NCBI RefSeq assembly: GCF_041260155.1
Contig: NC_091935.1
Location: forward strand, 7,431,501 to 7,495,500
Reading direction: 5' to 3'
Source of the DNA: Ptychodera flava
Taxonomy: Eukaryota; Hemichordata; Enteropneusta; Ptychoderidae
Length of the DNA stretch: 64,000 nucleotides
Shown here: positions 1 to 64,000 of the stretch, one piece after another
Position numbering within the stretch: the stretch's first letter is position 1
How the letters are laid out: each line of letters opens with the position of its first letter
The notes under the pieces: model-generated
Database searches by the model: none
What the model was told of the DNA's origin: nothing
What the model saw: only the letters and a program-made list of their open reading frames with translations
Program-made: the position numbers and the translations under genes

Positions 1-760
1 TCTCAGCAAACCATCCCAGTCCTTTTCCTACAGAAACAATGCAGGTAAATTTAACTCCTCCTTTCATCCAAGAATTTTTCAAAGGAGAGTAGAAAATCAA
101 ATGACAACAGTTCACAGAGTTCAAGTAACACTCCCACATCATCAGATCCCAAGTCTCAATCTCCTTCTGACAAACAGTTTGGTACACTTTCTTGTAATTA
201 TTGTAAGAAAGACGGCCATTTAATGTCAGAGTGTTTCAAATTGAAAAGAAAACGTGAAGGTCAAAGTGGTCAAAGTGGATCTAAGCCAACCGGCTTTATT
301 TCTTCATCAACTCAATTAGAGTCTAATAATGTGTGCAACACATTTTCTGAGGTTAAACCCCTCTCATCCCCAATTAATGAGGTCAAGGTCAATTCTTCTC
401 AAGATAGCATTATGGGTATTTTCGAGCCATTTATTCATAATGGTTTTATATCACTTTCTAGTGATTTCTCTTCCGCTACCCCTGTCAAAATTTAAGAGAT
501 ACCGGGGCTTCCCAGTCTCTTTTGTTGGCAGATACCCTGCCGTTTTCTGAAAAGTCATTTTCAGGTTCTAAAGTTCTTATTAAGGGGGTAGATTGTAATG
601 ACTACATTCCTGTTCCTCTCCATAATGTCTATTTGTCTTCGGACTTTGTTCTGGACCTGTGACTTTAGGTATTAGGCCTTTTTTGCCTTTTGAAGGGATT
701 CACCTTCTTCTTGGAAACGACCTTGCTGGGGACAAGGTCATTACTAATCCACTTGTGACT
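1..760 (+). other. gag nucleocapsid and protease part of the LTR retrotransposon
   Basis: The zinc knuckle reads CNYCKKDGHLMSEC (CX2CX4HX4C), typical of a retroelement nucleocapsid, and is followed by a basic stretch. Further on are the aspartic protease active-site motif DTGAS and, downstream, a hydrophobic LLLGNDLA motif like the second conserved part of retropepsins. This part is a fossil fragment with degraded coding capacity. Confidence 0.75.
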
Positions 761-1019
761 GATAATCCTAGTTTAGATCAAAATCCAGAGCCAATAGAGG
801 AAGACATTCCCGGCCTTTTCCCTTCATGTGCCATTACTCGAGCCATGTCAAAGAAAACTTCCGAGAATCAAAATACTCTCAAAAATAATGTCACAGATGT
901 TGACTTAAATGACACCTTTCTCAGTCAGGTGTTTGACACGGATCATTCCGTTATCCCTCGTGGATTTGAAACTTCCAGTAAAACTTCTGCTGACCAAAGT
1001 CAGACATTTTCTAGATCAA

Positions 1020-2300
1020 ATCTCATTGCAGAACAACACAAAGACCCAGATATTTTGTCTTTGTTTGACAGGGTAGATGATGAAGGTAAAACTTCAGATA
1101 GCTCTGTTTCCTATTATACAAAGTCTGGTATTCTCATGCGTAAATGGAGACCTCCAGATGTTTTGGTTGATGACGATTGGGCTATAAAACATCAAATTGT
1201 GGTTCCAAAGCCCTATCGTGCTGAAATATTGCGCCTGGCCCATGAAACCCCCTGGGCTGGTCACTTAGGAGTCAGGAAAACTTATCATAAAATTCTCAGT
1301 CACTTTTATTGGCCTAATCTCAGGCAGGATGTAGCACATTTCTGTAAAACTTGTCACACATGTCAAATGGTAGGAAAGCCGAATCAGACCATTCCAAAGG
1401 CCCCTTTACAGCCAATTCCTGCATTCCAAGAACCATTTAGTAGGATACTAATAGACTGTGTTGGGCCCCTACCAAAAACAAGATCAGGAAATGAGTACAT
1501 GTTGACAATTATGTGTACATCAACTCGGTTCCCCGAAGCCATACCACTGAGAAATATAAAGACAAAGACTATAGTGAGAGCTTTAGTCAAATTTTTCACT
1601 TTATTCGGCCTCCCTAAATGTGTCCAGTCCGATCAAGGCTCCAACTTTATGTCTGGTATTTTTCAACAAGTAATGGATCAGCTAGGCATTAAACAGTATA
1701 GGTCCTCCGCCTATCATCCAGAAAGTCAGGGTGCTCTTGAGCGATTTCATCAAACTTTGAAAAACATGATTAGGACCTACTGTTTTGACACAGAGAAACA
1801 GTGGGATGAAGGAATTCATTTTTTGCTCTTTGCTGTTAGAGAGTCAATTCAGGAGTCTCTTGGTTTTAGCCCATTTGAGCTTGTATTTGGACATACAGTC
1901 CGTGGCCCACTTAAGCTCGTTAAAGAGAAATTCCTATCAGACGATGATGATTGTCTGAATATTTTGCAATATGTGTCAGATTTTCGTACAAAACTCTCTA
2001 AAGCATGTGAATTAGCCAGAGAAAATCTTGAGTCATCTCAGCAGTCAATGAAAACCAAATATGATAAAAACACCTCAAAACGGAAGTTTGAACCAGGTCA
2101 AAAAGTTCTTGTTCTACTTCCGGTTCCTGGCAAACCACTCCATGCTCGTTACTTTGGGCCATACCTAATTGATAAGAAATTGAGTGATTTAAATTACATC
2201 ATAATAACACCTGACAGGCGAAAACAAAAACAGCTATGTCACATAAATATGCTTAAGCCATATTTGGATAGGGATAATCCTACTATAACTCAGCCTGTCA
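1020..2300 (+). other. integrase domain of the LTR retrotransposon
   Basis: The translated region shows an HHCC zinc-binding module (H..H, then CKTCHTCQ) and a catalytic core with ILIDCVGPLP, VQSDQGSNF and a later E in GALERFHQTLK, giving the D,D,E triad. The C-terminal part has the GPYLI.K/HINMLKPY pattern found in gypsy integrases. Its position before the RT identifies the lineage. Confidence 0.88.
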
Positions 2301-2419
2301 GTGCAGTCAGTTCAAACCATTATGAAGATAGTGATACTGAAACTGACTTGAGTGAAAATACTCTAAACTCAAAGCTGGGCTCGGTCAAGCTTCAGAACTC
2401 AGAAATCCTGGAGAAGCTG

Positions 2420-3810
2420 GAGTCTACAAAGTTGGCACACCTCCAGCCAGAACAACAACAACAGGTGAAAGAACTGCTCCATGAATATAAACACCTGTTT
2501 CAAGATGTTCCAACGAGGACAAACGTCATCTATCACGACGTTGATGTTGGGGACAGTAAGCCTGTAAAACAACATCCATACAGACTGAATCCAACAAAAG
2601 CAAAATATCTCCAGGAAGAAGTCAAATACCTGCTGGACAATGACTTTATTGAACCCAGTAAAAGTAACTGGAGTTCGCCGTGCATACTTGTTCCCAAATC
2701 AGATCACAGTTATCGTATGTGCACAGACTTTAGGAAGGTCAACACTTTAACAAAGACAGACACTTTCCCAATCCCGAGGATTGATGACTGCATCGACCGA
2801 GTGGGAAAAGCCAAGTATGTGACGAAATTTGACCTACTGAAGGGATTTTGGCAAGTCCCTCTGACGGATCGTGCTCGTGAAATATCCGCCTTTGTTACAC
2901 CAGACGGATTGTTCCAGTACAAGGTGATGCCATTCGGAATGAAGAACTCTCCGGCAACGTTCCAACGGATGATCAACGACGTCATATCCGGGCTAGACGG
3001 GTGTGCAGCTTACGTTGACGACGTCGTCCTGTATAGTGACACCTGGGAGGAACACATCAAGCTCATGCGGAAGTTCTTTGAGAGACTGAGTAAAGCAATG
3101 TTGACTGTCAACCTCGCCAAATCTGAGTTTGGTTGGGCGAGGGTAACTTACCTCGGACATACTGTAGGACAGGGTGAGGTAAACCTGTTGATGCCAAAAT
3201 CAGTGCCATTTCAAGTTTTCCCATACCAAACTGCAAACGACAACTGATGCGCTTTCTCGGTATGGCTGGTTACTACAGAAAATTCTGTCCAAATTTCTCC
3301 GCAATTACTGAGCCTTTGACTAACTTACTTAAAAAGAAAGTAAAGTTTGTTTGGTCAGAGCAATGCCAACAGGCATTTGATACACTTAAAGCCATACTGC
3401 AAAGTGCCCCAGTGTTGTCTGCACCAGATTTCACTTTGCCATTCAAATTAGCTGTAGATGCTAGTGATACGGCTGCTGGTGCTGTTTTATTGCAAGAGGA
3501 TAGTCATGGGGTAGATCATCCTGTTTGCTATTTTTCACGCAAATTTAACAAATCCCAGAGAAACTACTCTACAATTGAAAAAGAGTGTTTATCTTTGATA
3601 TTAGCTTTACAGCATTTTGAAGTTTATGTTACTTCTTCAAATCAGCCAATAGTGGTTTATATTGATCACAACCCTCTTGTTTTTCTGCAGAAATTTAAAG
3701 GCAAAAATCAGAGATTGCTAAGATGGAGTTTAATGTTACAGGAGTTTAATCTTGACATTAGACATATCAAAGGCAGAGACAATTTAATTGCAGACTGTCT
3801 CTCTCGTATT
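2420..3810 (+). other. reverse transcriptase and RNase H of the LTR retrotransposon
   Basis: RT motifs visible include SNWSSPCILVPKSD, MCTDFRKVN, FDLLKGFWQVPL, FGMKNSPATFQRM and the catalytic YVDDVVLYS. The RNase H region that follows shows LAVDASDTAAGAVL, YSTIEKECLSLILAL and DHNPLVFL, the expected catalytic-region motifs of gypsy RNase H, and ends in the usual LIADCLSR. No integrase follows, in contrast to standard gypsy order. The unit is not intact. Confidence 0.88.
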
Positions 3811-3970
3811 TAGAAATTATTGTTATTCACTTTCAAGAAATTTTATGTTGTTCACTTTCAAGAAATTTTACTTTAGAGTAAAACAAAATTTGAGTACTTA
3901 AATCCTTTTCAGATAACATTTGTGAAAGAAAGATTTTTCTTTGAAAAATTTTCTTTTTGAAGAGGGGGTG

Positions 3971-4540
3971 TGTTATGTAGGTCATTTCCCCCACACTCAT
4001 CATGACCTGAGTTCAATTAGTCTAGAACATTCCCAAGGTCACTGCCCTTGATGACCTCACAACCTTGAATTCAATTAGTCATGTTTGGAATGTTCTGGAA
4101 AGTTGATTAGTTGCGTAAGGGAGATAATTTTAGAATAGTAATTAGCATGTCAATAAAAGTTCTAGATTGTTCTTACATGCCTTTATAAAAGGGACGTGCA
4201 CAGCTTCCAGTCAGACTTTTGGGATCGTGTCTCTTGTGTGTTACTAAACTCCAGCAGTAGTCATTCTCAAGACTTTTCAAGACCTTCACTGCCAACGCTG
4301 GATTTATACTGTGGACTTTGTGCAAATTCAAGCCTGCAAGCCAAAGGACTGTTCATTCATCCGACTGACTGTTACAACTCTGAGACTGGAGCTTTGCCGT
4401 CCCAGCTGAGATAAGTAGTCTGTACACTTTAAAGCTTGTATCCTATCCCTAACTTAGCAATTAGTTTTATTTTCGTAATAAATTTTGTTTAAACGTTAAC
4501 TGCTGAGTTCACCCTTTTGTCGTTTTCTCTGCACGTAACA
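3971..4540 (+). repeat. 3' LTR of the Gmr1-like element
   Basis: The LTR starts TGTTATG right after a purine tract (GAAGAGGGGG) and ends CGTAACA, so its ends form the 5-bp inverted repeat TGTTA/TAACA. Inside are a TATA box (TATAAAA at 4184-4190) and a polyadenylation signal (AATAAA at 4477-4482), giving a plausible U3-R-U5 layout. The bases after the LTR (atagt) are the expected target-site copy, but the 5' partner is outside the window. Confidence 0.85.
4466..4471 (-). promoter_or_regulatory. candidate polyadenylation signal for gene A, inside the LTR
   Basis: On the minus strand the LTR reads AATAAA here, about 215 bp past gene A's stop codon. No AATAAA is visible in the 144 bp of host sequence between the stop and the LTR. 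Gene A may therefore use a signal supplied by the antisense LTR. This is inference. Confidence 0.35.
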
Positions 4541-4684
4541 ATAGTTACAGCTGTGGCATTGCACAGTCACTTGATGGGCGGTCACAGCACTGCCTCGGCA
4601 ATGTCTCTCAACTGTTGAGAGAGAATGCTTGTCAATTTATCCTGGCAAATGCCGTATAGATCGACAATGTCAGGATATTTCTTC

Positions 4685-5361
4685 CTAGGTTGCCTGGTTT
4701 ATATGTTTCCTGATGGTATCAACGATGTCATATCGCTCAAGAGATGACCTTTGTAGTAGTTCTAGAAGATTCTTGACCGTCGCGTGATTATATCTTGACC
4801 ATTCCTGAAGGATTTCACCAGTTGGATTACTCTTCTGATTATATATTTGAACTTGCCCAGCCGTATGTCCAAGTTCACCTTTATGAATGATAATAGAATT
4901 AATCATAATTATATACATCTGGGTTCTTTTGGGTGCAAAATGTAGACAATTTAGTAAATTTTAGAAGGTGACACATGATCACCATCCTTCCTAAAAACTT
5001 CAAAAGCAAGGTCCTTTGTTAAGTCAAAGTGACTTATCTGCCACGCATGCGCCACAGTAAAATGGTCAGTCATGACATGTAGTCATTATCGTCTAGGACA
5101 GTTTCCTACCAACATCACCCCTAGTATTCTCAAACATCCATCGACAACATCACCATCCCTATTACAGGCCCTGACAACAGCTGTTTGACAACACGATACA
5201 ACCATGGATTACTTACCTGCTAGAGATCGCCAATCACCACTCATGCACTTTACATTAAGATGATCACAGATGTCCTGGTAAAGGATTGCTGGCATATCAG
5301 CTATATGAGTCTCAAGCGTTACAGATCGTTGTCCTGGTAATCTTCGATCTACCTCTTCACG
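4685..5361 (-). other. death-domain exons of gene A
   Basis: The 145-nt exon (5361-5217) encodes helices with LETHIADMPAILYQDICDHL and the core GDWRSLAG. The 194-nt exon (4878-4685) encodes ELGHTAGQVQIY, NPTGEILQEW and the final helices to HINQAT and stop. The DWR..A..LG and NPTG.IL..W patterns are those of the death-domain fold seen in UNC5- and ankyrin-type proteins. The same exon pair, with the same phases, is present in copies B and C. Confidence 0.85.
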
Positions 5362-8300
5362 CTGTTATAAAATAATTATATTAAATGTAGAAACATGAAC
5401 TGATATAAGCTACGGCTCTCTTTACGACTTTATAAACAGACGGTACGAAGGAGCTTATTAGGAGTAAGGGCCGGAGGAAATCAAAGCTCAGGTCCATCAT
5501 GCACATTGTGACCCTCCTCCAATACCCCATCTAATCCCCTTTTCAGATTTGTAAAATATAACCTTACCCAGTTCAAAATTTGATAGCTTGACGTGTATAA
5601 CCTAACCAGAACCACTTCGCCTTATAGACTCCAATGTTTACTTCTATGTTCAAAGCCCTTCGTTTGTGCACATGTCACTCGATTATTCTTTGGAATTTGA
5701 CCTTATTTTCCATATTTGCAACATGCTAGGTCTTGCTCTTGTCAAGGTACTAATCTCATAATTAACCCTTACAGAACACACTGCATGGGAACCTGGCACT
5801 TTTGGGTGAAATGTAATATTTTGTGCGCAGATATGTACTGAGTCATGTCAAGTACGTTTATATTTGAAAATAGTAATGCATAATGTCCTATATGTCACAT
5901 AGTCTTTATTAACTCCAAGTTTGGGTTTGTTTGATGCGCACGTATCTATCACAAATTATTGTCGAATGTGTTGTAAATCTTTGATCAAAACATTTAAAAT
6001 TTTTATTCATCGTAAAATTTGCAAATGTAAAATGTTACCCATCCCAGCCTAAGTTCGCAAACTGTGACCCTTCACGAAAGGCAGGTTTGTACAAAATGAC
6101 CCTCCCCAGTCCCTCGGGGGCCCCCTCTCATAATAACTGAAAAATCCTATTTTTTTCTTGATATAACGATAGTCATATTCTTCGGGGTTTCTTGTCGAGA
6201 CAAGAGGAATGTCAAGCCTTTTAAAATATATTAATGACTTGAATGCCTTATGTCAGCTGGTGTACATCACGTGGTAGAAACAAAGTTTTTTTTTCAAACA
6301 AAGTTATTCGTGTCGAATGAAGGAGCAAGAATATAACCATTGCACAAAGACTGAACCATTGGAATATGGAGATATTTGCAATATTTCGTTCTAAAAATTT
6401 AAAACCCGATGAAGAACAAGGTTCCATTCCAATTTTAACTTTAGTGAGTTGGCCGTTAAAAAACACAATCACGCATTAAAATTCCGTGCAAAGCCATTTG
6501 TGGATCGGCTTAGGAATCCTAAAACACTTCTATTCATCAAATGTGACATTAATCTTTATGATTTTAGTTTAATAAGATTGAACGTGAGAATAATTTGAGA
6601 AGAGAAGGGATATCTAACAATTAAGATATTTAGATTCTTTAGGTAATCATTATATACTCATACTCACCGAAGTTGATATAGGATATACAGTTATTGTCTT
6701 GCGTCTACCTTCACACAGTAATTTGAGCTCTGGATTATCATGAAGATTACGACCAGGACTTGCTAGCTCTATGATATGAAGGTAACTGGCGTTCACATAT
6801 TCATCATGGGTCTGGTAAGGACATAGTGTCCCCAGTGTGAATTCCATAAACTTGAAATCTCGTCTTCGTATGATGTGGAGCTGTTCCAAAAGCCACTTGA
6901 GTAAATTTCTAGAATCAACACCAGGGGCTTTTTGGACCGTAACTTTAATCAGATTCTGCTCCACGGGAATGTGACGGACAAGTTGTAGTATGTACGTAAT
7001 GTGGAAGTCAAAGGAAAACTTTGCGATGTCACTATAGACATGTCTCTTCAGGGACGATTTCAAAGCCGTTGGAGACCTCATACAACGAGCCAACAAACGC
7101 CAAAATACAACGTCTGGTAGGAAAGATCCAAAATCGAAATAATAAACATCATCGTCGTCTTGTAAAGTCTGCCATCTTGGCACAGGGTCACATTGGCCAT
7201 CAGTTTCGTAGGCAGGTAGAATACTTGGGACCATGTACAATTCTTCATCGTCGCTGGACTCTCTTGGTATCAGACACACCAGATCATAGGAAAGTAGTAA
7301 GGATAGGGTTATCTCTTTTGATAAACCAACTGAATTGGCAATGTGGTTTATGAGATTGGGGTCTGCAAGTCCTCGCTTTTCCAGCATGTCCCAAGATTTC
7401 GCCAAGAGACGGGATCTTTGATTTCTTGGAGGAATAGTTATCAATACTTTCATCAAACTGACAAGAACGTTCGGATCAAAGATTACGTACTTACTCAGAT
7501 ATTCATCCATAGGTTGATATATTATTTCGCCAGCTTTGTGGAAAAAACAAAGCATTTTTCGAAACTCAGTTTCTTCAACTTGAAGCTGATGTTTTACAAG
7601 AACTTGAACCTCATCATAACTTGAGATTGTTTGTCTGCTTCTGTTTCTCCGCTCATTTATTAGTTTATAAAAGTTCATGAATGTGACAGGAAACTTTTCA
7701 CGCACGTAAGTCGTATTCTCTATTTCTTTCAATATACACCTCTGGAGATTACGAGAATCTTCGTCTAATGGAACTGAATTCTCGACCGAAAAAACAAACA
7801 TGCCGTCAGGGTTTTTCACAAAACGATCACGAAACCTATGTACGTCTAGCTTCTCTGTAAGATAGCCAACCACTTCGGAATGTTGACTTGAATTAATACT
7901 CTCTCGGTGTGTGCCAACCAAAAATATGGCAGTGTCCTGACTCTTCGTGTGGGTACAAATGGAATTTAACCAAAACACAATTCTTTCTAGTTGTTTTTCT
8001 TTGTTCTTAATCGCTTCTTTAAGACTGAAAACCAATAAATAAACAGAATGTTCGGCAATAAATATGTGATGAGTCGAATAATACAACTCTTGACCGGCGA
8101 AATCCCATAAACTGAGGCGAGTTGCAAGGTGCCCCTCTCGTATTTGCTGTCTTATTGCTTCACGCACGTGAACTATAGGAATGGGTTGTAGCTTGACTTT
8201 ACAATATATGTACAGATCTGCAATTGGCTGCGTTAAAACAGAAATCACATAGATGAACAATGACAACGTTGGGAGTCCACGCGATGGGAAGGTCAAACCA

Positions 8301-9529
8301 AGGAAATGGCCGATGACTATCCCGCCCATTAATCCTCCGAGTCTCTTAGGTAAGTACCCAAGACAAAGTGTCAGATTAGCTGCCCTGCCCGAGTTTATAC
8401 CCGAAAATGTACCAATCCAGGCGAAGACACCGAACACGAAATGGATTGCTAGATAGTGAACAGTAGGAATGCAAGCCAAAAGAGAAATTAAAACCATCGA
8501 AAGTGGTAAGAAATTTGCGAGGGGGCACTTCGCGTTTAGTTTATGCCTATAGGTGTACAACATGCAACCGCAAGCAAACCCTAGGAACATGAATGGGTGA
8601 GCCATTTTGTGTGACGATACAGTGGTGTCGTCAGTAACACTGTCGGAGATCTTATCATTGGCCACATTTGTTGCTGGCATAAGCATGCACAACCCCCAGG
8701 CCATGCCATTTCTGATACCAATACCGTAAGACACCCCGAGGGCGTAGCCTACCGCATAAAATGTCCAATGGTACATCATCATACAAAGAATATGCAGAAG
8801 AGTTGATGCCTGGAAGTAAGATTTCAAGACACCACAGACAAGGTCATCAAAATATCCACAGATACTTGAGGATTCTTGAAGATTAAGTGTAAGATATGCT
8901 GAGATGGCAAGACCAGTACCGTAACGGTACATGATCATGAAGTCGCCACTCCAAATTAGACAGCACAGATAACAAGTTAGCTGGAAAAGTCCATACCCAT
9001 ATTGTAGTCTCGCTTTCTCAATAAAAAAGAACGGTATAAGAGAGAAAAGGAAAAACCTTGCAACCACTTTGACAGTCTTCTTAAATGGCCATTTCAAAAA
9101 GTTTAGCGATTCTTTAGCTGTAATATCAGGTTTGTTCGACTGTTCCTTGAACATTGTTTTCGATGATAGAATTGCACCTTCAGCTGTACACCAAGACACA
9201 CACCTCTCAAACTCATCCGAAGTCGACGTCTTACATTCTTTCCATCTGGAGTCTACATCTTTGGTTTCATACATCTTTGTTTCAATTCCTTCAGTACTTG
9301 GTTCATCTGTTTGAAACTTTTCGCCAGTCAAGAGACGCAACAGACTGGTTTTGCCAACTCTTCCATCGCCGACAAACATAACTTTACTTCGATTGAATGG
9401 TAGTTTGCCGCTGTGTTTGTACTTCTCGTAGAGTTGTTTCACTTCATCGTCGTGTGCTAGCGCTCCAAAGTTGTAGCATCTCCCATATTTTGGAGATCCA
9501 TACAGCATCGCTTGTAATTTGTTCGACAT
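4685..9529 (-). CDS. gene A: ROCO-type GTPase with inserted polytopic membrane domain and C-terminal death domain
   Basis: Three coding exons: 9529-6668, 5361-5217 and 4878-4685; 1066 residues. Donor CTTCG|GTGAGT joins acceptor AACAG|CGTGAAG in phase 0, and GCAG|GTAAGT joins AAAG|GTGAACTT in phase 1. Residues 50-120 hold the P-loop GDGRVGKTS (54-62) and switch I STEGIE. About 150-445 are 8-10 hydrophobic segments. The GTPase resumes at 455 with RLSLWDFAGQ (G3, 476-480) and FLVGTHRE (G4). COR covers about 610-900. A death domain (about 980-1062; DICDHLNV, GDWRSLAGELG, NPTGEIL..W) lies on the two short exons. The G4 position that is normally Asp is Glu. The ATG at 9529 is chosen because copies B and C start at the same point, 23-30 bp after a splice acceptor (here at 9553). 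An upstream noncoding exon is likely but not found. Role in membrane-linked death-domain signalling is inferred. Confidence 0.87.
5362..6667 (-). other. first coding-region intron of gene A (1306 nt)
   Basis: Bounded by the GTGAGT donor at 6667-6662 and the AACAG acceptor at 5366-5362. I see no further exon, known repeat or RNA gene inside it. Confidence 0.8.
8195..9082 (-). other. membrane-domain insertion within the Roc GTPase of gene A
   Basis: About 296 residues (150-445) contain roughly 8-10 hydrophobic stretches, for example VARFFLFSLIPFFFI, LFQLTCYLCCLIW, LPLSMVLISLLACIP and TLSLFIYVISVLT. They lie between the switch I part and the DFAGQ of one GTPase domain, in the same uninterrupted exon, so no splice event removes them. 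Motifs shared with copies B and C include DFMI.YRYGTGL, YHWTFY, RNG.AWGLCML and WIGTFSG. I do not recognise this membrane block as a known transporter or receptor family. Confidence 0.8.
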
Positions 9530-9552
9530 GATCTTGGCTCTTTTTTCAAATC

Positions 9553-10544
9553 CTATAAGACATAAATTGCACCAGTAAGGCATAGATAATGCCACTTTTG
9601 AAAATATCATGGCGCCACAATTGCCTCAAACATTATCAAGTAAATGTTTGCATATCACTGAGACGGTGTTTGATGTTAGACTACAGATTTAGTTCATAAA
9701 TTTTGTGTGATATTTCAGCTAAGTGATTATTGCGGGAAACGGGAACTTAGACCGAGCGCAGCTCACTAATATATCGCTCCCTTCCAAGGAGGAATTTTTA
9801 TTTCTCAGTAATGACAAATTTATATTTACTTTTTAAGTCACAACAAGATTTGAACCACTTTGGGGAGAATTGGATCTTTTAATTGTTCAAATTTATGGAG
9901 GTTGAAAGTTGCAATATTACAAAATACCCATGAAAAACAAGTATATTTGCAAAAAAAGCAGATGAGCTTACATTTGCAGATGAAACCAACATTAATCGTG
10001 TTTAACGTAGTCCAGGTTTACTCAAATGTCACGCTGATTGCAATTTGATGGCTCGATACGAAGAATTTGTGATTTGTAAATAATTTGTGGATCCTTCAAA
10101 CTTATACAATTGCAGTACTTTTATTACTACCTTTATTACAATCTACGTTGTGATACATCACGCGGCCTTAACCTATCAGGGTTACTTTGTAAGTAATATA
10201 AACGAGCATCATTTCTAATCTCTGTTTACATGTATTATACATTTTAAGGGTTACGTATGGGCCAAATTAGCTCTACTGTGTGTAACACACAGATCTGCCA
10301 CGCAGAGCTGGGGCCAGACGGACGTGTTACTCAAATGCTGCTTGTGGTATTTTGAGACTGACTATATGTCGTACCTGGTGTTCACACAATACTAGTCGGG
10401 TAAATAGAGTCAGTGAAGTTAATTGGCCAGGCAATTGTTGTTCGGCACAGTGCAGGAAAGACCCAGTGAATTGTAGAGAATTAGGTACTGTGTAATTTCC
10501 AAGATCTCATACAATCAATTGTTTTCCAAAAGATTAAATATACA
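9553..10544. other. upstream region of gene A, no gene seen
   Basis: It follows the acceptor-like sequence tgtcttatag in front of gene A's first coding exon on the minus strand. The equivalent spots in B and C also end in pyrimidine-rich sequence plus AG. A promoter or 5' noncoding exon probably lies here or further out, but none can be recognised. Confidence 0.4.
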
Positions 10545-13500
10545 AAATTGACAGGTATACATGTAAACAACAAGTGTGCCTCATCCTACACACTTTTAAC
10601 GCATGTCACGTCGTGAGTCCGAACAAATTCAGCGCAGTTAGTTTTGAAATACTACCTACTAAAGAAAACTCAATAAATATGCAAAGTAGTGATAACCAGT
10701 GTGCCATTCCTATCAAACTTTCAGTGAAGTTGAACCTTCATACCATCCCATCCAATTCATTGCACACAGTGTCGATGTACGATGGCCTAATCACTAAAAC
10801 CAGTCTGACATTCACGTCAGATCATAATCCGCAATGCTCCACTTTCTGCATAACTTAACCTAATCATAACCAAAGAATCTATTCAGTATGGTGAACTTCA
10901 GTGCAGTGACTCGTGGTAATGTCCTGATTATAGAAGGAAATGTAGCTAATGAATAGACGGACACACCAACCAAACGTTCACTTCGTGACACTTTAGTGAC
11001 ATAAACTCACAGCAGAGTCAGGAGAAATTTTACTATGGGCTGAGAGAGATTTCACATGATAGCGCTAATTACAAACAACAGTATTCGATTAGCTTCCTAT
11101 AAAATCAGCGAAAAATGGATTGCCTGGTATTTAATGACAGCTCTCAGGTATAAATGATGGAATGTCGAGGCAGTGTTATGAACAAATGCAAAGCTGAAAT
11201 AGCCTTGGTTTTTTGTGGTTATGCTGAAATCAGATCGAATTCAGAGCACTCAGTCTGGATATATAATCATGGCCTAATTAGTAAATATGTCGAACATTCA
11301 CATGAGTTCATATATCCGCCTCGTTCAACTTTTTGCATAGGAAATTCGGATTGTGTACACGTGAAAGCGTTCTGGTCTCGGCACAGCCTCGACATGGCTG
11401 AGCACGCGATGCTCCATAGAAAACGAAACTGCTGACGACATTCAGTGAGTCATAGACGAGCGGATGTGCCATCGATACTTTGAGAAGTTCGTTTACATTT
11501 CCCATACAGATATTCCAAGATGAAACAAAGAAGGGTTGAAGCGGACTTGAAATATGAGTAAGCGGACACAGAACGTAATATCAGTACAGAATGACCAGGC
11601 TGAGATATGTTGAATTGCCCGCAGTCATCCGTCAACGCCCTTTGTTGTCAGTTGACATTCTATTATTGTTCTCAAATCAATGGAGCTGTATCAGTTGCTT
11701 GGTCACTTGTTTTCTTGTTCCGGATACCGCCATGTCACGATGAAAGTATTCAGTACCCTTATCTATGGCCAATAATTTAGATTGACAAAGAAAGATATAT
11801 ATGTTTGTTGTTAAAAGGCAACACTGGATGTTAGGAGTGTCCTCACGACACGGATTTTTAAAGTCCAGTAATAAGAGATCTGTTTAAATGTTTATTTTTA
11901 AGACGTTTCTACTTAGAATACAGGAAATGCTGACCACTTACGCGAAGAGCCGTCGCAAAGTGGTGAACAGTACTAAGACTGCTGTCTTCAATTTCATTTG
12001 TCCTTGGTGAACTCTTGGTTTACTTGATCTTTCTACAGATTTCGATAATTTATAAATAATACCATTTTATTAGATTGTCCAGGAGTTCATTCTGGTTTCG
12101 ATGTCTGCTACTTGTGTGTATTTAAATGACGAGAAAAGTGAATTTGATATCTACTCTGCCTCCTTTGGTCAAACGCAAAGATCACAGGAAGTATCTACAA
12201 CAATTCACTGAGCTGACCTTTGTTCATTGTCAGGCTAAAAGCCTTGGCCTCATCTCACCCTTAACTCCTGGCTCTCAATAAGGACTAACGTTAGACAGAC
12301 CTGCCGTTTCGATACGTTTCACTTTTGTCGTACATAAACGCTCACTCGAAACCCGGATGTTCCCATTCAAATCAATGCGCTTATTTGCACTCACATCGAG
12401 GCATGTAATAAAAGGGCGGAGAGTTACCCAAACCAAATACCTTTCTTTACTTTGCCTGGTCATTTTGTACTGATATTACGTTCTGTGCCCGCTTACTCAT
12501 ATTTCAAGTCCGCTTCAACCCTTCTTTGTTTGATATCCAATATCTCAGATTTTGTAAAGACACCACCATTTACGGACAAGACTAAAAATATGCACCATAT
12601 AATCGAGAACCTCTGGCAAGTCGCCTTGAACTTATTTGACACTCGATGTCAAGGTTGCGAACTTCCAAAGTAAATTATCGTGAGAGTAATAAATATGACG
12701 TAAAATGGTAAACGTACTTGAAACCAATATGTTAAAATGCCAAGAATAGCCTTCTCATTCGCTTGATCGCTGTGTGTTAGATACAGTAAACGGAGTTTTT
12801 GAGTTTTCTTGTAAATAAAACGGCAGTCATGCAAGCAACAAATTAGCAGACATTGTTGCTCAAACTCTCGTAAAAAATTGTGTAGAACCCTCTCTAGAAG
12901 CCAGCGATGCCCTTCGTTCTTTATTTTGTCTGACACTGTACAGTGTTGAATTAGCTCTCATTATGTTAGCCACGCCAGGTTAATCTGATCAAGTGGAGCG
13001 AAAGTTACCATGTCTATTGTGATAGATGAAAATCTCCGACTAGTCGGGGTAAATTGCTAAATTCGTCATTGTGTGAAACTATAAAGTTTGCGAGGTGAAA
13101 TCTTTCGAGTCCAGGAACGTCAAATGGTTCACCCTCTGATGCTGTGCAATGTTTTGTTTAAATTTTACGCAAGGCCTCGTTGATACATTTTCTTTGTCAA
13201 TAGTGTAAAGGTCGGTTTTCATTCCTTATCCTTATTCCCCACATAACATATATCAGTGATATCAAGCATCTATTAAAAATAACTTCGATTTCTCTTTACG
13301 CAGTTGCATTAGTACGTACTCAGTGACTTGATACCACATGCCATTGCCATTTCCGGAACCTACACTGCCTCATACACGCTTAGCTCGCTCGAACACACTA
13401 CTAAGCATGATTATCTAGGCTAAGCGTCACAAAGACAGCTTTGTCACGTACAACTAATGTCAAGAGTTCCGGTTTGAAACTTTTCATCTCATAAAGATGA

Positions 13501-14159
13501 ATACGTATATATTGAGTATTACTCAGTTATTTCCTTCTGCTTCTGTTTTTACAATGCGCGAATCAAAAATTAATTATTTCGGATGCCCTTTCATACGACA
13601 ATAGGAAAGATCTAGCCACGAATTCAAGTTCAGTGAATCAGTAATTGGTTCAGAGGATTTGAAACCCGTGGATGGGTTCAAGATTACAGAAAGTCACTTA
13701 CCTTATCCGTACTCCAGAGATGTTTTCGATGTTCTAAATAAGCTTGCTGTAGTAACAAATGGCTACAGTCCAATAGTGTTTCCACCGAGTCGGAAATGAT
13801 GTCACAAAAGCTCATATAACGACCCCTTCCCTCCCTGTGACAGTTAAAGCCCGGGGCGAAATGGACCGGGATCCGGACGTTTTGGGGCATGGCTCTGCAT
13901 AATGAGTCTGTTGGTAACAGTTGCTATCGTGCGCATCATCTGCGTAATCTGTTTGCTCTCAAATCACGCTCTGACTATAAACTTAGGTACAGTCTTCGCA
14001 ATATGCGAAAGAAAAAAGAAAGAAGGAAAAAATATCAATTTCATAAAAACAGGAGCGTGCTGAGTTGATCTACCGAAGTTTTTGCTGTGTTGATTTACAG
14101 AAGTTTCGGGGTCATGTCATCGTTCGAGAATGATTCGGCTACTGCACATAACTAATGAG

Positions 14160-15190
14160 GTATGAGTAAATTTGTAAAATAGGGGTCAAAGGTCATCCTT
14201 GTCGCCTGATTTTGTGTCGAAAATCTTTGCACCATACCTATCCATTGTACCAAAATTTAGACCACAAGCTCATTTGGCTAGCCCAGAATTATATATGCAC
14301 ATAATTAATGAGGTACAAATTTTGCGTCATAAGGTTCCCGTCCTACCAAATATGAATGGTGTAGCACTTACAGTTACTCATTAATAGGTATATATGCATA
14401 TTGGAGGTCAAAGGTCATCGAGGTCACTTGACATTAAAAAAAAAACTTTGCTCCCATAGTTATCGCTACCTACCAAAAATTGGACCTCTAGCTCAATTGG
14501 CTAGCCTAGAATTAGATATGTGCATAATTAATGAGGTACAGGATGTGGCATGATAATGCCCCCCACCACACCTAATATGAAGGGTGTAGTCCTCGTGGTT
14601 ACTGATTTGTGGGCAAAAAAAATGTATATTTGAGATCATAGGTCATGGAAGTCACGTGACATTTGGGCAAAAAAAATACAGCTTAGTTATCCCTGTGTAC
14701 CAAAGTTCCTCTTGCTCTATTGGCTAGCCCACATTTAGATATTTAGATGTTCATATAATTAATAAGGTACAGAATGTCGTGTCATAAGTTCCCAACCATA
14801 CCAAATATGAATGGTGTAGCACTTGTAGTAACTCATTTATAGGCATAGATGTATATTTGAGGCGAAAGGTCATCGAAGTCACGTGATTTCTTGTCAAAAA
14901 ACTTTGCTTCCACAGTTATCCCCTGCGTACCATAAATTGGACCTCGAGCTCAATTGGCTAGCCCTGAATTAGATCTGTGCGTGTGGCATGATAAGGTCCC
15001 CCACATACCAAATATGAAGGGTGTAGATCTCGTGGTTCTGATTTGTGGGCACATATGTATATTTAGTATAGCTAAGTTATCCCTATGTACAAATATCAGA
15101 CCTCTGGCTCTGTTGGCTTGGCGAGAATTATATACACGCATAATTCATGAGGTACAGAATAAGAATTCTGTGTCATAAATTCCCCGTCCT
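14160..15190 (+). repeat. pearl-like tandem repeat family 1, array 1
   Basis: Diverged monomers repeat the phrases attaatgaggtacag, cataaggtccc, accaaatatgaagggtgtag, gaggtcaaaggtcat, cacgtgacattttgtc and ctctattggctagcc. Monomers are roughly 225-240 bp. The orientation is the same in all arrays of this family in the window. Confidence 0.8.
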
Positions 15191-17189
15191 ACTATGAATG
15201 GTGCAGCACAAAAGGGGGATTATGGTAAGACTATGCAGATGTGAAAAAGCCACGCTACGGGTAAGACGCACTCGATTTGCTCCGAGATTTCCAGAAATTC
15301 GACGGGTGAACGGCGTTGATTTCCGTCCAATCTCATACATGACACCTGTGAATGTATAGCGACTGCCTTTATGTCGAAAAAACGTTGAAAAACACTGTTA
15401 TTTAATACAGAGAACGCATATTTTCACAAAGTGTGGGTCCAGAATGTCCATTTGACCTCTGTTCTAAATGTTAATGTATGCTGCCAATCATGATTACTCA
15501 AATTCAAATTGCGGCCTGGGCGATCTTGATCCCTGCCGAGCACAACAAACAAAGCGTACTGACTTATCACTAAAATCACCGTTATGTACCTAAACACACG
15601 CATACACAACCACATACAACGTAAACGATACGACACATGTAATGAACACGCAAGAAACGGCATTTTCTTTTTGGAGTGATTGGTGGTCTTGAAAAAAAAC
15701 GTTTTGTAAATTGTATGTGTTCCTGTAAAAAGTTATGAACATTGAGAGTCTTCACACGTCGTTTTGAAGGCAATCACAATTTCATTTTTCCTTCAGGCAT
15801 CGAAACTGAATCTTTTGACTCACATTTTGAGGAAGTACCTTTAGCATTGTGACAAGTTTGGTCATGTTTATATCAGTTGATTCAATTCAGTTGAGCTGAG
15901 TGGAATTGAAATTTCAGTGTCGATTACATCGTTGCCACTATTGCGTTGTAGATCGATCATCCATGATCATCCATACTCGAGTACTCATCGACGACGACCA
16001 CGGCCCTGCACAGCTGTCCTGGGGGACTCATCAGCGTCATTTACTTTCTTTACCAATGTATTTCAAAATATTTGGCTGACCATTGTCACAGATTACTAGT
16101 AGTTTCCTTTTGTTGAAGATTCTGGCTTACACATCGGAACAGCAAGCAGCGTACATGTATGTATAGTATTCAAATATGCAGGCTCATCTATGGAACTACG
16201 GCAACTTTTCCACAACGTCTCAGTCACATGTCACATTTGCATATTACGAATGGTCGTCGATGTTTTCCGAGGTTACCTATCCGAGGTAACCGGATATGCA
16301 ATCTGCGCTCACTATACTTCGGGTCATGCATACCAAACTCTAAACTGGGGGTCGTAACGTTTTAAATCAGTTTGACTCAAAATTTCTTCACCCTTTCCTC
16401 TGATTTGTTCGAAATGCCAAAATTACACGGAAAATAAGCTTACGAATGGGTGAAGATTTGTTTTCAAATTCACAAGTTTTTTTTCCCGTTGCAAGCTGCG
16501 TGTAACCCGGCCGTGCGAAGTACCAGTGACCGGCTATCTACATCACTGCCAACCAAAAAAGCCATAAAGCTACAAACAGTAGAAGGTTCTAACTTACGAT
16601 TGCTTACGATCACAATCTGCTACCGTCCTTAGAGACTATCATCTATTTGCTAGACTTTCCCCTTATTTTTTATATGTCTAGTTTGCGCGCTTGTACCGAG
16701 CACGAGATGTTCAGGGCTAGATTTAAACTCAATACAGTGCCCGAGGAAATTCTCTCCTGAACTAAGTCAAGACCTTCGTTTTCTATCTTCCTTCCGAAGC
16801 CCGTAATACTATGTCCATTTCAACTACTGGCTTCAATCACAGCGCCTTCACATTCAAATCACCCGCTGCTGTTGTGAGAAAGTATCCGTTCTGTGTTGAT
16901 GAAAGCCGGGGTTGAAACCAGGGGGTTGAAAACCGGGTCCCGTTTGAAATCGCAACGGAATATGCACACATCTACTTAGACGCAAAAAGGTTAGCAGAAA
17001 TTCAGAGATGTATTGAAAGCCATACACCGTTGCTGTTTATTGAGCAAATTGTATGATGGAAATTCGTCTCCGAACTCGGCGATACATGAGCGGCCATTCT
17101 GTTTCATAACTTCCTATACATGTATTTCTATTGCATACCACAGCGGTCATCGCATCGCTGTCTATCGAACCGCAAAACGACTGTGATTT

Positions 17190-17325
17190 GAATTCAGTAA
17201 ATTTTGATTGGATTCGAACTCACAACGTACGGCATACAGTCACCTTAGTAGCGAAGAAATCACAGTCAAGGAAGGTCTGTCGACCAGACCACAGCCCCTC
17301 GACCAGTACCCCACCCTAGTTATAA
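17190..17325 (-). mobile_element. tRNA-derived SINE fragment
   Basis: On the minus strand there is an A-box-like TGGTCGAGGGG and a B box GAGTTCGAATCC, with CCGTACGTTGTGAGTTCGAA between them and the 3' side. The segment resembles the tRNA-like heads at 27516-27604 and 27841-27929 (CCGTATGTTGTGGGTTCGAA), so all belong to one family. The tail is not defined. Confidence 0.55.
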
Positions 17326-17380
17326 TGTAGTCTCGAATTGTGTGAATCCTACACACTTCCGTAATATTCAGGCAGAGGTG

Positions 17381-17481
17381 TAGCCCTGCGTACGATGCTG
17401 TGTGTTCCGCTACAGCTAATAGTCCCGCTGTGAGCGGGGCTATTAGCTGTAGCGGAACACACAGCATCGTACGCAGAGCTA
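17381..17481. mobile_element. palindromic MITE of the TAGCCCTG family, 9-bp target duplication
   Basis: It starts TAGCCCTGCGTACGATGCT and ends AGCATCGTACGCAGAGCTA, and the two halves pair almost completely around a short centre. It is flanked by an exact 9-bp direct repeat, gcagaggtg (17372-17380 and 17482-17490). Related elements are at 20487-20799 and 42907-43307. A 9-bp duplication suggests a Mutator-like element, but there is no transposase to confirm it. Confidence 0.8.
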
Positions 17482-17644
17482 GCAGAGGTGATAATCGGTA
17501 GTTCCTGGTGTAAAAGATAGTTTATGTTTCTCTGATAAGCCAACGACTAAGCAAGTGTTTAACCATCCCGCCCAGTATTTGCCAACAACCGACGTCACTA
17601 CGACGTTGCCTATTGTGCGCCCACGGCGCTGGACTTTCCTCTTT

Positions 17645-18440
17645 AAGGTTCCTCATTTTAGGCATATATGCATATTGGAGGTCTAAGGTCATCGAGGTCA
17701 CGTTACATTTTGTCAAAAAACTTTGCTTTCATAGTTATCCATGCCTACTGAAATGGACCTGTAGCACAATTTGCTAGCCTAGAATTAGATATGTGCATAA
17801 TTACATAATTACATAGTTATAGTGGCATAATAAGATCCCATACCACACCAAATATGAAGGGTGTAGCCCTCGTGATTACTGATTTGTGGGCATATATGTA
17901 TATTTTAGGTCAAAGGTCATCGAAGGCACGTGATATTTTGTCAAAATAATTTTACAGCTGTGTAAATTTTTTCCTGTGTACCAAATGTCACACCTCTAGC
18001 TCTATTGGCTAGCCAAGTATTAGAAATGCGCATAATTAATGAGGTAAAAGATGTTGCATCATAAGGTCCCCCACCATATATATATAGCCCTTATATAGAG
18101 GTATAGCCCTTATGGTTATTGATTTATGGGCATATATGTATATTTGAGGTGAAAAGCCATCATGGTCATTTGACATTTTGTCGAAAAACTTTACTATCAT
18201 AGTTATCCCTTTCTACCAAAACTCAGATCTCTAACTCCATTTGGTAGTCCAGAAGTAGATATGCGCATATTTAATGAAATACAAGAAGTGGCTGGTCATG
18301 TAATATTTTCTCAAAACACTTCGTTCCCATACTTACCCCTCTACACCAAAATCAGACCTCTAGCTGTAATTGCAAGCCCAGAAATAGATATGTGCATGAT
18401 TAGTGATATGCAGGTTGATTCCAAGGTAAAACGTCAAGGG
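17645..18440 (+). repeat. pearl-like tandem repeat family 1, array 2
   Basis: Same monomer phrases as at 14160-15190 (accaaatatgaagggtgtag, gaggtcaaaggtcat, ctctattggctagcc). From about 17925 on it is again collinear with duplicon 2 (57870-58400). Confidence 0.75.
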
Positions 18441-18479
18441 GCATCCCCAAAATTTTGGTGTGCAATTTGTTTGCCTACT

Positions 18480-18710
18480 GGTCATTGTTTAATGAACACA
18501 AGCTCTCTCTGACTTTTACATAGGCCAGAATGGGACATGGCCATAGCCTAGCTGTAAAGATATTTTCAAGTTAATATTCATTGTTATGGTCATGTGATCA
18601 AAAATTACTTTCGAGGAGTTCAACCTATGTGCCAATTTTAATTTGAAGCCTCTAGGTGCAATGGTGTTCGCGTAGCAGTTGTATATAGAGGGTAGAATAA
18701 TAATAATAAT
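18480..18710 (+). repeat. repeat 3' tail ending in an AAT microsatellite
   Basis: A conserved segment (gcctctaggtgcaatg, gttcgcgtagcagttg, agagggtagaataat) ending in (AAT)n; duplicated at 58440-58660. It looks like the 3' end of another tandem-repeat element of the pearl type. Confidence 0.5.
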
Positions 18711-19049
18711 AAAAACAAGGCAGTATTGCTGAAGGCAATGAGTACTTGGGCCGTGATAGAGTAATTTTGAGGACAATATATACTACTATTCAAATATGGT
18801 CTTGAATTTCCTCCTGTCAATTAGGCATTTGATTAACTGGTTATTAAACGAAGCAATGGCATGACAACGGCAAAATATGTCTAGCAACTTTTGTGGAGTT
18901 TGAGGCAGGGGTTCTTTATTTATAGTGGAAATTGCTTAAACTCCTTAAATATTCAAATTACAGCAAATTTCTTTTGTTCTCGATGGTAGATGTCTTATAT
19001 TTAGATGGGCATATTTAGATTTCTACCCTATAGTTATCCCTATATACCA

Positions 19050-19800
19050 AAAATCGGACATCCAGCTCTATTGGCTTGCTCAGAATTAGATATGCGCATA
19101 ATTAATGAGGTACAATATGTGGTGTCATAAGGTGTCCCATCATACCAAATATGAAGGGTGTAGCACTTGTGGTTACTGAGTTGTGGACAAATATATATAT
19201 TTGAGGTCAAAGGTCATTGAGGTCACGTGACATTTTGTCAAATAATTGTATTGCTAAGTTATTCCTATATACCAAAAATCAGACCTCTAGCTCTATTGGC
19301 TCGCTCAAAATTAGATATGCGCATAATTAATGAGGTACAATATGTGGTGTCATAAGGTGTCTTATCATACCAAATATGAAGGATGTAGCACTTGTGGTTA
19401 CTGAGTTGTGGACAAATATATATATTTGAGGTCAAAGGTCATTGAGGTCACGTGACGTTTTGTCAAACAAATTATATTGTTAACTTATCCCTATATACCA
19501 AAAATCAGACCTCTAGCTCTATTGGCTCGCTCAAAATTAGATATGCGCATAATTAATAGGGTACAATATGTGGCGTCATAAGGTGTCCCATCATACCAAA
19601 TATGAAAGGTTTAGCACTTGTGGTTACTGAGTTATGGACAATAATGTATATTTGAGGTCAAAGGTCACCAAGGTCACATGATATTTTGTCAAAATGTCTG
19701 AGATATCTGCGTGAACCCCGATGGACTCACTGATGGACTCATGGACGGATATGACCCAATCTATAAGCCCCCTGGACTTTATCCGTGGGGACAAAAAACT
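19050..19800 (+). repeat. pearl-like tandem repeat family 1, array 3 with 3' tail
   Basis: Three nearly regular monomers: gcataattaat recurs at about 19096, 19321 and 19547, a period of about 226 bp. The array passes into a tail with atctgcgtgaac, gatggactcatggacgga and a C-rich/G-rich pair (ccccctgg, ccgtgggg) that could fold. A tandem core, then a tetranucleotide-like tract, then a hairpin matches pearl-like/HINE elements. Confidence 0.75.
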
Positions 19801-20039
19801 GTGTCACTGCATCCTTTAGGCAATATGAATACGATGAGAAACTAAATTTTTATTTTTCTTGGCCTTATACATGGGAGTCTATGGAGAACTGCCTTATACA
19901 TGGGAGTCTATGGAGGTGTAAACTAAAAAGTCCTCTAACACGGCCAAATTCGATCGCATTGTGAAACAAATCGACGTGCATCTGTATGGGGTTGGGTACT
20001 ATCCTTGTGCAAAGTTTGAAGGAAATTGACCAGGGCATG

Positions 20040-20125
20040 TCTGAGATATCTGCGTGAACGGACGGACGGATGGACTGACATGACCAAACTATAACTCCCC
20101 CAGGCCTTCGTCCGTGGGCACTAAA
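20040..20125 (+). repeat. second copy of the family 1 3' tail with ACGG microsatellite
   Basis: ctgagatatctgcgtgaac is followed by ggacggacggatgg and then ccccaggccttcgtccgtgg, closely matching the tail at about 19700-19800 but without tandem monomers in front. Confidence 0.65.
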
Positions 20126-20486
20126 AACAACGCAACAGTTATTACAGCTACACCGGCGGTAGGTTCATATCCAGAGCCCCGTACGGTCTGCCGCTGTCGC
20201 TTGAAAACAATCTCATAAACCTGGCCATATGGGCAACTGTGTATGGGCAGCTGGATGCTTGACTTCCCGGAGAAGGCGAGCTGTCACGTTCAAGCTCAGG
20301 ATTATTTGTCGATCAAATTTCAGTAAATTTACCTTACCTAGATGAAATTTTGTCTATAGGCTGAAATTTCGCCGAAGTTTGACAAAATTGCATCGATTTT
20401 TCAGGTTCATATCCGACATTTTTGAGTTTTGAGTGCAGACAGAAATAAGTTTTGAGGCAACATGGCTGCGACCCCATGTTGACCCC

Positions 20487-20799
20487 TAGCCCTGCGTACG
20501 ATGCTATGTGCTACAGCTAACACACAGCATCGTACGCAGGGCTAGCGAGAGAGTTGCCGACATCGACGGTTATTTACGAGAAGTGAATAAAAGACTGTCA
20601 TTTTTGGAAGCGATCGAGTAGCTGAGGTAGGCTGGGATACGACTTGGGCCCAAGAACGCTGAATTTCGGCAGTAATTTGGCTTTTACGTCAGGTCCCAAG
20701 ATGGATTTTAAGTCACCGACCCTACGTACGGGTCTTTGCAGGCTGTGGTGAGCGGGGCGATTAGCTGTAGCGGAACACACAGCATTGTACGCAGGGCTA
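20487..20799. mobile_element. TAGCCCTG-family MITE, 9-bp target duplication
   Basis: Ends are TAGCCCTGCGTACGATGCT and GTACGCAGGGCTA, flanked by the exact 9-bp direct repeat gttgacccc (20478-20486 and 20800-20808). The left 59 bp form a complete small palindrome on their own, so this 313-bp element carries a second inner inverted end. Confidence 0.8.
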
Positions 20800-20808
20800 G
20801 TTGACCCC

Positions 20809-22230
20809 AAGTGAAAATGAGTTCGCGATCAAATCTTCCTATATTTTTTCAGAATTTTCGACAAAATCATTGCTTCTTAAATCTTTTGTAAAATATAAAA
20901 TACTAAAATAAAAATGCAATGTGCCACGTCTCCAGATTTCTAAAATATCGTTTGTTTGACCGTTGGACGGAATACTCATTTCGCAAATTTGTGACGCAGT
21001 TGAAATTCAATACTGACCGCCAAATAATCTTAATGAGACAAGATCATTCTAGACATCCTCCAAATTATCCAACCATTCGCATTAGAGTTCAGCTCGCTTA
21101 GAGTATCATAACATTCTTCGGCCTTCGTTTAGATCGACCCTAATCTCTCCCATTTAGGAAATAAATACACAAGCTACCTTGACAAAACTTCGTGCACCAT
21201 CCAGGACCAAACGCACTACAAATCTGTCTTGACGTCATCATCTCCTTACATGGTAATCGGCATACGGTAATTTTTAGCAAAGGAGACACAGAATATGTCG
21301 GAGTATTCAGTTTCAAAACGTATTACATTGTGTGATGTTGTCAAAAAAAGTAATGTTACTGCAGTGGTATAAATTACAAAACACAAAAGTTCAAATCAGT
21401 TTATTTTGGACTGGCTTTACCCAACATTTCATATTGTTTCTTATGCCAGATTTGACCACGTGCTTACTGGCGACCCCTTTACATGCAAATTTTGTGTCAA
21501 ATGGTGTGTTCTCCTGGAAAAACAAACGTACGATTTCTATATGAAGGAGGCGAAATTTGCCCTCAAAACTCGAAACCACCCCTTTATGGGGTGTACCTAG
21601 CTATTTTGAATGAGCTTCTCGAATCTGCAGCTCTATTTCGAAATGATGGTCTGGTTTTCTAAGCTCAAGAATAAGTGTTCTCCATCGCTGTGGGCATTAC
21701 TATTCTCAACTGGGGGTACAGTTTCCAGTCGTGATGTTTTCATTGTCTCCGGGATATAAAACCTTTCCTTTTCACACTTTTACTTTGATTAACACTAGTC
21801 CACATCTTGTCAGTGATTAAACATGTTACAAGTTTAAATGTTAAATTCTGGTCTCGAGCCCTCTTGTTCGACCAAACTGAAATTACCCCTCCCACTTTGG
21901 CTCGTCCAGTGGGTGTAGCAAGGGTCGTGCCATCGCTTAGGAAACGGAGGGTGCATTAATTGTTGCATTTCGATGCACATTTTGATTATATTCAGAAGAA
22001 TTTGTGGCAAAAACTCAGATAGAGAAGCATTAATATTCACATCTCACTTATTCAAGACTGGCTGAGAGCAGCACTTCCATTCAGTTAACATCATTACGCC
22101 ATTTATTATGCCAAGAAAGATGAAGCCAAGACATTTTGCCCTCCCTGGTCTCAGCCAGAAATGGTTATACCTTACAGAGTTTTTTCCCACGGAATGAAAA
22201 CAAATGTACTTGGGCTGAGGCCCAAGTACA
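20809..22230. other. no gene seen
   Basis: Only short, unconvincing reading frames. No recognised repeat apart from scattered AT-rich sequence. Confidence 0.4.
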
Positions 22231-22519
22231 ACAAAACGATTACAAGAGGATTTCAGACCGCTGGTCTCGAAACCCTAATCTTACCCATCCATAATTAAAT
22301 AACACTTTTAGCAACATAGGCACAAAACAGCACAGAACAGACAGTAAAGCACTGGTACACACAACAAAGTCAAATTAATGAAAAAAGGTGTTTTGCCTCT
22401 GGCAAAAAGGACCAAGAAGTGATGTCAGGTGTTCTGAAAATAGTAAGTGCACCATGCACTACATGTGGCAACCGCCATATATCAATCTGTAAGTCAGATA
22501 GGTAGTGGTCACCAACTAA

Positions 22520-23369
22520 GGGACAAGTCAGTTTATTCGGCCGGGGGGGGGGCGGTGGATTCATGGGGGGGGGGGGTCACCTTGTTTTTGACTTTGGTGG
22601 TAGGGGGGTCACCATGTTTTTGAAATGCCCAATAGGGGGGGGGTCAGTGTGTTTTTTAATTTCGACATGGCTCATACTTGCGAAAAATGCATTGTTCCAG
22701 CCACAAATTTCATCATTCAGTTGCATTTTTCGGTGCGCCCTTTGGGCGCATAACTTTAATAATAATAAGACATTTTTCAGAGCCCCGCCCTAGTGCAAAA
22801 CTTTAATATAATATATCAGACATACATACATATAAATACTTGTATGTTTAAAATTTTTCGGCGCGCCCTTCGGGCGCATTTCTTTAAAATATCAAACAAT
22901 ATTTTTCAGCATGCCCTTCAGCTACATGACTTTCATATATCAGATATGTATATATATTAGAGATATCTGGATGTTTAATATTTTTCGGCGCACCCTTCGG
23001 GCGCAGTAAATTAATATATCAGAGATATTATGTCAGATATATCTTGATGTCTGTAAATTGGAAGTCTGTTTTGCAAAGTGTATTGATCATTATGAAATAA
23101 CCAGTTCATATGAAACGCATGATAAGTTCCTGATACTTTTCTGTTTCCTCTATAAGAATTCAGTGTTTGAAAGCAACATGCACTAATATTTCACAATCAC
23201 ATTTTTCTTACAACATTTCTGCACATCTGCTTTGTGCATAAAAAGAGTCGAGTACATTCGCAGCTCATTCAAAATACTGTATTCAAACTTTAGAATTGAC
23301 ACTGTTAAATTCCTATCTTACAACTGACATGACAACAATTTCATTAAAACACAGAATGACTGAATGTTT

Positions 23370-23421
<52 letters not shown>

Positions 23422-23617
23422 TATTCAATTTATATTCCACCTTTTGTTTTATCTTTGTCGCGCGCAGGGGGGGAGGGTTACCCTGTTTTCGAAAGCTGGA
23501 ATAGGGGGGTCAGCCTGTTTTCGGAAGTTGGAAAAGGGGGGGGGGGTCAGCCATTTTTTGACGTCGGCAAAAAATAATCCACCGCCCCCCCCCCAGGGCG
23601 AAGAAACTGACAGTCCC
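22520..23617. mobile_element. Harbinger-like TIR element with G-run ends, TAA target duplication
   Basis: The left end is GGGACAAGTCAGTTTATTCG and the right end, reversed, GGGACTGTCAGTTTCTTCG. Both are followed by long G runs and ggcggtggatt. TAA lies on both sides (22517-22519, 23618-23620). The 3-bp TWA site and GGG-start TIR fit PIF/Harbinger-type elements. No transposase is visible. A diverged copy at the same relative site is at 60671-62178. Confidence 0.7.
23374..23415. repeat. (AT)n microsatellite
   Basis: Uninterrupted AT dinucleotide tract inside the TWA-flanked element; the equivalent tract in duplicon 2 is at 61945-62008. Confidence 0.95.
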
Positions 23618-23746
23618 TAAGGCCCAATGTCACCGATGCCATCAGCGATCATTTGTCGAAGAGAGATATCGTATCTATTTACCAGCCTTTGATATGCAAA
23701 AAAAAAGAGTTTGAATGTAGAGACAAGCCTTTCTCTGTGTAACCTT

Positions 23747-24095
23747 AATTTACAAGTTTGTAAGATAGGTAGGTGGCTATGTCTCTCTGAAAAGTCACCA
23801 TATGAACTGCATGCTCTTGCATATCGAATAAGCTTGGAACTATATATGCTGGTTGGAGTGGAATATTACAAATGAGATATAGGAAGTTGATAATACTGAA
23901 GTTGTAATCATCCCTCTTGTCATATAGCCTAGTAGAAAGGTGACCATTAGAGTCAAAATCACGGAAAATATCCAGATATGAAGCAAAAGAGGCCGTTTCT
24001 GTAGTTTCTTTAATCTCCAATTCTTGAGGATAAATCATAGCAAGATGTGCGATATGACTGTGGAATATTTGTCCCGATTGGCGATGTCTTTGCAA
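23747..24095 (-). mobile_element. retroelement reverse-transcriptase fragment (fossil)
   Basis: The minus-strand translation contains YPQELEIKETTET, SYLDIFRDFDSNGHLSTRLY, DKRDDYNFSIINF and a ...NIPLQPAY stretch. I recognise this as the C-terminal side of an RT-like ORF common in marine invertebrate genomes. The lineage is uncertain. It is a short broken fragment, paralogous to 62310-62690. Confidence 0.6.
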
Positions 24096-24518
24096 TACTC
24101 ACTGATTCCTAAGGTATGCGTATGTTCACAGAAAACTTTGTGGCTATGATAAGACAAAACTATAAACCTCGTGTAATCATTGTTTTTCCGGGTTCTAAGG
24201 ACGAAAAAAATGCGCAACAACTTTCACACAGTGACCTACTCTCGCTTGCTAGGCTCTGTAAGAGTTACTCTTGATCACAGAGGCACTAGCAGACAGCATA
24301 AGCCCTGGAGAGGGATAGACGATCATGATAAGCACGTGACAGGTCAAATATAATTGCTATTTATGTTAATTGGTCTGGAGATTCACGACTACCTCTGGAA
24401 GGTTGCGTATGCATCTTCGAGGCTGAGGAATACTGCTCTGCAAATAACAATGCGTCCAATAAAAATACAATGAATAATAAAAAATACACGTAAGAGGTTC
24501 ATCAAACATGACTGTTAA

Positions 24519-24869
24519 GGTAATATGCACCTCGAAAGTGAAAGACTTAAACTTTTGCTCTAACTTTTCTCAAGGAATCTTTCAATCATTCTCTTTCAAA
24601 ATCAAGAATAAAAATAGGGGGTCACCGTGCAAATTTTGGTATTAGAGAAACAAATTACCCAAGATTTACCGATATTAGAAATTCAAAATGGCCGCCATCC
24701 CTGTGTTAACTCTATGGAGAAAAATAAAAATTTTGAATTTCGAAAAACTAAGCCGGTGAAAAGTTTTCTTACACCAAGAGCTTTAAAATGAACCCCCACA
24801 TGTGGTATATCAGAAGAGAATTGTAAAAGTTTGAGAGTCCGAATGTCTGTCCCCGAGGTGCGTTCTACC
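24519..24869. mobile_element. TTAA MITE (piggyBac-like ends)
   Basis: Ends GGTAATATGCACCTCG and (reversed) GGTAGAACGCACCTCG, flanked by TTAA at 24515-24518 and 24870-24873. Duplicon 2 has the unoccupied site with a single TTAA at 63076-63079, so this 351-bp insertion post-dates the duplication. No coding capacity. Confidence 0.85.
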
Positions 24870-26590
24870 TTAACTCAACAAAGATGTATCATTAGTTTGT
24901 AAAGCAGCTGAAACATAAACGTGCAGTTGTCATATAGATTAGGAAGGTTGTTAGAATTGGATAAATCAATTAAGCCTTGAATTGTAAGATGTTAATGAGC
25001 TTTGAGACGACTCAACTGTAAGAACAGGTGAAAAACCAGTAGAATAAATGGTTTACATTTTGAGTGTCTTACTGTACAACAACAAGGAAATGTGATCGTA
25101 AATTTGCAGTTGATTATCAGTCAGGTAAATTATAATATTCGAAATCCGGGACGGGTCGTGCTGTGCCGTTCTCAATTCCTATGAAACAAGTTTGTTCTAG
25201 AAGCTTATAATGATGCATAGCGATTGACAGGTAACAGACGTCATAATACAAGTACAAGTACAAGTAGTAGGCATTTATGAGTGAAGTAAAATTTTAAATG
25301 AAAATCTCATAGGTGTGCAAAAGTATAAGACTTTCTGACACTTAATAGGCCATCTAACTTCAGTATGTGTGTTCTTGAATCATCGACGTTGTAATGAAAA
25401 CTTTCTATCTCAAGTAAATGCTCAAGATGCTTCATAAAAATACAATATTATTGTTCACAGAAATTCACATACTAAAATGTGAAATCAAAACTTGGGATAC
25501 AAACAAAGACTCTTGGACTCATAGATATATATTTGATAATTTGAGTTTTCCACAGTACTTGCCTTTTCATGAGAACATACATACATGTAATTGTAAATTA
25601 TGAGGAAGAAACACAGTATGTCAGTGGTAGAATTCAAAGGTTGGAAACCTCGGGTGTATTCGCTTTTGCAAGATAATGGTGAAGATAGCAAGACTGTTAC
25701 AGAAATAATGAAGAATATTCTCAGAAAATATAGATTTACAATGATGAAATCTTCCATAAATATCGGACGTTCCATACAATGAAAAAAGTATTTGAAAAAC
25801 ATTGGACTAGCTGTTTTGACATTTCTAAAGTATCACTAGGCTGCTTGATAACAAAATATGTGTGCCTCATGGCCATCATGACATTGTACAAAGTTGAAAT
25901 TCAATATGACACATCATTATCTCGAGTCGTATGGTTATGCTATTCGTCAGTACGGGGATAAAATTGAACGAGTCGAAAATTTTGACAGACGTTTTGAAAA
26001 GGACTCCTGGTTAAAAGAGAGTTTTCCTACAAATATCTCACATAAATTGTCAATACTTTGATCTAATTTTTTAAAATAGGTTTTGATGACAAAAGCTGTG
26101 TTATCAAAATTTCTCCATTCGTCTTAAAATATTTTGCTAAACCAGCTGGTTAAAAAGGTATAATTTGGAGAAGATTTACAAGGGTGAGTTTGTTTAGCTA
26201 TTTTCTGTACAGTACTGCTTATTTCTTTCTGCCCTAAGTGGTCAGAGAAACATGGTGCAATCGTTGACACTGTAAAGTGGCTTCTATCTGGTGTTAAGAA
26301 ACTTGACCAACCTAATTTTGCACTTGCAGTTGTAGCTTCAACACTTGTCCCAATAAACAGATTCTTTCACCAGGATGGGTGGAGGATGACCAAAGTCTCT
26401 CTTACAACTGTACAACTGTCAAGTTATCGTTTATGCCTCATAAATGTTGGCCGATTTTTTCAATCGACACTACTTAATTGTACTTCGTAAAATTTACATG
26501 TGTTGCTTTCCGGGACCTGTCATAGTCTTCTCAATAAGGTCCGTTCATCTGCTGTTTAACTTTATCCAAATATAGTCAAAATCGGCAATT

Positions 26591-29500
26591 TTATGACATT
26601 TCTTCTTGCGATTCTTGGTTGATGTGTTCCCTAATGATACAAACGATGTCATACCGCTCAAGAGATGGCCTTTGTAGTAGTTCTAGAAGATTCTTGACAT
26701 TTGCATGATGATATCTTGACCATTCATTAAGGATTTCACCGGTTGGATTACTCTTCCGACTGTATATTTGGACTTGCCCAGCCGAGTATCCAAGTTCACC
26801 TTTATAGGAAAAAAGATGACCACAATCATATTAAACAATTTGTTTGTAAAAAAGACTATTGAAACGGGCTAAAATATAAGAAAGCTGAGCAAGACCTCCT
26901 CATCAAATCTTCTGACATAAAGTCAAGTGCTCGACCAGCGCGACTCCTTTGCAAACACAGGTGTCACAGTGACGTTCCAATCGATGTAGCCATCACCATC
27001 ATAAAACAATGCAACAGGTACTATCAGCTCCCCTTGCCCATTGCTCTCTAAACCATCACCAACCCCACCACTGTCACTGACAATAGCCATCGGACAACGA
27101 CATACGACCGTGAAATACTCACCAGCTAGAAATCTCCAATCACCTCTCATGTGTTCAACATTGAGATGATCACAGATGTCTTGGTACAGAGTTGGTGGCA
27201 TATCAGATATGCGAGTCTCAAGCTTTACAGATACTTGACCTGGCAACCTTTGATCACTCTCTTCACGCTGGCACAAAACAACAATAATATTAAATTTGGG
27301 CTTCTGTATGTAAAGGCCCTCTTAATGACCCTCATAAATTAAAATCACTTTGTTTATCTAAACATGGTATATTATAATTTTATGACCTTGTAATTGCAAG
27401 TTACATGCTAAGGTAGAAATACCAAGAATATGGTTTATGCTTTAGCACGAACAAAATTGTAAAGGTGAAGTGTTTGCGGTTGACTGTACATCGTTTTTGA
27501 AATATAAATGTTGAATTCGGATAGTTTTCAATCGGATTCGAACCCACAACATACGGCATCAGTCGCCTAGCTGAGAGGCCACAGACAGAACCACTCGGCT
27601 AAATCTCCACTCCAAAAAAGAGTGGTTCAATAGCCGGCTAAGTTGTTACATTTTTCTGACTGAGACCGCTCAACACGTTGTAGAGTTCGTGAAGCACTCA
27701 CGCACGCATGCTCACTATCATACATCGCACATGCACACTTTATCGAAGCGAAGAAACGAATTTCATCGCTTTAACTGGGCGAACGATAACCTCGGGGACA
27801 ATTCTGTCCACCAGCAGTGTTACCTACCCAGGGTAGAAAATTCGGATAGTTTTCAATCGGATTCGAACCCACAACATACGGCATCAGTCGCCTAGCTGAG
27901 AGGCCACAGACAGAACCACTCGGCTAAATGTTGAATTCGCTGAGCTACTTAAAATCAAAGGTAGATAGTAAAATGGGAAAACAATTGAGAAAAGGATTTC
28001 TCCAGCAGTTTCATTCTCCTATCCTACAATTTTACAACAATGGTACGACAAGTATTTCAATTCTTTGGACAAAAACCTAGGTAACACTCATATATGTAAA
28101 CTCACCGAAGTAAACACAGGGTACGGAGTTAGTATCTTCCGTCTACCTTCACATAACAGTTTGAGCCTTGGATTATCTAGAAGTTTTCCACTGTGACTTG
28201 TTAGCTCTATGATATGGAGGTGTTTTGGGTTCTCATATTCTCCATGGATCTTGTACGGGCACAGCATTCCCAGTGTGAATTCCATAAACTTGAAATCTCG
28301 TCTTCGTATGATATTCAGTTGGTCCAAAAGCCACTGGAGCAAACTTTTAGAATCAACACCAGGGGCCTTTTGGACCGTGACTTTTATCAGATTCTGTTCA
28401 ACAGGTATGTGATGGACAAGTTGGAGTATGTATGTGATGTGACGGTCAAAAGAAAATCTTGCGATGTCACTGTAGGCGTGTCTCTTCAGTGATGATTTCA
28501 AAACTGTTGGAGACTTCATGCAACGAGCCAACAAACGCCAAAAAACTACGTCAGGTAGGAAAGATCCAAAGTCAAAATAATATACGTCATCGTCATTGTG
28601 AAAAGTCTGCCATCTTGGCATGGAGTCACATTGGCCATCAGTTTCGTAGGCAGGTAGAATACTCGGGACCATGTACAATTCTTCATCGTCGCTGGACTCT
28701 CTTGGTATCAGACACACCAGATCATAGGCAAGTAGTAAGGCTAGAGTTAGCTCTTTTGATAAACCAACTGAATCGGCAATGTGGTTTATGAGATTAGGGT
28801 CTGCAAGTCCTTGCTTGTCCATCTTGTCCCAAGATTTGGCCAAGTGACGGGATCTTTGACTTCTTGGAGGAATAGTTATCAAAACTTTCATCAAACTGAC
28901 AAGAACGTTGGGATCAAAAATAATGTATTTACTTAGGTGACAATCAAAAGGTTGATATATAATTTCGCCTGCTTTGTGAAAAAACGAGAGCATATTCCGA
29001 AGCTCAATTTCTTCAACTAAAAACTGATGTTTTACGAGGACTTTAATGTCTTCATAAAGCGATATTGCTTGTTTGCCACCGTTTTGAAATTTACGTTCAT
29101 TGATTAGTTTGTAAAAGTTCATGAATGGTACAGGAAACTCTTCACGCACGTACATCATATCTTCTATTTCTTTCAGTATACACCTCTGGAGATTATGAGA
29201 ATCTTCGTCTAATGGAACTGAATTCTCGATTGCAAAAACAAGCATGCCGTTAGGGTTTTTCACAAAACGATCACAAAGCCTGTATATAGATAGCTTCTCC
29301 GTTAGATAGCAGGCCACTTCAGAACGTTGCCTAGAATCAATGCTATTTCGATGAGTACCAACTAAAAATATGGCAGTGTCCTGACTCTCCGTGTGGGTAC
29401 AAATAGAATTTAGCCAAAACACAATTCTTTTGAGCTGTTTTTCTCTGTCCTTTATGGCGTCTACAAGACTGAATACCAATACATAAACTGAATGTGCAGA

Positions 29501-30973
29501 AATGAAAACATGATGCATTGAATAATACAACTCTTGACCGGCAAAATCCCATAAACTGAGACGAGTTGCAAGATGCTTGTCTCCTCGTATTTGCTGTCTT
29601 ATTGCTTCACGCACGTGAACTATAGGCATGATTTGTCGCCTGACTTTACAATATATGTACAGATCTACGAAAGGCTGCGTTGAAACAGAAATCACATACA
29701 CAAACAGAGATAATGTTGATAGGCTGCGCGATGGTAAGGTAAAGCCAAACAAATAACCAATAGTTATCCCGATCAGTAAACCCCCAAATCTCTTTGTTAG
29801 ATATCCGAGACAAAGTGTAACATTTGCTGTTCTTCCCGAGCCTATACCTGAAAAAGTGCCAACCCAGATAAAGGTACCGAACACGACATAGATAGCTACA
29901 TGTTGAATTGTAGGGATGCAAGCTAGAAGAGAAATACACACCAACAGAGGGGAAAGGACTTTTGTTGATGCAAAAGTCGCTTGTAATTTATACCTGTACA
30001 TGTAAATTAGGCAACCAAATGCTAATCCAAGGAAAATAAAGGGGAAACCTATTTGGTAAGACAAGACGTTGGTGCTGTCATTATACCACAATATATCAAT
30101 TTGAAGGCTTATGTTTCTTGCGGGCACGAGCATACATAAGCCCCAGGCAACACCATTCCGAAAACCAATACCACAGAATGCACCAACAGCGTAGCCAACC
30201 AAATAAAATGTCCAGTGGTACATCATCATACAGAAAACGTGGGGAATTGATGATCGTTGGAAGTCATATGGCAAGACACCATTGACAACATCATGTATAA
30301 GAGAATATTTACTTGATGAATATGCTAAAGTTGCAACATATGTCAATATGGTAAGACCAGTACCATACCGATATGTGATCATGAAGTCATTACTCCATAT
30401 TAGACAGCAAAAATAACAAGCTAATTGGAGAAGGCCGTAACCATATTCCCCTGTAATTTTCTCAAGGAAACAGACCAGCAATAGTCCAGGAAAGAAAAAC
30501 TTTGTGAGAACTTTAATAATTTTCCAAAAAGGCCAGTTTATGAAGTCCATGGATTCTTCGCCTCTGATATCACATGTTGTTGATCGTTCCTGGAAGGGTG
30601 TTTTCGACGCTTGAATTGCACTTTCAGCTGTACACCAAGACGCACACCTCTCAAACTCATCTGAAGTCGACGTCTTACATTCTTTCCATCTGGAGTCTAC
30701 ATCTTTGGTTTCATACATCTTTGTTTCAATTCCTTCGGTACTAGGCTCATCGATTTGAAACCTTTCACCAGTCAAGAGACGCAATAGACTAGTTTTACCA
30801 ACCCTTGCATCACCGACAAACATAACTTTACTTCGATTGAATGGTAGTTTACAGTTGTGCTTGCAGTTCTCGTAGAGATTTTTCACTTCATCGTCATGTG
30901 CTAGTGCTCCAAAGTTGTAGCATCTCCCATAGTTTGGAGATCCATACAGCATCGCTTGTAATTTTTTCGACAT
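26591..30973 (-). CDS. gene B: ROCO-type GTPase with inserted polytopic membrane domain and C-terminal death domain
   Basis: Three coding exons: 30973-28106, 27267-27123 and 26799-26591; 1073 residues. The splice sites and phases equal those of gene A (CTTCG|GTGAGT, GGCAC..CAG-type acceptor CCAG|CGTGAAG, GCTG|GTGAGT, AAAG|GTGAAC). Order: P-loop GDARVGKTS, switch I STEGIE, polytopic block (about residues 150-446), LSLWDFAGQ, FLVGTHRN, COR (EEFPVPFMNFYKLINE onward), then a death domain (LYQDICDHLNV, GDWRFLAGELG, NPTGEILNEW) ending HINQESQEEMS. The G4 specificity position is Asn rather than Asp. In the first 120 residues I count 12 differences from gene A; the membrane block is clearly more divergent. 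The full frame is open, so this copy looks functional. An AG acceptor about 22 bp before the ATG suggests an upstream noncoding exon. Function in membrane death-domain signalling is inferred. Confidence 0.88.
27520..27925 (-). mobile_element. dimeric tRNA-derived SINE in an intron of gene B
   Basis: Two identical 89-nt tRNA-like heads (27516-27604 and 27841-27929, including flanking bases) lie in the same orientation. Each has an A box (TAGCCGAGTGGTT) and a B box (GGTTCGAATCC) on the minus strand. The whole unit is flanked by an exact 14-bp direct repeat, aaatgttgaattcg (27506-27519 and 27926-27939). It lies in the first intron of the gene B coding region. Confidence 0.85.
29636..30526 (-). 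other. membrane-domain insertion within the Roc GTPase of gene B
   Basis: The insertion site is the same as in gene A. Hydrophobic segments include KFFFPGLLLVCFLEKI, LLQLACYFCCLIW, IPHVFCMMMYHWTFYLVGYA, PLLVCISLLACIP and YVVFGTFIWVGTFSG. The stretches between YRYGTGL and MYHWTFY and after CMLVPARN differ strongly from gene A, while the motifs around them are kept. Confidence 0.8.
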
Positions 30974-30995
30974 TGTACATTTGCTTTTTTTTCAA

Positions 30996-33900
30996 ATCCT
31001 ACGAGAGAGAATTGAAACAAATGTTGTATGTTCAGTAAAACGTAGATACACAATGGCTGATGAACAACCATAGAAGGCTTATGTATGACATAAGGTTGTT
31101 TATCTTTCAACGAAATTTTAAAAATATCAGTCCAAGCAGGCCTTGGCTATTATAGCAGTTAATATGAAAATGGCTCCCTTCGACCATGTTGGATCGTATT
31201 ACCAATCAAACCATATGCATCTGTGTGACATCATGGGGTTGTGTCTTTGTGCCAAATTTTTAACAAAAATGTCAAGACATGTACTTGTTATGATTCTCCT
31301 CATAAACATTTTAACAGTTGAAAGCTTTCGCTCTCGTTCATTCAGTGGCTATGAGAACATTTAGCTTTGGCTTCCCTATCGCTAACAATACTCTATCCCG
31401 GGTATTATATTGTCGTTCGAAAACAGTCGCTGAATTTTAAAATCAACGTTCACCTTTATTTGGTTGCTAAAACTACGGAATAAAAATGGTTTAACGCCAG
31501 AAACAAAATAACAACAACAACAGTATGATGTAAGCTAGTAGGAATATCCTTTCTGCAGGCGTTCATAAAATTGCGTACAACTAACTCCTTATAGCGATCG
31601 TCTAGCAGCTCATATCAGGGTCGGAGGGCTCCTGCTCACGCTATAATTCGCACCAAATTGTACGAAAGTCACGCATGTATCCGCAGGCGACTTGGGTTTA
31701 ATGTAAGGATCAACTTTACTTTGCATGTCTCTTTAAGACCAACGGGTACTTCTTTAGACACTATTCCGAGCTTATGATTTATTTTTGCATCTGAAAGGAG
31801 GGTATCTTTGTTACATAGGGGATGAACCGCAGCTGCATCAGCAAGAGATCAAGCATCGACTTAAATAAAACAAGTGAAGGCTGAATCCCAAGTATTACAG
31901 TCTTTGTCAATTTTTTGCAGCTGTTCACGTTCCTTAATATGCATATCAAGAATATATATCATACATTATATATATTGTATATATTCGCCTCTCATATATT
32001 CTTTGCTCTCGAATTTAGGATTTGCTTCACCCTAAAGCACCGTTTTAGGTTATTTACTTCAATAAACGAGTCATTTTCATTTGTTTCACCTGTTTTTGCT
32101 CGTTTCGTGATACATTCTGCTTGAGTGTTTTCGTTGTGCGGTTTCCTCGCCCTTTTAGAAATGATATCAGATGGCCAATTCCTGGTGAAGCCGGTGAGTC
32201 AATGCCGCATGCAAACATTTACTGTTCTAAGTTGAATCCGGAAGTGTTGTGTTTCAGAAAGTATCGTTGCAGGAATGGTACTGTCTTTGTGTCACACCTG
32301 AATGTGTTACTGTCGGGGGCGTAGAACACGGAATGGCCCTTGAAGCCACACGATGCCTACCTTGACGCTGCGCATTATCCTTTTATTTATGTCTCGTTTA
32401 TGGTTTGGCCCACAGGTAAACGTTTTTCAATTTACTCAGAGTGTTCATTCTACTGTATTAGCAGTCTTGGAGACTATTTCTCCTGTCACCTGAAATTTCC
32501 TGACCAGAATTTGCAAGTTTTTGTAACGACCATAGGTTTTGAATAAGTTTTGCTATGCATTTGACCGACGTTGGCTTTGGTTGTCTTTTGACAACTTGTC
32601 TCACCTTTGAGTTATTTTTAGGTTTTCATCCTTTGTTTGATAGGCTTGAACAACCACTTATTTTTTGACGTCACGAATACTCAGCCTGGCAAACCAGTGA
32701 ACGATTAAAGGCAAATCCACTGTCACATTGGATTGATGGATGGATTTATTCTTCAATCAATTCTACTAATTAAAATATCTGAAAGTGAATGTGCAGAACA
32801 ACAATAAGTACTTCACAACTGTTACAATAATCAACGAAAGTTTGCATTTGTGAATTTAATATTTAACACAGGCAAACATCTATCAAATCAATGTCTAGTA
32901 AATGTCTAGTCTGTCTAGGAATCAGTCTGAATACCTGTACTCAAAGCCAGCAGTCCTATCAAGGTCGTACTATAAAGACCATACAAGCATTTCAATCTTC
33001 CAAGTTTAGAGCAAGAGCAGGGTCTTATTATACAAATTAGAAAAGGGAAAAGGTTTAACACTTTTTATGATTTTGGGGAGGACAATTCATTAAATGATAA
33101 CATTTCCAAATTACCTCCAGCCACCCCTCATAATTAATGAAAGCTCTATTATGTCCTACATTTAATGGTGGGCCCAACCGAAACAATGTTTGCGATGTCA
33201 TCATTCTCAGTATTCAAACTCTTACGTCCGTGAAAATATTCTAACATTGTTATTTAATTCTCGGTACCTTAAATACGAATTTGCCACCTGTGCGAGTCAT
33301 CGTAAACACATAAGATTACAGAAGCCACAGTAAATTTTACGTTATGTTTTGTTTGCCTTGTCATCATTCTCCATTATTCAAAACCGTACGTCTGCCAACA
33401 TATTTCAAACACAATTATTTATTGAAGGTATGGTTTTAAGGCTTGCAGTTTCAAAGTAAAATCAACAAATTGGTCATTATCGGTTATATAAATAGGATCA
33501 ATTGGGATTATTCGAATTCTGAAGGGAGAGTCTGGTGTACTTGTTGGAAGTTACCTTCCCTTTTGAGGAACGTCTCTCACCAGACAATATCTTTGGAAAT
33601 ATCTCGCAAAAAATGCACAAATCGGCAGACATACATTCATCAACGTGAGTTTAATATCAGGTAAACATTGGGCAGTCAGACCGTCAGGGTAGGCTAAAGA
33701 TTCAGTTATATGGTTGTATGATGGTGCATCCTTACACAGCTGTATATCTCAGTTTGTAACAGTCACTAGTACTTTTGATTCGGTAAAACTGGCCTTCAAT
33801 ATCATATCATCGATACACAACACATGAAAAAATCAGAAATATTACACAACTCTCTGACAAATTTTATGTGTGTCTTTGTTAAAGGACCATTATTTGTAAC

Positions 33901-35018
33901 TTTTGACCATATTTTACCTCGGAAAATTTCATGTTGGAGGCTCATATTTGTTGCAAAATGTTGTTTTACGAAGAAACAAACATAATTAGTGATGCTATAG
34001 CCACATAAAACTGCTAATTTTTGTTCAAACGTGTTGCCCTTCCGACCTCGTTTGTTGACGTCTGGTATGCTCAGCGTGCTGGGGAGAACGCAGATATGGT
34101 GACGCCGCGATCACGCGAAATGTACAAGTTCACGTTTATTACGGGATCAAAACAACATTTCGTCGTGGATTGCTAGACATCTGGCTACGCAACGTGCTCG
34201 GACAATGGACTACGACGTAAGTACCGGGCATAAGTAATGAATATTTATTTTGAAATTGCTGTAAATGGGTCGCGCAGGTGCAGAAGAATGCCTTCGTTGC
34301 AATCCGCATGTCAACAGAGTTTGTGTTTCTGTCCGGACAAAAATTGAACTTTTCGTTGTAAAATCACATGTTATTTAGTTGTAGGGCACGTAATGTTTCC
34401 GAATAATATGCGATTCTCTGTTATTTGACATGCTATTCAACATGAGCCAGTGATCATTTCAATCAAAACTAACGGAAAAATCGCCAGAAGATACAGCTAA
34501 TGGAACTTTAAAATCATCAAAAATGAGAACAAAGTTGTTCATAGTAGAAAAAGCGTAGGAGAGAGGGGACTGTCTAATCCAAAAAGAAGGACGGACCACT
34601 TTTCTGTCTACTTTGTTGTTACTATCAGAGAACAACATATACAAACATTTAGAACCAGACATTGTCTCTAAATTTGAACTTTTGCCACAATTTTGTAAGT
34701 GTTATGATCAACATCTCAACATCATGAAAAATATTCACCATAAGTTAATTCAAAAGGTCATTAAATGTAAAAACATGTAATGAGCTAAAATAAAGATGCT
34801 AAATCTCTTTGACTTCTGTCATTTGGATTTCAAGCAGGAAAGAAACATTAAGTACAGTTTAAGTCAAGTGAAAACACCTACAGCAACTTTCAATAAAATC
34901 AGTGTAGTTTGGCAATTCATTGACAGAACAATTGTTAACATTTCTCATTATAGGTCAGATATCTGCCATCTTCATATATATAGTAGATACAGTAATTTTG
35001 ACTCATATTACTAAATAC
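30996..35018. other. region upstream of gene B, no gene seen
   Basis: AT-rich with short frames only. A possible first-exon donor (atggactacgac|gtaagt) occurs near 34205-34220 on the plus strand, but nothing downstream can be linked to it. Confidence 0.35.
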
Positions 35019-36383
35019 ACCAGATGTGAACTGAATGTGCTCACGTGTTTTACAACAGGTTCACTAATAGTAATACGCTTCACAGAACAAATACATATCT
35101 GTTATATCATTGTATGCAGCAGGTCTCATCAAATTTCGCACAGTACTCTTAGAGTTAAATCACTAATTACAAAACTTTATTTGATATGCAAATGAGCTGT
35201 TTATTAACTTGACATTGCTCAATGCTTCATGGGACAATTAGATATCCACCAGATCAACATATGTAGCACGTTTAATCAAATTTAATGCTGCAATTTTGGA
35301 GAAATATCACTAATTACAAAGTTCATTAAATATGCAAATGAACCCTTAATTGACTTGACACCGCTAAATGTTTCATGGCACAATTAGATATTTATCAGAT
35401 CAATATCTGTAACAGGTTTCACCAAGTTTGGTGCGTAATTTTAGAGTTATATACCTAATTACAAAGTTCATTAAATATGCAAATAAACCCTTACTTAACT
35501 CTGCACTACGAAATGCTTCACAACACAGTCAGATACCCGTTGGATCAGTATCTGCAGCAGATTTCATCAAATTTGGTGCATTTATTTCGGAGTTTAGTAC
35601 AATTAGATATTTATCAGATCAATATCTGTAGCAAGTTTCACCAAGTTGTGTGACGTAATTTCAGAGTTATATACCTAATTACAAAGTTCAATAAATATGC
35701 AAATGCACCCTTAATTAACTTCACACTACTAAATGCTTTACACCACAGTTAGAGCTGTCGGATCAGTATTTGCACAGATTTCATCAAAATTTGGTGCAGT
35801 TATTTCTGTGTAATATGACTAATTACAAAACTTCATAAAATATGCAAATGAGCTGTTTATTAACTTGACACTGCGTAATGCTTCTAATTACAATTAGATA
35901 TACATCAGATCAATATTTGTTGCATGTATCATCAAATTTGGTGCAGTAATTTCAGAGTTATGTCCCTAATTACAAAAGTTCATTAAATATGCAAATGAGC
36001 AGTTAATTGACATGATACTCACAGTGTCAACATAATGTTTTGAGATTGTCATCTGTGAAAAATTTCATGAAATTTGTGTGGTATTTTTTAATAAACGTCG
36101 ACACTGTCATAACTATCTCTGTAGGGAAACCATTATATGAAAAAAATTATATGTCATACCTTTTTAATATGCAAGTCACACTAACCAAAATCTAATCAGT
36201 TCTTGCAAGTAGCATATGGTACCTGTCTACTAAATCTGACTTGAATCTGTTCAGGCGTTTTTTAGTTATCGTGTAAACAGACAGACAGACAGACAGACAC
36301 ATACACATACTCACACACACTCACGGACAAACAGACAGACATCGCTATGACATTAGCTCACGTGTGTGAACATGTGAGCTAAA
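35019..36383 (+). repeat. pearl-like family 2 element, copy 1 (about 145-bp monomers)
   Basis: Tandem monomers share ctaattacaaagttcatt, aaatatgcaaatga, caatatctgtagcaggttt and aaatttggtgcagtaattt. Starts near 35162, 35311 and 35456 give a period of about 145 bp. The array is followed by gttcaggcgttt, an (ACAG)n tract, cggacaaacagac and a terminal hairpin TTAGCTCACGTG / CATGTGAGCTAA (36353-36383). Tandem core, tetranucleotide tract and 3' hairpin are the hallmarks of pearl/HINE non-autonomous Helitron-like elements. Confidence 0.75.
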
Positions 36384-37668
36384 AATTAGTTTTGGAGTCA
36401 AATTATTAATTGCAAAAATTCATGACATATGCAAATGAGACATTTCTCAATTTGACACTGCTCAATGCTTCACAGTACAATCAGACATCTACCAGATTAA
36501 TATCTGTAGCAAATTTCATCAATTTGGTGTTGTAACTTCATAGGTATATTACTACTAATATATGTAATGGAACCATGAATTAAGTTGCCAATTGCTAACT
36601 TCTTCTTAGAACAGTTAGTATTTGTAGCAGGTTTTATCAAATTTGGTGCTGTTATTTCCGAGGTATATTAATAATTACAAAGTTTATAATATATGCAAAG
36701 AGCCATTAATGAACTTGACACTGCTAAATGTTTCACAGAATAATCAGATATCTTTCAGATCAATATCTGTATCAGGTTTCATCAACTTTCGCACAGGACT
36801 TTCGAAGTTAAATCACAAATTACAAAACTTCATTTAATATGCAAGTGAGCTGTTTCTTAACTCGACACCGCTCAATGCTTCTCAGTACAATTAGATATTT
36901 ACCAGGTCAATATCTGTAGCAGGTTTCACCAAATTTGTTGCCATAATTTCAAAGTTACATCACTGATTACAAAGTTCATTAAATACGCAAATGAAGTCTT
37001 AATTAACTTCAGACTACTAAATGCTTCTCAAACACAGTCAGATATCTGTAGGATCAGTATCTGCAGCAGATTACACCAAATTTGGTGCAGTTATTTCGGA
37101 GTTATATGCTCCATTTGGGGAGTTAGTGGGTTATTTACCTCATCCTGTAATTGGGCTAACGCCTGTTGGATGATGGACTGAATAAAAAAAAAAATAAAAA
37201 AAAAAAATGCTTCTACAATTACATATCTATGACATCAATATTTGTAGCAGGTATCATAAAATTTGGTGTAGGAATTTCGGAGTAACATCACTAATTAAAA
37301 AGTTCATTAAATATGCAAATGAACAGATTATTGACATGACACTTATAGTATAATCATAATGTTCTAAGATTATTATCTGTGAAAAGTTTCATTAATTTTT
37401 GTGCAGTATTTCTTAATGCGGCGACACTGTCGTTACCATCTCCATAGGAAACCATTATTTCACAACTTCATTAATATGCAAGCCATACTAACTAAAATCT
37501 AATTAGTTCTTACCATTAGCATATGGTACCTGTCTACCAAATCTGACTTGAATCAATTCAGGCGTTTTTGAGTTATCGTGTAAACAGACAGCCAGACAGA
37601 CAGACAGACAGACAGACACACTAACACACTCACACGGACAGACATATCGCTAAACACGTGAGCTAAGA
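36384..37668 (+). repeat. pearl-like family 2 element, copy 2
   Basis: Same monomers and the same 3' structure (gttcaggcgttttt, ACAG tract at about 37587-37618, hairpin partner cacgtgagctaa). An A-rich-tailed segment at about 37110-37206 (gatgatggactgaat followed by A runs) interrupts the array and may be a separate retroposed insert. Confidence 0.7.
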
Positions 37669-37879
37669 ATGACAATAGCTTTTATAATTTTGAGTAGACG
37701 CCGCCTTGAGGTTGCCCAAACATTCTGTAGTTGTGACGTAATATAAAAAGTGAATTCCATATAATAGCTCATAAGAGACTAATGTATCATTCATTGAAAA
37801 TGATTCAACAAGAATCTACTATAAATAAAAGCTTAACATTTGTGTAGGCCTAGTGTCAGACTTATTTGCATCAACTATC

Positions 37880-38215
37880 AGGTCTAATTGCACCTCATAC
37901 ATACATACATACATACATACATACATACATACATACATACATACATACATACATACATACATTACTTCATTACTTCATAATAAATAAATAAAACATCTCT
38001 GTATGGTCTGTTGTCATTGAGTTCATCACACACCACTGACCGCCAGACATACATACATACATACTAACATACATACATTCATACATACATACATACATAC
38101 ATACATACATACATTACTCCATTACTTCATAATAAATAAATAAATACATTAATTAATTGAGACATCTCTGTATGGTCTGTTGTCATTGAGTTCATCACAC
38201 ACCACTGACCGCTCA
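37880..38215. repeat. (ATAC)n microsatellites with a duplicated spacer
   Basis: Two ATAC/CATA tracts (about 37896-37960 and 38046-38112) are each followed by the same segment (attacttcataataaataaat, gtatggtctgttgtcattga), giving a tandem duplication of about 150 bp. Confidence 0.9.
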
Positions 38216-40820
38216 CTAAAAGCAGTCCACTTCCCCTGCTGGTTTCACATCCAGTGTGGAAACTTCCGCTCACGCATAAAAGACGTCATTGTCCTGTTGT
38301 CGTTCACCCTTCGCATACCGGTTGCATTCATCGAGAGCCTAAAGATATGTGTTTTTCGGTATATTTGAAACTTGCCATGGTTTCTTGTAGCTCGTGAATC
38401 AACTCTGGATTGCAAGTTCTTCAGAAAACAAACTTCATGTAGTACAAACATTTATCGTGGGTGAATCGAAATGACTGGGATAGCTAATTTGGCGAATCCT
38501 ATTGCAGTGTTTGGGAAAGGCAATAAGCGTGTGTGATAGAATGATTTACAGGAAACAACATCCAAAACAAAAGGGCCAGTGGGAGATGTATTTATCCACC
38601 CTGTATACATATACAGTCGAGGCCAATTGTCAGTGTCTGTTAACGAAAAGTGGCAAAGTTTGAAGGCCGCTGAAGAAGTTACATTTTAAACATTTGACGA
38701 CGATTTTATATTGGTGCTGATAAAGGTCCTATCCTTTCTGAAACAGACACAGAGAACACTCTCAGCACCAATAGTATGATATATGGCGCACAAGTACGTG
38801 GAAAAATATGCAAGCTATCACTCGTTGAACGGAGAGGAAATTTTGAACAGTCAATGCTTGCCTGATGTTAGTCATGTATTTGCATTACGTATAAAACCTT
38901 TCGGCTTTGAAAATTTATTCTATAGAACAGTCCCGCCGGTCATACTCGTGTCAGAAGGTCTCCAGGGTGAGATTTATTTTAGCAAATATAAGTGCCTGTG
39001 AGTCATTCACGCACGTTTGATGAACATTCGTTTGTATAGTAACTTATCAGCAGCAATCATGCACTTGCGCGTTAAATGCATCGGTATCGCTTTTAAATTC
39101 TTATACTTTCACAAAAGCGGTTAGTTCAAAGATGTGTTTGAATACAAATAAAAGGTGCGACCGTGTGGTTACAGGGGAGGCAACGACGTCAGTTCGTGAT
39201 AGTATCAAACTGACTGTGCTCCTCGCTAAAGGTACTCTTTTGACAAGCGGTCGCTAAACCTGGCCAGGTTTTGCACAGGAAAACGTAAAATATTGTTTTC
39301 ATTAATGGTGTTCTTTAACAGTATGGTCCTGACAAACACGTACTAAAGCTTATACATTGGTATGCAGATAGTCACAACTTTGGCATCTCTTGAACAAAAA
39401 AATCAGATTTTGTTATTTCGGTTGTACTGTCAAACTATCCTATAAAAGGCTTCTCGGAATATATTCTGTATATATGTGATAATTTTCTGGTCAATTATTG
39501 TGTTGCAAACCTGAAATCGTAGGTTATCCGTCATGGAAATTGCAACCTAAAAACAAAACAATCGCAAATGTCATCGATACGACGTTTTTGTCTGAAGATA
39601 TTTTTGTAACGAAAACAATGGTTGAGGGGTACTTTTGTAGCGGTATTCCACACTCATCGTTGCTGTTTTAAATTTCAGTTCCCACTCGTGGACAGATCGT
39701 TTTCCAAGCATGTTCGTATACTATAAATTCAGGTTAACAGCTGCAGTTTCCCCACACGACAGTGTCTCTACCGACTGTTTATGCTTTCAACATCATTATA
39801 TAATCACCACAGCCCCTTGAATGTCTTTGTCGCATCTTTGCAAGGTAACTGAAATATTCACAAATGGGAAAATGATAGACGCAGAAGTGGTCTCGAAAGC
39901 CATAGGCGGTAGAGTCAGATAAAATTTCAACAGCAGGTCAAAAATACACCTGTTATCTTGGTACCACCTATACCACAAGCATTTTTTTCGCAGGTTGATC
40001 AGCAGATTTCGAAACCTTCAAGTTTTTACAACCGAGTACCAAGTCATTGTTAATCAATAAAGAGCGAAACGCTGATCTAAGCCTAACGTTTCGTCACAAA
40101 CATCACACCTAAAAAGCCATCTGTATGCTGATAAAAAAAGTGACAAAATTTACCTTATACTGATTGCAAACGCTGCCGATGTCACTGCCGCTGTATTTTT
40201 CAAAGTTCTGACCAAGACATTGCACCTTCAATTATAGAAAATGGCGGAAAAGATGTCCGAAGACATTGACTTTCTCACATTTACTAAATGAAACTAGCCT
40301 AATGACAAAGATCGAGTTTGATTGTCCCATACCAACAATGTACAAGAAATCAACAGCCGCTGCATTGTCCCCAACCTACCTCGAGGCCTCATGGATCCAT
40401 CCTAGCCGAGTGTCCGATGACCGCCAAACCGCGCTTGACATGCCATAATATTGCCTGAGACGACTGGACTTTACAGAGGGTTCTCGCCAGTATCAATATG
40501 TCTTCAATGTCATGTCTCTGGGGAAATTCAACTGTGATACCAAACTGTTCTATTGGAGGAGGGGGTCAAATGAACGTCAACAAGCGAACCTTCCTCTAAT
40601 ATGTGCCACACACCTTTAGTTCCGCATTTCCGGTTCCGAACCTTGCGCAGGCTCTATTAATTAAATACTGCCAGGCACCGACACATGCAAACGTAATCTG
40701 GAGATTGACGATCTTTCGTTGATTAAAAACTGGGGGAGAATCCATAGCAATTGTTCTACTCCGGAATAAAAAGGACGCGATGCGTTCTACAGACTCAGTA
40801 CGTCCAAATAATCACATGAT
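38216..40820. other. no gene seen
   Basis: Only short reading frames without recognisable domains. No repeat family identified. Confidence 0.4.
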
Positions 40821-40823
40821 GCC

Positions 40824-40916
40824 GGTACAAACAAACCCACATGTGTACTATTAGTAAACGCGTATGGAAATACACGTACGTCTGTGCGCGTTTGCGCACA
40901 TGGCTTTGTTTGTACC
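40824..40916. repeat. 93-bp imperfect inverted repeat (possible MITE)
   Basis: Left GGTACAAACAAACCCACATG pairs with right CATGGCTTTGTTTGTACC. The centre holds further self-complementary words (acgtacgt, tgtgcgcg...cgcaca). No clear target duplication is seen. A longer minus-strand reading frame crossing it looks accidental. Confidence 0.5.
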
Positions 40917-41815
40917 GTGGTCGTTTCGAATTCCGGGTTTGGCCTATTGTTACCAATCAAAAATATTTGACCGCCTACAGCTTTTGCGATAATATCAACG
41001 TGACTGGAAAAGATAGTACTAAAGGGATAAGCGTTCAAGTTATCCTTGCTCCTAAAGTGATTTAAATTTATGAATACGAACATGTAGTTATATTTCCTTA
41101 ATCTGCTTAAACCCCCCCATCTAATAGTGTATTCCTTCGCGGTTGTAGTTCCAAATAGAGTCAAAACTACAGTGACGTCACCATAGTCTACACCCAAGTT
41201 GAATTATTCCCTTTGTTTGCAGATTACATTAACGCATAGTACTGGTGATGATCGAATTTTATTGGCTGTACATTGTACGATTAACTTCAGATCGATTCAG
41301 CCAACATGAAATACGCAGTCTATATTCTAGCAAATTGTAGCAAATTAAAAGTGGGCCATTGGTCCTTGATTCTCGCGTGAACCGATTATAGAACGAGGAA
41401 AGAATGTTTTTTTTTGTGCTCGAAGCCCGACTGTAAGATGAAATTGTTCATCTGCTAGGGATAAAGCACTTGCATACCTTGCACGCAAACGTGACAAAAA
41501 TATTCGCCCACCAGCCAAGAAATTACAGGAGGGGAGGGCCCTTGTTTTGTTTTGTAGGATCATGGAATTTCACGCATGCCTTTAATTGCAGGAAGGTGAC
41601 CGGTTTTTGCACAACAATAAGAAAGCAAGATGTGGCCGATATGGTTCAAATGACAGCAGTTTCAAGGCCAACAATTTACAAAATGTTCCGTCTTTACTTC
41701 TAGTAATAATTAATAATTTATAAAACTGTTATATGGAAATAATAAAGCGAATAATAACAGGTCAGATTTTCATGAAACTTACAGTAAAGGGTAATTTTGG
41801 GCCGCTGCTGTCAAC

Positions 41816-42140
41816 ATGGCCATCCGTTTTCTGGGCAAATGTTGCAGTGGCAACCAAAATTGCAATTTTCTTAAAATCATGAGGGAACTTGCATGTTTGT
41901 CAAAATTGCATCATAAAAGGTATTTTATGTTTCTGACTGCAAATAAGGCATCCATTTGGGAACGTAGGTTTCCGTGGCAACCAGTTTACGCCATCAAAAT
42001 TACCTTTATGCTGTATTCATGATAATTAGAACTTTAATTTTAATCAAACTTACAGCATAGAGGTATTTGATGTTTGTAATTGTAAATATGGAATCCATTT
42101 TCTTAACACTTGTCTCAATGGCAATGGTTTGGTCTATTTT
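41816..42140 (+). repeat. diverged tandem repeat, about 130-145 bp period
   Basis: Three related stretches start at about 41816, 41946 and 42087 (atggccatccgttttctggg, aaggcatccatttggga, atggaatccattttctt), each with a (t)ggcaacc-like phrase about 30 bp later. Old and weak. Confidence 0.4.
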
Positions 42141-42906
42141 TCATCGAATTAATTGAAACCGTACATAAAAGTGGTCATTCATAAATGCAGGAAAACGTAT
42201 TCTTCGAAGGTAAAAGGTCAAATGAGAAATAGTTTCAAAAAGATATTATTGATATGGGCTGAGACACCCACGGGGAGGGAAACCGTTTATTGAACATGAA
42301 AATTGGGGAAGGACATTATTTTCGAGCACACTTTTGAAGGGTTTCTGTTTTTGTGCAACGCTATTTGAAAAATGCTGGGTCTCCACCCCTGTAATTTTGT
42401 CAGGGGTCATAAGGCAAACAGTTTTGCTGGCTAAGCCTTGCATTTTAATACAGTCGGTGAATTGAAGCGTGCAAGTCTTCTGAATAAAGACGACGATACC
42501 AGCTCTTGACCTTCCTCTGGCCTGTTTGTGCTGATGCTCCCTTGGGTTCATGCGATCTGATTCCCACGCTTACAGCTTTGAATTCATCCGTTAGGGAGCA
42601 TTCGTTATTTACGGGGTGGGGGGGGGCGGTGGAAATCAGGGGGTTGACTTTTACAAAACCGCTTTTTAGGGGGGTCAAATTTTACAATCAATGATTGAAG
42701 GGGGGGGGTGTTAAATTTTACAAAGGTTTGTATTGAGTTATGGAAAACAAAATTGACTTTGGAATTTCACTGAAATGTTGCTTGTGTAACCGATGTTTCG
42801 AGACGGCAGAATAATAACCGACCGAAGCTCGGCCAAATTTATTTCTCTAGCAGGGCCAGCAAGTCTGAGACTGGCGTTAACCTCTCTAGAGCAGCAACAG
42901 AGCATG

Positions 42907-43307
42907 TAGCCCTGAGTACAGGTAAGTGTGTTCCTGGCGTTATACGGCCTCCACCACAGCCCTGCAACGGTCTGTGGAGATAACTGGGGTCTCTGCAGCG
43001 AGATTCAAGATGGGGATCTCCATGGGTAAACAACTTGTTGAGTATGTTATGTTTCAGAAAATGAGCGGTTTTGGACGTTAGGAGAAGTCAATCGCATCTT
43101 TTCTGGGATTGGTTAGGAGGTAAAGGTAGGCAGGGAAAGGATTTTGCCCCAATAGAGCAGAATTTCAGCCAAAAAGACCGTTTAGTCTTCATTGCGGTCC
43201 AGGTCCAGGTCGCAGAGACCTCAAGTCTCTTCAAAGACCATTGCAGGGCTGTGGTAGAGGCTATATAATGCTGGGAACACACGTGCACACACCTGTATGC
43301 AGGGCTA
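42907..43307. mobile_element. TAGCCCTG-family element nested in the TTA-flanked element
   Basis: Ends TAGCCCTGAGTACAGG and (reversed) TAGCCCTGCATACAGG. The flanks cagagcatg and cacagcatg are a 9-bp target duplication with one mismatch. The interior resembles the 20487-20799 element (gcagggctgtggtagaggc versus gcaggctgtggtgagc). Confidence 0.7.
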
Positions 43308-44349
43308 CACAGCATGGGGCATGAAATGAGGAACCAACACACAGTCATATAATGTAACAAACATCTGTATATTACTATATTGTGTCAAATATCGGGGTCT
43401 ACATATAAAATTGTAGAACCGTACTTCAAAACTATAAATATTACTCCATGGTAACAATAACCGTACTGATCGACCTCCCGACGGCAGGAGTCGAACACAA
43501 TTTCAGAACAAAAACCCTGTTCAAACCCTTTCTAAATGCTTAACAATTTCTATGGAAAACTTAACGTTACCGCAGAGGTACCTCAGACTTGACCACGCGG
43601 CTGGGAAACACAAATAGTTCACACGCGACTTTAACTAATGTTCGATGATGAGCACAATTGTCAGTCCCGTGTAATGTCTGCTCATGAAAGTCGGCGACAA
43701 CACACACAATTCACTGCTAAGCAGCGTCCATTTCAGCTACCACGGAAGCAGCCATCTTAGATCTTTGTTTACTTCCGGTCGGGACATGCCGAACTAATCT
43801 GAAGTCTTCCTCTGCTAACTCCGCGCATCGACAAAAGTTCAGTGGAACAATCATAAATAATGTTCTCATGACAATCTCAGACATCTGACTGAACTCATAA
43901 AAGGAATAAAGTTCACAGTTAACACACAATTTGCTGCAGAAAGATGACAGCTTTCAACTTGTGGTGATATTATCATCTCAGCGTGCAGTGCGTATATTGC
44001 AAATATACGGCACACTGCGGCACGGCTTTCACTTGTGTGAGCAATGTTAGTTCCATTGACTAAAGTAGAGGATGGCGTAGGGTTTAAATAAACAGTCCGA
44101 TCCGCATGAAGTTCGATCATTGCCACTCACCGGTTTCTTTAAATATCTGCTGACTTGAGTAAAACTCAAAATAGAGAAATATCTGACTTAAAAAGCACAC
44201 GCTGACACTCAAACCTTCCAGTGTCAGTGCAGCATGCAACGTAAAACACACTCTGAAAAGTTCCCGTCTTGGACTCCCTAGGTATACAGTGATAACACAC
44301 AAGAACTCCCAGGCAAAATAGAAAATACACAGATCCTCCATACATAATC

Positions 44350-44890
44350 TATGAGAAGCTATGAATAATTTCTTTTAAATACAAAACTAGCTAAATCCGT
44401 GTATTTATAGACTCTTGATTATTGATATTAATGTACTTGATCAAACTAGGGTAGTTACCAGTGCATGTGTGAGCAAGAAATTTGATTTTGGAATTTCACC
44501 GAATTGTTAATTCACTATCTTGTCAGAGGAAACTAGGAATAATTTTTTTCCATTACAAAACTAGTTAAATCTGTTTATTTATGTACGCTTGATTATTAAT
44601 ATTAATGTACTTGATTAGACTAGGGTGGTTACAAGTGGATGTTTGTGCAAGAAATTTGATTTTGGAATGTCACCGAAATGTTGATTCACTATCTTGTCTA
44701 TGAGGAAACTATGAATAATTTTTTTCCAATATAAAACTAGGTAAATCTGTGTATTATGTACTATTGATTATTGATATTAGTGTACTTGATTAGACTAGAG
44801 CGATTACAAGTTCATGTGTGTGCATAAAATTTGATTTTGGCATTTCACAAAAAATGTTGATTCTCTAGTATGTGAGGAAACTTTTCAGCC
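44350..44890 (+). repeat. three-unit tandem repeat, about 175 bp period
   Basis: gaataattt recurs at about 44363, 44536 and 44713, each unit with tacaaaactag, cttgattattgatatta, gtacttgat and gaaatttgattttgg. A single diverged piece is near 42740, so the unit may belong to the subterminal sequence of the host element. Confidence 0.75.
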
Positions 44891-45260
44891 CGGGGCCACA
44901 GGGTGCGAAGGGTTAATGAATCAAATCTGATGAAATTTTTTTTTTTCATGGGCGGGGGGGGGGGGTCACATTTTACAATTGATGAATTGAGGGGGGTCAA
45001 ATTTTAGAAATTTGATTTTGAAGGGGGGGGGTCGCTTTTTACGTTTCATTTGTCGCTCAAATTCCATCGCCCCCCTCCCCGTAAATAACGAATGCTCCCT
45101 TAGCCTAAGTTTTACCATGGGTATCAAAAAGTGCATAACGCAGCCCGACGCTGTGAAATAATTATCATAATATGAAATATTCCTACGTAATGACGCAATG
45201 TTAATGAGTACTTCAAGCATGAATGTTTCCGTCGTCTAATAATGTTTACCGCCTCCTTCT

Positions 45261-45597
45261 TTAGTTACAGTCATTCGGGTTCTTATATAGCGCACATATC
45301 CACAAGTTGTGCTCAAAGCGCTTTACAATTATTATTACCCTTGGTCATTGGACCTATTCTGATGCCATTCAACTCCCCGGGGAGCAAACAACAGCTCACA
45401 TTTGCAGCCAATCAGCGCAGTAGAGCTAAACAAACACAGGTACAATCACTGTCCTCCTAGTAACACATCAATCATGGGTGAGAGAAGCAACGAAGAATAA
45501 TGTACCATGCTCAAGGACACAGCACTATAGCCATGCCGGGGCTCAAACTCGCTAACCTGAGATCGTGCGTTCATTGCTCTAGCCACTGGCCCATGAT
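45261..45597 (-). mobile_element. tRNA-derived SINE with Deu/SINE3-like 3' tail
   Basis: On the minus strand the 5' part is tRNA-like (cagtggctagagcaatg, then gagtttgagcccc as a B box), followed by tgtccttgagcatgg. The 3' part reads gtaaagcgctttgagca and gcgctatataagaa, a tail known from SINE3/Deu-type SINEs that share an end with L2-like LINEs. Flanking gcctccttct (45251-45260) and gcctcctttt (45598-45607) form a 10-bp target duplication with one mismatch. Confidence 0.75.
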
Positions 45598-45919
45598 GCC
45601 TCCTTTTCTCGCCATGACAAAGGCATGAAAAGGAGCAACTGCCATTCCAACACTACGTACGTGATATTTCATTGTGATGGAAAGCAAAGTATTGACAGAA
45701 AAGATGGAAAGAAAGCCAGTAGGCCGCAATTAGTATCTCATAGTTAGAAATGGGTCACTCGCTTTTAACGTAAGGAAGTTGTAAGTATTTATATGTGAGA
45801 AGATTAGAGAAACCGTAACCACAGTAAACCACTGGCCTACGCGAGAATTTGAGCCAGACCTTTCCTTAAAACATAATTCAGTGCTTCTTATGTATATTGG
45901 CAAACTAGCGTTACTGCCT

Positions 45920-50014
<4,095 letters not shown>

Positions 50015-52078
50015 CTAGGTTGCCTGATTGATGTGTTCTCTGATGGTATCGACGATGTCGTATCGCTCAAGAGATGGCCTTTGTAATAGTTCAAGAAGAT
50101 TCTGACCGACGCGTGATTATATCTTGACCATTCCTTAAGGATTTCACCGGTTGGATTACTCTTCCGACTGTATATTTGGACATGCCCAGCCGTATGCCCA
50201 AGTTCACCTTGATGGACAAAAAAACGATAAAAATCATTTCAATACGATTTCTATTCAGGGGAAAACTGGAGAAGACGAGTCAATATTACAGAGGTAAACA
50301 TCACTCTCCTACAAAATTTCAGAAGCAAAGTCCAGTGCGCGACCGGCGAGGCTGGTGTGCCACAACAGTTTTAACGGGAAAGCTCCATCGCCATCATAAA
50401 ATAAGGTAACTGGTTCAGTCAGCTGCACATCCCCTGTCCCTAAAAAACATCCCCGCCACAATCACCTACACCATGGGTGTACTTACAAGAGCCTATCATC
50501 ATAGACAACTCACCGGCCAGAAATCTCCAATCACCTGCCATGAAGTCAACATTGAGATGATCACAGATGTCCTTGTAAAGGATTGCTGGCATTTTAGATA
50601 TGTGAGTCTCGAGCGTTACAGAAACTTGTCCAGGTGAATTGGGATCGATCATGTTGTCCTGTTACACAATAAGAATAATAATTAAAAAAGTTGTCAAAAT
50701 ATTTAAAGTTGTTTTCGTTTATGTACAGAAGACATTAATATTCTTCTGGGTTTTCTTACCTGAAGAAGGTAAATAATAGTGTTTGCTATTTTTTACGCAA
50801 TAGCAGGGTTCTCCCTTGATTGGCGACTTAAAGCCCTAGTCATTTAGAATACCAATCACTGAAAAGAAACATGCACTTTAAATAAACGTCCCTGCTGGTT
50901 GTTTTCATCAAACAACCAGCAGGGACACACACTCTACCAATGCCCATGCCAGAAAAAGTACCGATCCATATGAAGATACCCAACACGACATACAAAGCTA
51001 GACTTTGAATCCTAGGGATGCAAGCCACAAGAAAAATGAAGATCAACAAAAGCCGTAGGTCGTTTGTGAATGCAAACATCACTTCTAATTTATGCCTATA
51101 CGTGTTCAATAGACAACCAATTGCTACCTTAAGGAAAATCAAGGGAAACCCAAGTTGGCAAGACGAGACATTATCGCTGTCACTATACAATACAGGCATT
51201 TTATCTAAGGTAACGTTTCTTGAGTATACAAGCATACATAAACCCCAGGCATCACCATTTCTAAAACCGACACCATAGGATACGCCAATAGTAAGGCCGA
51301 CCCCATAAAATGTCCAGTGATATATCATCGTAGAGAGAACGTGTGTAAGAGATGATGATCGGAAGTATGATTGCAAGACACGACAGAAAACATCATTCAA
51401 AAATGCACGTTCCCATGAAGAATACATAAAATAATTTGCAATATATGTCAATATGGCAAGACCAGTACCATATCGGTATGTGATCATGAAGTCATTACTC
51501 CATATTAGACAGCAAAAATAACAAGCTAGTTGGAGAAGGCCGTAACCATATTCCACCGTAATTTTCTCAAGGAAAGAGAACAACAGCAGTCCGAGAATGA
51601 AAAACTTTGTAACAACTCTGATAATTTTCCTCAATGGCCATTTTATGAAGTCCAAGGATTCTTCGCCTCTGATGTCACATTTTGTTGATCGTCCCTGTAA
51701 CGTTGTTTTCAACGCTTGAATTGCACTTTCAGCTGTACACCAAGATGTACACCTCTCAAACTCATCTGAAGTCGATGTCTTACATTCTTTCCATCTGGAA
51801 TCTACATCTTTGGTTTCATACATCTTTGTTTCAATTCCTTCAGTACTAGGCTCGTCACTTTGAAACTTTTCGCCGGTCAAGAGACGCTGTAGACTAGTTT
51901 CCACAACCCTTGCATCACGTACAAACATGACTTTACTTCGATTGAATGGTAGTTTTCCACCTTGTTTGCACTTCTCGTAGAGATTTTTCACTTCACCGTC
52001 GTGTGCTAGTGCTCCGAAGTTGTAAGATCTCCCATAGTTTTGAAATCCGAAGATTGTCTTTTGTAATTTGTTCGTCAT
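50015..52078 (-). pseudogene. copy C: degenerate ROCO-membrane-death-domain gene
   Basis: The large exon starts at the ATG at 52078 and matches A and B for about 382 residues, then homology stops near 50933, inside the membrane block just after WIGTFSG. The second half of the GTPase (DFAGQ, G4), the COR region and the large exon's end with its splice donor are missing. The P-loop is RDARVVETS instead of GDARVGKTS, so the invariant Gly and Lys are gone. The death-domain exons survive at 50658-50514 (145 nt, good GT/AG sites) and 50207-50015. The last exon is 193 nt rather than 194 because one A is missing in the VKNLL region, which shifts the frame. The large frame runs on about 30 codons past the break to a stop at 50840. 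The membrane block is closer to B than to A. A truncated membrane protein from the surviving exon cannot be excluded. Confidence 0.85.
50888..50926. repeat. perfect 17-bp hairpin at the copy C deletion junction
   Basis: GTCCCTGCTGGTTGTTT, a 5-nt loop (tcatc) and AAACAACCAGCAGGGAC lie immediately next to where homology to genes A and B stops (about 50933). Such inverted repeats often mark a deletion or repair junction, or a small foldback insertion. Confidence 0.85.
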
Positions 52079-52796
52079 CGTAGAATTGTTGTTTACTCAA
52101 ACTCGATAGCTGTATAAGAGAGAATGAACAAAATAATTATCTGTAAAAAATACATTACGTCACGTCTGTTTACATCGTTGAGACCTGTTCTCCTCAAAGT
52201 TGCCATATGAATGTTTGCTACTGTGACAGGGCCTCAAGAGGGTATTACACTATAGGGTAAAAATGCGAATTTGATTGAGTACACATAATGGGGTCATTGC
52301 TTAGGGAGCGTTCAGCTATTATGGTTATAGATGGGCTGGCAAAGTCCTCCTGTTCATCATTCAAAATGAGTGAGGCCCCCTCAACCTATGCCCCCAAATT
52401 GTGTGACCCCACATAGCTATGAGTCTGATATGTCACTGTTACTGTCTTTATCTGTATTTTGAACACTTGCCAAAAAATTTATGATCTTTTCTTGAGTTTC
52501 CATGCTTTTCTGTTCTTTCCTGTGTATATCACAGATAACCCTTTGATTTTGTCTCTTTTGTCCCTTTGGTCGACAGATTGTGATGAATTAAGGATTTGTT
52601 CAGACAGGCCCCACGTCGGTTGGCTTTTCTCGGCAGCAGTTACTGCCTGGTGTCGGCCATCGCGTTCACCCCACTATCTATCCGATAGCATACTTCTAAC
52701 ATGACAGCCTGCTGCTCTGTTTTGATATTCATATGCTAATAGACTTGGCTTGGAAAAATATGAAAATCCAATTGTCCTAAATTAGTTCCAATTGTG
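52079..52796. other. upstream of copy C, no gene; solo TIR end
   Basis: The acceptor-like ctctcttatacag on the minus strand precedes the copy C ATG, as in A and B. At 52311 a TTAGGGAGCGTTCAGC sequence resembles one end of the TTA-flanked GGGAGC elements, but no matching second end is seen. Confidence 0.4.
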
Positions 52797-53109
52797 TTCA
52801 AATTGACAGGTATACATGTAAACAACAAGTGTGCCTCATCCTTCACACTTTCAACGAATGTCATATCGTAAGTCCGAACGCATTCAGCGTTATTAAAGAA
52901 AACTCCATAAATATGCAAAGTAGTTATAGCCAGTATGCCATTTCTATCAAACTTTCAGTGTAGTTGAACCTTCACACCGTTAATGTGCAGCTGAAGTCCG
53001 ATCAAATTCAGTGCACACAGTCTCGTTGTATGATGGCCTAATCACTAAAACCTGTCTAACATTCATGTCAGATCATAATCCACGTTGCTCCACTTTCTGC
53101 ATAACTTAA

Positions 53110-53294
53110 AGGTATGCAGTCACCTGTAATTTAAATATGCTGATATATTGTCAAAGGGGCGTTCCTTGGTATTCAAAATGCCCATGTGAGGGCGCTGTTT
53201 TTAAAAAGCGGCCGCCAACTTAAAATCTGTGATTGGTTAGATTTTCTGTTTCCATGGTAACTGTGGCAAAATTGGAACAGGTGACAGTATACCT
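53110..53294. mobile_element. TTAA MITE, 185 bp
   Basis: Ends AGGTATGCAGTCACCTGT and (reversed) AGGTATACTGTCACCTGT (16 of 18 match), flanked by TTAA at 53106-53109 and 53295-53298. Duplicon 1 has the empty site, a single TTAA at 10855-10858. TTAA duplication suggests a piggyBac-type source. Confidence 0.9.
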
Positions 53295-54240
53295 TTAACC
53301 TAATCATAATCAAAGAATCCATTCTGTATGGTGAAATTCAGTGCAGTCACTCGTGCTAATGTCCTGATTATAGAAGGAAATGTCGCCAATGAATAGAATG
53401 ACACACCAAGCAAATCTTCACTTAGTGACACTTTAGCGACATAAAATCACAGCAAAGTCAGAAGAAATTTCCCAAGGGTTGAAAGAGATTTCACACGTGA
53501 GGCAAATAAAAATAACTGATTACAAACAACAGTATTGGATTAGCTTCCTAGCAAATCAGCGAAAAATGGATTGCCTGGTGATATATACAAGCTCTCAGGT
53601 ATAAATGATGGAATGTCGAGGCAGTGTTATGAACAAATGCAAAGCTGAAATAGCCTTCATGTTCCTTGTGGTTATGCTTAAGTCAGATCAAATTCAGAGC
53701 ACTTAGTCTGGATATATAATCATGGCCTAATTAGTAAATATGTCGAACATTCACATGAGTTCATATAGCCGCCTCGTTCAACTTTCTGCATAGGAAATTC
53801 GGATTGTGTACACGTGAAAGCGTTCTTGTATCGGCACAGCCTCAACATGACTGAGCACGCGACGCTTCAAAGAACACGAACCTGATGACGAAATTCAGTG
53901 AGTCATAGACGAGCGGATGTGCCATCGATACTTTGAGAAGTTCGTTCATTTCCCATACAGATATTCCAAGATGAAACGGTTTGACCCTGCTTATATGTGT
54001 ACCAGTTTATTAATTTTCTCCTTCGATACGATGCTCGCTGCAAGCACAGAACTTTTTGCTCGATGTTTCCTCTTTGATTAGTGAAGCTTCAATCCAGAGA
54101 TTGTCGCGGCACATCATGAAATACTCAGGGATTTTGCTTTGTAACTAACGAGCTTAATAAGCGGCTACCATATATGCGGCCACTGAAAGGTTGATTCAGG
54201 CTGAGATATGTTAAAATTCCCGCAGTCATCCGTCAACGCC

Positions 54241-54375
54241 ACAGGCGTGCTGTTTTCTGGGTAGTTTCTGTAAGTGTAGTTTATTCTACGTTTCGACGTA
54301 CTCTACGGAAGAGTACGTCGAAACGTAGAATAAACTACACTTATAGCAACTACCCAGAAAACAGCACGCCTGTGA
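54241..54375. mobile_element. foldback MITE, 8-bp target duplication
   Basis: Nearly the whole 135 bp folds on itself (ACAGGCGTGCTGTTTTCTGG ... CCAGAAAACAGCACGCCTGT), with a centre at cggaag. The 8-bp tcaacgcc is at both flanks (54233-54240 and 54376-54383), while duplicon 1 has a single cgtcaacgcc near 11630. An 8-bp duplication fits a hAT-type source. Confidence 0.88.
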
Positions 54376-56869
54376 TCAACGCCCTTTGTTGTCAGTCGTC
54401 ATTCTATTATTGTTCTCAAATCAATGGAGCTGTATCAGTTGCTTGGTCACTTGTTTTCTTGTTCGGGATACCGCATGTCACGATGAAAGTATTCAGTACC
54501 CTTATCTATGGCCAATAATTTAGATTGACAAAGAAAGATATATATGTTTGTTGTTAAAAGGCAACACTGGATGTTAGGAGTGTCCTCACGGCACGGATTT
54601 TTAAAGTCCAGTAATAAGAGATCTGTTTAAATGTTTATTTTTAACACGGTTCTACTTAGAATACAGGAAATGCTGACCACTTACACGAAGAGCCGTCGCT
54701 AAGTGGTGAACAGTACTAAGACTGCTGTCTTCAATTTCATTTGTCCTTGGTGAACTCTGCAGATTTCGATAATGTATAAATAATACCATTTTATTAGATT
54801 GTCCAGGAGTTCATTCTGGTTTGGATGTCAGCTACTCGTGTGTATTTAAATGACGGGAAAAGTGAATTTGATATCTACTGCGCCTCCTTGGGTCAAACGG
54901 AAAGATCACAGGAAGTATCTACAACAATTCACTGAGCTGACCTTTGTTCATTGTCAGGCTAAAAGCCTTGGCCTCACCTCACCCTTAACTCTTGGTTCTC
55001 GGTAAGGACTCACATTACACAGATCTACCATTTTGATACGTTTCACTTTTGTCTTACATAAACGCTCACTCGAAACCCGGATGTTCCCATTCAAATCAAT
55101 GCGCTTATTTGCACTCACATCGAGGCATGTAATAAAAGGGCGGAGAGTTACCCAAACCAAATACCTTTCTTTACATTGCCTGGTCATGTTGTACTGATAT
55201 TACGTTCTGTGTCCGCTTACTCATATTTCAAGTCCGCTTCAACCCTTCTTTGTTTAATATCCAATGTAAAGACACCACCATTTATGGACAAGACTAAAAA
55301 TATGCACCATATAATCGAGAACTTCTGGCAAGTCGCACTTGAATTTATTTGACGCTCGATGTCAAGGTTGCGAACTTCCAAAGTACATTATCGTGAGCGT
55401 AATAAATGTGACGTAAAATGGTAAACGTACTTGAAACCAATATGTTCAATGCCAAGAATAGCCTTCTCACTCGCTTGATCGCTGTGTGCTAGATACAGAA
55501 AACGGAGTTTTTGAGTTTTCTTGTAAATCAAACGGCAGTCATGCAAGCAACAAATTGGCAGACATTGTTGCTCAAACTCTCGTGAAAAATCGTATAGAAC
55601 CCTCTCCAGAAGCCAGAGATGCCCTTCGTTCTTTATTTTGTCTGACACTGTATAGTATGGAATTAGCTCTAATTATGTTAGCCACGCCAGGTTAATCTGA
55701 TCAAGTAGAGCGAAAGTTACCATGTCTTTTGTGATGGATGAAAATATCCGACTATTCGGGGTAAATTGCTGAATTGGTCATTGTGTGAAACTATAAAGTT
55801 TGCGAGGTGAAATGTTTCGAGTCCAGGAACGTCAAATGGTTCACCCTCTGATGCTGTGCAATGTTTTGTTTAACTTTTACGCAAGGCCTCGTTGGTACAC
55901 TTTCTTTGTCAATAGTGTAAAGGTCGGTTTTTATTCCTTATCCTTAAGCTTATTCCCCACATAACATATATCAGTGATATCAAGCATCTATTAAAAATAA
56001 CTTCGATTTCTCTTTACGCAGTTGCATTAGTACGTACTCAGTGACTTGATACCACATGCCATTGCCATTTCCGGAACCTACACTGCCTCATACACGCTTA
56101 GCCCGCTCGAACACACTACTAAGCATGATTATCTAGGCTAAGCGTCACAAAGACAGCTTTGTCACGTACAACTAATGTCAAGAGTTCCGGTTTGAAACTT
56201 TTCATCTCATAAAGATGAATACATATATTGAGTATTACTCAGTTATTCCTTCTGCTTCTGTTTTACAATGCACAAATCAAAAATTAATTATTTCGGATGC
56301 CCTTTCATACGACAATAGGAAAGATCTAGCCACGAATTCAAGTCAGTGAATCAGTATTGGTTCAGAGGATTTGGAACCGTGGATGGGTTCAAGAATACAG
56401 AAAGTCACTTACCTTATCCGTACTCCAGAGATGTTTTCGATGTTCTAAATAAGCTTGCTGTAGTAACAAATGGCTACAGTCCAATAGTGTTTCCACCGAG
56501 TCGGAAATGATGTCACAAAACCTCATATAATGACCCCTTCACTTCCTGTGACAGTTATAGCCCGGGACGAAATGGAACGGGATCCGGACGTTTTGGGGCA
56601 TGACTCTGCATAATGAGTCTGTTGGTAACAGTTGCTATCGTTCGCATTACCTGCGAAATCTGTTTGCTCTCAAATCACGCTCTGACTTATAAACTTAGGT
56701 ACAATCTTCGCAATACGCAAAAGAAAAAAGAAAGAAGGAAAAAATATCAATTTCATAAAAACAGGAGCGTTCTGAGTTGATTTACAGAAGTTTCGGGGTC
56801 ATGTCATCGTTCAAGAATGATTCGGCTACTGCACATAACTAATGAGGTATGAGTATATTTGTAAAATAG

Positions 56870-58400
56870 AGGTCAAAGGTCATCCTTGTCGCCTGATTTT
56901 GTGTCGAAAATCTTTGCACCATAGCTATCCATTATACCAAAATTCAGACCACAAGCTCTTTTGGCTAGCCCAGAATTATATATGCACATAATTAATGAGG
57001 TACAGAATGTTGTATCATAAGGTTCCCGTCCTACCAAATATGAATGGTGTAGCACTTTATAGTTACTCATTTATGGGCATATATGCATATTGGAGGTCAC
57101 TTGAAGGTCATCGAGGTCACTTGACATTTAAAAAAACTTTGCTTCCATGGTTATTCCTGAATGCCAAAAATGGGACCTCTGGCTCAACTGGCTAGCCTAG
57201 AATTAGATATGTGCATGATCAATGAGGTACAGGATGTGGCATGATAAGGTCCTCAACCATACTAAATATTAAAGGTGTAGCCCTCGTGGTTACTGATTTG
57301 TGGGCAGATATGTATATTTGAGATCATAGGTCATGGAAGTCACGTGACATTTTGTCAAAAACGTTTGTACCTTAGTTATCCCTGAGTACCAAATTTCAGA
57401 CCTCTAGCTCTATTGGCTAGCCAAGAATTAGATGTGCACATAATTAATAAGGTACAGAATGTCGTGTCATAAGGTCCCAACCATACCAAATATGAATGGT
57501 GTAGCACTTGTAGTAACTCATTTATAGGCATAGATGTATATTTGAGGCGAAAGGTCATCGAAGTCACGTGATTTCTTGTCAAAAAACTTTGCTTCCACAG
57601 TTATCCCCTGCGTACCATAAATTGGACCTCGAGCTCAATTGGCTAGCCCTGAATTAGATCTGTGCGTGTGGCATGATAAGGTCCCCCACATACCAAATAT
57701 GAAGGGTGTAGACCTCGTGGTTCTGATTTGTGGGCACATATGTATATTTGAGGTCAAAGGTCATCGAAGTCACGTGATATTTTGCAAAAAATTAGTATAG
57801 CTAAGTTATTCGTGTGTACAAATATCAGACCTCTAGCTCTGTTGGCTAGGCGAGAATTATATACGCGCATAATTCACGCATAAGTCACGTGATATTTTGT
57901 CAAAATAATTTTACAGCTGAATTTTTCCTGTGTACCAAATGTCACACCTCTAGCTCTATTGGCTAGCCAAGTATTAGAAATGCGCATAATTAATGAGGTA
58001 AAAGATGTTGCATCATAAGGTCCCCCACCATATATATATAGCCCTTATATAGAGGTATAGCCCTTATGGTTATTGATTTATGGGCATATATGTATATTTG
58101 AGGTGAAAAGCCATCATGGTCATTTGACATTTTGTCGAAAAACTTTACTATCATAGTTATCCCTTTCTACCAAAACTCAGATCTCTAACTCCATTTGGTA
58201 GTCCAGAAGTAGATATGCGCATATTTAATGAAATACAAGAAGTGGCTGGTCATGTAATATTTTCTCAAAACACTTCGTTCCCATACTTACCCCTCTACAC
58301 CAAAATCAGACCTCTAGCTCTAATTGCAAAACAAGAATAACATATGTGCAAAATTAGTGATATGCAGGTTGATGCCAAGGTAAAACGTCAAGGGCATCCC
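56870..58400 (+). repeat. pearl-like tandem repeat family 1 in duplicon 2
   Basis: Same monomer phrases as at 14160-15190 and 17645-18440, continuous here because the extra block of duplicon 1 is absent. Confidence 0.75.
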
Positions 58401-58661
58401 CAAAATTTTGGTGTGCAATTTGTTTGCCTACTGGTCATTGTTTAATGGACACAAGCTCTCTCTGACTTTCACATAGGCCAGAATGGGACATGGCCATAGC
58501 CTAGCTGTAATATATTTTAAAGTTAATATTCATTGTTTTGGTCATTTGATCAAAAAACTTCCGAAGAGTTCAATCTATGTGCCAAATTTGAAGCCTCTAG
58601 GTGCAATGATGTTCGCGTAGCAGTTGCATATAGAGGGTAGAATAATAGTAATAATAAAAAG

Positions 58662-60377
58662 ACCAGATATGAACTGAATATGCTCACGTGTTTTACAACA
58701 GGTTCATTAATAGTAGTGCGCTTCACAGAACAATAAGATATATGTTATCACTATATGTAGAAGGTTTTTTTCAACGTCGCACAGTAATCTCAGAGTTTAA
58801 TTACTAATTACAAAACTTTATTTACTGTGCAAATGAGCTGTTCATTTACTTGACACTGCTCAATGCTTTATTGGACAATTAGATATCCATCAGATATCTA
58901 ATCAACATTTGTAGCACGTTTTATTTAATTTAATGCTGTAATTTTAGAGTAATATCACTAATTACAAAGCTCATTAAATATGCAAATAAACCCTAAATTA
59001 ACTTGACACTGTTCAATGATTCATAGCACAATTAAATATTTATCAAATCAATATCTGTAGCACGTTTCACAAAATTTTGGTGCCGAAATTTCAGAGTTAT
59101 ATACCTAATTACAAAGTTTATTAAATATGCAAATGAACCCTTGATTAACTTTACACTACTAAATGCTTTACAACACAGTTAGGTATCTGTCGTATCAGTA
59201 TGTGCAGCAGTTTTCATCACATTTGATGCAGTTATTTCGGAGTTATATGACTAATTATAAGACTTCATGAAATATGCAAATGAGCTAATTATTAACTTGA
59301 CACTGTTCAATGCTTCTGAGTACAATTAGATATTTATCAGATCACATCTGTAGCAAGTTTCATCAAATTAATGCTGTAATTTTGGAGTAATATCACTAAT
59401 TACAAAGTTCATTAAATATGCAAATGAACCCTTAATTAACTTCACACAACTAAATGCTCTACACCAAAATTAGATATCTGTCGGATCAGTATCTGCAGTA
59501 GATTTCATCACATTTGGTGAATTTTTTTTTGAGATATATCACTCATTACAAAACTTCATAAAATATGCAAATGACCTATTTGTTAATTTGCCACTGCCAA
59601 TGCTTCACAGTACAATTAGATATTTATCAAAGCAATGTTTGTACCCAATTTCACTGACTTGGGTGCCGTAATTTCAGAGTTATATACCTAATTACAAAGT
59701 TCATTAAATATGCAAATGAACCCTTAATTAATTTCACGTTACTAAATGCTTAATACTACAATTAGATATCAGTCAAATCAGTATCTGCAGCAGATTTCAT
59801 CATAGTTGGTGAAGTTATATCGGAGTTATATGACTTATTACAAACCTTCATAAAATATGCAAATGAGCTATTTATTAACTTGACACAGCCTAATGCTTCT
59901 AAGTATAATTAGATATATATCAGATCAATATTTTTTGCAAGTATCATCAAGTTTGGTGCAGGAATTTCAGAGTTATGTCTCTAATAACAAAAGTTCATTA
60001 AATATGGAAATGAGAAGATAATTGACATGACACTCACAGCATCATCATAATGTTCTTAGATTGTCATCTGTGAAAAGTTTCATGAAATTTTGTGCAGTAT
60101 TTCTTGATATATGTCTACACTGTCATTACCGTCTCCATAGGAAACCATTGTACGGAAAAAAACGATATTGCATAACTTCATTAATATGCAAGCCACACTA
60201 ACCAAAATCTAATCAGTTCTTGCAAGTAGCATATGGTACCTGTCTACCAAATCTGACTTGAATTTGTTCAGGCGTTTTTGAGTTATCATTGTAAACAGAC
60301 AGACAGACAGACACACACACGGACAGACAGACAGACATCGCTATGACATTAGCCCACGTGTTTACACACGTGAGCTA
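58662..60377 (+). repeat. pearl-like family 2 element, copy 3
   Basis: Starts accagatatgaactgaa like copy 1 (accagatgtgaactgaa at 35019), with about 145-bp monomers, then gttcaggcgtttttgag, an (ACAG)n tract and the hairpin TTAGCCCACGTG / CACGTGAGCTAA (60349-60377). It sits exactly between the two collinear parts of duplicon 2. Confidence 0.75.
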
Positions 60378-61233
60378 AAAACGATTACAAGACGATTTCT
60401 GACAGCTGGTCTCGAAACCCTAATCTTACCCATCCATAATCAAATAACACTAGGTCAAATAAGACATACACACAAAACAGCACAGAACAAACAGTAAAGC
60501 ACTGGTACACACAACAAAGTCAAATTAATGAAAAAAGGTGTATGGACCTCTGGCAAAAAGGACCAAGAAGTGATGTCAGGTGTTCTGAAAATAGTAAGTG
60601 CACCGTGCACTACATGTGGCAACCGCCATATATCGATCTGTAAGTCAGATAGGTAGTGGTCACCAACTAAGGGACTGGTCAGTTTATTCGGCCTTGGGGT
60701 GGATTCATGGGGGGGGGGGGTTCACTCTGTTTTTGACTTTGGTGGTAGGGGGATCACCATGTTTTGAAATGCCAAATAGGAAGGTCAGTGTGTTTTTGTA
60801 ATTTCGACATGGCTCATACTTGCGAAAATGCATTGTGCCAGCCAAAAATTTCATCATTCAGTTGCATTTTTCGGCGTGCCCTTTGAGCGCATAACTTTAA
60901 TAATAATAAGACATTTTTCAGAGCCCCGCCCTAGTGCATATCAGACAATATTTTTCAGCATGCCCTTCAGCTACATGACTTTCATATAGCAGATATGTAT
61001 ATATATTAGAAATATCTGGATGTTTAATATTTTCGGCGCGCCCTTCGGGCGCAGTAAATTAATATATCAGAGATATTATGTCAGATATATCTTGATGTCT
61101 GTAAATTGAAAGTCTGTTTTGCAAAGTGTTTTGATCATTTTGAAATCTGCAGTTCATATGAAAAGCATGACAAGTTCCTGATACTTTTCTGTTTCCTCTA
61201 TGAGAAATCAGTGTTAGGAAGCAACATGCACTA

Positions 61234-61415
61234 ATATTATAGAAATAACGGGCGACGCGCTGACCATTAACGTTTATTTATGGGCAAGGGCGAGAGGAAA
61301 GCCAAAAATTAACGGGCGAGGCTTGCCGAGCCCGTTAATTTGGCTTTCCTCGAGCCCGCGCCCATAAATAAATGTTAATGGTCAGAGCGGAGTCTGTTAT
61401 TTCCATTATATTATC
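61234..61415. mobile_element. foldback element nested in the duplicon 2 TIR element
   Basis: Arms gaaataacgggcgacgcgct...ttaacgggc and gcccgttaatttggctttcc...gttatttc pair over about 75 bp around cttgccg. The matching place in duplicon 1 (ctaatatttcacaatcac, near 23190) is uninterrupted. The insert as a whole extends to about 61762; its right part (61416-61762) is not recognised. Confidence 0.7.
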
Positions 61416-61942
61416 AACGAACCGAAGAAAACCGTCAAAATTTGCGAAAATTTCCGGAGCGAACGACAACTGGGCCCCAGAACTGAGCAATACGCGACGC
61501 ACTGTCACGCGCGCTGTAAAAAATTGGCAAATCCGGAGATATTTTCAGAAAAAAAGTATCTCAACTAAGCCCACAAGTGCTCCATTTTATTTTGTGATTG
61601 ATTATGATTTACATTTCAGCTGTAAAGTTACGATACTTTGAGTTGTTATCTTATTATTCATATTCACGGGCATGTAAACAGACCATTACTGTGTATTTGT
61701 GGTCAGTCACGTGGTTCAGCTGGACCAATCAAAATGCGACAGGCAGGGCGTGGTAATAAAATTCACAATCACGTTTTTCTTACAACATTTCTGGACATCT
61801 GCTTTGTGCACAAAAAGAGTGGAGCACATTTGCAGCTCATTCAAAATACTGTATCAAAATTTAGAATCGACACTTTTAAGTTCCTATCTTACAACTGACA
61901 TGACAACAATTTCATTAAAACACAGAACGACTGAATGTTTAA

Positions 61943-61944
<2 letters not shown>

Positions 61945-62008
<64 letters not shown>
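61945..62008. repeat. (TA)n microsatellite
   Basis: AT dinucleotide tract with minor interruptions; counterpart of 23374-23415. Confidence 0.95.
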
Positions 62009-62017
<9 letters not shown>

Positions 62018-62309
62018 GAATTATTCAATTTATATTCCACCTTTTGTTTTACCTTTGTTGCGCGGAGGGGGGGGGGTGTTACCGTGTTTTCGAAAGCTGG
62101 AATAGGGGGGTTAGCCACTTTTTGACGTCTGCAAAAAATAATCCACCACCCCCCAGGCCGAAGAAACTGACCAGTCCCTAAGGCCAAATGTCACCTATAC
62201 CATCAGGGATCATTTGTCGAATTAAGAGAGATATTGTATCTATTTACCAGCCTTTGATATGTCCAAAAAAGAGTTTGAATGTAGATACAAGCCTTTCTCT
62301 AGTGTAACC

Positions 62310-62690
62310 TTAATTTACAAGTTTGTAAGAGAGTGGTGGCTATGTCTCTCCGAAAAGTCACCATATGAACTGCATGCTCTTGCATATCGAATAAGCTCGG
62401 AACTCTATACGCTGGTGGGAGTAGAATATTACTAATGAGGTATAGGAAATTGATGATACTGAAGTTGAAATCAACCCTCTTGTTATATGGCCTAATAGAA
62501 AGGTGACCATCAGAGTCAAATTCATGGAATATATCCAGATATGAAGCAGAAGAGGCCGTTTCTGTAGTTTCTTTAATCTCCAATTCTGGAGGATAAATCA
62601 TAGCAAGATGTGCGATATGACTAGGATCATTTGTCCCAATTGGCGATGTCTCTGCAATACTTACTGATTCCTCAGGTATGCGTATGTTCA
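62310..62690 (-). mobile_element. retroelement reverse-transcriptase fragment (fossil), duplicon 2 copy
   Basis: The minus-strand translation shows YPPELEIKETTETASSASYL, DSDGHLSIRPYNKRVDFNFS and IINFLYLISNILLPPAY, the same fragment as 23747-24095. Short, broken, lineage uncertain. Confidence 0.55.
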
Positions 62691-64000
62691 AAGAAAACGT
62701 TGTGGCTATGATAAGACAAAACTATAAACCTCGTGTAATAATTGTTTTTCCGGGTTTCTAAGGACGAAAAAATGCGCAAAAACTTTAACACAGTGACCTA
62801 GTCTCGCTTGCTAGGCTCTCTAAGAGTTTCTCTTGATCACCGAGGCACTAGCAGACAGCATAAGCCCTAGAGTGGGATAGACGATCATGATAAGCACGTG
62901 ACAGGTCAAATATAATTGCTATTTATGTTTATTGGTCTGGAGATTCACGACTACCTCTGGAAGGTTGCGTATGCATCTTCGAGGCAGAGGAATACTGCTC
63001 TGCAAATAACAATGCGTCCAATAAAAATACAATGAATAATAAAAATACACGTAAGAGGTTCATCAAACATGACTGTTAACTAAACAAAGATGTATCATTA
63101 GTTTGTAAAGCAGCTGAAACATAAACGTGCAGTTGTCATATAGGTTAGGAAGGTTGTTAGAATTGGATAAATCAATTAAGCCTTGAATTGTAAGATGTTA
63201 ATGAGCTTTGAGACGACTCAACTGTAAGAACAGGTGAAAAACCAGTAGAATAAATGGTTTACATTTTGAGTGTCTTACTGTACAACAACAAGGAAATGTG
63301 ATCGTAGATTTTCAGTTGATTATCAGTCAGGTAATTATAATATTAGAAATCCGGGACGGGTCGTGCTGTGCCGTTCTCAATTCCTATGAAACAAGTTTGT
63401 TCTAGAAGCTTATAATGATGCATAGCGATTGACAGGTAACAGACGTCATAATACAAGTACAAATGCAAGTAGTAGGCATTTATGAGTGAAGTAAAATCTT
63501 AAATGAAAATCTCATAGGTGTGCATAAAGTATGAGATTTTCTGACACTTAATAGGCCACCTAACTTCAGTATGTGTGTTGTTGAATCATCGACGTTACAA
63601 TGAAAACTTTCTATCTCAAGTAAATGCTCAAGATGCTACATCAAAATACAATATTATTGTTTACAGAAACTCACATACTAAAATGTGAAATCAAAACTTA
63701 GGATACAAACAAAGACTCTTGAACTCATAGAGATATATTTGATAATTTGAATTTTCCACAGTACTTGCCTTTCCATGAGAACATACATACATGTAATTGT
63801 ACATTGTGAGGATGAAACACAGTATGTCAGTGGTAGAATTCAAAGGTTGAAACCTCGGGTGTATTCGCTTTTGCAAGATAATAGTGAAGATAGCAAGACT
63901 GTTACAGAAATATTGAAGAATATTCTCAGAAAATATAGATATACTATGGTGAAATCTTCCATAAAAATCGGACGTTCCATACTATGAAAAAAGTATTTGA

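Follow-up and report, generated by a model that had tools for sequence, protein, structure and literature searches.

The window, a stretch of 64,000 nucleotides from the genome of the hemichordate Ptychodera flava, an acorn worm, carries two genes of the same layout, A and B, and a pseudogene-like copy, C, all on the minus strand. Gene A was located by a tblastn search of the window with database protein P0001, to which it is 100% identical, and consists of three coding exons. Exon 1 (6668..9529, residues 1-954) lies within a stop-to-stop open reading frame at 6650-9625, encodes the N-terminus, a Roc domain together with a membrane block, and a COR-like region, and is directly followed by the donor site GTGAGT. 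Exon 2 (5212..5361) encodes the start of a Death domain (PF00531; 4e-9, above cut-off) and exon 3 (4688..4879) the rest of it.

The Roc domain of gene A begins about 43 residues after the N-terminus. Its first half (residues 43-98; 9236..9403), delimited by the Pfam Roc/Ras match and a motif table, holds beta1, the G1 P-loop (GDGRVGKTS, residue 54), G2/switch I (STEGIE, residue 78) and beta2, and ends close to W96, which is invariant in the family alignment. By alignment, an entry linker (residues 99-150; 9080..9235) with a conserved first part (E108, W113, T115) and a variable second part leads into the membrane block (residues 151-437; 8219..9079), where hydropathy and a topology calculation place about 10 hydrophobic segments and where D196, Y201, R202, R273, R382 and Y392 are conserved. 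An exit linker (residues 438-466; 8132..8218), likewise drawn from the alignment and conserved at K444, V445, R456 and the invariant P451, returns to the second half of Roc (residues 467-605; 7715..8131), which Pfam Roc/Ras and the LRRK2 alignment show to contain beta3, G3 (WDFAGQ, residue 475), G4 (VGTHRES, residue 538) and G5 (about residue 581). The COR-like region (residues 606-954; 6668..7714) is assigned from a COR-A match below the curated cut-off (22.2 of 35.3 bits) and from alignment of the family profile to LRRK2. The order in gene A is thus G1-G2, about 290 mostly hydrophobic residues, G3-G5 and the COR-like region, all in one open exon, with the Death domain in exons 2-3. As the first-pass annotation had described, no stop interrupts the path from G1 to G3.

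Gene B repeats this arrangement, also as first proposed, in its coding exon 1 (28106..30973), where alignment to gene A places the membrane block at 29666..30523; tblastn adds exon 2 (27118..27279, ends approximate) and exon 3, with the Death domain (26594..26800). Copy C was recognized by sequence comparison. It retains a degenerate P-loop and most of the membrane block (50909..52078), has lost the region from G3 to COR, and is accompanied by remnants of the Death-domain exons (50018..50649, as 50506-50649 and 50018-50208). Rfam and tRNA scans found nothing.

In profile searches the two Roc stretches behave as parts of a single domain. Pfam Roc matches two separate stretches in gene A and likewise in gene B, and when the gene A halves are joined in silico without linkers they give a single Roc match that covers profile positions 1-117 of 119 and scores 85.4 bits, vs 73.2 when split. 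At the level of sequence, the earlier assignment of G1/G2 and G3/G4 to one Roc GTPase is therefore upheld by one continuous match. In the Roco structure 4wnr, 2 residues separate the matched halves, vs 379 in the family profile; LRRK2 has 4, although the first half by itself matches it weakly (8.4 bits). Of the roughly 375 residues that lie between beta2 and beta3, the hydrophobic block accounts for about 290. Judged by these comparisons, the insertion point of the membrane block is the beta2-beta3 (interswitch) hairpin of Roc, and the split GTPase halves are predicted to complete one folded G domain.

The block is present in all 20 proteins that have both GTPase halves, which come from two hemichordate and two crinoid species and so span two phyla (P0007 lacks the first half and is not among the 20). 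An assembly or annotation chimera was rejected on this occurrence in 20/20 proteins from four species. Pfam Roc is matched in every one of the 20 at E <=0.01, above cut-off in all whose scores were listed, and the best PDB matches of the family are LRRK2 (residues 1379-1613 in the profile alignment) and Roco proteins. COR-A is found at E <=0.01 in 15 of the 20, including one of the six crinoid proteins; searched by itself against the PDB, the COR region of gene A gave no match at E 1. The Death domain occurs in 13 of the 20, all hemichordate, and in 0/6 crinoid proteins. Pfam matched neither a kinase domain nor LRRs in gene A, and an NCBIfam search with P0001, P0016 and P0025 returned a small-GTP model, below its cut-off, and no other. 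PADLOC left gene A and P0016 unmatched. Of the two comparison proteins, P0025 was matched by 9 PADLOC families through its kinase and TIR parts (best 7.6e-17), and P0041 was hit weakly, at 0.0098.

The first-pass annotation had put a polytopic membrane block within one Roc domain at 8195-9082. That span corresponds to gene A residues 150-445 and proves to be both coding and conserved. Mean hydropathy is +0.87 in the block, vs -0.83 before it and -0.19 and -0.25 after it, and the family mean shows 10 peaks in residues 139-446, the fourth and fifth of which overlap at 19 residues each. A topology calculation covered 19 proteins. With the loosest threshold it gave 18 of them 10 segments; with the middle one, 14 proteins had 10 and 5 had 8; with the strictest, 6 had 10, 12 had 8 and 1 had 6. 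Shuffle controls temper the count: gene A has 7 hydrophobic segments by this measure vs a shuffled mean of 6.5, with 479 of 1000 same-composition shuffles as high, and the family mean of 9 is reached by 194 of 2000. The number of segments, estimated beforehand at 8-10, does not stand clearly above shuffles, and for this reason the membrane claim rests on composition, charge placement and conservation. A bundle of about 10 passes is proposed, with the exact number of helices uncertain.

Charge placement also bears on the expectation of two cytoplasmic GTPase segments flanking the bundle. By the positive-inside rule the N-terminus is inside in 18 of 19 proteins, with one tie, and when this orientation is imposed an inside C-terminus is preferred in 19/19, so that the cytoplasmic placement of both segments stands as a prediction from charges. 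Charged positions are kept within the block itself (R202 and R382 in 20/20 proteins, D196 in 19, R273 in 18), as are many glycines from hemichordates to crinoids. It is also the least conserved large region, with 18 of 287 columns conserved at 90%. The homology search with the membrane block alone, proposed beforehand, found no relatives: 0 of 6481 word-sharing candidates (proteins of about 170-540 residues) matched at E <=10, the best PDB and Pfam values were 1.4 and 0.16, and NCBIfam and PHROGs gave weak single-member matches (best 0.015 and 0.019). No internal 5+5 repeat was detected within the block.

The interswitch site is used by other Roc proteins as well. Soluble inserts of about 100-400 residues occupy it in 21 of 40 other relatives; they are hydrophilic, the mean hydropathy of their 19-residue windows never exceeding 0.96, and 15 of the 21 have a tryptophan at the start of the insert. 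The statement that Roc domains are soluble and continuous was therefore too strong, and because such inserts occur in other members an uninterrupted Roc is no strict criterion for a ROCO protein. Inserts in brown algal Roc domains have already been published, according to the available part of that paper (PMC11378527). From the alignments, the membrane block probably sits within an older, soluble insert of other Roc proteins.

A site so tolerant invites the explanation that the bundle is a passive anchor, fixing an otherwise ordinary Roc-COR-Death protein to the membrane through a loop that accepts inserts. The soluble inserts of relatives at the same place and the low conservation of the block speak for it. 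One helix would suffice for such a task, however, and about 10 passes with conserved charges and glycines suggest a structured function, as does the partial conservation of the linkers; we consider simple anchoring unlikely. A second explanation reverses the direction of control, with the bundle as a transporter or channel whose transport is gated by the state of the GTPase. Transport proteins typically show the number of passes, the charged bundle residues and the GxxxG-type motifs seen here, and the interswitch would be a plausible gate linkage. Against this, Pfam, PDB, NCBIfam and PHROGs gave no credible match, no 5+5 repeat was detected, and a Death-domain output in hemichordates fits signalling better, so that gated transport appears decidedly improbable.

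Somewhat less probable again is that the two halves have ceased to bind nucleotide and serve as a pseudo-GTPase in scaffolding or dimerisation. The G4 aspartate is present in 9 of 20 family proteins and is replaced by E in gene A, by N in gene B and by E in 5 of the 6 crinoid proteins, from which altered guanine binding may follow, and copy C has lost its P-loop. These observations must be set against G1 GKTS, the G2 threonine and G3 DFAG, which are kept in 20/20 proteins, and against purifying selection on residues 1-98 (dN/dS 0.17). G5 is kept in most members, P0020 being incomplete there and P0009 different.

Selection on the block was assessed in the same way. Its dN/dS is 0.31 (0.23-0.43), with codon-position differences of 99/58/130, and a constitutive intron over the block was rejected on this ratio, the third-position excess, the single codon indel in about 300 and the conservation of the protein in two phyla. 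Taken by themselves, linker residues 99-143 give a dN/dS of 0.52, the interval around which spans 1, and residues 89-138 lack third-position excess. Removal of the block as an exonic intron in a working isoform, which would leave a normal, continuous Roc, is very improbable: an in-frame GT-AG pair does exist in gene A and in the same places in gene B, and it is not simply chance, because, when gene A was shuffled among synonymous codons 500 times, an equally good in-frame pair turned up in only 36 cases, which raises this alternative, but purifying selection and reading-frame conservation run across the block, the donor-encoded residues are not conserved across the rest of the family (by protein alignment only), and 0 of the 21 listed ambulacrarian cluster representatives have both halves without the block.

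A comparison of genes A and B puts synonymous change at 47% over residues 129-427, up from 19%; these limits lie near the block edges, which argues that the block evolves as a module. GC3 is much the same in the block as in its flanks (0.37-0.46 in A, 0.36-0.38 in B), so it is unlikely to account for the raised dS. In the paralog sets P0010-P0012 and P0013-P0015 the block is not clearly the most divergent part, and discordance between block and flank trees was mostly unresolved for five close paralogs.

The reading we prefer, with a probability of roughly 0.6, is that the products of genes A and B are ROCO-type GTPases integral to the membrane, in which a bundle set in the interswitch hairpin may act as a sensor coupled to the switch. 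Insertion site, coding status, conservation and domain order are direct readings of the compared sequences, and cytoplasmic placement is predicted from them. After switch I the chain would pass from the cytoplasmic G domain into the membrane, cross it an even number of times and return to supply G3-G5, completing one folded domain that may turn over GTP. The bundle may be a module for sensing or for ligand binding, and its movement would pass through the partly conserved linkers to the interswitch hairpin, whose shift would alter the nucleotide state or the dimerisation of Roc-COR. In hemichordates, clustering of the Death domains might then produce a cell-death or immune signal, an output that would not be general to the family because 0/6 crinoid proteins have a Death domain and 1/6 has COR-A.

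Precedent for the coupling of bundle and nucleotide state that this reading supposes comes from other G domains, as given in the parts available of the papers cited. In Ras the loop between beta2 and beta3 shifts with the nucleotide bound, and in Arf the interswitch toggles (PMC7694788, PMC3012027, PMC12554972), but one of these sources describes the toggle as special to Arf and absent from Ras and G-alpha (PMC12554972), and the relay in CtRoco is reported to run via switch II (PMC6337361). An interswitch relay in Roc therefore stays a proposal. A bolder version, which we regard as possible and rather doubtful, makes the protein a receptor and a G protein in one chain. An undescribed 10-pass ligand-binding domain would be its own exchange or activating factor, an outside signal would flip the switch and, in hemichordates, trigger Death assembly, and the sensor cassette would diversify while gene conversion kept the switch uniform, much as in an immune receptor array. 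This version is marked down since none of the six crinoid proteins has a Death domain.

Small GTPases normally reach membranes via lipid tails, recruitment or flanking anchors. Here a membrane part is seemingly threaded through the catalytic fold itself, at the loop whose position in Ras and Arf depends on the nucleotide bound, and a single unbroken chain may serve as both membrane sensor and molecular switch. If the two are coupled, the result would be a single-chain receptor GTPase and a simple system for measuring membrane-driven nucleotide exchange. The arrangement also suggests that an entire membrane bundle can be accommodated between the switches of a G domain, a tolerance of possible use in protein engineering, and the block adds an orphan membrane domain family common to hemichordates and crinoids.

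The literature searched, in which sources were available in part and which took in only a minority of subscription papers and no bioRxiv preprints, yielded no GTPase whose G domain contains a polytopic membrane domain. The nearest relatives are the ROCO proteins (LRRK2, MFHAS1, archaeal and bacterial Roco), which like gene A carry Roc G1-G5 followed by a COR-like region; they are recruited to membranes, whereas the gene A product is predicted to be integral, with a bundle in the hairpin and no LRR or kinase matched. The DAPK1 group shares the combination of Roc-COR and Death domain, but has a kinase before Roc-COR where gene A has none matched, and DAPK1 to our knowledge has no membrane bundle. 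An insertion at the same hairpin is found in the Nematostella kinase-Roc-COR-Death-TIR protein P0025 and in the bivalve Death and Roc-COR proteins P0027 and P0028; Death domains occur in several ROCO proteins of this type, but the insert is hydrophilic and makes no membrane passes.

More distant systems share single features. We know of no transmembrane part in Arf or Ras. The Arf interswitch toggle and Ras switch III involve this same hairpin and connect it with attachment to, or orientation at, the membrane, according to the accessible parts of the papers (PMC3012027, PMC12554972, PMC7694788). Snail AIG/GIMAP-type GTPases, as far as the available text of one study goes, have a suspected immune role, 1 to 3 predicted membrane segments and, in some, Death-type domains, but they belong to another GTPase family, and that text does not place their few segments inside the G domain (PMC7053062). 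The G-alpha insert precedes switch I and is soluble, while that of gene A follows switch I and would lie in the membrane. Insertion into a Ras-like G domain is nonetheless familiar from the alpha subunits of heterotrimeric G proteins, where a soluble helical domain is inserted before switch I. P-type ATPases and transmembrane adenylyl cyclases are not GTPases and divide another fold, but in them, too, the cytoplasmic catalytic parts are assembled from stretches that flank membrane helices.

The Roc GTPase domain encoded by genes A and B is divided by the hydrophobic block. The Pfam Roc model gives two separate match stretches in A and two in B; joining the halves in silico, without block and linkers, yields a single Roc match that spans positions 1-117 of the 119 in the profile and scores 85.4 bits instead of 73.2. 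The two halves are predicted on this basis to form one single fold. In LRRK2 (chain 9cho) the matched parts lie four residues apart (842 to 847, or about 1384-1389 in full-length numbering via the offset to chain 7lht), the first-half match being weak alone (8.4 bits). Roco structure 4wnr matches both halves well (46.8 and 27.6 bits), spaced by 2 residues versus 379 in the family profile. Given this spacing, sequence comparison places the insertion in the β2-β3 turn of the interswitch hairpin, strand names that we assign by analogy.

G1, the G2 threonine and the G3 DFAG are retained in all 20 family members (proteins with both halves and the block). Nine of the 20 have the G4 aspartate; gene A has E at this position, gene B has N, and five of six crinoid proteins have E. 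Across the gene A array (P0001, the gene A protein, to P0005) this residue is E or N, and in the further members P0006 and P0008-P0015 it is D, so that paralogs differing here may also differ in nucleotide preference. In P0021 of Anneissia, the most divergent member, the N-terminus is hydrophobic and the gene model puts 3 extra residues into the G3 strand, which may reflect misannotation.

Family-mean hydropathy (19 proteins, P0021 excluded) has ten peaks over residues 139-446, of which four and five overlap when taken as 19-residue segments. The block averages +0.87, versus -0.83 upstream and -0.19 and -0.25 downstream; residues 447-800 also hold three hydrophobic stretches. The gene A block yields 7 segments versus a mean of 6.5 for within-block residue shuffles, and the family-mean count of 9 is matched by 194 of 2000 such shuffles; as shuffled blocks give about equal numbers, the shuffle test does not establish the helix count. 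Lysine plus arginine number 6.7 per protein in predicted inner loops and 3.1 in outer loops, with inner exceeding outer in 18 of 19 proteins and one tie. With the N side set inside, the topology calculation prefers the C side inside in 19/19 at all three thresholds; the loosest threshold gives ten passes in 18/19, and the strictest gives eight in most proteins. The polytopic membrane domain that the first-pass annotation proposed here is supported by the block's composition, charge pattern and conservation. The acidic loops at 222-249 and 285-306 would be on the outer side. Conserved block positions include D196, Y201, R202, R273, R382, Y392 and numerous glycines. That annotation also suggested a homology search with the membrane block alone, and this recovered no relatives: of the 6481 word-sharing candidates, all about 170-540 residues long, not one reached E 10, the best value was 1.4 for PDB sequences and 0.16 for Pfam, and NCBIfam and PHROGs gave just weak matches to single members.

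Comparing genes A and B over residues 144-446 (302 codons) gives dN 0.296, dS 0.941 and a ratio of 0.31 (0.23-0.43). Differences at codon positions 1/2/3 are 99/58/130 (307 codons, 139-446), with one codon gap in the block alignment; the entry linker, 99-143, is less clear-cut (0.52; 0.25-1.27). Splice-like sites are present, including one in-frame pair at matching places in A and B, and shuffling the synonymous codons in gene A produced an equally good pair in just 36 of 500 trials, so the block could be optionally spliced out of some transcripts; however, among the 21 ambulacrarian cluster representatives listed, no protein has the two halves without the block between them. RNA-seq and Iso-Seq underlie the published Ptychodera gene models in general (PMC11175523).

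Two whole-protein searches, each scoring the best 8000 word-sharing candidates, listed 21 ambulacrarian proteins among their matches (hemichordates: Ptychodera 14, Glandiceps 1; crinoids: Antedon 3, Anneissia 3) and none from sea urchin, starfish or Saccoglossus. Both halves occur in 20, all with the block; the first half is missing from P0007. Of the 14 Ptychodera entries, 13 are probably on one chromosome. In a Roc-core tree of 52 rows the 20 fall on one side of a branch with support of 89, below the program's star level. Among 40 other relatives, 21 carry a soluble insert of about 100-400 residues at the same place (top 19-residue mean hydropathy 0.96) and 13 are insert-free; six were uncounted, namely P0034 (a seemingly false G3 match), P0047 and P0054 (without both motifs), and P0055, P0056 and P0058 (extra length before switch I). 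An early-insert tryptophan is found in 20/20 membrane-type, 15/21 soluble-insert and 3/13 insert-free proteins. The simplest reading is that the bundle would have entered an older soluble insert before the hemichordate/crinoid split, or by later transfer. P0057 (1861 aa), a Roc relative whose soluble insert runs to about 400 residues, has a precomputed caspase domain (PF00656), a further tie of this group to cell death.

Same-amino-acid codons differ between A and B at 14% (1-143), 44% (144-446) and 21% (447-954); the Fisher test gives 5e-9, and 1.3e-3 when restricted to fourfold sites. A block-blind scan found residues 129-427 raised, 47% versus 19%, reached by 0 of 200 permutations. The A versus C (pseudogene-like copy) synonymous change point is at residue 125 (1/500), and that of B versus C, weakly supported, at 242 (23/500). 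GC3 differs little between block and flanks. With synonymous divergence higher in the block than in its flanks, either gene conversion homogenised the GTPase halves or blocks were exchanged. Against a general rule, the block is not clearly more diverged than the rest in the paralog sets P0010-P0012 and P0013-P0015; block and flank trees mostly lack resolution. Within the 64 kb window exons alone aligned between A and B, with no intron or flank alignment at E 1e-3.

P0001, from the acorn worm Ptychodera flava, is 100% identical to gene A across 954 exon-1 residues, which assigns the window to this species or to something very close to it. Both genes have three minus-strand coding exons with approximate inner ends (A, 9529-6668, 5361-5212 and 4879-4688; B, 30973-28106, 27279-27118 and 26800-26594), and GTGAGT donors close exon 1 in both. 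Copy C retains residues 1-390 and fragments of the Death exons, with a degenerate P-loop and G3-COR absent. A coding, 2-copy 16 bp tandem repeat lies near the β2 end in all three copies (9254-9284, 30698-30728, 51803-51833), within a 74-base stretch identical in A and B. Intergenic stretches upstream of A (10545-25795) reappear upstream of C (52800-64000). Identity is about 79-96% in many of them, higher than the 74% between the A and C gene bodies. Satellite-like arrays lie at 14267-14980, 19032-19693 and 56848-57874, and at 35118-37104 and 58782-60013; their repeat units measure about 223-226 bp and about 147 bp. A retroelement at 626-3813 reads, on the plus strand, integrase before reverse transcriptase and RNase H.

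The anatomy is the observed part, and from it we infer a signal chain from bundle to Death domains. A signal would arrive at the bundle, the linkers would move, the interswitch would change, the Roc-COR state would change in turn and, in hemichordates, Death domains would cluster, which is how Death domains work. A Death domain match occurs in 13 of 20 members and in 0 of 6 crinoid proteins, and is thus so far hemichordate-only; the nearest PDB sequences to that of gene A are p75NTR and MyD88. It is also possible that the bundle is a GTP-gated transporter or a passive anchor. Combinations of ROCO with TIR and Death domains in invertebrates are discussed as immune components in the portion cited of PMC9334734. 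Two reports limit an interswitch relay: the toggle is said, in the passages cited, to be absent from Ras and Gα (PMC12554972), and the CtRoco relay is reported, in the excerpt cited, to run via switch II (PMC6337361). The latter source, in that same excerpt, has nucleotide altering the oligomeric state of Roco proteins. The Arf interswitch does toggle and is a known transmitter (PMC3012027, PMC12554972, in the parts cited), and Ras switch III, as described in the cited text of PMC7694788, includes the β2-β3 loop and is tied to membrane orientation.
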